A stretch of 64,000 bases of DNA from Branchiostoma lanceolatum. Its lineage: Eukaryota; Chordata; Leptocardii; Amphioxiformes; Branchiostomatidae. Below are positions 1 to 64,000 of this stretch, one piece after another (the first letter of the stretch is position 1; each line of letters starts with the position of its first letter). The notes beneath the pieces are model-generated. The model was not told the origin of the DNA. It worked only from the letters and a program-made list of their open reading frames with translations, and ran no database searches. The stretch covers positions 3,915,001-3,979,000 of the forward strand of contig NC_089735.1 of assembly GCF_035083965.1 (NCBI RefSeq), in the 5' to 3' direction. A program made the translations under genes and the position numbers.

Positions 1-312
1 AAAGAAATTAGCTCTTTAAAGAGGCCACCAATTTTCCATCCTAATTTCTCCACGTTTACAGACAAAAAGAAAATTACCCTCCTCTTAACATCACAAAACC
101 CACACATTACAGAAAAAGTGGGATCATTCGTCTTCCACTGTCTCGGAAAAAGAAGTCGAGCCCAATAAGTAGAATTTAGTGTCAGTAGTTAGACTAGAGT
201 TGTCACATGCTATACTGTTCATCATTGTCTGTCCGTCCTGTTTCGTGTTACAAGTAATTGCAATTAGCCTAAGGGCAAGAACTTGGAATACAACCTTACA
301 TATATTGCATAG

Positions 313-3300
313 GTTGGTGGCTCTCCATGAAGGAGGAGGATTCCTTCTTCAACCGACTGGTAGATCTGTCCAACCTCAATAAGACTCTGCACAGATCCGA
401 GCGCTTCGAGCCTATGAATCCGAAAACTGTCGGACTCATGCTGGTAGGTACACTTCAACTTACGCCAAATAACACTTACTCAAGCAACTGGATATGACTT
501 TGGAAACGGTCAGACGTTTCAAATAGTATCCACTACTTTTCGTCAGTGACTTTGAGCAAGATTTGTCGAACAGCAGGTTTTAGCCACGAACTATGAAACG
601 TCTGACCGTTTCCAAAATCATATCCAGTTGCTTGAGTAACTGTACATGTTATTTGGCTTATCGTATTACCTGAATGTCTAACATTCATCGACGTACACTT
701 GAACTCGTTTGTATCATTAAAAAGTCGTATCGGTATCATTTTTGCCTGCCATTAATCCGATATGACTACGGCAGGGGTATGATACGGAGTGGATGATTCA
801 AGTGGTGATCTGTCGATACTTGATCTGTTGCTCAGTTTTTCTATTACTGTAAATGCAGAAATGTTCGTGGTGTTTTTTTGTTTTTGTTTGCGGGTTTCGC
901 GGTTAATTCTTTACCGCGAAATTAAAACCACCGCGAAAAGCCGTTCCGGCATTGTGTGACTGTAGTGCTACTATTATATTTGTTTCGAACGCGAACTGAA
1001 AACCACCTCGAACACTCCTTTTTCTCCCTACCACGAAATAATTAGATCCCCGCGAACATTTCTGAATCACTACTTGAAGTATCGAATCCGAATATATCAG
1101 GACCCCCTCCTAACCATATGACGCCCCATGTTCTAGTATGCCGATGACGATGTCGAGATATTCCAGCAAGAATTCTGTGATCGTCTGACGCAGGAGGAAA
1201 GGGAGTATGAGAAGCACAGGCCAGACACTGAAGCCGCAAGGTAAGATAACCATACCTAAATCATTTCTCCAATTCCTCATACACATCTTTGTAAAGAAAT
1301 CAAACGCAGTGTATAACATAGCATATAGAAAAGTTGTGGCGTCTTTGATTCATTTGTTCTACAGAAGCTTTTACCTCCATGAAAAATGGAGGTATTTTTT
1401 GGGGTATGGCTGTTTGAACTTTGAATGTGTGTTTCTGTGTCATGGGAAGACGAAGGTCTTTGTCGACTTAAGGTCCCCTGGATTGTGACATTGGTACCCG
1501 CAGAAGAACCTCGGGGGGGGGGTCTTTTGTCCTGGGCATTCTCATGCTAGAGTTTTGATATTTTCATAGCAAATAACGGTGTAGGTCCAACCCCCCAGCA
1601 GCTTGTTTTCGTTGTGTCCATATTTATTTGAATACACTGTCAGTAGAGTGGCAGGAGGTTAGTGGGAAGAGACCAGACCTGCGTCAGTGACAGGAAGTAT
1701 CAGACATGACAGGTCATGGGATCAATGGAAGAGGCTACTTATACACGTTTGTCCGTTTTTCTGTGTTTTTGCAGACTTTATATATTTTCCAGATGCTAGT
1801 CACATTCACCGTAGACAAAGCGTAGAGTAACAGGAAGTGATCAATGGACACATGTGATGTTAATCAAAACCTTATTTGCATAATCAATGACCGACAATTA
1901 AACAAGACAAACTATAAACTTTAGATATTTCAGGGAGGCGTGAGATATTCGAACTCTTTTCGAACTTGTTTATATGCAGGACATACACGGACAAGAGGAA
2001 GATGGAGACTGTCGATGCGATGGAAAACCGGAAGAAGATGCGCACCCTTATCGACAAGTTTCTGACGTCTCTTAAGAATCAGAACACCGACCACAATGCA
2101 ACCATCAGCAGGGCCGAACTGCGCAGGGCTTTTCAGGAGGTATGCTTGCTTTGTAACATCAGTAGTTTTTAGATGTTCAGTTATAGTCTATAAGATTGAT
2201 ATACTCAGATTTGCTTTGAGGTACACACTGGGCACATCTTGTGTTGAAACGTATCGTTCTAAAGATTCATGGATTGCAAGCAAGCAAACAACAAGTTGCA
2301 ATGAATGCCCTTGAAAACAGCCCTTTCTGTGTGGAAAGGACGTAATAATGGGAAAGTGAGAATCCAGAGAACCCCACACTAGTTCACCTTGGGCCTCTGT
2401 GGCAATAACATGTAAGCACAAGTGGAACACAAAGCGATTAAAAGGATAACCCGTTTAACACATGGGTCAAGGGATTTATACAATATGAGGCATAAAACTG
2501 TACATTAACAGCAATGTTGAATGTTCTATTACCCTAATAGGCAGGGACCATGTCACTAACGGACCAGGAGAAGAAGAAGCTGTTTGGCGAGGGACACTAC
2601 GCCGATCGACTCTTTGATCAGATGGATGCAGATAAGGACGGACAGGTTTGTAACTACAGTCTGAAAATGATAAATGCACTTTTCTTTGTAACTTGTGTTC
2701 TATGAAGTATTGATAATATTGCTTCAGAACCGAAAAGCAATTTGTTATTGCACTATAATGAAAGAAAGGATGATGGTCTTCACTGCCATTGTAAGGCCAT
2801 GTTGATTTGATTATATGGATGACATCAATTTTCGTCCGTTTCGTCCGTTTCGACCATGCTGTAGATCGTACAAAGCAGCTACAAAATGAGCAAATATATA
2901 CTGTTCAGGATACCATATTCTATGTGTTAAGTCATCTGTTCAAAGTACTTTGATTGATTTCATAATGAAGGCAACTTTTTTGTTTTTGGCCAAACTCTTC
3001 TTTTTATCGCACGCTCGCATCAGTTTTGGGGTTCCCGAGGATATTGTCCAAATGATCGAATCAACACGGCCCTATAAAGAATGGAAGATGATCAATTCTT
3101 ACTCAATCACTCTCTCCCACAACGTAGTCAGTCGTAGGGGCAGCAAAGCGTTCAGTAATGTTCTCCACTGCTGGCGATCTTCTGCCAGTCTGGCCATCTG
3201 GTTGAGCAACACTGACACGTTGTACTGGGAATACCTAGCGATTATTTAAGGAACTGCACAAATTTGTTTTCTCCAGCTAACCTATCAGGAGGTCCACGAG

Positions 3301-4993
3301 TTCTTTGGCAACAAAGGTTTCCACTGGTTGACCCGATGTCTGGGAGGGAGGAGAGAACAATCTACGAGTCTGAAGGACTACACCATGAAGTACATGGACC
3401 TCCTCGGGGTCCTCGGTAAAAAGGTCTACTGTAAGGTGTGTACACTCTACATAATGAGTTGTCCTGGTGGTACACTTTTTTATTTCTCGTTGCCGAATCA
3501 TCAAATGAATCTGAAGGACTACACCATAGAGTATATGGACCTGCTCGGGGTCCTCAGTAAAAAGGTCTACTGTAAGGTGTGTACACTCTACATAATGAGT
3601 TGTCCTGGTGGACACTTTTATATTTCTCGTTGCTGAATCATCAAATGAATCTGAAGGACTACACCATAGAGTATATGGACCTCCTCGGTGTCCTCGGTAA
3701 AAAGGTCTACTGTAAGGTGTGTACACTCCACATAATTAGTTGTCCTGGAGGTACACTTTTATATCTCTCGTTGCTGAATCATCAAATGAATCTGAAGGAC
3801 TACAGTCACTACACCATGAAGTACATGGACCTCCTCGGTGTCCTCGGTAAAAAGGTCTACTGTAAGGTGTGTACACTCCACATAATGTGTTGTCCTGGTG
3901 GTACACTTTTATATTTCTCGTTTCTGAATCATCAAATGAATCTGAAGGACTACACCATAGAGCATATGGACCTGCTCGGTGTACTCGATAAAAAGGTCTA
4001 CTGTAAGGTGTGTGAACTCTGCGTAGTCAGCTCTCCTGATGGTACACTTGTCCTTTTATATTTCATACTGCTGAATAATACAAACTGTCAAATAATAGAT
4101 AATCATTATTTCGTATCAGCTATCCAAGACAAGAAACATTATGCGCAATTTAAGTCTATGCCCATGCAATAGGAACAATAGTTAAGTCATGAGTTTTGGT
4201 GGCAGAGAAAAACTGAAGTAAGTTATGAGCTGTTTAAGTTCTGGAGGTCTCTTTAGATATGCATGTATAGTTGTTTCTGTTGACATATACTATGATTTCT
4301 CTAATAAATTATCCATTGTCCTAACACAATTCGGGGATCTTGATACTTCACTGTTTGATAATCTGGTTGTACAAAATGAGAATTTAGCTGATGTTATTTG
4401 TCATTATGTACTGTAGGCCCTCGATGTGGATAGAAGTATCGGTGTGGACAGCGACTACGTGAAGACCACAGACTTTACTCTGGAGAACGAGGACAAAATC
4501 TTCCTGTTCAAGGTTAGCTAAATGTTCAGACGTTTACTGACTGACTGACTGACTGACTGACTGACTGACTGACTGACTGACTGACTGACTGACTGACTGA
4601 CTCACTCACTCACTCACTCACTCACTCACACATGATTTGCTGAATATTATGATTAGCGATTAGATAACATTATACACATTACAACTTCACAATAAGATAC
4701 ACTGACAACGCCCAAACTAAGTATGTTCAATTAAGACATCCACACATGCTGAATGAAAAAAAACAACTTTTTCAATTTGATCAACTTTCCCCTTCCAACA
4801 GAGGGGAGCCAGCGGTGCCCGAGCCTTTCTACGGACGTACATCTCAAAACACGAGCTCCAGCCGACCGCGACTGCCACGGAACTCCGCCGGAGGAGCAGC
4901 GTGCTCTTCGCCCCGTACATTCTAGCCATGAAAACTATCAGACAGCTGAAGCAGAAGAAATCTACGTCATATCCAGTTGAGGTGTCCACGTAA
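313..4993 (+). CDS. Patatin-like phospholipase/EF-hand protein, paralogue A (3' part; 5' end outside window)
   Basis: Seven exons: 313-443, 1137-1240, 1980-2139, 2541-2645, 3277-3435, 4417-4512, 4802-4993 (TAA stop 4991-4993). They join in frame to 314 residues. Every exon aligns in order with exons 6-12 of the complete gene at 7448-13882, so the missing 5' part should carry the patatin lipase domain; none of that domain is visible here. One canonical EF-hand loop (DADKDGQLTYQE) is split by the intron between 2645 and 3277, with Asp at loop positions 1, 3 and 5 and Glu at 12, so calcium binding is expected. The rest is helical, with no domain I recognise. Exon 5 is followed by tandem copies of its own end and splice donor (see findings). 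The C-terminal tail (RRRSSVLFAPYILAMK...) is longer than in paralogue B. Whether it is an active lipase cannot be judged from this half. Exon calls are strong because two paralogues agree. Confidence 0.82.
460..661. mobile_element. Inverted-repeat (MITE-like) element
   Basis: Two arms match in reverse complement over about 60 bp each (left arm includes CTCAAGCAACTGGATATG at 479-496, right arm its complement near 617-635) around a loop of about 70 bp. It lies in the intron after exon 313-443. No coding capacity is seen. Confidence 0.75.
845..1070. mobile_element. MITE family A copy 1
   Basis: Begins TACTGTAAATGCAGAAATG and ends with a degraded complement (CGCGAACATTTCTGAAT). The body is rich in 'cgcgaa...aaaaccacc'. 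The same family recurs at 19809-20020, 21338-21540, 37595-37680 and 57108-57305. Non-coding. Confidence 0.75.
3370..4012 (+). repeat. Five tandem copies of exon 5 end plus splice donor in patatin-like gene A
   Basis: Units start at 3370, 3511, 3651, 3792 and 3942. Each carries the codons for LKDYTMKYMDLLGVLGKKVYCK (with changes) followed by a GTGTGT donor at 3436, 3577, 3717, 3867 and 4008. Donor spacing is 141, 140, 150 and 141 bp. The first unit belongs to the exon and the other four lie in the following intron. Copies 1-2 share a reading frame and copies 3-5 share another, with a net one-base change between copies 2 and 3. Confidence 0.9.
4536..4630. repeat. Simple repeat (GACT)n then (CACT)n
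   Basis: A pure tetranucleotide run in the last intron of patatin-like gene A. The unit switches from gact to cact near 4602. Confidence 0.95.
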
Positions 4994-5167
4994 TAAGCCC
5001 ATTCGTAGATTCGAGTACGCATGTGCAGCGTGAAAGGTGAAGGCCCCTGGCTTGTAAACAGCCTGTTTTCGTCTCAACAGTGTCTCGATTTGCATAACAA
5101 TGTCCAGGCGGGTTTTGTTTACGTCTCACCTTTAACACTGCACATGCGTAGTCGAATGGGCTTATTC
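4994..5167. mobile_element. MITE family B copy 1, abutting the stop codon of patatin-like gene A
   Basis: Terminal inverted repeats ATAAGCCCATTCG at 4994 and CGAATGGGCTTAT ending about 5166, with longer imperfect arms (GCATGTGCAG near both ends). A second copy lies at 31936-32122. The element begins directly after the TAA at 4991-4993, so the 3' UTR is at least partly transposon-derived. Confidence 0.8.
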
Positions 5168-7437
5168 AGTATGATATGGTTTTGACTAAACCAACAATGT
5201 TACGAAGATATGAAACTGGAGCGGATGCATGTCTGTTTTATCTTACAGAGTGCCGTTGCAAGCATACTTTGATGCAGATGAATTTAGCTAATTTACTTGG
5301 GAATTAGACTTAAGGATAGCCACATTCATTAGCTTTGTTGTTCTGCAAATTTCACCATTTACGTCTATCTTTTATCTAAATTGGATGATTGTAGTTAAGA
5401 ATATATACATCACCTAAGTGATATATCACACACTGTCAAGTATTCAAAAGTAACATCATGAGACATTGTTCTAGTATGCAAGTGACAAGTAACGTGTAAC
5501 TTATAACTTTGAGTGCCATTTCCACAACTATACATCTGAATCAACTGTACAAAGTTTTTCTGGATATTAAAACCATTTTTGTAGCTTGTAACTTAGTGGC
5601 GTGTTGTAGGGAATTTACTCCCAAACATAAACTCAGCAAGAACTAGAATCGTTCTTTTGGTCGTTTGAAAAGCCATTATGCGACATGTTCTCATGTGCAG
5701 CAGTTAACTTGGTAAAATACAACAACCCGACGTTCCTGTCACACATTAGGATGTCGAAAAATGGCCTAACCTGGATTGCTCCTGTCCGAAACGGAGTTGC
5801 GTAAACAATAACAAACAAAATGGCGGCGTTGTTTAAAATCTCGCTACCAACAGGTGAAAAATCCACTAGCCAAGGGCGAAAAAGTGCGTTGAATATCGGC
5901 ATATAAATGAAAGTTGGTTTCGGCGGAGGATGAAAATATACGGCCGTGCTCTTCTTTTAACTTTTGGTTGCAGGCCCTTAAGCGTTTTGTTAATTTTTTT
6001 TTCTTCATTTTCATTTACCTAATTTTCTGCTCATGCGCCATGGTGTTACAGATTGATAACCTCGAAAATGGTTTAATCGTGCCTATGGGCGTTTTCATGG
6101 GGACATGGGTACTTTGGAATAGCCCACTTTTACATGGGGTAGTTTTTGAATGGTTCATTTTTGCATTGGAATAATGTTGGAAGGCATCGTTCTGTTGGTA
6201 ATCTGTGAGACATGTTGAAAAACAAAAACTACTTAAAAGCAAATTTCTATCCATTTTCAAAATACATGAATATAACAGTCATTTTAGAAACATATGAATC
6301 GCACCGTCATCAAAATAAAAGCAACAGGGTTCCTTCTGAGAAGGGACTCTCTCTGGGAGAACCGGTTTTATCCCTGGGTCATTAGTTGGTAAAAGTGAGC
6401 TCTGTCCCGGGAGCAGTCACATTAGAGCTGTTCAAGTCAACAAGAAAACTTCGAAGGCCTTTCGGTCGGATCTTTAAAACGGTATGTTTCCACTTTTTCT
6501 TGAAACCTTTTCAAGTACTTTTGTACATGATGAAGAGTTTTGCACATGATGAAAAAGTCTCTTCTAGATTGCACTTTAGTGATCGAAGTACTACTTTTGT
6601 AGTCGTTCATACAGAATTTACAGTTTCGCATCTTTCTACGTTTGTGTATGTCTTTCTTCAGTCAGTTATTCTAATCGGATCAACCGCATGCAATTACATT
6701 GAGTACTGCACTATACTATTAAATGTAAGTCCTAAGTAAGTGCTACCACATAGGCTACCACTGATTTTATGAGTTAAGTGACGTGACGTAAAGTAAAATA
6801 AAATAAAGTAGAGAGTCCAACCTTTCTATGTTGTTATGTAAGAACATATCTTATTGTCAGACTTTCAGGATTGATTCTATTCGCGAGAAAAATTGATTTT
6901 AGCAAGTTTCAAGGAGCGTCAATAGTGGCAAAGCTGTCGTCAGATAGTATGAAACATCTCACCCAACGAGCCTGCGAGCTCTAAAGAATATTTTCGTTAG
7001 CAATATCGCCGTTGTCTTCTAGATCGCTGCACGATTTTTGGAGATCGACCTATATTTGCAGGCCACCTAGCCCTGTCCAATGTGACAGGGTAGATTTCAG
7101 CCAAAAAAATACCACACTCGATTGTCTGGCGATTTCGATATTTGGCGACCTTCTGGTGAGCTTTATATCAGTAGTCGACCGAAAGTTATTGAGAGTGTGT
7201 CTCCTTCCAATTGTAAGTAGCCCCACACGCATGTGCAGCTCCCTGTCAGCAGTATTGGTGTGCCTTGTGGCCATATCGAAGGTATTTCTTAACAATTACA
7301 TCGTCCAATAGCAGCCGATCCATGGTAGTAATGCCTCGGGCCAGGAGCTCATCAAGTCTTATTTTGTCTTTCTGACATCTGCGCCCACATCTGCAGTCTT
7401 ACTTACCAAAGTTGTGCTTTGTTTTCGTCGTATGCAG
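5168..7437. other. Intergenic gap between the two patatin-like genes
   Basis: I see no exon with paralogue support here. The ORFs on either strand are short, lack recognisable motifs and are not flanked by convincing splice sites. The last few hundred bases before 7438 should hold the promoter and any 5' UTR exon of patatin-like gene B. No TATA box was recognised. Confidence 0.5.
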
Positions 7438-7447
7438 ACTCAGAACC

Positions 7448-10400
7448 ATGGGGAGCGTGTGGGCAAAAGAAGCGGAGAAGAAACCACTGGACCTGACTGT
7501 CATAGACGACCCACAGGACAAGAACTTTGGGAACTATGACCTTCCGTTCGAGAACCTGGTTATAGAGGGAGGAGGGGCCAGGGGATTCGCGTACATCGGG
7601 GCACTCAGGGTAATTCGTGAATTGCTGTAGATCATTCAGCAAGCCCACCTATTGTCTCTTGCTTATAGCTATGGTGTACGCCCAAAGCGATTTGCTTCAC
7701 ATATGTACATTCGTACAATTCTTATATGATAGCTATGATAGTGATACATGTCAGTACATCACTCTCACTCACTCACTTACTCACTCACTCACTCACTCAC
7801 TCACTCACTCACTCACTCACTCACTCACTTTTTGTGGTCATTGTACCACCAGGCTTTAGACAAAGGTTTCATGTGGAGACTTTGGCAAATACATAGTATT
7901 TCATTACGTTATCTTCATTATTAGTTTATACCCAGAAAATACTTCACTACATTATCTTCATTCTTAGTTTACACCCAGCAAGTACATAATACTTCACTAC
8001 ACCATATACATTGTCAGATTACACCCAGTATATATATAATACTTTACTACATTATCTTCATTATTAGTTTACACCAAGCTGATTGCCGACTATGTGTACT
8101 TAGGTCCTGGAATCTGCCGGAATCCTCAAGAACATCAAAAGAATTGGCGGAGTGAGCGCAGGGTCGATGATCGCGACGTACGTGGCCCTGGGGCTTGGCC
8201 CTGCGGAGGTAGCAGAGGTGACTAACACAGACATGAGCAAGGTAGTTGCTGAAGGTATGTTAGAATATGTGCTTGTTACCTTTGCTTCTGTTTGTTCATG
8301 CTACCCATAATGACAAAACAAACGATGGGCGGTGTCCAACTGCCCACGCGCACAGTTGTTTTGCAAGTTGTCTTTTTTCAAAACCCTAATAATGACAGCG
8401 TCAACAACTGTCCCTCTGTCCACTTCTTTATGGAATGCGGACGACAAATACGCATGTCCACAAATCCTGTGCCTGTATGCACTATCATGTAGTTATATAT
8501 CGACAGTTGTAATTAATAAACCAGATAAAAACAAAAGGAAAAACAGAATTCCTTTGAGACTAGTTTATGATTAAAGTACTCTCTCTTTGTCCGGAATAAG
8601 TGTGTCCTCCGGGTCACATGTATTGTGACGACGCCACATTCCTTCCAAATGAAAATTTGTTGATTGATTAAATCTTTGCGTTCTATTTTTCATGGATTCG
8701 CTGTCTTTTCATGAACAGCAAGTAACGCTTTAAACAAGTACATCGTGGCGTATCTTGTGTTGTTTACAGGAGGATATCTTAAGGCCCTTATGAAACCCTT
8801 CAACTTGTACTGGCGATACGGCTGGGAGACGGGAAACAGCTTCAGTATCTGGTTCGGAGATATTGTAGAGAGGTTCACACGGAAGGGCGACCAACCTGGG
8901 AACCCTGATATCACCTTCAAACAGGTATGGAAAAAAAACTTGCAAGTATAACTATTTGTTGACGTCTATAGCAAGCAAGATTAAGAATACATTTTTCAAG
9001 CATGGCTGTTTGTGGACATATATAGTAAATTTCTTAAAAGTGAGTGAACATCGTTGGGGATCTAGATCACAGGGCAATAGATAGTTTGACAATTCAGGTT
9101 CTATCAACAACAATTCAATCGCCTTTATGCTTGCAATACAAGGCTAAATGACATTGATGTCAGTCCTGTATGTTTTTTTTCTCCTTTAGTTGTATGAAAT
9201 GACCGGAAAAGAACTCTGCGTCGTGGTGTCTAACCTGAGCGACATGACAGAAGAATACTGCCACGTCAAAACCACGCCCAACCTTCCCATCCGCAAGGCT
9301 GTGAGAATGTCTATGTCCATACCAGGTTGGTCCACGTTATACTTGCTTCTATTGTATGTTTTGCTTTAGCCTGGAAGCCCGAGGGTGGTCAGGGCCCACC
9401 CAGACCAGCTCTTTGGCTCCAAGGCTCATATGACCCCGAGGAGATTCTGGTAAAAATACCGTCAGGCCTACACTACAGGTTGATGTTTCCCTATAGGATA
9501 GATAAACAGAAAACTTGTCGTGTCTTCATATCATCTACCGATCGGACGTTTTGAAGATTTGCCATCAGCTAGTTGCTGCTTTTTCGATAACTGGAATAAC
9601 TAAGAAGCAATTTGAACTGATAGCTAAATTTCATTTTTTTTGCCCAGGCTTGTTTCAGCCAGAGCAGTCGGATCACTTTGGAGACAATAAGGACTTCTAC
9701 GTGGATGGGGCGGTCGTCTGCAACTACCCTCTCCACTGTTTTGACGGTAGGCATGACATTTCATGGTAAAAGGTATAGCAGGCATCCTCAATTGAGGTGA
9801 AGCATGATGCTTTTTCAAGAAGCTAGTGGTATTGCAATGCGGCTTCGCCACGGCTCGCGTTTTTTGGCCAAACACACCGGGTCACCCCTACTCTTCTCCA
9901 TAAGTGTGTTGGGTTCTTTTACGTGCAGAGGTTTGACGCCCTAAAGCTCCCTCATACACGGGGCCGCCGTCTTTACGTCCCCATCCGATAGGACGATGCG
10001 CATCTTTTCCAGTCATGTCCAGGCCCGGGCGCGAACTCGGGCCGCTGGCTCCACGGAATTTGAACCAGATGTGATGAGAGGCAAAGTGCGCAGACCTCTA
10101 CACCACGCGGACACGATTTCGAGTTTTGGAAATAAAGCTTAAGTAAGCTCCACCTAGCAACTGGCGAATGTGCTACTTATGTTAGATATATTTGTATGGC
10201 AGCATGAGACCGAAAACCACAAATTCCGTCTTAACTTAAGTAATGCTACGGTCCTATTTCCAATCGGGTCCGGTCGGACAGCTTGTGGGAACGAAAAACA
10301 TGATATAAAAGACAACAAAAGACGCAAAACGTAAAAACATTACTCCTAACCATATACACATTGTATGTTTAATATACATATTGTATGTTTTCTTGATATG

Positions 10401-13400
10401 CATTTTAACATTTTCGTTTTCGTGATTGCCCCCGGATTGGAAATGCGACCGGGCCGTAGCATAAGTCTTTTATCTATGTACCAGTGAATGCCATACTTTG
10501 TACGTTGTACAATTGTTGTGCAATAAAGTCATTATTATCATTATTATTATTACTATAAAGTTTAGCCTTGTTGCCTTTTTTTCCATTACTAAACATGTTG
10601 GATTTCATGAATGTAATTTCCAGGCTGGTGGCTATCAATGGATGAGGAAAATTCTTTCTTCAACAGGATGGATGATCTCCTCAACCTTAGCGACACGATG
10701 CACCGCTCCAACCGCTTTGAGCCGGCCAACCCCAAAACGGTCGGACTCATGCTGGTAAGTATAAATAAGCTGAATGTTTGCTACACACAAAAAGCAATAG
10801 CAGTATATCATCAATATGGTAGTTTTCAAGGAGACGGATTCCTATGAGCAACCCACATTCGAAGTGATGGGTATGCAGTTTTCATTTTCAGTGCCATAGC
10901 ATTTACATATCAAAGGACTTAAACTTGATGTTAGATATGTATTTGATCAGTGAAATGCACTGTCTTATGTTCTTACTAGTACTATGACGGGGAACCGTTC
11001 CAAAAGACATTCCTCGAGTGGCTGACGAAGGAAGAAAGGGAATATACCATGAACAGACCTAACACAGCACTTGCAAGGTGAGAGATTTGTTCCCTTGTCT
11101 CCGCCCGTTGTCTTGATTTCAACAAAGCAAATACAAGACTATCACTGGATATCAAACGTATTGGTATGCAACCAGGAGATACTCACTTGCCATGCAGCGT
11201 CTCGTTTGCGCCCCTGTTGCCCTCAGGCACCTAGCTGCAATGGGAAGTATTGCCACGACGAAGACAATAGAGGGGTCACCAGAACGTTGGCAGGTGAATA
11301 TTTCCTGGATGTGTGCAAAGAACATTGTCAACTTCTTGATTAACCAACCCAATTAAACTATTTCAGTATTTGCATCATCACGACAGCTTTTTCGTCGCCC
11401 ACTTTCATATTTGTTTTTAGGGCGTACAAAGACAAGGTCAAGTTAGAAACAGTGGAGGCGATGGAACACAGGAAAAAGATGCACAGTCTCATTGCCAAAT
11501 TCCTCCAAACGCTGAAGAAAAATCAGATAGACGACCTTACGACCATAAGCAGGGAAGAGCTGTACCAAGTTTTTGAGGAGGTATTCTATATCGAACTACG
11601 TTCTTTAACACGTGTCTGCCGTATGATGAGTGTTCATTTTTAATGTTATTTCTGGACTCTTGAGATATTCTTCACTCCTAACAACGGTGTTTCCTTGGGG
11701 ATGAAAGGAACTGAGCAGTTCCCTGGAGCTTCAGCCTTTGCAGTTTGAAGACAGGTTTCTCTGTTAAATTTCGTATCTTCCAAATGCTTTTCAGAAAGTC
11801 TGATTCAACACGACCGAATAACAGTAACAAGAGGCCATTTTATTTCCACAGTTGAAGGACGACTTCATGTCTCTGACAGAAGAAGAAAGGAAGGCTCTCA
11901 TTGGTGAAGCAGAGACCCCAGATCAACTCTTCGACGAAATTGACGTGGACAGCGATGGCCTGGTATGTCACATTCAAATTCATTTGACATTTTACGCGTT
12001 TATTGTTGAATTATGTGTGGCGTTTATAGTTCTTGTACGATTTTCATGTGCTGATGTAACTCAGCCAGATGTCAGTATTGACATGCATACGTATGTGAAA
12101 CTTGCCTATAATCTTGACATGACATACGTCTTTGTTTGCCATGTCTCTCTCTCCTTCTAGATGAACATTGATTAAAGAAACTGTTTCACTCCCATATTGT
12201 ATCTAATTCGTTGTACCGATTTCCCTACAGTTGACCTACGACGAGGTTCACCAGTTCTTCACTAACAGAGGCTTAGGCTGGCTGACGGGACACAAGAAGG
12301 CACATATCACCAGTTTAACTGGCTACGCCATGAAGTATCAGGAACTCCTCGTTCTCCTTGGCAAGAGAGTTTACCGCAAGGTGCGTAGTATTATAACTAT
12401 CAGTATTTTGCTGCCACATTACATCGGCTGCAGCTGTATGGAAAGATACACTCCCTCAAGAGACAGATGTACCTGACGATATAGGTCCTTTTCCACTGAA
12501 GCTGATTGTTTGGACCACACCAACGAAGTGACGCATGGCTACTCATTTAGTAAGATCTGCATCTGAAGATTATTTCTTGAAAGTTGCAGTATTTACAATA
12601 AACTTGTTATACAATGCATGCCCCAAAACACACTTATCTATTATCTATTCAAGGTTACACAGTCCCTTGACAATAAAACATCTAGCAGGTAACAGAGATT
12701 TTTTGTTGGTTACATTTTGCACATTGACGACTGATAATGCTTGAACCACAGGCCGGTGATGTGTACAGGAGCATCGGAGTGAACGGTGACTACGTGAATG
12801 TAACAGACTTTCAGCTGGAGGAAGCTGACAGACTCTACCTCTTCAAGGTGGGTTCTGGCAAACTTTGTATTGGTAGGTGCATAGCCCATCGGTAGGTGCA
12901 CAGACCATTGTTAGGTGCACAGCCTTTTGGTAGGTGCACAGGCATTGGTAGGTGCACAGACATTGGTAGGTGCACAGCATTTTGGTACATTGTAGGTGCA
13001 CAGGCCATTGGTAGGTGAACAGCCCATTGCTAGGTGCACAGGCCATTGCTAGGTTCATACGTCATTGCTAGGTGGAGCAACATACACATTCCTTTGGAAG
13101 GTGCACAGCACAGTTAGGCGCACAGCTCATTGAAATGTGCACATCGGTAGGTACATAGCCATTTGATAGGTGCACAGCACATTGGTGAATTGTAGGTGCA
13201 CAGCTGGAGGAAGGTGACTCTACCTCTTCAAGGTGGGTTCTGGCAAACTTTGCATTGGTAGGTGCATAGCCCATCGGTAGGTGCACAGACCATTGTTAGG
13301 TGCACAGCCTTTTGGTAGGCACACAGGCATTGGTAGGTGCACAGGCATTGGTAGGTGCACAGTATTTTGGTAGGTGCACATGACATTGGTAGGTGCACAG

Positions 13401-13882
13401 ACATTGGTAGGTGCACAGCCTTTTGGTACATTGTAGGTGCACAGGCCATTGGTAGGTGCACAGGCCATTGGTAGGTGCACAGGCCATTGGTAGGTGCACA
13501 GGCCATTGCTAGGTGCCTAATGATCCAAGTTACAGTTGTGTATTTGCTATTGAATAATCCTCATAACTACAAATTTAGGGGGGGGGGGCATCTTTCTCAA
13601 CCCAGTTATAATGTACACCAGGGTTGATATATCTCTTTATGTGTATGGGTGTAGTACAACCTCTACAGGGAGTGCATACAGCTTTCTATCACCAATAACA
13701 TATGTATGAGGATGTATACGTGTCAGCTTAGGAAACTAGCATCCGCGAGTTTTCTACATTCGCTTCATTGGTGATTATTTCATCTTTTCCATTAGCAAGG
13801 AGCAGCTGGTGTTCGTGCCTTCTTGCGGACATACATTGCAAACAACAAGCTCTCTGCAGTGTCAGCTGGAGATCAGCTCTAG
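7448..13882 (+). CDS. Patatin-like phospholipase with C-terminal EF-hand, paralogue B (complete)
   Basis: Twelve exons: 7448-7609, 8104-8254, 8770-8924, 9190-9325, 9648-9746, 10624-10754, 10980-11077, 11421-11580, 11852-11962, 12231-12380, 12752-12847, 13796-13882; 1536 nt, 511 aa, in frame throughout. The patatin fold is complete: oxyanion-hole motif GGGARG (residues 41-46), nucleophile elbow G-V-S-A-G with Ser72, and the DGA motif with Asp221, giving a Ser-Asp dyad for acyl-ester hydrolysis of phospholipids or neutral lipids. Residues 202-364 link to one EF-hand loop DVDSDGLLTYDE (395-406), suggesting calcium control. No signal peptide or membrane segment is seen, so it is probably cytosolic; MGSVW could be myristoylated, which is weak. 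The start is the first ATG after an apparent acceptor at 7431-7437, so a 5' UTR intron is likely. It is a tandem duplicate of the gene upstream. The tail ends at TAG where paralogue A reads on. Substrate is unknown. Confidence 0.88.
7760..7829. repeat. Simple repeat (ACTC)n
   Basis: Tetranucleotide run in intron 1 of patatin-like gene B. It produces a spurious Thr-His-Ser-Leu repeat ORF. Confidence 0.95.
9775..10125 (-). mobile_element. tRNA-derived SINE with conserved central domain
   Basis: Read on the minus strand it starts with a tRNA-like head: A-box-like TGGTGTAGAGG near 10105, B-box GGTTCAAATTCC near 10062. This is followed by a central part (GACGTAAAG, then GTAAAAGAACCCAACACAC) and a 3' tail ending near 9775. 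The central part resembles the deeply conserved core domains of metazoan SINEs (Nin/Deu type, from memory, unverified). A 5'-truncated relative of the tail lies at 43840-43935. It sits in intron 5 of patatin-like gene B. Confidence 0.65.
10242..10463. mobile_element. MITE family C copy 1
   Basis: Ends read TGCTACGGTCCTATTTCCAA and, in complement, TATGCTACGGCCCGGTCGCA. The interior has 'ggtccggtcgg...aacgaaaaacatgatataaaagac'. Other copies are at 48617-48822 and 63345-63542. Confidence 0.7.
12865..13520. repeat. 19-bp minisatellite in last intron of patatin-like gene B
   Basis: About 30 degenerate copies of AGGTGCACAGGCCATTGGT. Inside the array, at 13200-13240, is a second copy of the end of exon 12752-12847 with its donor (CTCTTCAAG/GTGGGT), so the array itself was duplicated with the exon edge. 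Because the unit is 19 bp and has no stop on the minus strand, all three minus frames stay open and give spurious His-Leu-Pro-rich ORFs. Confidence 0.9.
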
Positions 13883-15348
13883 AGGCGGAAACATGGTTCA
13901 TTGGAGCAACATACAAGCAGTGTGGAAGCAGAGAAGAGTGTTTTGTTATATCTTCGTAAATATTTTATGGCTTATCGTATCAGATGAAAATAATTATGTC
14001 TATGACTAAAATATCTGCTTATATAATCCGTAATAAGGTTAGGGTGCACATGGCTTACATGACATCTTTCTACTAAATCCTCAAAGATGGGCAAGTGTGA
14101 GAGAGAGAGAGAGTACAACCAGTGTGTCACAGAAAATATTTCTAGGTTGTCTCTGTCAATAGCAATAGATGCCCATGTCAAGTAAATAACTTTTTTTCAT
14201 TCATTTGTTCAACATCCCTAATCCTAGAAAATGGTGTAAGTGAAAAAAAAATGTTTCAGATAACCAACTTTAAATGAATAAAATGACATTATTACTTCAT
14301 ATATGATCAAATTGAAATACAATTTAATTCAAATACACTTGATTTATCACCACAGCAGTAACTTTGTATACAATGTACATACATGAGGTATATATATACA
14401 TGGGTAATTCTTTAAAATGCAGATTTAGACATGCCTCGAAATGATTGAAGACTTCACTATAATATAATATAATTACTACAGGTACCGCTATGGCTACCCA
14501 GGCATGAGCGTCAGTATAAAGTATAAAGAAATCAAAGTCATTTAAGTTGGTGGAATATTAAATATTAACTTAGTGGAATGGAATGGATAGATAATAACAG
14601 GAAAAGTTAGCATATTGGCCACTTAATTAACAATAATCAGATAAGGCACTACTTTTACAATGTCTTGGAAAAAATCAACAAAACAATTGTATATACTATT
14701 ACTATATTAGACAACATAACTTAATGGTTTAATGTAACTAATCTAGACATAGGGCTGTGCAAATGTCTTATATACAGGTTGCATCTCTTAATCTCTTGTT
14801 TTCCTTTCTTTCCTCTGACCAAAATTTGAAATCTCTTACTGATGAGTCCAAATATTTCAACAAAAATATAAAACAGCTTACCAAGTCATAATATTTAAGG
14901 CATATGAGGATCATGATTATAATATTCAATGCCTAGCTTTATTCTATGCAACTATATCTAGATGGACAAATACCACATCCTAGATGACATCAGTCAATGT
15001 AACAAATTGGATTTAACAATATCTTGCATAGATTTTAATCAGGCTTTCAGCTTGAACAAAGACTTGTGGGCAAATAAACCTCTTTCAACAAATATAGCAG
15101 CAGCATTAATGACAACATGATCAAGCATTTCAATAAAAATGTAGCAGTTTTTGGCGAATTTGGTTCTGTGGGTTGAAGATCACACACAACACATGATGTT
15201 ATAATTACAAACTACCTTCACATGTAACCTTAGCATCGGCCATTCTAGTTTTACTGTGCTCTCTTGGTCCCCTCCAGAGCTACGGATAGACCGGAGTAAA
15301 GCTAAAAAGGCCGGCACCCAGGCTACTTCACATGTTCTACTGGTTATT
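13883..15348. other. Convergent intergenic region
   Basis: A+T-rich. It should hold the 3' UTR of patatin-like gene B (+) and of the TMEM243-like gene (-), which converge here. No further gene is supported. A TTTATT at 14938-14943 is a possible minus-strand poly(A) signal. Confidence 0.5.
14277..14282 (+). promoter_or_regulatory. Candidate polyadenylation signal of patatin-like gene B
   Basis: First AATAAA downstream of the stop at 13880-13882, about 395 bp into the 3' region. Position only; no transcript evidence. Confidence 0.4.
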
Positions 15349-18300
15349 TCACCCGGGAGGCTTTATGGTTGGAGCTGTACTTGTGCTGACGTTGACAGCA
15401 GGGAGTACGTTATGCTTGCTGGCCACGACTACGTGGTTAAAAACGTACAGGTCAGCAGTGATGGCCTGTAGCAGGATGACCGCACACACCAGGGCCATGT
15501 ACCAGTGTTTGTCTGCACTCTGGAGAGGGAACAGCTCAGTTAGCAAATTCAGTGTTCAAATGATTGTAAGGAAGATCAACAACAAAACAGATCACAAACC
15601 AGTGCCATGTGTTGCAAGTCTACGAAAGCCACGCCCACCGCACTGGTATTCCAGTGCTGAATAAACTGGCAAATAGGCCTCAGCACTGGTTTTCCAGTGC
15701 TGAGGAAAGTTCAGCACTGGTTTTCCAGTGCTGAAGAAAGTTTAGCACTCGTTTTCCAGTGCTGAATTGCTATGTTCCAGTGCTGAAGCTCTTTCAGCAT
15801 TGGAACCGAGTGCTGAAAACGGAGAGCGTGGTTTTTGTAGTTTTGCACTCTGGAGAGGGAACAGCACAGTTAGCAAATTCAGTGTGCAAATCATTGTAAG
15901 GCCACACCAATTCAATTTCTTGGTAAACAGATTTTTTTTGATTCTAGAAAACAGAAGGCTGGGGTGAAAACTTGCACCTGACCCTGTTCACACCCTGAAA
16001 CTGTGTGCACCAAAGTACAGACATTCCTCTGAGATTCTGTTTTCATGTTGATTTTGAAATTTAGCATTTGTTAAAAAAAAAAAAAAAAAAATTTTAACCA
16101 AAAAATTAAATTGGTGTGGCCTAAGCAAGATCAACAACAAAACAGATCACAAACCAGGACAATAGATACAAAAACCGGACGTTCCACTGCAGTATCAAGT
16201 TCAGCCACCAGAGGGACACAAATCGACCTTTACCACTGGGTTCACAACACATACCCACATACCAAATACGATCACAATCCATCCACAGGTTCTTAAGTTA
16301 TTGCTACAGATAAACATACACACAAGTCCAAAACTATACCTCCATTTTCATGGAGGTGATTGAAGCATGTTGCACTAAAAATGTATAATAAGCAAACATT
16401 TAGTGGTAAAATTCAATATGTCATGCAACTCAGATTATTTGTCAGCCAAAATTACAGCAGAAAACTTACCAACTGCCCTTTGCGATACCACCATGCCTTG
16501 TGAGAGAGAGTGAAAATATCATGAAAACTGTATTAGAAACATATCTTCACAAGTTGTGCAAAACTTACTAAAAGTACTGCACTTTCTTTTCAAGTTAACT
16601 GTCCATACAAAGTTTTATGAACAATATTAAAGCTCTTCAATTTAACTTCAAAAGTTAACATCGTGGGCTAATAGCTTTCATTGGATTAAACTTCAAAAAC
16701 AAATTCTTTTTTCCAACCATATCCATGATTTTCCTAATCTAAATGTTCCTACACAATAGCAATACATGTATGTGCAAAAGAAATGGTCTTCACAAAATGT
16801 AAGATTGCGTTACAAGTTCTGTCAGTAGTGAAGGAGTTGAACTGCACATACTTACCAACATTACTGCAATCAAGGAGCTCACTGTAAAAATTAAAGACAC
16901 ACATCATTAATATATGTAAACAGGAACTAGTGACTGCAAAATGTTATGCTTCTTTAAACATTATTACTTTTCAAAGTCAAAGCAACATGGACAGCAACAA
17001 CATTGAAAAAGTTGAGATGACCGACACTTACAAGCCAAGTTGACCACCAGAAGATAGAAGTGAGGGTTGTCATGTGCTTTCACCAAGACGAATATGATCC
17101 CCAACTTTAAAGGTAGCAAAAAACAACGAAGTAAATACATGTTAATGAAACAATAAATTTTTCACAGAGGTTATAGTCGCTATAATGTATATGCATGTCT
17201 CTACGTGCATATATATTATGACTGGAGAAACTACAAAGGTGATGAATAATCTGATTGAAGATATATAATATTGCGTAGAAATGAATGATTTGAATTTGAA
17301 TTGCTGTGATTGAAAGGCTACTGAATAGACTTTGTAATTACTAGTATAAGTTTGTTGGTACAATCTACAAATCAGAATGTTCATTGATGAATCAACAGTA
17401 TTGACTTATGATATTATCATATACATGTAATGTACAAGATAAAACTCTAAAATTACTCGCTGGAGTAAGTGTCATGCCATCCTGGGCATTATAATGTTAT
17501 AATCTATAACATACTAGTACTATCATGGTGTCAATCTCCTACAGATGCTAAACCAGCTGAGGTTCCCATTTTGTGGGCGTGGCCTCTAAGCCTGACCACC
17601 TGTCGGTTAATTAGAGAATCACTGTAAAGCTGTCTCTTATGACCTGACAGCTGGTTCAAGGCCACACCCGCAAAAGTGGAAACCTCAGCCCAGTGTAGCA
17701 GAGTCTCCCATTGTATAGGCAGTGGGCATGGCTCTGTGTAGGACATAGGAGATTCTTGACATGAGCTTCTGTGAAAACCCTGAAGTGACTGTCTTTTCCT
17801 CTTAACACTGTTGATAACAGTGATGTACTGTTATCATAAGCAAGTGTACAAACACAAACACAAACTCATTCCCTACCAGAACATTCACCCCTGTAACAGC
17901 TCCGAACAGTCTGACTGCAAAAACCTGAAATACAAGACGGGACAGGTGAGAATGCTGAGTGATCATGTGCCATGGATTGGATGCAACTGGTTAATCTCAT
18001 CCCACCATTTAATATGCACAACAATGGGGCACGTCAGGGGAATCAAACACAGGCCCTTTGGGTTCAGGGCCAAACATCCTACCATATAATATTAATATGT
18101 CACAATTTGCCACTAATGTCAAGAACACACTCTTGTCAAATCCGCTCAAGATGCATCTCTTGTTAAACAATCCCTCCAAAGGACTATATATACTTAGTCA
18201 AGAGACCTTAATTCTCTTCCCGAAGATGATTACCTATCACCTATCACCTAACTGTTAAGTACCTAAGGATAAATCCAGGGATGTCAGGTTATCCACAATG

Positions 18301-18466
18301 GCCCTCATTACAGTTCATTTTTCTTGCCAATATGATTAAACACTATTCACACATTATAGACAAACGGCTAAGTTGTTACTAGAAATCTGTTTCATACCTG
18401 TTTTGGGTCCACATCGTAGTAAATGGCTTCAGGGTTGGTGAGCCCTTCACTTGGTGCCGCCGCCAT
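15349..18466 (-). CDS. TMEM243-like small membrane protein (minus-strand paralogue)
   Basis: Exons on the minus strand: 18466-18398 (ATG 18464-18466), 17104-17032, 16881-16856, 16496-16470, 15519-15349 (TGA). These give 122 residues. By comparison with the head-to-head paralogue, a hydrophobic exon of about 48 nt between 17105 and 18397 is still missing; I could not place it. The protein has membrane segments: LGIIFVLVKAH.., FYLLVVNLALSSLIAVML and MALVCAVILLQAITADLYVF. The segment AWWYRKGQL followed by the last helix matches the end of vertebrate TMEM243 (WYRQGDL ... CANLYF), a four-pass protein of poorly known role. The 26-nt exon has the same size in both paralogues. The intron after AWWYRKGQL is absent from the plus-strand copy. 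A C-terminal tail of about 25 residues follows the last helix. Confidence 0.72.
15641..15815. repeat. Tandem hairpin repeat (CAGCACTGG ... CCAGTGCTG)
   Basis: Five or so units in which CAGCACTGG and its complement CCAGTGCTG alternate with short spacers. Each unit is itself a small inverted repeat. Confidence 0.85.
15900..16121. mobile_element. MITE with GGCCACACCAATT termini and TAA target duplication
   Basis: Ends GGCCACACCAATT and AATTGGTGTGGCC, flanked on both sides by TAA. The flanking sequence is continuous with the second copy of the duplicated acceptor region, so the insertion site is clear. A 3-bp TAA duplication fits the PIF/Harbinger group (family knowledge). An A-tract lies inside. 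Confidence 0.8.
17529..17764. mobile_element. Inverted-repeat (MITE-like) element
   Basis: Left arm ..GCTGAGGTTCCCATTTTGTG, right arm ..CACTTTTGCGGGTGTGGCC in complement, with matching outer ends near CAATCTCCTA. It lies in an intron of the minus-strand TMEM243-like gene. Confidence 0.7.
17950..18090 (-). mobile_element. tRNA-related SINE-like sequence
   Basis: On the minus strand: A-box-like ATGGTAGGATG, then B-box-like GTTTGATTCCC about 35 bases on. The spacing is tRNA-like, but the cloverleaf is poor and there is no clean acceptor stem. Read as a SINE head rather than a functional tRNA. Confidence 0.45.
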
Positions 18467-18740
18467 CTTTGCGTTAGGTAAACACCTGTCATGTGATGAC
18501 CACGAGTAACCTACAGTTGTTTGTGCAAGAAAAGTGCCTTACAGAATCTTAAAACCGAAAGAAAACTTAAATATTTCCCCTTTGCATCGTCTAATGTTAA
18601 CCAATATCTAAAAGGTATCTATATCTAGTGAATGATTCCACTGTTAAGATAAGTTAAGAAATGAATGTGTGAAAAGTGAGGCAAATACCACAGGCACAGC
18701 AACAGACAGCCCTGAAATATTGAAGAAGAAAAGTTTCAAA
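18467..18740. promoter_or_regulatory. Putative bidirectional promoter of the TMEM243-like pair
   Basis: 274 bp separate the two divergent start codons. Both starts sit in ATGGCGG contexts. No TATA box is obvious. With divergent genes this close, a shared core promoter and 5' UTRs inside this interval are the simplest reading; I infer this from spacing alone. Confidence 0.6.
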
Positions 18741-21088
18741 ATGGCGGATTCCAAAACTCCTCTGCTGGGCTCAGGTCAGGCTGGGAACGCGCCCGAACCT
18801 CCGTCTAAGGACAACGCAGCACTCTACTATGACTCCACACAGACTCCTGTTCAGGTAAGGACCGCACTGCATAGAATTTCAAACGACGTCCTTTGCGATA
18901 AGTCTTGAAACTGTGGCCAAAATTTTGCAGTATCGACAACCCGGAAGTAACTTTACAGGTTTTCAAAATTTAGTGATTTGCATTTGTATTTTGGCCCCAC
19001 AAATGCTAATCTCATCTTCCTAAATGTATACAACCACCCAGATCTGTGTCCAAATGAGTACACACCCTTCTTTAGCGTATTCATTATTGGCCCATACAAA
19101 CCAAGACTGTGGTGTAAAAAACTATACGCCCCCCTCCCACTACTGACGCATAGTTTAATGATAACATAATCTGATTGGTGACGTCATCGACTTGACACAT
19201 TTTCATGTGACTGTATTGATCCAATATTGGATTGTTTATGCCTATCAGGCTTGAAAGATGTCAAATGACCATATATAGGACAAAACTTTATAAAAGCTCC
19301 AAATAATCCATTACAAAGTTTATCATGGATGATGATGATTACTATTGTATTATTCTACTGTTTTACAACTGAAAATTAAGCATCTATTTTCCCCCACAGA
19401 GATATCTACAGATTTCCTTTGTTGCAACGGTGGTGATAATGGTTTTGGTAAGGCAACTACGTATATATATCATTTTCTGATGAATGAATCTTCAAAAATG
19501 TTTAGCCTAGACTAAGGTGTAACAGATATGGTGTAACAGTTGTGTTTGATATTTCTTTTGTGTGTTTCATTCAATAGAAATGATCTCATTAGTAAAAAAA
19601 CTTAGATTAGAAGTGTGCAAGACTAAGAATTGTAACAAAAGCCATTAGTCATTGACATTCCAAATGTTAAATCTCCACCAATTGTTATTTGTTATTTGTT
19701 TTCAGGTGTCCCTTGTGTTGAGTTTATACAGAGGAATCTCCTACCATTACAATGGGGCCTTATACCTGTTGCTGGGGATCTCCATGCTTGGTAAATAACA
19801 ACAATGATAACTGTAAATGCAGAAATGTTCGCGGTGGTTTTATGGTGAACTCTTCACTGCAAACTCAAAACCACTGTGAAAAGCGGTTCCATTGTGTGAC
19901 TAGCACTACTAATAGTACTTAGTCTATCGTTTCAAATGTGAACTCAAAACCACCAAGAAAACTCCATTTTCTCCCTACCGCGAAATTAAATCCCCGCAAA
20001 CATTTCTGCATTTACAGTATCATTCATTTTTTTTACCGAGATTTGTGTATATTCTAGTTTTTTAGGGGAAGAGTGGTGCTGCTCTAACCATTCACCCCCT
20101 TACCCAGGGGAGCAGATTCACTAAAAGCATAAAATTCAGATTGACTGGAGATGCTACTAGGTTACAGGTAGCCCTGGAAGCCTTAAAATGCCCCATTTTA
20201 ACTCAAGTCAAGTCAACTCAGAGTCAAAATTCTCTAAAACTCCACACCAGCACCACTCCCCACTCTGCTCCCTTGTCCCTTGTGCCTTTGTGCCCCCATT
20301 TGATATCTATATCTATTTCAAGTGCAACGTTTATGATTTTTGTGCATGCTTTGAATTGAAAGAGTATGCAAGCTCTCTTTATTCTGAATGCTGACTGTAT
20401 CTACAATGTGTATCCTGTATCTATTTACCATTGATGCCTTGACTTCTCAAAAGATGTGTTGTTGCCTTCTTATCAATGATCTTATACAAACTTCTGTCTC
20501 TATATTAGGACTAGCAAGTTTGGAGGTGTTGCTGGTAAGTAAATCCATTTGTACCATGATAAAAAAATGATAGCTTTCCTTTGCTAGATATATTTAGACA
20601 TACAGTTCACCAAATACTTGACAGTATTGTATTTTGAATTATTGCTGTTGATTTTCTTTTGTGGCAGATAATGCTTTTAATGTAAGGAAGAAATGATGTA
20701 TGTTTGTAGCCTCCATTGCAGGCTCTGAACCGTTTTTTGGGGGGGCTAAATAGTACACTTTTTGCAGCCAACCCGTAACTATCAGCCAACCCTGTAACTA
20801 TCAGGTATAGTTACAGGGTTGGCTGATAGTTACGGTTTGGCTGCAAAAAGTGTATTATTTAGCCCCCCAAAAAGCCGGTTCAGAGCCTGCAACGGAGGCT
20901 AGTAAGTTTGGACCCCCTAGCAGCATACACTGGAACTTCAGGGGCTTTTTTGTTAAAATCTCTTCCCATTGCAGATCTACATCATCAGAAAGGGAGACTT
21001 TCCCAAAGAGAAGACGTGGTTCCTGTTCTTCATGGGATTCTGCATCATACTGCAGGGGGTTTTCACTGACATTCTTGTCTTTTACTAG
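18741..21088 (+). CDS. TMEM243-like small membrane protein (plus-strand paralogue)
   Basis: Five exons: 18741-18854, 19400-19447, 19706-19790, 20509-20534, 20975-21088 (TAG 21086-21088), joining to 128 aa. A hydrophilic N-terminus of about 38 residues containing NAALYYDST (compare NPEAIYYDV in the minus paralogue) precedes four hydrophobic stretches: LQISFVATVVIMVL, YLLLGISMLGLASLEVLL joined to IYII, and FLFFMGFCIILQGVFTDILVFY. The motif IYIIRKGDF before the last helix corresponds to IYWYRQGDL in vertebrate TMEM243. Exon sizes 85 and 26 are mirrored in the paralogue (73 and 26), supporting common descent by inverted duplication. No catalytic residues are seen; an integral membrane protein of unknown role. 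Start chosen at ATGGCGG, since the upstream in-frame reading lacks a good start. Confidence 0.78.
19809..20020. mobile_element. MITE family A copy 2
   Basis: Near-complete: starts ACTGTAAATGCAGAAATGTT and ends AACATTTCTGCATTTACAGT. Lies in an intron of the plus-strand TMEM243-like gene. Confidence 0.85.
20706..20901. mobile_element. Long palindromic MITE
   Basis: Almost perfect inverted repeat: left arm from GTAGCCTCCATTGCAGGCTC, right arm GAGCCTGCAACGGAGGCTA, meeting at AGTTACAGGG near 20812. It lies 73 bp upstream of exon 20975-21088. Confidence 0.85.
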
Positions 21089-21241
21089 ACAACTCACCAA
21101 ACTATTCACTGTGCCATTTGCAGGGCCCAGAATGCCCAACTGTAACCCCCAATTTACAAAAAAATGTGAAAAAGAAGAATGTGAGATGATAGTATAAAAG
21201 TAAAAAATTACAAACAATATCTAATTTGACAAGATAAATGA

Positions 21242-21247
21242 AATAAA
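21242..21247 (+). promoter_or_regulatory. Candidate polyadenylation signal, TMEM243-like (+)
   Basis: AATAAA 154 bp after the TAG stop. Confidence 0.4.
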
Positions 21248-21337
21248 TACTGCCTTGGTAGATCTATACCAGTATAATGATAAATCACATATTGCAGAAA
21301 ACAAGAAACAGTATCATGTAGAAGTGGTATAGGTGAT

Positions 21338-21540
21338 TACTGTAGAAAGGCAAATGTTTCAGGTGGCTTCATATTTGTGGTTTTTGCAGTGACCTCTACG
21401 CCACAAACTTCAAAACAATACGAAAATTTATGTTGTCTACCCACCTACATCCTTGTTTCAACCACGAATTAAAACCACCACGATACTCTGTTTTCTCTCT
21501 ACTGCGAAGTTAAATTCCGAGAACATTTCCCCTTTCTTCA
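21338..21540. mobile_element. MITE family A copy 3 (degraded)
   Basis: Starts TACTGTAGAAAGGCAAATG. Recognisable central phrases 'ccacgaattaaaaccacca' and 'gcgaagttaaattcc' place it with the family; the right terminus is eroded. Confidence 0.55.
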
Positions 21541-22379
21541 GGAATCAGAACAATGTCTGGAATCACAACAATATCTTGCTAAGTAAAGTAAGAAGTAAAT
21601 GAATAAGTCATGGGTGTCCCAATTATTGAATGGTACATTTTTCAAAGCTTTCTAGCATTGCATATATATATATAGATTTGATGTGACATTAGAGAATGAC
21701 AATTGAAAATAAAGTAGTAAATTGTTGTTACATGCGATTGTATCTAGCTACAGGAAATAGATGTACATATATACAGTTTTGTTGAATGGCATGTCACTGT
21801 TATGAGAATGTACAAGATATGTAATTTTTTCAAAAGCCAAATGACTTGAACAAAGTGATAATCGTGATCAAGTGCATGTAACATATCAACCAATACATGT
21901 ATTACTAAACATGGTTCATGCAAATTGTATTAATTATTACATGTATTTCAGTCCTCATCTGAAAACCGACGTCAATAATAATATAATAATGTGTTTTTAT
22001 TGAGGATGCATCTCTGATCAAACTCTTGATAACATATGCATATTTTCAAGGAAACTTCATTCACAGAAAGATTAACATGTTTTTCGATAGCTTGATGATA
22101 TGATTCAAGGGGAGAATATTTCCATCCTTGAATTTCTTTTAGCTTTCTTGACATATTTGCATATATATCATGAAACTATATCAATTGTATCATCATTGTT
22201 ATCTTCCGTGAATTATTAAAAGACTAAATTTTTGATTTGTCTAAAAGACTTTGTATCTTCTCTATCAGAAACAAATAGAATTATGTGATGATAATCTCCA
22301 AGCGGATGTAGGGGTGTTAGATCACAGTGTGTATTGGTTTAGGATATCTCCCCTGAAATGTTGAAACTTGTCAGCAGAA

Positions 22380-22800
22380 GATGTTGATGTCTCCATAGAA
22401 TGTTGGAAAGCAGCTCTTCCCTGGGCCAAATCGTAACTGCCGACCGGGGAATATTAACCTTCCCGAGGACTGACTCTCCTTGCCAACTATTCCCTTTTCC
22501 CGAATTCTACGATCCATACCCCCGTAGGAAGCCGGCCTGGTGGAGTCTAGATTCGAACCCAGAACCTTTAGATTCCAAGTCGGCAAGGCTAAACACAAAA
22601 CCACCTTGCCACTTAGCCTCCTTAGCAGACTTCTTGGACCGACTGTGTTTTTTGGGGGGGGGGGGGGTGCTGATAATTTTAACCTCCTTGCTGATACTAA
22701 TGCTGGTTGATGGAGAGTTTCGCGGCCGAGGGAGGTATGTCGCAGAGGAAGGATCGCCTCCCCAGCAAAGCCTACACGTAGCTGTTTCCAATACACAAAG
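22380..22800 (-). mobile_element. tRNA-derived SINE-like element
   Basis: Minus strand: A-box-like TAAGTGGCAAGGTGG near 22613, perfect B-box GGGTTCGAATC ending near 22549, with a long variable-arm-like stretch between. The head resembles a Ser-type tRNA, but no closed acceptor stem follows, so it is a SINE rather than a tRNA. A G-run (22657-22670) and flanks 'ccgactgtgttttttggggg' have a weak relative near 37190-37240. Confidence 0.55.
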
Positions 22801-23174
22801 CTGCTGAATATCATTCTAACGTGAGGCCAGGTGATGCCGAGTTAATCTTGTTGTCCCAATGACGACACATATAATTAGGTGTGAAAACACCGCTAAGCTG
22901 ACACTGTACCTCCCAGCGAGTTCTTAGCGATCAGTGAGAAATCGAACACCATTGGGACCAAAATTAACTTCCATCACTGTTACTTCTTCATTTACGTTAT
23001 GTTTCAGAAATGAAAAGTGTATGATTTTTCACGCTTATCTTCTAAAAGTTGACTAGACGCGTGTACGCGTTATTTTGTAATGCACGAATACTATACTAGT
23101 ACTTACATATGTGATCAGGGATGTTTGATCCTGATTAAACCTCCTTGATTAAACCTCCTTGGTGTGATCTAGTA

Positions 23175-23296
23175 TTCTCCAAGCAGAGGTTTCGGTCGAG
23201 TGGGAAAGGAGTGCCCGGGATTTTTAACATGAAGAGAGAGAAACGTTAAAAATCCCGGACACTCCTTCCCCGCTCGACCGAAACCTCTGCTTGGAT
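23175..23296. mobile_element. Palindromic MITE with CTCCAAGCAGAGG ends
   Basis: Arms TCTCCAAGCAGAGGTTTCGG and CCGAAACCTCTGCTTGGA, pairing nearly perfectly around a short loop at about 23225-23245. Terminal motif CTCCAAG recurs in several other elements here (25731, 27423, 34036, 53140). Confidence 0.85.
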
Positions 23297-23591
23297 CGAG
23301 GAGGCTATAGGCATAACCTCCTTGGTGTGATGAATTTTCTTGGTGTCGCAAGTGTGGTGGGCTCTTTATCATACCGGAAGCATTTAAGGCATGTTTCCGA
23401 GAAGTTTTTCCAATAAAACCTCTTTGATCACCCTAAAGATTGTTGGCACAGGTAATTTCACCGACTGTTTTTCTTAAATCATAATATAACCGACATCGGT
23501 AATATTATTTTCGATTAGTCTTTGAACAAAACGGCTTTCTGACCGGATACTTATGGTGTCCTGAGATCCCTGTGAACAAAAGGCGTAAAAG

Positions 23592-23771
23592 ATGGCGGAT
23601 TATCCGAGTGATAAGGTGGCTGTGAAGAGCCGTGGGTTTACCATAACTATAGCCTGCCTGTGTTGTCTGTGTGCTTACGGTGTTTGTATGGCGTTTGTTG
23701 ATTGCTCCTTTATTGGCAGTCAATGGTCGATCGACAAGTCACTTAGCTTGTCTAAAGACAGGAGGGTGGGT
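23592..23771 (+). CDS. Possible first coding exon of an unidentified membrane protein
   Basis: An ATGGCGG start in a context like other starts in this window opens about 60 codons: hydrophilic MADYPSDKVAVKSRG, then a cysteine-rich hydrophobic segment (TITIACLCCLCAYGVCMAF), then SQWSIDKSLSLSKDRR. A weak donor (AGG/GTGGGT) follows near 23768. I found no second exon before Nodal at 24124 and do not recognise the family. It could be a short gene, a first exon spliced into sequence I cannot identify, or chance. Confidence 0.25.
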
Positions 23772-24039
23772 TAATTATCACTCCTTGGGTAATTTAGATA
23801 AGACGCGAATTAGAACGTTATTAAAGAGGTTTTTTGATGAGCAGAATTCGTTCAGAACTTTAGAAATTTTGTTTAATTTTTCTCTGAAAGAGGCGGTACT
23901 AGTATGCTGATTTCAATACCCTCAATAGACCAAAATGAAGACCGCTGAATGTCTGACACTTCATTGTCCCACTATCACCTCCCGCCTTGCCTTTGTCTTT
24001 CGCCTCGCGTCATGAATATTAAAGAGGTGGATTCCGGGT

Positions 24040-24046
24040 TATAAGT
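24040..24046 (+). promoter_or_regulatory. TATA-like element upstream of nodal
   Basis: GGGTTATAAGTAG lies 84 bp before the Nodal start codon, a suitable place for a TATA box with a transcription start near 24070. Inference from position and sequence. Confidence 0.5.
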
Positions 24047-24123
24047 AGTGGTAATCAGTTAATGCGGCAGGCAGGCTGGACCCAACACCTCCGACTCGAA
24101 CACGCAAACTCCTCGGCCCGACA

Positions 24124-27100
24124 ATGGGGACATTCCTGGCGGCCTCCCTCGCGTTCCTCGCCGTTCAACTGCTGCAGTGCGAGGGTCTGTCGAACGAGCA
24201 CACGCTAGCGGCGTCAGGTCTGCTTCGAGCGAGCGGTGGAGAGGGTCTGGCGCTGGGGAAATACGAGCATGGCGACGGCGTGGTGACTAATGTGACCATG
24301 CGGGGCATGGCTGTGGCGGGTAGGATGACTCCCGAGTTTATGCTCGACTTCTACCAGAGCCTGAGCTCGGGAACGGACCTCAACGTCACCCGGGAGGAGA
24401 ACCAGGCGCTCCCGCTACCGTCCGACACCGTCAGGAGTTTCGCGCTGAAAGGTCCGTATGTCAGATTTAACGGAATTATGTATACAGTTGAAACAAAATA
24501 TTTGGAGGTTTGCGAGTTGAGATGAGCCAAATTAGATTACCCTTTCCGTTTTTGTATCTCCCGGAAGTGGAAGGACAAGATTTTTCTCACTTTAAAGGGA
24601 CTTTTATGGGTTTTGAAAAATTGATCACTTTTTATCAATGGATAGTTCGAAATGGTGTTTATGATAAGCAGAATTGAAAATAAATTTGGACAGTACCACG
24701 GTACCACAGATGTTGTTCCTCCGCTCGCCTGTATGTGGACACTTTCTGCTGTGTAAGGGTACAGTATCTTGATTACTAAATCTAGTATCATTACCAAATT
24801 TTGCTTCTTGTATTTGGAATTAGAGTTTACAACGCATTTGAAAGAAAGCAAGCAGAAACAAGCGCAAACACACCGATTATACATGAGTGTTGTTATTGTT
24901 GTTTTCCCTTTACAGCAAAAAAAATGTGTATTGGTTCCTAGACGGGAATACACATCCCACATCAAGCGTATCAGTCTACGGATCAGATAAGATTCTTTTT
25001 CACACCGATCCTATTCTGTTACTGCGAGGAACAAACGATCGTTCACACTGTTTGTAAAAACTCGTCGAAGATGTTTTCATTATGCATATTGATTTTGTAA
25101 AGTAGTCATCCGACTTGCTAGATTTCTTTCGCATTTCAGTAGAACTTATAATATCCAGACACTTCGCCAGGGGAGTCCTTTTCTTTGTCCAAAAATTACG
25201 ATTTAAAAAAAAAGCTCTTTTCATGCATGGATTCTGTAAGATTTGACGATGTTTTCTCTTTGGAAAGACTGATCGGTCGCCAACGAGAATTATTCGTTGA
25301 TAAATATACATAAGTACCCCTCTTTGTCCGACGAACTCGATTTTGAAACAAATACGTTCAGTTTCAAGTTCTGGCGCACGAGTTAAAGAGAGGTAGGAAA
25401 CGTTTAAAAAGCGCATGAAATAGGTCAGCTACCATCTGCTTGGAAAACATTTATTTGACGAAATACGTTACGGAGTTTCTAAATGGGTGTAAAGGATTAA
25501 TTAGCAAAACAGTGATAATTACTAATCGCGATCTCCATCTTACCGCTGGGGGGCGTTTCTAATCCGAGGTATCCGCCCCATAATGACTTATTCACACCAT
25601 GCATTGACAAATAACCATTCATCCAGGCTGGTCAATACACAAGTAGACAAGTTTACGTTTTGCTGCATTTTGTGGACATGTTCTATCCCTCTTTCTTTAA
25701 TGTAAATTACTCGTCTATTGTTATAATTATTCTCCAAGTAAAGGTTCGGAATGGGCTGGCGGGGAAAACGTCAAAACCTGACAAAATAGAAAGCCCGACA
25801 AAACTTAGAAAAAGACGCATGAAATAAGCCGGAGCCGAATCTCTGCTTGGAGAGTACTTCTCTATATCTGAATGCCATTTTCTCCATCCCAGGCCTTAAT
25901 CCGGAAGTGAACGTCACATCCGTTCCCACCCAGTATGATGACTCAAATTTTTAAACAAAGCAGATTGATCAGAAAGACTGTCTGATGCGAATATTGATAA
26001 GCTTATCCAACCCCAACTTTCGGGGTTCGGCGACTTACTTCACAACAGTTTAATTATGATTATTTCTGTAAATATTATGCTTTTAAAGATTTTCACCCTG
26101 CATACTAGTATACTGATATAGCTTCTCTTTCATCTTTCGGTCTTAACGAAAATTACATCAACACGATGTCAAAATCTTCTATGGTCTTTAAACTTTTGTA
26201 TCTTCCAGAAAGTAACTGGCGTTTGTAGATGTCGTATCTGTCTTATACCGTTCAATGGTCTCACAGAATGTTGATATTCCCTCCGCACAGATGCCAAACA
26301 GAAAGGTAGCCGAAAATTCAGCTTCGTGTTCGACATCTCCAACATCTCTCCTGACATGGACATCCGACTGGCCGAGCTGCGCATGCGTGGCCCGAACTTC
26401 TCGCCTCCGCGTCGACTCTCTGTCAGAGTCTTCAGTCACGAGGAGAAGAAGTGCAAGGTTTGTTTAATGTCAATTTTACAGAAGAAGATCTTAATTGACA
26501 CAACAAAAGCACAGCGACTTTTGTATGGTCTACTACATAACATACAGACACACAAACGATTATGTGCATACAAATGAGTTTGATTACACACAATCATATG
26601 GGATAGAGCAACATATCGAAATTTCACGTGTCATATACTTATACATTGCTTGTTCTAATGTCCACATTCTTTGATGCATATACCTATCTGTACACAGTAA
26701 GGATTATCACCTCCTAGTATGTTATTGAATCTATCAACAGAACGGAGCGCATTTAATTCATTTGAACTAGCGGAGATAAAGGTGAATAGCTTGAACAATC
26801 CATGATAAAGTGCAGCAGTCGAGGACTTATCGATCTGATCACACTCGAGACTGTCCCTTTATTCACTGATGATGTACAGATAAATTGCTACACGCATGTT
26901 CCGAAAATGATATGGAGTGGAATAACCATATAGTATAGTCACCTCGCGTTTGCAAAGCTGGCGTGTTCCGCTGAACGGCGCTTCAAGCGGTTTAGACCAG
27001 ACAGCTAAGGATGCAGGCCACCAGCACGATGTCACTACTACATGTTATGCAAATGTTAGTGAGCATGGTGCATCGACATTCGGGGTAAAAAGAAAGTGAA

Positions 27101-28449
27101 ACGTTTGTACGCTTGAGCGCTAAAACGTCCTAAATTCGCCACTAAATACAAAACTACGGAACGACCAAGAAGTTTATTAGATACGCAATATTTTTCACAG
27201 CACCGACAAAACCTCTCTGCTTCATTTGTTCCCTTTAGAAGAAGAAAGAAGGCGCCACGTGCACAGTGAAACACCGGATCGCCAGCTTCAAACAGATCCC
27301 AGAAGACTTGACCGTGGACGGGTGGAGGGTGGTGGACTTGACGAAGAAACTCTCAAGGTATGTAGCAGAGTTAGTTTTATTTCCAGCCAAATCCGTAAAT
27401 AACTATTGTTGTACGCCGGAAACTCCAAGTAAAACCTGTTCCGATTTTAGAGCAAAAAAAAACATGACTAAGTAGAAAGCCGACAAAACGCCTGAAAACA
27501 CGTCAAAAACCAGTCGGAACCCCTCCTCCGTTTGGAGAGTAAGCAAAACTAGCCCTTCTCTCTCGTATGGTTGATGATACATCGTTTCTGTAATCGTTGA
27601 TGCATAGTTTTTGCAATAGGACGGTTATGTAGTTTCTGTAATAGCACGGTTTAATATGTATTTTCATCTTTCAATCAACACAGATGGGTGCGACAGAACG
27701 TCTCCGCAGACACCATTGAGATCCAGATCACGTCAAAACCGGAGAGACGTCGTCCCCGAGACCTGAGCACCGACGCCTCTGATTGGCTGATGTTGGTGAA
27801 CAACATGTCTCCGGTTCGGGAGGAAGCGGAAACGGCGTTAGACGAGAGAAATCCGGAGGACGAGGAAAGCGAATTCTATACGGATGAAGGTACGGACGAA
27901 CCTAACACAGAATCTCGACAGAAGAGAAGGGTCGAAATCAAACTGTCTGAAGATGTGAGTCTGGTGGTGTTCTCTCAAGACCAAAAGGCGGACTTGCTTC
28001 GAGATTCCCTGAAAGCCAAGCGCGCACAGCACGACGTCAGACACGACCACCCGACGGAAACCCGAATCGCGCGCTCCAACAGAAGACGCCAGAAGAAGTC
28101 GAAGAAAGGAAAGACGGACAGTTCTAAGAAAGACGACACTCCCTGCAAGAAAGTAGAGTTCTGGGTGGATTTTGATCACATTGGTTGGGGCACGTGGATC
28201 ATATATCCGAAGAGGTTCAACGCGTTTCGTTGCGAGGGCGTGTGTCCGACCCCCGTAGACCAACTCTACCACCCCACTAACCACGCCGTCATGACCAGCA
28301 TCCTGAACTTGCACAAGCCGGGAAAGGCGCCCATGCCCTGCTGTATCCCCACGAAGTTAAAAGCTTTGAGTATGTTATACCTGGAGCACGGGGAGGTCGT
28401 TCTTAGACACCACGAAGATATGATCGTAGATGAATGTGGTTGTCAATAG
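24124..28449 (+). CDS. nodal: Nodal, TGF-beta superfamily ligand
   Basis: Exons 24124-24451, 26291-26457, 27239-27357, 27684-28449; 1380 nt, 459 aa. Residues 1-20 form a signal peptide ([19 protein letters not shown]). The propeptide ends in a very basic stretch with a furin-type site RSNR (335-338). The mature domain holds seven cysteines from C359 ([10 protein letters not shown]) to the final CGCQ. Nodal-type signatures are [27 protein letters not shown] and [10 protein letters not shown] followed by DMIVDECGC; these separate it from BMP, GDF8/11 and Lefty. As family knowledge: the ligand is secreted, acts through activin-type receptors with an EGF-CFC co-receptor, and directs mesendoderm and left-right patterning. 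The first intron begins AAAG/GTCCGT, a weak donor, chosen because only it keeps frame with exon 2. The 1.8-kb first intron is where vertebrate Nodal genes carry autoregulatory elements; I could not establish one here. Confidence 0.95.
25731..25853. mobile_element. CTCCAAG-type MITE in nodal intron 1
   Basis: Starts TCTCCAAGTAAAGGTTCGGA, ends TCTGCTTGGAGA. Inner phrases 'aaacctgacaaaatagaaagc' are shared with the copy in nodal intron 3. Confidence 0.7.
27421..27539. mobile_element. CTCCAAG-type MITE in nodal intron 3
   Basis: Starts AACTCCAAGTAAAACCTG, ends CCTCCGTTTGGAGA. Shares the 'agtagaaagccgacaaaac' interior with the copy at 25731-25853. Confidence 0.65.
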
Positions 28450-28470
28450 TTTCATCATTAGTATAACCAC

Positions 28471-28632
28471 CATAGCCTGAGCTGAGTACCATCCTCCGTA
28501 GTGACCGCTGACTCAATGCTTGTCGCTTGCTAACCACATTACTGATACACGCAGGGCCAGGCTCAGTGGTCATAGTACGCGACAAGCATTGAGCCAGCGG
28601 TGACTACGGAGGATGGTACTCAGGCTATAGCC
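28471..28632. mobile_element. Long inverted repeat in nodal 3' region
   Basis: Begins 22 bp after the nodal stop. Arms of about 53 bp (left ATAGCCTGAGCTGAGTACCA, right TGGTACTCAGGCTATAG) pair around a loop of about 55 bp. If transcribed as 3' UTR it would form a strong hairpin. Confidence 0.85.
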
Positions 28633-29006
28633 GTCATGCTACTTACGGTATCAAAAATACGGGAGAAAAAAGATGCAACTTCACATATTGATCTACTGTA
28701 TATACGGCGCAGGCACAGGGCTATGAGACACTATGTGACAATCATTTCATAAAAAAGCTAAGGTACAGTAATTCTTGGTCTTTATGTAGAAGTATGTTTT
28801 GGTTTATTGTGTAAATATCATGTAAGTACTACGCATTCCTCACTAGATAATAGAATGAAAATTTGCATGAAATCCCTTCCTAGTTACAGATTTTGATTCA
28901 ACTCAAAGCTTTTATACGATCGGCGGTTTGTTTACTGATTGATCGAATTGTATGTAGAAGTGTTTTAATCATTTCCCCATCCGTCTATTGTTTTGATATT
29001 TTTGTA

Positions 29007-29012
29007 AATAAA
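29007..29012 (+). promoter_or_regulatory. Candidate nodal polyadenylation signal
   Basis: AATAAA in TTTGTAAATAAACTG, about 560 bp after the stop. Confidence 0.4.
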
Positions 29013-29580
29013 CTGTTTATAACAAACCATACATTTCGTTTTTCATTCTATCTCGCAATTTATATTGTACAGTCCCTGACTAATTTTAATTAAAAGTGAA
29101 CAGGTAACATGGAAGTTCATCTGTGTCGGTAAATGGCATTATGAGTAAAGCTAAACTTTACGAAACTAAGACTTAGAAGAAGAATTGATACTCGCCCAAA
29201 TTGGGACTTACTTAAATCCTAGATTCGGAGCCGGATTTCTTTAGAAGAAGAGTGGGGGAAGCTGTGTACATTGGAGCCAACCGTCTGACATTGAACAGAG
29301 ACGGGGTGACACAGGTTATCTGGCACTTACGACCCGTTTGTTTTGTCACGTGTCTCTGACGTCACGTCCAGGAAGTAACAGTGGACGGGTCCATTCCGTA
29401 GTGTCTTCCATCACGTAGTGTATATGATAACGCATGACCGTAACTAAGGCTACTTTGAAAAGTTAGTTGTCTCTCAGAGGAAATAATACGACGAATTGGC
29501 GAAGGTATGCGATTCTCGAATTTAGACTGAAGTGTATCCTTGTCACGGTTCCTTTGTCTATCTAAATTTCATATTTTTTT

Positions 29581-29985
29581 CTGTCACGTTTAACCAGGAA
29601 GGCCCTGTTCAGTGGTGCGATAACAACTATACAATGGGGCCCAGTTGATTAGAAATATACATTTTGTTCTTGAAATTCTCAAGTTTGTTTCTATTCCTTT
29701 TGTCTAAATCAGTAGAGCATGGACAAAATGACACGAAGTAGTCAGCATTTATTAATCAAGATATAGCCTATCAAGGACAAGAGATACAAAAACTGGTTAT
29801 ACAAGTTCTGCTGCAGTACCAATGTCACACACCAGGGGGCCCAACGCCGTCTATATTTTGTTTCTGTCACGTTTAACCAGGAAGGCCCTGTTCAGTGGTG
29901 TGATAACAACTATACAATGGGGCCCAGTTGATTAGAAATATACATTTCGTTCTCAAGTTTGTTTCTATTCCTTTTGTCTGAATCC
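29581..29985. repeat. Direct repeat pair between nodal and alpha-tubulin
   Basis: About 115 bp starting CTGTCACGTTTAACCAGGAA at 29581 recurs at 29869 with few changes. The spacer (29700-29868) contains 'gatacaaaaactggt...ctgctgcagtacc', a dispersed motif also seen near 16165, 31337 and 35733. Confidence 0.8.
29748..29753 (-). promoter_or_regulatory. Candidate alpha-tubulin polyadenylation signal
   Basis: AATAAA on the minus strand about 315 bp past the stop. Confidence 0.4.
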
Positions 29986-30068
29986 TTTTAATTATAACAT
30001 CAGTAAATTACTAGTAATGCGTGATTGTGATCTGCTGGAGGGAAATCAAAAGCTCTCGCAGTATCTAA

Positions 30069-32688
<2,620 letters not shown>

Positions 32689-33044
32689 GATGGTTGATAC
32701 TTGTTAAAGGACCACGGAGGAAATACAGCAAACTTTCTCGATCGTCCTAGGCTGTCACTTCCGAGTGAAATGACTCTCAAGCTACGAATGCTGTTATACA
32801 GGTGATAATTAGTCAAATTACACTATGCCACATTGGTGATTGGCTGAAACGTGTCACGTTACCATTACGCCATATGGTGTTGCTTGACCGGTAAATCAAC
32901 TTAGGCCACAGCAAGTAATTTTTATGGATAGCATCAGCGCGCTCATTAATTTTCGCCTGATTTAAAAAAAAAACAAAAAAACACAAGCAATTTCATTGCC
33001 CTTGGCCGGTGGTGAGCATGCCAAAAATTGGCAAATATGTCGTC

Positions 33045-33335
33045 TAAGGTGTTCCATTACATATGAATACCCAGTGTAGTTCCTGCCTATGATGGTATGA
33101 CAAGCTGTTTTCTGCATTTGTTCTAGTTAGTTGAGCTGTATAACTGTGTTCTAGTTAGTTGAGCTGTATACATTACATGATGCCCTTCCTTTTTGGTTCT
33201 AGTTAATTGAGCTGTATACACAAGGTGTTTCATCGCATATGAATACCAAGTGTAGTTGCTTCAGATGATGGTACAACAAGCTCTTTTCTGCATTTGTTGT
33301 AGTTAGTCTATTGAGATGTATACACATCTACAAAG
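33045..33335. repeat. Tandem duplication of about 177 bp
   Basis: AAGGTGTTCCATTACATATG at 33045 recurs with changes at 33222. Inside, 'ctagttagttgagctgtata' is itself repeated three times. Confidence 0.75.
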
Positions 33336-33667
33336 ATATGATTACTGTTGAATCAAGGAGGTTTTATATTATATATGAAACCTCAATGGTTGAATGCAGG
33401 AATAAAATACCTGTTGGTCACGATATCATAATTTGTCGCCTCAATTCTTGTTTAAAAAGATTTATGATCTCAAAATTTGAAGGTATAGGAATCTTGCTTT
33501 GTTTTGTCCGCCTTATTTTTTTCGCCCTATCTCATTAGTTTTGGAGTCTGCGGAGGATGTCATCCACACAATTTACTTGCTGTGGCCTTATAGTGTCTGG
33601 GGGAAGTCTGATTGGCTAGTGTCAGTCGTTAGGGGTCTCGCGGTCTAGATCTGTAACCTTGACAACC

Positions 33668-34000
33668 TTATCTGTTGTCTTATTCCCCATTGGCACTAAA
33701 TTTTAGGACCTATTGTCTTATAATTATTCCCCATTGGCACTAAATTTTAGGACCTATTGTCTTATAATTATTCCCCAATACCACTAAATTTTCGGACCTA
33801 TTGTCTTATAATTATTCCCAAATGCCACTAAATTTAAGGACCTATTGTCTTATAATTATTCCCCAATGCCACTAAATTTTGGGACCTGTTGTCTTATTCC
33901 CAATTGCACCAATTTTTTGGACATGTTGTCTTATTATTCCCCTCTGCCACTAAATTTTGGGAACTGTTGTCTTATTCCCAAATGCCACTTAATTTTGTTT
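33668..34000. repeat. Minisatellite with unit of about 43 bp
   Basis: Seven to eight degenerate units of CCTATTGTCTTATAATTATT + CCCCATTGGCACTAAATTTT. Units shorten to about 35 bp toward the right end. Confidence 0.85.
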
Positions 34001-34379
34001 ACAGACAATAATGGCCGACAAAGGGCGGGATAAATCTCCAAGCAGATGTAAGGCTCCGTGTTTTGACTCGTGTGCTTGCAATGCTGAGTACATCCTTCTG
34101 GGAGTGTGCATTCTTTAACTCTTCGTGAAGCAGAGGGAGGTGGGGCAGAAAATCTAAAAACGATTGTCATTTTCTTAACTGCCCAGAAGATACTGAGGTC
34201 CGCAATGAAGACTAATAAGTATCACCTGTTTGTTGGCAGGAAAAGTCAGGTGACAGTTTTTGCAGCAATTGATTGGCCGATAATTCATAGATAACTAGAT
34301 GAAAGACGAAACTACCATCATATTGCCATTGTTCATTGTGTTTATCTATTTCTATAGTGTTCTATGGTCGGTTTCTAAA

Positions 34380-35050
34380 AAGGGCAAAGTTTGGTTTGAC
34401 ATTTTGGACAAAACATAAATATACATAGCACTTAGCAATAAGAATACAATATAACAGGATGGGAACCTTCAATTATACCATACATGATCATCTTTTTGAT
34501 TAGAAGCAGGTCCTGTTTGGTACAGAGTTTCCACCAGATACAGGAATGTTTCCAAAAATATTTCACAATACAAAAATAAATGTTGAATCGTAATTGTAAC
34601 ATTGATCGGATTCTATTAGATTTGCATTTCTTGACCAACTTTTTGTAGCTAGGTAATTATGAGTGATCTTGTACTGAAAGCACTGTAACTTAATTTCACT
34701 TGTAGCATTAAAAGCACCAGTATATCTTGCTCTCTCAATGTTAACATGTTATCTTCGCCAATTTTGCTTATGATTTCGTTTTCTATACTAGGGGGTACAC
34801 ATTGTTTCTGAATAAGGATATCATATAATTGTTTGCATGTTGTTGTAATGGCCCGGGGATGTACCTTCTCTGTATAGTCAAAAATAATGTTAGAGGTGCA
34901 CTTTCTTCCATTAATTTTGATTACATCTTTCCACTTCTTGGGTATGGCCGCTTTTATTGAGTTGTATTTCATTTTTTGTCTTGAAACCATGGTTAAGCCA
35001 TATAGGTTATGGCCTGGGAATCTAAGCGCACCCGGTACAGGCCCAAGCAA
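34380..35050 (-). pseudogene. 3' relic of a non-LTR retrotransposon (LINE)
   Basis: Minus-strand reading shows IPKKWKDVIKING, YTEKVHPRAITTTCKQLYD, ENEIISKIGED and then, after stops, FWKHSCIWWKLCTKQDLLL and YGIIEGSHPVILYSYC. This order resembles the region after the polymerase domain of LINE reverse transcriptases (zinc-binding end). Frames are broken by several stops. Assignment is by resemblance from memory. Confidence 0.6.
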
Positions 35051-35068
35051 CAGAGTGAGTGGGGGAGG

Positions 35069-35214
<146 letters not shown>

Positions 35215-35235
35215 TAAAGATAAAACTTAATGAAA

Positions 35236-35325
35236 ACACGCAGGATAACGGTACTGACATTTAACACATTTACATTCTTTGATACGCCCTTACCGACTAC
35301 AGTGGGCTCAAGATCGACGATGACC
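35236..35325 (-). pseudogene. Alpha-tubulin fragment (end of exon 2 plus donor and intron start)
   Basis: On the minus strand VDLEPTVVG is followed by the donor GTAAGG, exactly as at 31525-31498, and the similarity continues into the intron (compare 31436-31470). Nothing tubulin-like lies on either side, so this is a relic about 3.8 kb from the intact gene. Confidence 0.75.
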
Positions 35326-36043
35326 CAAATACATGGTGTTCATTTGCTGCATGCAAAGGTGTACCAGATACCATGAAGATTTTAGTTGCGTTGACGTTTC
35401 CAACGTTACAAACATATTTGCTGAGTTTTTTTGCGCCACTTAAGATGTCCCTTTATATCATTGGTACGGTTCCTTTATGGCGGGAATGTGCAAATTTTCG
35501 ATGTTTTTGTCTCAATGTTATTTGAATCTCTGGTCCTTGATATGCTTGCTGATAAGTTAATGAGATGATTTCATTGTGTACTAATAGGTCTGTTTAGTTT
35601 ACTTCTACTGGCAACAGTGAACTCAGATACAAACGCTTCAAGGGAACCTCAACCTACACCACTTCCCCCTTACATCAAAAGCTATCTGCCATCTCAACAC
35701 ATCAGGACCACAGCATGTCCAGGACAAAAAATGCAAAACAGATGTTCTGCTGCAGTACCAAGGTCAACGACCCCCCCCCCCACACACACACGCATACACA
35801 CACATAAACACAAATACACACAAATGTACAAAGAGAGTCCAAAACTATGCCATCGTTTTTCATGAAGGCAATAATGTGTATCATCAGAAATTACTCTTGG
35901 TTTGACGATACAGTCTCAACAGATCCTTTCATTTGTTGGAGAATATTGATGAATGTATGTAATAGATCCTTCATAAAATCACACTTTGACCGTTCCGTAC
36001 GCTATACCCCCGTTGGGATGATGGCGGAGCCATGGTTGACAGA

Positions 36044-36113
36044 CATGGGAAAGCGGTGTGTTAGCGCATGGGAAAGTGGTGTGTTAGCGCATGGGAAAGT
36101 GGTGTGTTAGCGC
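36044..36113. repeat. Three copies of a 23-bp unit
   Basis: CATGGGAAAGTGGTGTGTTA + GCG, three times in tandem with one substitution. Confidence 0.9.
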
Positions 36114-38128
36114 TGATAACGTCTCCCGCACGGTAATCTGATCAACCCTTCCCGAAGCGACACCCAGTTGACGGTGGACCATCTGCCGCGTCACTCTGTC
36201 CCCTACACAAGTACTACCTGGTCACCAGATTCTCCCGGGGCTGTCGGCTGGGGTTCATCGGCACTGTGAGCTTCCATCCCCGCCTGGCAAACTAAGCACA
36301 CCCGGTGTAGGACCTGGCAACAGTCTGGATTCTAGGACATCACACCTGCTCGTCACAGCAAGGTGTAAAGAGTTCGTAGAAGGTACAGATTTCTTTACCA
36401 TCTTCGTCACTTTGCTTTTATTGCCCTCGAATATGGTGTTAAACGTTTTAAAGAGCGATTGGATTTTTCCAGGCTGTAACATCACGTTGGTATCAACATG
36501 ATATTTTATGCCAATGAAGTTTGTAGTTGCGATTTTATCCCAGCAATATCTATGCATAACCCAACTCTTGCACAGAAAGAAACTATATATCATGCGATCA
36601 TACATGTCTATTTGACTGAAGCTTAGACCCAAAGTTGTAACTTCAAAAACGCCGTCTCAGTACATGCAGACCAATAAGTTTTTTTACGAAGTTTGTCAAT
36701 GAAGACAGAACATGACAAAGATAACTGTTGGGTATTTCAGGGGATATCCTTTATGCATCGCCTTCTGACAGATTTGTAGAACCATTTCAGTACAGCATTA
36801 TATGGCAATATCGCTTTTACATGAGTGTTATGATCCTTTGAATGGCAAGCATAGTATTGCTGGTAAACGTACAATGGTGCAATTTTCTTTCGTTTTCATA
36901 TCGGTATCATTCAAAACTCACACTCAAAGGTAAATCTTTGCTAATTTTGTTAACGCCTTGTAATCTGATCCATCAGATACGAAGGGTGGGTAATTGAATG
37001 TAGATCTCAGGAAATTCCTGAATTATTTACCAAGTTGATGAGATAGATTCGCGAAATTGCCAATTACGCCATATCATCATAAAGCATTTCAGGCCAGGGC
37101 ACGGTGAGACTGAATATGAAATAATAATTTTTAACAGTAACACTATGATGCGTGATGATTTGTAGCCTCCTTTTCCGACAGGCCATCTAGGCCAACCGGT
37201 GTTTATATTTTTGGGGGAGGGGGGCGATGATTCGCTGATATCGGGGCCAGGGTCTATTGCTGGAGAGATCGTTTTTGCCGCCCGTACTTAGACCTGCTAA
37301 ATAAGCTAGATGATTTTGGGGCTTTTATTGTCAAACAATTGGCAACTCCGAGCCTAAATATCCGATTTCCGTCCAAAAAGCGCTCCCAGACACCTTTGGG
37401 AATGATGTAACAAAAGTGCTGATGATGGGCACCATCTGCTGCCACTGTTTGACATATGGTCCATACAGTACAACCCCCCGCGGGACGTCCGGTCAACAAC
37501 ATTCATCAAATATCGCTCATTGTGTTATACACTCACACCATGTAGGGTGGGAAAAGTTACTCAAGTTAGTATATTTGATATTTTGACAAAGTTATACTGT
37601 AAAAGGGGATATGTTGTTCGCGTTGTTCACGGTGACCTCTTCATCGCAAAACCACCTCGATTGTTTCTTCTTTTACAGTAACACCCTACATTGCACTTTC
37701 AGACACGAACTTTTAGTAGTCTACTTCCTTCAAGTACGTAGGAAATGCGACCTTAGCTGAACACACGTTACGGCAACATACGAATGGCCAAATTGCAACT
37801 AATTTTTGTTGTTGAATCAAATGTTCCGCTTAAAAAAGGCACGTACGATTGACTGACTGTTTTTTTTGGTTGGATAGCTGGTGTTTATTCCACAGAGCAA
37901 ACTGTGATGACAAAATCCTAAAAGGACACCATCTGTGACACCGTAACGTTCAACGTTCATTGATCCGTGAAACAAGTGGCCGTGTGGCGTGGCCTGAGGC
38001 TATATCACACCAGAGCACCAGCTGCAGTTAAACACCATTGCTGCCGGTGTTGTTTTTGTAGCCTTCAAATCCCTGTAACACGCCTTAGGTAGGAGTCTCA
38101 TTCGCCCTTTAGTGTATACTAAGGAAAG
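36114..38128. other. Gene-poor interval
   Basis: Several ORFs occur (for example minus 36255-36632 and 37254-37502) without recognisable domains or splice context. A phrase near 36288-36318 (AAGCACACCCGGTGTAGGAC) is shared with 35022-35050, so part is probably repeat-derived. A short MITE family A copy sits at 37595-37680. Confidence 0.45.
37595..37680. mobile_element. MITE family A copy 4 (short form)
   Basis: TACTGTAAAAGG ... CTTCTTTTACAGTA, 86 bp, keeping both ends and little interior. Confidence 0.6.
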
Positions 38129-38335
38129 AGATATAAAGACACCCTTAAACACTACTTAAAGAAGGGTCACATTGACCGCACAAATTTTGAGGCTCTCTGC
38201 AACGATCGCAACACCTGGCGTCAGCTGAGCTACAACAGCGTCACAACTTTTGAAGCTGAGAGAATAGCAGCCGCTGAGGCCAAGAGAGCAGGGCCAGGAA
38301 AGCCCGGCTGCAACAGAACTGATGAACTCATGTAG
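38129..38335 (+). pseudogene. C-terminal relic of a retroelement polyprotein
   Basis: An open stretch of 68 codons without its own start reads RYKDTLKHYLKKGHID, DRNTWRQLSYNSVTTFEAER and ends in a stop. The 'kDtLK...W..l......tFE.eR' pattern resembles the end of LINE endonuclease/reverse-transcriptase proteins (from memory). No polymerase domain is found upstream. Confidence 0.5.
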
Positions 38336-38503
38336 ACTTGCCCTACTCTTTGGAGTGGCCGTCAACACTAAGAAGAGATAGCGTTAAAGCATGCTATCCC
38401 AGCTTAGACTTAGTGCACAATACTAACTATTGAATATGGGCTTATATTTCAGCGGATCGCGATTGATTCCTAACTGTTATATTTTTGCTAGGTTACCAGA
38501 AGG

Positions 38504-40841
38504 ATGGGAAACACCTGCACTGTGATAGACTGCTGTTTCGGGCTTCGCCAGCGCCAGCAGTGCTGCTTCCCGTGCCTGCGTCTCTGCTCCTACGATCACA
38601 GGCCGGTGTTCTACAGCCATGACGGTTCGGAGGTAGTGCAGCCCCTGGTCGCCTTCTTCCGACCAAGTCAACAGAGAGTCCGCAAACTACCGGTACCAGG
38701 TAGCGGCTGTTTTTGTTATTGAAACATGTTGACTTTAAGACAAGAAAAGCTAATCAAAAAGTAGATCTAGACTGGTGTCACTTATCAAGTTGGCAACTAC
38801 ACTCAAGGCTTCAGGTGCTTCACTTCTATAACTACACTCCTGGCTACCACATTGGTGCCACTTTTACAACTAGTTGTACTCCTACAATTAGCCATGGCTA
38901 TAACCCAATTCTACAAGTACAAGCGAGGCTACAACACAGTATATTTTCCCATTTTGGGACTTTCTCGTCATCTCGACCATCGCGCCGGAACGCAATGTCC
39001 TGGCTTTTACCTTCGATGCATGCTCGATGCATGCTGGCATGCTGTTTGGTTCAACACTGTGTCGCACACCAGAAGACCTTATATGGCAATACGTTCCCAA
39101 ATCTTTGTTTAGCCGTTGCCTTATATGGCAAGGGAGCACGAAAAGGCAGGCAGGCTAGATTTGCATGACACACAGGCGGGCGACCGCATGTAACTGCTAC
39201 AACTGTTCGGAAATATCATTGCATTGTGGTTTCGGACTTTGATATCCTGAAAAATGACCATATTACATCTATTCCACAAGATTGCAGAAGAAAAAAAAAT
39301 GATTTCGTCAAGAAAACGACCAAAAATCGACATAAATGATACCATATAGTGAGGTTATAGCATTACGTACAGAGAGACGGGTTACGTACCGCAGCTTTGC
39401 CCATCTGGCAACGCGAAGCACTTCGGACCCAGGAGTTCCGGGTTCGTGTCCGTGCATGGATTTTTTTTTCTTTTTAGATATTGAATATCAAAAATATGTA
39501 TTGATATTATATTAATCTATCAATATCATATTTATGAATATCATTTTTTCATTTTTTTTCATTAATAAATAAAGAAATATTTTATATTTGTTATTTTTTA
39601 ATATTCATTTAATATATACAAGGCCTTTGTCTTATGAACAGGACTTCATAGATTCCAAACCCGGCATTCGAATTTTTCTGTTCATTGTAATGGAAAATAC
39701 CGTGCAGCGGCTCCTATGCGCGGTAAGATGATTCTTGCAAAACACTCGCCACTAAACTTCTATCCCCGATGTAAACAGAGGCTCTTGATGTTGTTTGCAA
39801 AACAGCGATCCTTTGTTACAGTAGCAAATGCTCCATTGTTCAGTATCGACTTCATTCAGACAACACGAACGTGGAAAGTGGCGCCGCTCGGCACAAAACT
39901 ATGGGAATTTTCATGAATTCTAGCAAAATTACCCAGGAAAATAAGGAAGAAATGTTGTAAATGCGGAAACCAGAATAATACGGATGAGGTAGCTGTTGAT
40001 TTGTCTGACATTTGGTAGTCATTTTAGATAGAACCTTAGCTGTTATGAACTTCTATTTCACTTAATTACCATAGTGCTGATGATTCAATGGTGCTTTTTC
40101 AAATTTTATGTTTTATTGCGTGCCATGTACATAATTACATTGATAGCTTTTATAATGAGCCTATTGTACATTTTACAAATAAGTACAAGTTGTAGGCCAA
40201 GACCAGCTTTTTCAAAAGCACTTAAGTTAAGTGACGTAACTTCAAAATTGCTTTCCCCAATCTGCCTTTCTCTATTAAAACAGTACTCATTTCCCAAAAT
40301 GACAATTTTTCTTATAGACTGAACAGCCCTTGAGTGACTTTCTCTGGCAGATTTTACTTCAAGTAAAGGGAAAAGACAATTCACACTCATAAACGTAGCC
40401 GAAACGCCAGCTTTTTTGAAAAGCTCTTGTTTAATTTAAAAATCAGGCAAAAATAACTAAGCGGCTAACGTCTTCCATAAAATCTGCTAATAAGGGAAAA
40501 CGTATCATGCTTGTCAAATAAAGGTTCCATTTTTCTTAGGTCTGACCTTGGACCCTGACGACCTTAACCTTGGGCTCGGACCCGTGGAGCAGATCGCCGC
40601 CGTTTGTAAGCATGCGCAGGACAGCGACTTACGGGTCCGCGCGGTGGGTCGGGGTCATGCCAGGTCACAGCTCACCAGCGTGGAGGACATCCTGATAGGT
40701 GTGTTATGGAATCAATATAGTCTTGTGTTTTCTAATTTTTTTTTTAGATCTTTTTAAAATTTCTATTCTTTATTTGTTAAGCAATCTTTATTCAAAGAAC
40801 ATAAACAAAGACAACTCAACTATATAACATGATAACATAAG

Positions 40842-40901
<60 letters not shown>

Positions 40902-43900
40902 TTCAAATAGTCTTGTGTTTAAGCACAAAATATTATTGCTTGAAAAAAGTTAACAAACCACGACATAAATCATTCTATAAGCATGTACTACCTATTTCAA
41001 AAGGTTTAATCATTCAAATACTAAGTATGGTGCTAATAATATTCGAAAAAATATAGACAGCAGCTACTCTTTTGTATATCGGTATATAATGATCATAATA
41101 TAGATTATGATAGTGATAATGATGATAACAATAATAGTAATAATGATGATGATGATGATGATATAATGATAATTTTTATTTTTATCATATTTTGATAATG
41201 ATAATTTTGATAATGATAATGATAACAGCGCTGTCAAGCTAACTTGAATATATCGTTGCCCAGACATGACGACGTTAGACCGTATCCTGGTGCGTCACAG
41301 CCCGGAGACAGACGTGCATCACGTGGTGGTGGAGGCGGGGATGGTGGCGGAGGACTTCGCGCGGGAACTCCAGCAGGTGTACGGGCTGGCCGTGCCTGCG
41401 TTCGGAAACTTCGCCGGGCACACTCTGGGCGGGCTGATCAGCACCGGCGGACACGGGTCCGGATATGCCAAAAAGATCCTGGTAAAGGAATATCTGTATC
41501 TATATAGTTGGTACAACCGCCATTCGGCGTAATACACCACCCAAAAAGATCTTGATAAGGAATATCTGTATCTGTATCTATATAGTCGGTATAACCACCA
41601 TTAGGCGTAATACACCATCCAAAAAGATCTTGGTAAAAAATATCTGTATCTGTATACGTTCGGCGTAACACACCAGCCAAAAAGATCTTGGTAAGGAATA
41701 TCTGTATCTGTATCTGTATCTGTTGTTGTATCTGTATCTATATAGTCGGTATAACCGCCATTCTGCGTAGCACACCAGCCTCGCAGGTACGCGGCCGAAC
41801 TACTTAACTAATGTTGTCTCTCCTAGGCGGACTCTGTGGTGGAGTTACACATGATAATAGAGGGAGGCATCCAAGTGAAGATCCGCAGGTCCAACATTGC
41901 CAACCAGGAGATTGACACCCCTTTCGACGACATCCGCGACAAAGTCCGGACCGCCAACGTGCGCAGCGAGCCCATCGTCATCCTCAGTACCGAAGTGTTC
42001 CGAGCAGTCGCCGTGGGGCTCGGGTCACTGGGGGTCATCTACTCCCTCACCATCCGATGCGAGCCTTCGTTCAACATCGAGGAGTTCCGAACCCCGATCG
42101 AGATCTCGTGGCCCGGCGAGCGCCTGTCGGGCTGCTTCGCCTTCCCGTCGGGGTTCGTCGACATGTACACGGTGGACCACGAGTTCAGCACGTTCGTGTT
42201 GCACCCGATTCCCGACCCGACACGTGGCCAGGTGGAGCCTGGATACGCCGTCATCCACGGTATCTACTTCGGGGGCAAGAGGACAGGCGACCCGCCGGCT
42301 AGACACAACTCCTGCCCCTGCTGTCCCGGGAGCAGAGGACTGCTTGGCTGCCGCATCTTGCAGGTCAGTTCGTCCCACAGATACCAACTTTTAGATCATT
42401 GTCCAGTTACTCCAGCACCATATATATATCAAAGAATGTTTGCACATGAGAACAAGCAATATATAAGTATACGACACGTTGAGTTTCAATATGTTGCTCT
42501 ATCCCATATGGTTGTATGTGAACAAACTCATTTGTAAGCACTTGTTTATTTGTATGCATGCATGTATGTATGTATGTATAGATGTATAGATGTAGTAGAC
42601 CTTTAATACGAAAGTCGCTGTACTTTAGTTGTGTCAATAAAGACTGCTGTATAAAGTCTCTGGAATGAAGAACTAACGATTCTCGAACCTCATCTGTTCT
42701 CAAAACTTGTTTTTCCCAGAACGACTGCATGGCCACCGCCTTGCTGTGCGGGACGTCCTGTTGTGCGCGTCAGGTTCCCATGGTAACCAAAAATGGCCTC
42801 CGGATGCTGTCACAGCGTAGCAGCTACGTTCATCAGTGGCATAATGTCTTACAGCTCACCCCAGATGTCAAGTAAGGTTATTCAAACTTTTCCGTAAAAC
42901 ATCTGACAACGTCAGCGTATTCTTTAAGAAAAGCTAGTAGATTTACCAACTGCTTTGATTTGCAATAGCTTAGTCTCAGATTAATGCCTCATTCTCGACC
43001 GTAAAGGGCCCTGACGTCACAGAAAGGACTCCTAGCCATACTAGGCAATTGGAAGTTCTTTCTGTGACACCAAGACCTAATATTGTAGCTTTGTCCCACC
43101 AAAGAGTATACAGTAGATAATTGATCTTTAAAATGAATACATAGATGTTTTCAGAAAATACCAGATTTCTACTTGTATGATAAAGGAAATTTCATTTCAC
43201 TGGCTCACAGGAAACAGGATGGACGCTTGGATTCACATAGAAATATCTCCATATCATCATAATATCGTTGATGTATCATCTTATGTTATGATGTATTCCA
43301 TCTAGTGTGGTCACCATGGAATGGTTTGTGGCTCTGGACGAACTCGAGGCAGCGGTTGCTGACGTCATCAGCATGGCGGTGACGTATGGAACGAAGTGTC
43401 AGCACTTCTCCCTGCTGCCCATTGCATGCCGGGTACTGGAAGCAGACGACTTTTACCTCAGCCCCACCTGTCAGAGCCGCGTGGCAGAGGAGTCCATCAC
43501 CCACTACGGCTGCATTGAGGTACAGAGAAGGTGTTGTTGCGACTTTTTTTTTTACCTCCGAGAGAACGGAGGTATTGTTCTCGGTTTGTTTGTTTGTTTT
43601 TGTCTTGTTGTGTGTTCAGGTTTGTTTCCGCTGGCCCGGGTACAAGGTTGGCCCGGGGCCGAAGTCGTTTCAGCTGATAGGCAGGACGTGGAGTCGCCCT
43701 GGACTAGAATGTACGAGGATGGCATGTGTGCGGGAGTGAAATCGCATAGGCAGGAATATGAACTGACAGAATTAGCGAGAAATTGCCAATGATAAATAAA
43801 ACAAGAAATCTAGGAATACACAAGAACAAACGCGAGCCCTAGCAAAGCAGCTCATTGCATTGCTACTAGCTACTTGAAAAAAGCATAATGCTTCACCTCA

Positions 43901-44368
43901 TCACTCAATTGAGGATGACTGCTCTACCTTACCTTTTCGATACTGAGAGATTTCATGTCCCCTAATGTTGCATGTCACTTCCAGGTACCGTTCCTTCCCG
44001 GTGAGTACGGCGCTGCTCAGTTCCACAAGGTCATCGACGAGCTCCTGTTCGAGAAGTACCAGGCGCGACCGCACTGGGGCGCTTCTCACCTCCTCACCCA
44101 ACCGCGCGTGCGCAAGAGCTACCCCGAGCTGGACAAGTGGCTCCAAGTCTACCGCCTCTTCAACAAGAACGGCACGTTTGAAAACACCTTCACAGAGAGG
44201 TGTGGCTTCGACGACATAGACGCGAGGAAGAAAACCCAGTCCATCTCGCGAACGAGGTCATTCAGGAGAAACAGACGGGGGTTCGTGGACCAGCGGCCCG
44301 ACTCCAGCATATTTGCTACAATAGACGAAGTAGACGACCCTATTATAATGTCGGAGTCGTCTGTGTAG
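38504..44368 (+). CDS. FAD-linked lactone-oxidase-like protein (GULO/ALO type)
   Basis: Seven exons: 38504-38699, 40540-40698, 41264-41481, 41827-42363, 42720-42871, 43306-43519, 43985-44368; 1860 nt, 619 aa, in frame. The flavin-binding half has VRAVGRGHARS with His105 at the place of the covalent flavin histidine (GSGHS in relatives), and GHTLGGLISTGGHGSG (170-185). Downstream are ADSVVELHMI and GSLGVIYSLTIRCEP. The C-terminal oxidase domain ends near ARPHWGASH (519-527), matching the HW[GA]K signature of gulono- and arabinono-lactone oxidases. Family reaction: O2-dependent oxidation of an aldonolactone; the true substrate here is unknown. Oddities are the cysteine-rich N-terminus MGNTCTVIDCC..CC..C (possible Gly2 myristoylation plus palmitoylation), the Ser of GHS replaced by Ala, and about 180 residues more than GULO, including a basic/acidic C-terminal tail. 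Confidence 0.85.
39396..39479 (+). mobile_element. tRNA-like SINE head with poly-T
   Basis: A-box-like CATCTGGCAACGCG and B-box GGGTTCGTGTCC about 40 bases apart, ending in TTTTTTTTT (a Pol III stop). No full cloverleaf. It precedes a strongly A+T-rich stretch (39465-39620). In intron 1 of the oxidase gene. Confidence 0.45.
40844..40896. repeat. (AC)n microsatellite
   Basis: Pure AC run in intron 2 of the oxidase gene. An (ATG/ATA)-rich tract follows at 41086-41225. Confidence 0.97.
41469..41790. repeat. Duplicated exon end and donor in oxidase gene intron 3
   Basis: The exon 3 end CCAAAAAGATCCTG/GTAAAG and following intron (GGAATATCTGTATC...) recur near 41541, 41620 and 41675. The donor is lost in the first extra copy (GATAAG) and kept in the next two (GGTAAA, GGTAAG). 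CTGTAT hexamers have expanded in the last unit. Confidence 0.85.
42418..42545. repeat. Dispersed repeat, also at 26571-26690 in opposite orientation
   Basis: 'aatatgttgctctatcccatatgg' with 'acaagcaatatataagtatac' here matches, in reverse complement, nodal intron 2 sequence at 26571-26690. Confidence 0.75.
43840..43935 (+). mobile_element. 5'-truncated SINE tail
   Basis: Shares TAGCTACTTGAAAAAGCATA and the CTCAATTGAGGATG palindrome with the tail of the SINE at 9775-10125. In oxidase intron 6. Confidence 0.65.
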
Positions 44369-44374
44369 GCACTG

Positions 44375-46337
44375 CGAAACTGCTTGTCTCTCCAGAATGC
44401 CTCTCTTCGTGTTTTATGTTGTCTGCGTTCTATAAATAACAAACGGTCGAACGGAGATGTATGCATTTTATAGACTAAAAGGGTATACCCGTTAAGCATC
44501 TTTAAGTCGCCAGTGAAAATGTTGATTTCAGATTGTACATCAGGTTCGCTCTTTTGAACTTTAGCATGCTGGCAGGATGTATAGAGGAAGTATGATGGAG
44601 TCCATCTATATTGTAATGTCCTTCTTGAAGTAATGCTTTCTAGTTAGAACTTTCAGACTACGTATGTATACGTATGGTCGCAATGCCTTAAGCTTGCGTG
44701 GGCGACTTTATTGTCCCTGGCACAAAACTAGAATCCGAATGGATGAAACTGACTTACTGAGTGTATGATGTACTCAGGCCTCCATTCCACTAGACGGTGA
44801 TCTAAATCAAACTTGTCTAATCTTTGATTTCAAAATTGAATCATGCAGCATGTAAAAGTATGGATGAAAATAAAACACACACTGCTTTCAAAGATCGTTT
44901 TTGTTAATCTATGAAATTCGTAGACTTTGAGGTAGCAGAGAGCGTGCGGTGAGAGCGCCGTCCTTGTGGAATGGGAGTATACATGCGTTGTTACAGGAAT
45001 TACGATGATTTTGTAGCCGCTAGTAAAACTAGAACTATATGTACTCCTTCCGGTGTGATCTAACCATGCAAAGATACATAGCATGCACTTGGAAATTAAA
45101 TGATGATACCAGCAATATCTGAACATCTTGTTTTTCTTATTTGATAGCCACTGATTATTTAAAAAAATGGTACATATGAATGTGGACATGATATGACTAA
45201 ATACATGTAGTTGACGTTTCCCATTAAAAGAACAATGGTTCATTAACCATACAAAAGATATCATGACGTCGAGGTGATAGCAGATGCGCGGTATCAGTTC
45301 GACTACGACGGACAAACAACAACAACAACAGCAGATGCGCAGTATACAAACAAGAAAAATTCGTTGGTTTTTGGAATCTGCTGGTAAAAACTTATCGTCG
45401 ATGAATAAATACAACTGTAAAACAAAATTTAATCTGTTTCACCTTTCTAGGCATTACTTCAGCACATTTATATCAATGGTTTATTCAGGAATTGACACAA
45501 ATTAAAACAGCATTGCAGCCGATGTTACCTTCTTTTACCGTCTTAAACGGTTAAAAGTACAAAAGAGCACACTCAAACAATCGGAAAATATATACAAAAG
45601 ACAAAATGTACAACCAACAGTAGCATAAATAACAGATTACACCACTGCAATGTTGTTTGCATGCATCTAACCCTTGATCAAATTTAGAGTTCTACATGAT
45701 TGTGTTTCAGCATGTCAGCTATGTTTACGTTCTTCCAACTCAACATTCTAGTTCATTGTATCTACATGGGAATGCAAAATATACAAGCATGACTAAAAGG
45801 ACAACAAACCACACAAAGCTTCAAAAGATTCGTTTTTATCAAAGAAATCGTTTAGAGCTCGGTCGCAGCGAGGTCGGCAACTTGCCGCGGGTCCAGTGAG
45901 ATAGGGGCTTAATGCGTGGGCAAGAATGATGATGCACAATAATTTGAAAAAAACAACACCCTCATTTCTTGGGATTTCATCAACTAGCGTGTAATACGTG
46001 TCATCAATATTCATTAACAATATATTTGTCACCCGAATCAAACGGTCCAAAACTCAGTATTAATGTAGTTGCTTGATACATTCACATTCCCCTGTTATAA
46101 GCGACTGAAAGGCTTGACAAGCGAGAACAAATATGTGTTTACCTGCATAGTTTGATAGGTTACGGCTTTTCCGGTTAGTATGTTACCACGATGCTTGCAC
46201 AGAGCGATAATTCACCGGACTATCTACTTAATGTATAACACAAATTTGCCTCCATTCTAATCAGAGATGAAGTGACGTAGGCACTAATTTAGGGATAAGA
46301 ACAACTGTGGTTGGCCGGACGCGATGAGACGTAATGT
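44375..46337. other. Intergenic gap between oxidase and protease genes
   Basis: No supported gene. A minus ORF at 44830-45414 has no recognisable domain and no splice context. A dispersed element (45775-45905) ending in GCAGCGAGGTCGGCAACTTG is shared with 46650-46855, 56445-56560 and 59385-59575. Confidence 0.5.
44869..44874 (+). promoter_or_regulatory. Candidate oxidase gene polyadenylation signal
   Basis: AATAAA about 500 bp after the TAG stop. Confidence 0.35.
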
Positions 46338-46346
46338 TATAAAAGG
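46338..46346 (+). promoter_or_regulatory. TATA box of the protease gene
   Basis: TATAAAAGG, a consensus TATA box, 62 bp before the ATG at 46408. It predicts transcription start near 46368 and a short leader. Confidence 0.75.
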
Positions 46347-46407
46347 ATAACAGGAATTAAACTCGAGACAGATTCTTCCTACCGGACTGTGCGGCAACAC
46401 ATTCAGG

Positions 46408-49400
46408 ATGCTGTGGCTCGTCGTGTCTCTCGTGTCTGTCCTGACACTCAAAGGTTCCATCTTTGTTTTCATTGCTAAGACATATCTTTTATCAACTAAC
46501 GAAAGGGTATATCACCCCGCAAGGGGCGGTATAACCCCGACGGTGCACGTCGCACGTAAACACGTCGCACGTAAGCACGTCGACTACCTACCTACCTACC
46601 TACCTATATCTTGAATTGCATACTGCTACTTACTGAGCATCTCAATGGACTGCGGCACGTTGACGACCTCGCTGCGACCTAAATTGGATTTCTGTTACCC
46701 TTGACTTTATAATGGAGATGCCAGGCAAAATGTACAAATATAACTAAAAAGACAACGAAACACACAAAGCGTAAAAAAACTTTTATCGAGGAAATTCGTT
46801 GCAGCGAGGTCGCCAACGTATCGCACGTCCAGTGAGATACCTTCTTACATTCGCCATACTGTTACATGTACGGTTTTTTGTGTGCCATGATCCTATCATT
46901 GCTTTTATCGCTACGATTGCTTTGTTTGTAGCTTGTGGTTGACACCACGAACTGTTCATTTACGCAGAGGAATTTGGGAGGGTGTACTAGGATGACGAAG
47001 TCTCAACATGGTGTGGTGTAATGTGATGCAAAATGCAAGGCTTTACAGCATTATTGTGGTTTTGTGAAGCAAATAGCGTTTCCACCAACACATGTCTGAT
47101 CATACTTTATTCACTGTAACAGCTTGTGCCGATTCGTCACTGGTGCCACCAAGATATGGCATGGTATATTATGGGAAGGTTCACAACACGGAACCTAAAG
47201 GTATCTTCTATCATTATTTGCTTTTCGCACAAAATTTGCTCAATTTTATGACTGTCGCGTTGTGTAGAACACTTTCTGGTAAGAAGAAGACCTTAGTTGC
47301 GCGACAGTTGTAACTGGTACAATGTAAGGCAACCTACGTACATGACAGTTGAACTACTGCTAATTGCAAATAAGTTTAATAAAGAACTAATCTAATCTAT
47401 CATATGATGTCACGTGTCAAAATATATCGTTTTGATAGATAAGAATGAATAATCAAATTTGGTGCATGGGCTTGCAGTTTTTTCTAGCATTACCAAAAAT
47501 ATTGTTGTCACTACGGGCAGATAATACGTAAGGAAAAAATGCACGTCACACGTTCATATCTACAATATGTAAGGAGGTAATGGCGACTAATAGGAACTCT
47601 TGTTCATGAAATTGTACCGTCTCTTGCGTCTCACAGAAAATACACCGCTTCAGAAGGCCCAGGAGAGACAGTGGGGTGAGTACGTTCTATTTTACAATGT
47701 CAATAAGTGGCGTAGCGTGTATGAAATTTCATGGCGATGCTCTGTATAATTCTTAAAAATCCTACCCTATGGAAAGTAAATATTGTAAAAGTAAGTAAAA
47801 GTACATATCGTGAGACGTGGTTTTACGAGTCTTATTCACCTACGATAAAACAGTGATCTTGCCTAAGTAATTGAGAGGCTATTGGGTTTGAGAAGACTTT
47901 ATCAAATTGCTATTGTTGCAATATTAATACATGTACCGAATTAAAAGTTTTCCTTCTGTAATATAGGGGTTCAATCCATTGGGTTCGTATATAGGTAGTA
48001 TAATTATAGCCACTATTTTCCTTGTATTACTTATAGTGGCCTGTGGAGACGGGACTTACATCCAATCTGAGTACTGGTGTGACGGACAATTCTACCATTG
48101 TGCCAACTTTGCCGATGAACTAAGCTGTAGTACTAGTAAGTTTGTTTGTTTGTTTATTTCACCAGGAGAAACATATGGCCTATTGACGCTTTTCAATGTG
48201 CCTGGGGGGAAACCCCCAAACAAAAGTCATTCACAAAAAAGAGAAATAAAGTCTACCTTTTTACAAAATACACCTCACATTATTATAGATTCATGTAAGT
48301 TCGCCTGCTTTGTTTAGTAAGTAGAGTTTTAAGATTTGTTTTATGTTTCTATTTGTAGTTTGTAGTTGACCGTACGAAAATCACTGTACTTTTTGTTGTG
48401 TAAAAAAAAAAAAACTACAATTCTGTTTTGTTTATCTTATATCTTAAGCTCATAAGTATGCCGTAAGTTCAAGTGAATGTTTTCTGACAAATGCCCTAAT
48501 CGATTCACCAGCAAATTTGTCAATCCGGCATAGATCGTCATATCTGTTTCTACGACACTCTTCAGTCAACCAGGAATGCACTGCTCAATTCAAATACTGA
48601 CGTCTGACGGTTGATTAATGATAGGGTCACATTTTAAATCCGGGGCCCGGTCGGGCAGTCGTTGGGAACGAAGAGTACGATATAAAAGACGACCAAAACA
48701 CAAAACGCTCCAATGATTATTCAAGAGCAAAGCTTGTACATATTCAATGATGAACACTTGAATTTTTCGTTTCCGCAAACAGCCCGGCCGGGCCCCGGTT
48801 GGGAAATGTGACCCTAGCATAAGATGGCTGACTCTAGGACTAAATGTCTACATTCTATGCCTGGCCTTGAGAAAGGCCATTTACCAGCTGTTACACAGTT
48901 TTGAGTGTCGCACGTGTCTGTGTGATACCGGATGGTTGTTCTGTTTGAAAAGCTGACGCTAATATTTGTTTGTGACGTCAGCCAGTACAGGTGATATGGT
49001 GGCGTGTGGCGATGGGAACTATGTGCAGGCTAGCCAATGGTGCGACGGGCAATACTATCACTGCCCCAACTTTGCTGACGAACTCAGCTGCAGTAAGTTT
49101 AGTAATGCCATAAGTTATCGGCTATCAAACTGCACAACCAATCTAAACCACGTGTTGAATAAACGTATACACACTTTACAAGTAATGTTTAGTCTCTTAC
49201 TTATTATTGTACATACTTGAAACCAACGTAGTTTTGTTGTAGATACTGGTGTAGTCGTGCCGTGCAAGATTCTTGCCGTCTGACAATGCTTTGTAAATAT
49301 GTATATTATGCTGTATGTTATGTTATGTTATGTTATGTTATGTTATGTTATGTTATGTTATGTTATGTTATATTATATTATGTTATGTGGAATAAAGTCA

Positions 49401-52400
49401 TTTAACGAAAAAATACAATAAATGATATTATACAAATACGAAGTTTACCAAGTTTATTGCAAATACATGCCCGAGGTCTAATTGCAAGAACAAGCAGCAC
49501 ATATAATAATGATAAATACAATTTTGATATTATGGGCTACATACAATATTATGCTACATTCTAAAATCTACATGGTGCTAGTTTTTTGGGGGTTTGACTC
49601 CCTTTGATATTGAATGAATGAAGACCTTTATTGCACGAAGTACAGGTCACAACAGGACAAAACATGTTGAACAGATACAGTTTACAAATACAAAATAAAA
49701 CTAAAAATTACTAGATAACTCCTTGTCAGTTGTAGAGATAAAAGAACAGATATGTTTCTCGATGGAAGGTTTGTCCAGTTTCATTAGGGAAATGAATTTT
49801 TCTACAGTATGAAATAGCGAAATAGGTTTTGTACAAGCCTATTCAGTCCATTTTCTCTTTCTATTATTCAAAAGGTAACACCGGAACTGGAACGGGTACC
49901 GGTACAGGTACGGGCACGGGCACAGGCACAACGGGTTCCTCCGGCCAGTGCGGGCAGCGGAAAGATCTTTCGAGCGGAAAGATCCTGGGTGGCGCCCAGG
50001 CGACCGCGAACTCCTGGCCGTGGCAGGTCAGTCTCAGGCTCAGTCAACTGTTAAAGGAAAGCTACACAAAAAATTGAAAATTCTTCTATGCTATGCTTAA
50101 TATATTCCAAAGTCAAATTCTTACTTCAAGTTGTTTCACATAAGTCCGTCATAGTTCTGGGATTTTCCACAGTTTGCAACTTATGCCGTGCTGACGTCTT
50201 CTCACCTGATAATTGAATTATATGACGTTAGTGTTTCAAATTGTTCACCTGATGATTGTATTATATGACGTCAGTGTTCTAAAATTTAATCATCGGGTGA
50301 AAAATTTGAAACACTCCTTTAAGAGCCCGTTATTGAATGATGCATTCATGTTCTTTTATGTTCTTGTAAACGTGATTAATTAATCAGAATTTGTATTGAT
50401 AAGCATTATCGCATATTTTTCATATTGTAACAGAAAAGGAAAATGTGGACATTGTCTGAGATGCCAATTCAAACACGACAAAATTGGCATCACCATGCAT
50501 GTTGTACAACGACAAGCAAGAAATGTTAAGTTTTGAGAGTTCTAATAAACTGTCTGAAAAAAGGTCAGTCTCAGACTCATCCTGGCCAACGGGATCCACT
50601 TCTGCGGCGGGTCGCTCATCTCAGACCAGTGGGTCCTCACCGCGGCACATTGTATACACGAGTAAGTCTGATCTTGATTCCATAGGGTCATGGAAAATGT
50701 ACCATCCATGTGTCTGCTTCAAGGCTTATGTACCATAAAGGCACGTTTTATACACCAGTAATTTGATGTCTGATTCTAATTGCATAGGGTCCTGGAAAAT
50801 GTGCCATCTTCTTTTACTGTGTCTGCTTCAAGGCTTATGTACCATAAAGGCACGTTACATTCGTCATGATTTTTTTGAATTAGTATTTTCTTGTTTTGTT
50901 GTTCTTTTTTTCATTCACAAAATATCAAACGTACAAAAGAACGGGCCAAAGTGGCGAAGTTTTATTCATCATTCGCATGACAGAAACGACATTCTGCAAG
51001 GATCTAAATTTGAAACTTGTCAGTCAAAAAAAGACAGCTGAATTTTGTACAACACAAGAACGCCTCCCAATTTCTATCGTAAACATCGTACGACGGCACC
51101 GTGACGACGGATGTGATCGGGCCCTAACTCCATCTTTACGTCTAGGTACGGGTCTCCATCCTACTGGAAGATCAAGCTCGGCCTCCATCAGGTGGACGGT
51201 AGCGCCGAGCAGGAGAGGAGCGTCGTCAGGGTGATCAAGCACGAGCAGTACCGCCACACACCCCACCCTTATAACGACATCGCCCTGATGAAGCTGGACC
51301 GGCCCGTCACCATGTCACAGAAGGTCAGCTCCATCTGTCTGCCCACCAGTATGACTCCAGACAACACCTACTGCTATGTAACCGGCTGGGGCGCGACTGG
51401 ATACGACTTTCAAGGTGACTTGTTTGTTTGGATACTAGTAGACTTGTAGAAGGTTCTGTTTTCGGTTTTGCTATGGTAGAGCGGCTGTGGATGCAAGGCC
51501 AAGGGAGTTTGGCAGTAGGAAACCTAGTTATGTTCTTTGAATAAAGATAGTGACAAGTTGTAAACAGTTTAATTATGATTCTGTCATTATTGAAGAAGTT
51601 CAGTAAAACACATGTTAATTTTTCAAATTGTTCAGGTACAGGTACAGGTCCGGACCTGTACCTAAACCTCTGTACCGGTACCTGATGTTACGTTTAGGTA
51701 CACAGCACTACTGTGGATGCTTGTGTGTTTGATGTAAACAACAGATGTTGTGGATTGGTGTTCATGATATTTGGTAGGTGGGCAGGTGTCGGCAAGTCGA
51801 AACATGAGTTTGAGAATGGGCTTCCTGGTGGTTGACTATGGTACTGCAGCGGAGTTTGTAATCCAAATAAATCTATCTAATAGAAACGAAAATGATGAAT
51901 GCAAAAAAGGGCTTTTTGTGCACTTTCGGGCGTTACCGGGCTTAACCATTTTTTGCGCATGACTGGGATCCCGACTCATTTTAACTCGGACTTAAACACG
52001 GCCGGGGCCCGGTAACAAATAGACGCCGTGAGCTAATCGTGCGAACACCGAGAAGTATACCCCCCCCCCCCCGACCTAAGATTTATGCACTCCGAACATC
52101 AACTACAGTATAACATATTCTCCTTCTATACACCATGGTTCTATGTTTCTACAGGCACTGAAATAATGGCGACGGCATTGAAGCAAGCCCGAATTCCGAT
52201 CAAGACCAACAGCTACTGCAGCTCAGCGTGGCAGGGCAGCTACGACTCCTATAACATGGTCTGCGCCGGCTACGACTCTCTGTCTCAGGGAGGAGATTCA
52301 TGTGTCGTAAGTTATTGTTCAAGTACAATCCATCATGTAAAAGGGACACATGAAAGGCCAAGCATGTTCGAATAGATGACATCTGCGTGCGCAACTATTT

Positions 52401-53097
52401 TTGCTCCACCACATTTGACATTTTACTAGTTCGTAGGGCCAGCAGCAGTATTCATTCTCTACATTCCGTTGTAAAGCCCCAGTCTTCGGTTTGATTTAGA
52501 ATATAGTTACGATATATATGATGGATAAACTCCTTTCCAATAGCAATGTCATTTTACATGCGAAGTATCTCACAAAGTTGAAATAGTTTTTACCACAAGG
52601 ATTCAAATAAAAGAAACACTGTTAGTAACATTACTCTTGCTGTCTACATGTATTGCTGTATTTTGTCATACCACACGCAAGGAAACAACTACTCGAGGCA
52701 AGCAACTGTGACAGATTTTAGATTTCGTATAAATAATTGTCACTTAGATGTTAGTTTGGTTTGTGTTAAACGACCTGTATCTAGCCCCTCGGGGCACGAA
52801 CATACAATAAAGGTCTTCAATCATAAATCTATCGAGTTGCTTGTAACTGTTAATACCATAAGGCTACCTGCATGTCTAACCTTCATCGACGCACATGTTT
52901 GAATATGTTACAATTCTGATTTACAGGGAGACTCTGGTGGTCCTCTGGCGTGTCCATCTGCTGACCAGTCCAGCTGGGAAGTGACTGGAGTGGTCAGTTG
53001 GGGAGAGCAGCCGTGTGGCGCCGACTACACCCCGACTCTCTACACCAGGGTCTACAACTTCCTCGGCTGGATCAACAACAAAATGGCCACTAACTAG
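46408..53097 (+). CDS. Secreted trypsin-like serine protease with two LDLa-like modules
   Basis: Nine exons: 46408-46453, 47637-47675, 48037-48135, 48982-49092, 49875-50026, 50564-50661, 51146-51414, 52155-52306, 52927-53097; 1137 nt, 378 aa. Order: signal peptide ([16 protein letters not shown]), LDLa-like module 1 (C31-C59), module 2 (C70-C98), a (Thr-Gly)8 linker, then an S1A domain. The activation cleavage is predicted at K134/I135 (SGK/ILGG). The triad is His178 (LTAAHC), Asp226 (NDIALM) and Ser325 (GDSGGP). Asp319, six residues before the Ser, fixes trypsin-like cleavage after Lys or Arg. Cys119 before the cleavage site could tether the propart. Each LDLa-like module is one exon with phase 1 borders, typical of shuffled modules. 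Both modules lack two of the six usual cysteines (see findings). Likely an extracellular digestive or immune protease; the target is unknown. Confidence 0.93.
46650..46855. mobile_element. Dispersed element with GCGACCTCGCTGCGACC / GCAGCGAGGTCGCCAA ends
   Basis: Inverted end motifs and an interior 'actaaaaagacaacgaaac' shared with 45775-45905, 56445-56560 and 59385-59575. Non-coding. In protease intron 1. Confidence 0.65.
48617..48822. mobile_element. MITE family C copy 2
   Basis: ATAGGGTCACATTTTAAATC ... GGGAAATGTGACCCTA, with 'ccggggcccggtcggg' and its complement inside each end. Confidence 0.8.
49313..49388. repeat. (TGTTA)n microsatellite
   Basis: About 13 pentamers in protease intron 4. 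Confidence 0.95.
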
Positions 53098-53139
53098 TCT
53101 GTTTTATTTCTGTTCTCACCTTCTGTACATGGTATGAAG

Positions 53140-53274
53140 TAATCTTCAAGCAGATCTAATTGTTGCGAAGACCGTATCCAACTGGCAGAAGAAGCTTGTA
53201 AACTTAGGTTGCCATACAAGCTTCTTCTGACAGTTGGATAGGTCTTCGCAGCCATTAGATCTGCTTGGAGATTA
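53140..53274. mobile_element. Palindromic MITE in protease 3' region
   Basis: TAATCTTCAAGCAGATCTAA ... TTAGATCTGCTTGGAGATTA; the long arms (AAGCTTCTTCTGACAGTTGG and complement) pair almost to the centre. Starts 42 bp after the stop and ends before the AATAAA at 53289-53294. Confidence 0.85.
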
Positions 53275-53288
53275 GGTATGAAGGTCTG

Positions 53289-53294
53289 AATAAA
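53289..53294 (+). promoter_or_regulatory. Candidate protease polyadenylation signal
   Basis: AATAAA 192 bp after the stop, just beyond the palindrome. Confidence 0.5.
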
Positions 53295-54670
53295 TGAAAC
53301 ACAATATAAGTGTTCTTGTCAAACGCGTTTCTTTTTATTGTTATCTTTTTTTATTGCTAGGGTAGACAAGAAACCTCTAAGGTTTTTCGATGGTTTTAAT
53401 TTCCCCCTAACTGCAATTATTTACGTATGGAAATAACAATTACTGTTGATTATGATATACATAACGTTACATAGGTAAATAAGATAACAAATGGAAATCA
53501 TTATAAATATACAAGAGAATAAGGAAAACCTACGGTCTAACTAACTAATGAAATCAAATGGCATATCGAATTTGACAGAAATCAAGGAAAATCAAATACA
53601 CAATTCAAAACTTGTACGTTTTAATCATAAATACAAAGTAGGAGAAATGAATTAATCAATTGGTCCCCAAATACACGTAGGTCTATAAAGGTCTGGGAAA
53701 AGACCACCTGTGTCCACAAAAAGTGTTGAAAAAAATACTTGATAGTGTTAGCAAATACTTGCGTGTACTCCCGGACATGAGTACAAAGGTGAACAAGAGG
53801 ACACAGTAGAACACGAACCACTCTTAAGTAATTATGGTGTTTGTCTTGTGGGCAAAGTTGTTTGGTACCCTTTTTACCAGATATAACAATTTCTTTAAAA
53901 CCTGTTTCCATTTCATAGTCGTTTATGATAACACCAGGAAGTCACCCAAGGCAGTTGCAATACCCATTGGTCACCACTCAGTAGCCAATCAACCTTTATC
54001 GTAGGGATATATTCGATCGGGTTACTTAGTGTTATATTCCCGTAGATCAAACATTAGTCTACACCAATTGGTCAGTTTATTCAAGTGGACAAATTGGCAT
54101 CGACATAACAAAGCTGGCGGCTTAGTTGCAGTTCTACCCTATTCCGCTGAATAACAGTGGCATCCTTGTATCGCGGCGAATTAAAAAAGTGACTTGAAGG
54201 GAATGACTTTTACAAACGGGAAGTCTTAGACTTATAATAATAGTGTTCTAACTTGCCAAACGTGTGATGCTGTTGCTTTTTCGGAAGTGTCAAAATGACG
54301 TTAAACATCGTCCAACTACACATGGTGTTGAACCAATGCACCACTACGGTAAATGTGTGCTGACCTAGACTGTCACGGATATTTTTCCTTCCTCTTAGGA
54401 AATCCTTCAGTCACCATTAGTCTTAAGAAGTATTTCAAATCCTGATGTACTATGTGTCTCCTTCCCGATGTCATTTTGATTTGGCCTACCCAAGGAGGCT
54501 CTACAAAACCTAATTGTTGCAACGGTGGGGCTGAAGTTCACAAAGCTGCTGTTATCGGGTTAGAGGATAGAGGACGCTAAAACACAACCGTGAAAAAAGC
54601 TGAATTAATGATGTACACGGACGTGTGTGTTGTGTCTGGGGCGGGGATTGCGTAACAGCAAAACAAAAAT

Positions 54671-54718
<48 letters not shown>

Positions 54719-55087
54719 ACACACACGAAACAGTACCTCTATGTTTCATGGAGGTAATGATGACTCAAAAGTGAACAATATATTGTTATAAGAGCATCTA
54801 GCATGTGTTCACCCATGTAGCATATAGTATATAGCCTCTATGAATGACAATACCAAAATGATGATTGAAACGACTTAAAAGTGTGCACGGAAACGTAGTC
54901 AGCACACTATTCCCAGATTGCTCAAACACTACGATGTCATCACCTCTTTCGAAAAAGTTAATTACAACTGACATCAATAAGACAAAGAAGTTGTAGGGGG
55001 GGGGGGTAGGCATAAGATGATGTGATGACATGCAACGTTTAACATGACAACTCCTTGCCATATCGTCGTGAAATCCAAGAAGATTTC
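53295..55087. other. Convergent intergenic region
   Basis: The 3' ends of the protease (+) and receptor (-) genes face each other. No supported gene. It holds an (AC)n tract at 54672-54728 and several short minus ORFs without motifs. The minus ORF 55169-54798 overlaps the last receptor exon in another frame. Confidence 0.5.
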
Positions 55088-58000
55088 TTAAACTTTCTTG
55101 AAAGTGAGCTTCGACGGAAGAGCCAGACTGGTTGACCGACGTTCGATAACACGTTTCAGTTTCTTCCATTCCCGAAAGTCAGAATCAAAGACTTTTCTGT
55201 GTTTGCTTTCTTTTTCGACGATCCTGGCATTGGAGAAATCAGCAACGATGACCGTCAACTGCGGCTCCTGTAACAAGGTATGAAAAATGTATCAGATAAC
55301 GTGTATTGTTTGGTTGGTATGTGTTACACATTTCAGGGCAGCGCAATCAAAAATCAGCAAAACCTCAAGTACTTCACATGCCTATACACTATGTCATACC
55401 AAGGAAATTATATAGGATGTCCTTGGTCATACTGGACAAAGAACTTATTTGCAAGAGAAATAAAAGAAGCCATCTAAATCAGTGCTTTACAACCATCCCT
55501 AAACAGAGACGGGGGTTGCCATAGACTTTCTGTAACTTATGATCAACTGCTCACAGGGTCAGATGTTATATCTGCATAACGTGACCCCACCGAAGGAGTG
55601 GATTGCTCGCTCCTTGATAATGACTGGATTTGGTCAGTCGAATATTTGAGTATTACTAAGTTTTTGTGATGGAAATTACACTTCGACTTTGATACAGAAT
55701 GACTTCAACCAAATTGAACACAGATGGACTTTCAAGTTAAGCCCCTGTCACACTTGTGCGTATAGCCGTTGCGTGTGAGTTGCGCATTTACATTTTTTCC
55801 ATACGCCGCCGTGCGCACAATACGCATCTCACATGCATCTCGATAGATTTGTGTAAGTTTAATGTTCGCCGGCATACGCACAATATGGCCCAGTGGGTAT
55901 GATAGTTTGGGGTATTAACGAATTACGATAATACGCAAGTTGTTCGTTATGAATAGTTTTCCATTATTTTGATAAATATGTGAGGCACATTTAACATGTG
56001 AATAACGAAATGTGAGTCACACATTCGTCAAAATAATCGAAAAAGTCCACAACTATTGTGCGTACAGCTGCGTATTGCATTTTGTCCATACGCAACTCAC
56101 ACGCAACGTGTATACGCTCAAGTGTGACAGGGCCCTAACTTTGCCGCCAGTCTATCACGTGTGAATGTAGTGCGACCGGCACTGCTTTTCGAACTTTAGA
56201 TAGTTTTAACTGACCTTCACGACTAAGAGAGTCTCCAGTGACATTCTGCCAAGGACGATGTCGTTTCGGTGCAAGAAGTTCAAGGCCTTTATCACATCCA
56301 AGTTGATGGTTAGGAGGTCTTCTGATGTCAATTCCGTCGCCACCTCTCTCAAAGTGTAGTGATGACGATTGGTGTGTAGAACCCTGGGGAGTACAGTGAG
56401 GTCAGATTCAATACAGGTTCCTAACACCCTCTTTCATTGGCCCCGCGGCACGTTTGCGACCTCGCTGCGACCGAGCGATTTGACACCGCACTAAACGAAT
56501 GTCATCGATGTGATTTGTTGTCTTTTTAGTCATGCTATTAATAGCACTTAATGGCGGACCGTAGCGACTGGAGGAAGAGGGTTGACTTAGTCCGGGCAAC
56601 CCGCCAGACATGATGATGACGAATTATGAAATCAGGGTCGCACAAATGTAATTTTGGTCGCTGTACGGTCGCTCGGCGATCGCCGTTCAGCGGAAGGGGG
56701 CCTTGTTAATCTTGCTTTCCCGTTGACCATCAATGCTATATTGAGCAGGTTTACAGTTTATAATCCATTCATGTGACTTAGACATTCCTATGTACATGTT
56801 GTAATACCAGTAACGCTAAGTATGTATCAGTAAAACTAAATACAGTCTTTCAACTGTGATTGCAAGGGTGGCATATTTTACGTCATTACACCAGAATCTC
56901 CTCGAAACAGATGTTATTTTGTGTGTATAAATTGATAGATAATAAAGATGGAAATGTTTACCACTTGTAATCATCTTTGTCTGCAATTGCGCACTGGCTA
57001 ATGACATTCTGGTGACTCCCCGCGATACCAATTCTCCTCAATACGTTCATTTCAGTCGTAATGTCTGCCTCATCCAAAGCGTTACCCTACAGATGTAGAG
57101 GAAGGCATACTGTAAATGCAGAAATGTTCGCGGTGGCTTTATGTTCGCGGTTATCGCGGTGAACTTAAACCTATCGCGAAAAGTGTTTCCATTATGTGAC
57201 TGTAGCGCTACTATTGTTTCAAACGCGAACTTAAACGACCGCGAACACTCCATTTTCTGTCTACCGCGAAATTAAATCCCCGCTAACATTTCTGTATTTA
57301 CAGTACTAGGTACAAATCATCATCATAGATACCCCCAAATAGCCCATAACAATAAGAAAAATGACACAAACATGTTAAATGCGCTTTCAATTGTACTTAA
57401 TCTAGTTATACTTATCTAGTTGGAATGAACTTCATCACAGTACTAAGCGAAGATCTTTTTACCTATCTCTTACCTCTTTGTTGAATTGCAGCAATACTTT
57501 TGTGACATGGATAGGCTCAACATCGTTTTCGAGGCACTGCAAATACAGCTGCATCTGTTCAGCGTTTTCTCTCTTTGCAACGACTGAAAGAGACAATGGA
57601 ACCAACCCTACATTAAAAGATACACAGAGAATAGAGATGTCTGTTTTAAATTGATGAATAGTAGAAAAACACACATTCTCTTCTGTTTCTAATCTATCGT
57701 TGAGTACCATTTAACATACTGCAATAACTAGTCAGTCAGTCGTCATAATCATAATCCGTACGAAACACCAATTATTGTATGATACACAGAATGGTCCGAG
57801 TGTATTATGAACTTTTTACTTCAATAGATCATTAACATATTTCAGTGTTGATTTAAAAGAAACCTAGTACTTTAGAATATTTCATGGACATTGTAAGTAA
57901 GTTATACTTGTGTAGAATATCTGTAATTGGATGTAAGTTTTTGATGATCAACGATTCGTAAAACGGTGCACAATTTTTTTAGGAGATAAACACCATTATT

Positions 58001-61000
58001 GTTCTTCATATTTAATACATACCGCCCAGCTCATGACCAGCTAGACAAGAGGAAGCTCCATGCAGACGCCACCTGAGCTGGTCCCCAGACGTGTACGAGT
58101 TCCCTTCCTCATCTTTCTTGGCATACACCTCTCTCCTCGTGAACCAACTCGGTGTGATCGTCGCCAGTTGAATCAGCGGATTCAGTCCCGAGGTAAGGGG
58201 AACAACGAAAAGCACCACCCACGGCACTAACACGACAACAGTTTCATCTCCCGTGGTACAAAACATCCCAACAGAAGCAACAAACAGCCAGCTTATGGAA
58301 TTTGTAGCAATTATCAGCTTCATTGTCCACTGACTCTCCGGGTGCTTTACACATTTTTTTGTATTTTTTGTTCTATAAAATCCCTCTGCAAAGCAGCATA
58401 ATCCCCATATGGCTATTGATGCCACTACCATGATGGTTGGTAGAGCAACTAGCAGCACAAACCAGTGTCTCCACCGCCCCTGTTTTCGAACGATGTCAAC
58501 AAATGGCGAACAGGCAGCAGACGTTGCTTCGTCTTTTACCTCATCGAGTGGAAAACGCATGGGGAGGATAGTACATAGGAGCGCAAACAGCCAACATAAC
58601 GTCATCATAATCACATTACAGATACATTTCCACCGAGTTGTTATCAGTCGGGATACCACGTACATGTCTGAAAAGAGTGCTACGAGTATCGTAAGGGAAG
58701 CCATTTTGCTAAACACAATCAGCCCTCCTGCTATGCTACATGCTATATGAGAGCGCCATCTTTGATCTTCGAGAAAATACCTATCCTTGAAATAAAGATT
58801 CGCCGATGAAATGATTATTAAGTATATCCCCGACAGACCGTCGGCTATTGCGAGGTTACAGCAGAAAAACGTCGATGACTGAGTTGATTTTTGTACAATA
58901 TAGTGAATCAAGGTGACGGTGTTGCCCATAATTGACACTATTGCCAAGACCCAGACTGTAATTTCCAGGCTCTGTGTCTTGATTAGATGCTCACATGAGG
59001 ATATGTGGTCGTGCCCAGCAAAGCACGCGTTCGTGTGAGGCGCCAAACAGCACAATTTGTACTGATTAGTTTTCCTGCAGGGAGAGAGAAGAGCCAGTCA
59101 GACGCGTGCCGGCCGTGTGCTCTCTGCCCGGCACTTTGGCGCGTTCTAATTACGGGAACGGCCGTGAAACTACGCGAACCACAAAATTACTGTCACCGGA
59201 TCCGTTAACGACACGTGCCCACTTCTGATACAAATCTACCGCAATGGTATTGATTTTTCTAAATGCCTGACGACAGATTACGGTTTTCCCAATCTCTCAT
59301 TCGGAACACATTCATCACACTTATCTTACTGTACATTAAACACTGTTATCGGGTATATCTCACTGTAGCTGCGGCACCGTGGGGTTGTGTTACCCTTGAC
59401 TTTATAATAAGAATATGCTGAAAAACGCACAAGGTTTTTTTTTACTAAAAAGACAACAATACGCGCAAAGCGTAAAAAGATCAGTTTCTTATCGATGAAA
59501 TTCGTTGAGCGCTCAGTCTAAGCGAGGTCGCCAAATTGCCGCGGGTTCAGTGATTTACCCGCTTTAGCACCAATAAGGCATGCTCCTTTGCCTTCTAATC
59601 ATTACAAGTAGATGTAACGTTATATTCTACCGAATACTTACAAGTCTCGCAGATTGAGTAGACTCAAGAAGACATTGACATCTACGTCATGGACATTGTT
59701 CCCTGTCAAGTCACTAGGTAAGAAAGAACAGACCCAGTCAGTCTGTCGCATGTCTGTACAATGATCTGCAGACGATTGTAAGATACTACTCATCTATCTT
59801 GCGCAATATATGAAGCATGCCACTCGGAAGAAAAATACTGTGAAATGGGTATCCACAAATCACTTACAGCACTTCCAGGTTGTCCAACCCATCAAAAGTT
59901 CCAGCCGTCAGCTTTGAAATTAGGTTCAAACTGATGTTTCTGAGGAAGACAACAATATAACAATAGTTTGATAGCAATATAGATGATCTCCAAAGGCCTA
60001 CATATGTTTTGTCCTACGTATACGGGTACTTGGTATGGAAGGATAAGTTGAAACATTATCTAGTACATTTATGTCGTGCAAAACAGCCAATGTGTATAGA
60101 TATATACATAAGTTTAAGTTAAGTTTAAATGTACTCACAGATTTCGTAACTTGAAGAGGCTAGAAAAGGCACCAGCCGGTATACCTGTAAGGGAATTATC
60201 ACTGATGTCCCTGGAACGAGAAAACGTAAATTTGTCACTCAAATTGATAGGTCCTCGATCGGTGTTAATCTGTTTTTCAAATTCAATAGCACAGCAGAAC
60301 ACTGTAGTTTACAGGTACCGTCAATGCTTAGATAAGGACTAGATTTTGCTTCCTTGTTAGATTCATGGTATGGTAAAAGACATTCCCTCAACAGAGACGG
60401 GGGCTGATACCTACTACCGGGCACCCTTGACCCGTTGCTGACGTCACACTTCCGCCCAGGTCAAGTGACGTAGGCTTCGGGTCAAATCAACATGACAAGG
60501 ACCAGAGGCTGTGGTCAAACACGGCTGTTGCTATGTGCTTCGCTTCGTATACGGATAAAGCGTGTAAATTATAGGGGTGGGTACCGGTACAGAAAATTCA
60601 GGTCCGGTCCAGGTCCAGGTCCAGAGGGTGTACTTGTTATGACCGGTTATGTGTGACCGCCTGCTGGTAGCCTGGTGAATTTTCTAATCGGTCCATAGGC
60701 CGGTCTACTGATTTTTTTCTGGACCGTTTTTTTTGGACCGGTCCATATGAAAATACCGGTTTTGTACCGGTACACGGTACCGGTACCCACCCCTAGTGTA
60801 AATCTATCAATATGCAATCAAAAGATAATGTTACTGTAAAAATAGATGGCGACAGCGGGGTACCAAAGTTGCACTGTCAAAGTATGCTAGGTTACATGTA
60901 ACAACTACAGCAAGCATCGATTAGCCGTGAACTACAAGGGTATCTAGCGCCAGAAGTCAATGAGCCGGTATTGGCAAGCAGATGGCTCGTGCAATAGAGG

Positions 61001-64000
61001 ATTTCCCGTCGGTTGAATGTTATTGATCTTTTTTTGGCAACACTAAATGCTTACAGTGTAGTCAGCAGCCCCCAAGTTCTCAGCGAAGCTTTGGTTAAGT
61101 TGAGTCTGTTTCCTGTGAAATATCTGAAAATAGAATCATTATAGTTTGACTGAATAGCAATTTTTTTTATTGACAACCGCATATTTAACAAGAGCCGACG
61201 TGTCAATGACCGACTGTCATCATCTTCAGGACAATTATGTCACGTTCTCTTTGTACTGCAGCTAGGTGTCACTACTAACAATGCGGTCCCAAACGTTACG
61301 TTTTGTCACATACATATATCATGGTTTGAGTTTGCAACTTGGAGCCACATGATTGTCTTCCAAGTTTGGCAAGAACTATCTTCTGCTGATGCACATTATG
61401 TCAGGTATCTATCTATTTCATCCCGACAATGCTTGATAGGAAGATTGATCACTTGATTCTTGATTCTGACAATCTATTCATCTTTCAATCAGTCCAATAC
61501 AATTAGATGGCATATTTTTCATATACAAAAACTAAAATCATTTCTTTCCATTTCCCTGTTTCTTGTATACTTACAGTTCACGACTTGTTCTTGGTACCTT
61601 TGGCGGAATAGAGGTCAGGCCTTTGCTCAAACAGGAGACGACTCCATTCACGCACTTACATGAAGATGGGCAAGTTGAGGCTGGAAATGTAGTAAATTAC
61701 AGTTAGATAGAATCTTGTCCATTGGAAGGCCAAGGTCTAGAATTCGTACCGATAGTTTATGTCGCAATGTAAGCCTTTTAGTAGACATATAATGTATGCA
61801 GATATAGAGTGTTACTCAGTGTGACTTATATCAAGTATACAATTGTTTTAGATGCTCTTAGTCAATTCTACACTTTTGGTACACTGTTAGCTTTTTAAGT
61901 CAATATCATTCACACATACCTTATCCAATAACTTAATTATCAATTTAACAGCAATATCAAGCAAAAAGAATTTAACGCTATTCTAGATCCTGCATGTGTG
62001 TGTAACTTTTGTTGCGAAAAACAGAGCAGTGCTTCAATTCTACTCACCATCTACATCCATGGAGCAGAGAACCAGGTTGGGTCTCCTAAACTGACATTCA
62101 GTTTTTGGAACTATCCACCTGTCACCATTCATGTCATATCGCCGCTCTAATACGCCACATGTGCTTGTTTCATCATATTTGATATCCATGTATACTCGGG
62201 CGTACGGATGCACTGGCCACATATGTTCAAGATAGTCCTGAACAAGAAGAACATCAGCAGACGAGTTGACGGCTGCAACAGTCGAGTCTTCTCTGTGGCA
62301 CAGACGGATGCTGTCCCGGGCTGGGTTGGTACTTCGGGCAGGAAGGGTGTAGGTCCGGAGACAAGACTTTCCAACCATTGTCCAACCCCTGTTGCAGCCT
62401 TGGTACAGAAAAAAATATTAGAATGTAAATGGTTTTCACAAGTTGTATCAATTTGAAGACCTAAATGCAATGTTTATTTCTTATGCATTTAGACAAACCC
62501 TGTCTGTATAAGACACAATATCTGTTCCCGCATCTACAAAGAAGCGAGAAGAAGCTTAAGTTGACTCTACCGGATAGCTTAGTACAACACTCTTGCCTAC
62601 TATGTATGTTTAACTCGTATATTGTTGTTTTACCTAGCCACTCGAAGCATGAATGTACAGTAAAGGATTTTCATTATCTTAAGATGCGTTCACGTGATAC
62701 ATTCACCGTTTTTACCTTATGTGTATAAGCTTCACTCCACGACCACAAAGTCAGTACTCAACGAATACAATACTGTAACCACATATTGCATGATTGTGAT
62801 GAGTATCTTAAATAACAAAGAGTAACAAGGAGTCACATAGTAGCCGACGTTTCGGTGACCGTCTGTCATCTTCGTCATGGCAATAATGAATGTTTCACTT
62901 TGCTCTGTAGCTAGATGTCCAAATATTCCAATAAAGTATCCAGAGTAGCTGCTAACGATGCGGTTTCAAACGTACAGTGTATAGTTTTATGTATCAAATA
63001 TTTACATTTGGGACCGCAAGTCATTCACAAACCTGATGAGTTTTTTTTGTTTCCATATTTTAAAAAAAATATCGATGATTTACAGCACTACCGGGTTATT
63101 TATCAGATATTTCTATCACCTAGAAGATACCGACAAAACTACCTCGGGCCTTGGCCTTGCAAATGTATGACCTGGTCGCCTCGGGATAGTTACAGGGCAC
63201 GGTGTACCAGTTCGTCTCGGGTGAATCTGCTGTTTTGCCCGCCAGCATCAGAGCACAACTCTCCGTGTTCTGTCCGGCCGGCAGAGGCGCCCTCCCTCTC
63301 CAATATGTGAATCTTACATCAGATGATGAGGATAATCAAACGTTATCATAGAGACAAATTTCCCAACCGGGGCCCGGCCGGGATGTTGAATGAAATTGCA
63401 TGTCAAGAATTACAAATTATGCCCGTGACTATTTCTATTTTTCAAACATTTTCTGTGTTTTCTTGTCTCTTATATCATTCATTTCGTTCCCGCAAACTTC
63501 CTGGCCGGGTGCCGGTTTGGAAATGTGACCCTAACATTATCATGAAGAAGAATCATGCAAAAAAAGAAACAAGGAAATATATTTGAAAACTCAAGAGCTC
63601 AATAATCGTTCGCCAATGGGCGAACAGTAGGCTCCATGCATTCGGTCAATGCATGTAGCTGAATACGATGCTATATGTAAAAGCTTTGATTGCTCAGGTA
63701 CCTTTCAATGAAAGACACTGGCTTGATTTCAGATAATGATAGTGAAATAATAAGCGCGGTTTGAATATAGAATACGATAGGAACTCGCACTGATGTTTAC
63801 TGGGATAGTGCCACCACTTTTGTATCTCACAAACCATTAGTGTGTAATGGCCACCGCCATGATTAAGTTGGCGATGTCTGGCTATAACGTTTTGCGTTAA
63901 CATGTTGGTTAATGGCCCTTACCGCACTTCGCTGCCATCCACCCAGGCGTATCTCGCATCCTGGCCTGTAGTCATGAGACCTATAAACGCCGTGATGGAA
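55088..64000 (-). CDS. C-type lectin/LRR/7TM receptor fused to a pseudokinase domain (3' part)
   Basis: Minus-strand exons, 5' to 3': 64000-63923 (cut by window edge), 63312-63143, 62398-62048, 61680-61575, 61123-61055, 60210-60139, 59939-59868, 59713-59642, 59074-58023, 57583-57474, 57086-56962, 56383-56215, 55267-55088 (TAA); 874 aa in one frame. Order: C-type lectin fold (WVDGSEV .. WYTVPCNYP .. SYICKAKA), a second lectin-like module with NGDRWIVPKTEC, an LRR N-cap (CPSSCKCVNGVVSC), four LRR exons of 69-72 nt, a hinge QYKLCCLAPHTNAC, then seven helices in one exon. The 7TM part is like relaxin/glycoprotein-hormone receptors (LAIADGLSGIYLI in helix 2) but has SDMY for DRY and NPLIQ for NPxxY. 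About 30 residues after helix 7 comes a kinase-like domain: VVAK (lysine), TTEMNVL (helix C Glu), IVLGRMSLETLLV where IVHRDLKxxN is expected, and ADFS for DFG. It is probably a catalytically dead kinase on the inner membrane face. Confidence 0.88.
55737..56138. mobile_element. 402-bp MITE with TTAA-type ends
   Basis: TTAAGCCCCTGTCACACTTG ... CAAGTGTGACAGGGCCCTAA, with inner arms GCGTGTGAGTTGCG and CGCAACTCACACGC. In the last intron of the receptor gene. Ends suggest a TTAA target, as for piggyBac-like elements (inference). Confidence 0.8.
56445..56560. mobile_element. Dispersed GCGACCTCGCTGCGACC element (fragment)
   Basis: Same end and interior ('gttgtctttttagtcatg') as the copies at 45775, 46650 and 59385. 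Confidence 0.6.
57108..57305. mobile_element. MITE family A copy 5
   Basis: TACTGTAAATGCAGAAATGT ... ACATTTCTGTATTTACAGTA, full length with both ends. Inserted only 22 bp upstream (on the minus strand) of exon 57086-56962. Confidence 0.88.
59385..59575. mobile_element. Dispersed GCGACCTCGCTGCGACC element
   Basis: Contains 'actaaaaagacaacaatac' and ends with CTAAGCGAGGTCGCCAAATT, matching 46650-46855. In the intron before the 7TM exon. Confidence 0.6.
60573..60795. mobile_element. Inverted-repeat element rich in GGTACCGGTA
   Basis: AGGGGTGGGTACCGGTA ... TACCGGTACCCACCCCT, with 'ggtccaggtcc' and 'ggaccggtcc' inside. A related short 'caggtacaggtacaggtccgg' lies near 51635-51690. Confidence 0.8.
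63345..63542. mobile_element. MITE family C copy 3
   Basis: TTTCCCAACCGGGGCCCGG near the left and GCCGGTTTGGAAATGTGACC near the right. Lies in the intron between the two lectin exons, about 30 bp upstream of exon 63312-63143 on the minus strand. Confidence 0.75.

Follow-up and report, generated by a model that had tools for sequence, protein, structure and literature searches.

GPCR-tyrosine kinase fusions were recorded in choanoflagellates and sponges by a 2025 survey, whose available text reports them as absent from other metazoans (PMC12716839), and Van den Hoogen et al. found that GPCR-TKLs occur in oomycetes and amoebozoans, according to the part of that paper available (PMC5784254). In the accessible portions of the two papers, the seven-helix (7TM) domains of GPCR-TKL/K proteins cluster with no other GPCRs, and those of the choanoflagellate GPCR-TKs are given as lacking a metazoan homologue (PMC12716839, PMC5784254). 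In amphioxus, Lectin C-type domains have been noted in the N-termini of GPCRs, as in the gene described here, whereas the lectin domains of that inventory belong to Adhesion GPCRs and its available main text has no word starting with kinase (PMC2246102). Views on lancelet domain architectures differ: in the excerpts available, Banyai and Patthy ascribed the differences in lancelets to annotation errors (PMC4967905), whereas Huang et al. took the opposite view, namely that exon shuffling is rapid in lancelets (PMC4284660).

Here we analyse one gene in a 64-kb stretch of lancelet DNA (the window), in which C-type-lectin-type and LRR modules, an LGR-like 7TM domain and a broken kinase piece appear, from the sequence, to be combined, a combination unexpected in higher animals. 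That a 7TM domain followed by a kinase is non-standard in animals, as the original prediction held, agrees with the survey to the extent of its available text (PMC12716839). Our preferred reading, to which we give slightly better than an even chance, is that a single gene encodes an LGR-type surface receptor with, at its C-terminal end, a truncated and catalytically dead domain derived from a kinase, which would serve as a ligand-controlled scaffold.

Exon chain and ectodomain

The sequence from 54000 to 64000 was read on the minus strand, and open frames of at least 30 codons were listed for 50000-64000. Thirteen minus-strand exons, from 63999 to 55088, join within this window as a single frame of 874 residues followed by a TAA at 55088; the frame is open at its 5' end, and the 5' end of the receptor gene lies beyond the window. 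GT-AG boundaries are present at 12/12 introns of the receptor model and the phases match at 12/12, in agreement with the predicted thirteen exons in one unbroken frame, and the reading-frame observation, from the lectin to the kinase-like exons, holds at the DNA level. A tblastn search of the window with the model (E up to 1) returned 13 rows, all of them its own exons, and hence no paralogue. The 7TM exon gave 0 pattern matches in viral contigs and 20 in genome contigs (a set with no eukaryotic genomes as such), 0 of which were confirmed, and Rfam gave 0 matches at the gathering score.

The visible part of exon 1 (63923-63999) encodes the middle of a C-type lectin domain and runs off the window, and exon 2 (63143-63312), which has weak splice sites, encodes the C-terminal part of the same domain. 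Lectin_C matched residues 4-78 at 2e-6, with 29.0 bits in the full model and 27.1 bits for exons 1-2 alone (cut-off 22.6). Exon 3 (62048-62398, phase 1-1) is regarded as a C-type-lectin-like module by eye, because it has six cysteines and the usual motif spacing. It was not matched by Lectin_C, the C-type-lectin-like profile UL45 reached only 0.091, under its cut-off, and a PDB search at E up to 10 gave 4 matches, none of them a lectin, the best (0.77) being an immunity protein. The lectin modules had been predicted in the plural; one is supported by Pfam, as a partial domain cut by the window end, but exon 3 has no profile or PDB lectin match to place beside it. The motifs EPN/QPD and WND form the sugar sites of C-type lectins; neither was seen by eye in either module, and therefore calcium-dependent sugar binding is not indicated.

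Exon 4 (61575-61680) encodes an LRRNT that scored 9.6e-6 and 25.5 bits, just below its cut-off of 25.8. It is followed by four phase 2-2 exons with one LRR unit each: exon 5 (61055-61123) of 69 bases, and exons 6 (60139-60210), 7 (59868-59939) and 8 (59642-59713) of 72 bases, the usual LGR pattern. The predicted LRRs were confirmed by LRR_8 (9.4e-15, 54.6 bits against a cut-off of 27), which matched in two stretches, so that the LRR ectodomain by which an LGR is recognized is present. Pfam found no LDLa in the part of the receptor that lies inside the window (874 residues), beyond which the gene extends at its 5' end.

Several other features were observed in the window, and its further genes are of kinds that fit an animal. 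Two large tandem arrays lie at 3377-4013 (141-base unit, 4.4 copies, 89% matches) and at 12869-13516 (19-base unit, 32.6 copies, 66% matches). A TGF-beta family ligand on the plus strand (27655-28446) has a mature TGF_beta domain at 1.6e-30 and a C-terminal motif that we take to be Nodal-like; a frame upstream of it (24055-24522, plus strand) gave a sub-threshold propeptide match (0.32). A tubulin gene, presumably of alpha type, occupies 30072-31244 on the minus strand (Tubulin_C 1.6e-53, Tubulin 1.7e-40), with a second stretch at 31472-31741 on the same strand recognized only by eye. Plus-strand exons matching FAD_binding_4 (41248-41529, 3.2e-6) and ALO (43919-44365, 5.7e-10) perhaps belong to one L-gulonolactone-oxidase-like gene; the frame between them (41827-42534) had no Pfam match. 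Trypsin exons were found at 50558-53094 on the plus strand (2.8e-10, 8.1e-15 and 2.1e-12), and upstream of them, at 47967-49217 on the same strand, are two LDLa-like exons scoring below the cut-off (0.073 and 0.1).

Seven-helix domain and kinase-like tail

Exon 9 (58023-59074) encodes an LGR-type hinge, seven helices and the start of the cytoplasmic tail, as judged by PDB matches and hydropathy. Hydropathy gave seven hydrophobic stretches (12 overlapping rows, merged by hand), and the best PDB match was the relaxin receptor RXFP1 (3.1e-19, with the hinge in the match; identity 68 of 304 aligned residues), followed by the family-1 GPCR 8w1z, which carries no receptor name (1.6e-15), and by LHCGR, TSHR, FSHR and LGR4. 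With the LH, TSH and FSH receptors close behind RXFP1, the relaxin-receptor/LGR affinity that had been predicted was supported. Pfam 7tm_1 was not reported for either the full model or the 7TM exon, and the LGR-type identity thus rests on the PDB sequence matches; the seven helices themselves stood on hydropathy and RXFP1 but not on Pfam. Judged from these matches, the seven-helix domain is of LGR-type class A, with an LGR hinge.

The class A switches of this domain are altered in comparison with RXFP1: DMY stands against EKY, SWLF against CWIP and NPLIQ against NPILY, and the consensus E/DRY, CWxP and NPxxY of a G-protein-coupling class A GPCR is absent. RXFP1 couples to Gs and has Lys at residue 3.50, so the loss of Arg at 3.50 alone is not decisive against G-protein coupling. 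Taken together, the altered switches weaken the case for G-protein coupling, which would be less likely but still possible, and make it more plausible that the tail acts in place of such coupling, as had been suggested for this gene.

The tail is encoded by four exons, which on alignment correspond to a kinase-like N-lobe from beta2 to beta3, with no Gly loop seen (exon 10, 57474-57583), alphaC to the hinge (exon 11, 56962-57086), alphaD-alphaE and the catalytic loop (exon 12, 56215-56383), and the DFG region with a short C terminus, lacking a recognisable C-lobe, before the TAA (exon 13, 55088-55267). The kinase had been placed about 30 residues past helix 7, which proved too close: depending on where helix 7 is taken to end, about 46-53 residues separate it from the first kinase exon and about 62-69 from the onset of profile similarity. 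A beta1 strand starting in exon 9, with ELG before the junction, was considered and rejected, as it would comprise just three residues and the profiles give no support. The tail was also considered as a repeat; this was rejected, as the two terminal-inverted-repeat elements found sit in introns 10 and 12, outside the exons. These elements are MITE-like, at 57108-57305 in intron 10 (terminal inverted repeats of 35 nt at 83%) and at 55734-56141 in intron 12 (59 nt at 86%).

Exons 10-13 encode 194 residues, on which Pkinase scored 1.8e-6 and 28.0 bits, under its cut-off of 31.7, and PK_Tyr_Ser-Thr scored 3.8e-6 and 26.8 bits, above its cut-off of 23.1; within the full 874 residues, the latter gave 22.7 bits, just under the same cut-off. 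Coverage was partial (18-155 of 263 for Pkinase; about 18-160 of 260 for both profiles). Exons 12-13 alone keep a kinase match (1.4e-4), whereas Pfam gave none when exons 10-11 were taken with just the end of exon 9; nor was there one for a reversed copy (n=1) or a shuffled copy (n=1) of the tail. NCBIfam returned two bacterial kinases only, far under their cut-offs (MAD6, 5e-6 and 25.3 bits against 460; PrkT, 14.0 bits), and the weak PDB matches of the tail (PAK5, 0.011; FGFR1, about 0.03; VRK3, 0.13) did not single out a kinase family. On the evidence of the profiles, the similarity of the tail to protein kinases is real, and with PK_Tyr_Ser-Thr above its cut-off the 194-residue segment shows the kinase-profile similarity that a pseudokinase should have. 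The original proposal of a Pfam search of the joined protein was thus answered in part, with Lectin_C and LRR_8 found, 7tm_1 unreported and Pkinase below its cut-off (28.0 versus 31.7).

The residue assignments were read from alignments of low score, the FGFR1 stretches reaching 10.6 and 4.4 bits (i-Evalues 3.5 and 280; 17/60 and 14/65 residues identical) and PAK5 reaching 18.0 bits (0.018). The two alignments agree at the catalytic loop and DFG positions, and in both, weak as they are, HRD is replaced by LGR and DFG by DFS. In the FGFR1 alignment, which is weak and alone covers the beta3 Lys, this Lys aligns to Gln and the catalytic Asn to Thr, while the alphaC Glu is kept; because the FGFR1 and PAK5 alignments are weak, another register at the beta3 Lys is possible. 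As far as these alignments go, the Gly loop, beta3 Lys, HRD Asp, Asn, DFG and complete C-lobe of an active kinase were not found. The fragment does end soon past the DFG position, as it would if the gene encoded a working GPCR-kinase, active or nucleotide-binding, with C-lobe exons that lie downstream or are alternatively spliced, and 7TM-kinase fusions are known from choanoflagellates and sponges in the survey text available (PMC12716839). However, the catalytic Asp and Asn are replaced in exons 10-12, as is the beta3 Lys in the FGFR1 alignment, and APE-, DxWSxG- and CWxxDPxxRP-like motifs were absent from the minus strand at 50-58 kb, in a search that recovered exon 12 with a control pattern and that could overlook a degenerate C-lobe; moreover, 50.5-53.1 kb is occupied by the trypsin-like gene on the opposite strand. 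We therefore regard a working kinase as very improbable, and the tail is probably a truncated, inactive segment of pseudokinase type. The kinase-like domain of the original prediction accordingly survives as a fragment (Pkinase, 18-155 of 263) without catalytic residues. Of the two roles suggested for it, a scaffold would fit such a dead fragment, whereas a nucleotide sensor is weakened because no Gly loop was seen and the beta3 Lys is aligned to Gln in the FGFR1 alignment, the only one that covers it.

The same departures from consensus, at DRY, CWxP and NPxxY and at HRD, Lys and the Gly loop, would also be expected if the receptor were out of use and its 7TM switches and kinase motifs were being lost together. 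Splice sites, ranked with a generic matrix against the 4170 GTs and 3630 AGs of the minus strand, are weak at exons 2 and 11, in keeping with such decay: among the acceptors, exon 2 ranks lowest (53% of AGs score as well), and among the donors, exon 11 (best 8.0%) and exon 2 (best 6.4%) do. However, GT-AG is kept at 12/12 junctions, and 874 codons are free of stops and frameshifts, for which the neutral probability at saturation is about 2e-24, a figure to be read with the knowledge that the exons had been picked for openness and that recent, stop-free decay still fits. We consider a decaying gene improbable, and return to the preferred reading of a receptor that continues into a dead kinase-derived domain.

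One gene or two neighbours

Whether the 7TM and kinase-like exons belong to one gene is decided at intron 9 (57584-58022, 439 bases). At the junction 58023/57583, the donor is in the best 1.9% of the 4170 GTs and the acceptor in the best 2.1% of the 3630 AGs, which are sites of ordinary strength. The phase match is weak evidence for a fusion, because 48 of 160 GT/AG pairs around the junction are also in phase; it would arise by chance in roughly one pair of sites in three, as it could between two neighbours merged on paper only. Such neighbours would be a lectin-LRR-LGR receptor ending at a TAA at 58012 and a short kinase-derived gene or fragment starting from about 57710. The 7TM frame, if unspliced, stops at a TAA at 58014-58012, three codons beyond the donor, with ATTAAA at 58016, which together would make a plausible natural gene end, and the frame of exon 10 is open backward to an in-frame ATG at 57710. 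The glycoprotein hormone receptor genes, moreover, end with their 7TM exon. A weaker poly(A)-signal variant, AGTAAA, lies in intron 9 at 57820; between 53 and 58 kb, canonical AATAAA is confined to the sequence past the kinase-like stop and is absent from intron 9, the first past that stop being at 54076-54081 on the minus strand, about 1 kb away.

Lancelet gene models themselves call for caution at such a junction. According to the available text of Banyai and Patthy, they are mispredicted at a high rate, with false fusions among the examples, and the truncation of domains, counted also at both ends, is a warning sign of prediction error (PMC4967905). On the other side, a good acceptor (best 2.1%) is present at the matching phase, a separate kinase-derived product would start within the N-lobe, with no recognisable beta1 or Gly loop, and no other kinase-like frame was seen by eye in the 439-base gap between the 7TM exon and exon 10. 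A codon-usage measure trained on exons 1-9 could not tell exons 10-13 apart from open stretches taken at random (joint p 0.36) and is uninformative, because the 7TM exon itself scored p 0.91. The neutral probability at saturation that 193 codons of the same base composition stay open is 6e-6, which is a guide and not a test, because the exons were picked for being open. Weighing these points, we consider two separate genes rather unlikely but a serious alternative, and a fusion of the 7TM and kinase-like parts in a single transcript reasonably likely from the sequence.

If exons 9 and 10 are indeed spliced together in RNA, the preferred reading of one receptor gene suggests the following mechanism. 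The ectodomain, with its C-type lectin and lectin-like modules, LRRNT, short LRR block and RXFP1-like hinge, would recognise a ligand, whether protein, peptide or glycan, and the 7TM domain would pass, some 46-69 residues beyond helix 7, into the truncated, catalytically dead kinase-derived domain. Helix movement driven by the ligand may alter the exposure of this pseudokinase, which, once exposed, could hold or allosterically regulate a partner, such as a kinase or an adaptor, at the membrane. Given the altered DRY, CWxP and NPxxY switches, G-protein coupling would be weakened or absent in this proposal.

Comparison with known receptors

If the junction is real, the 7TM-kinase fusion, reported among holozoans for choanoflagellates and sponges only in the available text of the survey (PMC12716839), also arose in a bilaterian, and the bilaterian fusion pairs an LGR-type 7TM domain with a dead-looking kinase. 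It would then offer a testable example of GPCR signalling that may run through a pseudokinase scaffold instead of a G protein. More tentatively, and with less than even confidence, both engines may be off, meaning the 7TM domain's G-protein switches as well as kinase catalysis, in which case a relaxin-receptor-like GPCR would signal purely as a ligand-controlled membrane scaffold and would be, going by the accessible portion of PMC12716839, the first animal GPCR-kinase-fold fusion outside sponges. The kinase queries of that survey, as described in the text available, could miss a dead fragment. If the junction is false, the locus is a further case of the false domain combinations in lancelet gene models against which PMC4967905 warns in its available part. 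Within the open-licence literature, no description of an LGR with a kinase-like tail was present among the matches listed or in the text available, and no paper was found that brings together GPCR, pseudokinase and amphioxus.

The gene resembles the LGRs (RXFP1 and the glycoprotein hormone receptors) in its LRRNT, its phase 2 LRR exons of 69-72 bases, its RXFP1-like hinge and its class A 7TM domain in one large exon. Unlike them, it has a C-type lectin domain, no visible LDLa and few LRRs, altered DRY, CWxP and NPxxY motifs, and a kinase-like tail. With the GRL101-type receptors (Lymnaea, arthropod LGR5 and ambulacrarian), it shares LRRs followed by an LGR-like 7TM domain and a large modular ectodomain, whereas GRL101 carries LDLa repeats, none of which were seen here, and a kinase-like tail is unmentioned in the available text (PMC8286064). 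The available text of a starfish paper likewise has no word starting with kinase or lectin (PMC6267866). The placement of a kinase-related domain C-terminal to the 7TM domain is shared with the GPCR-TK and GPCR-TKL/K proteins of choanoflagellates and sponges and with the GPCR-TKL proteins of oomycetes and amoebozoans; the lancelet gene differs from these fusions in that its 7TM domain is of LGR type and its kinase part is truncated and dead-looking.
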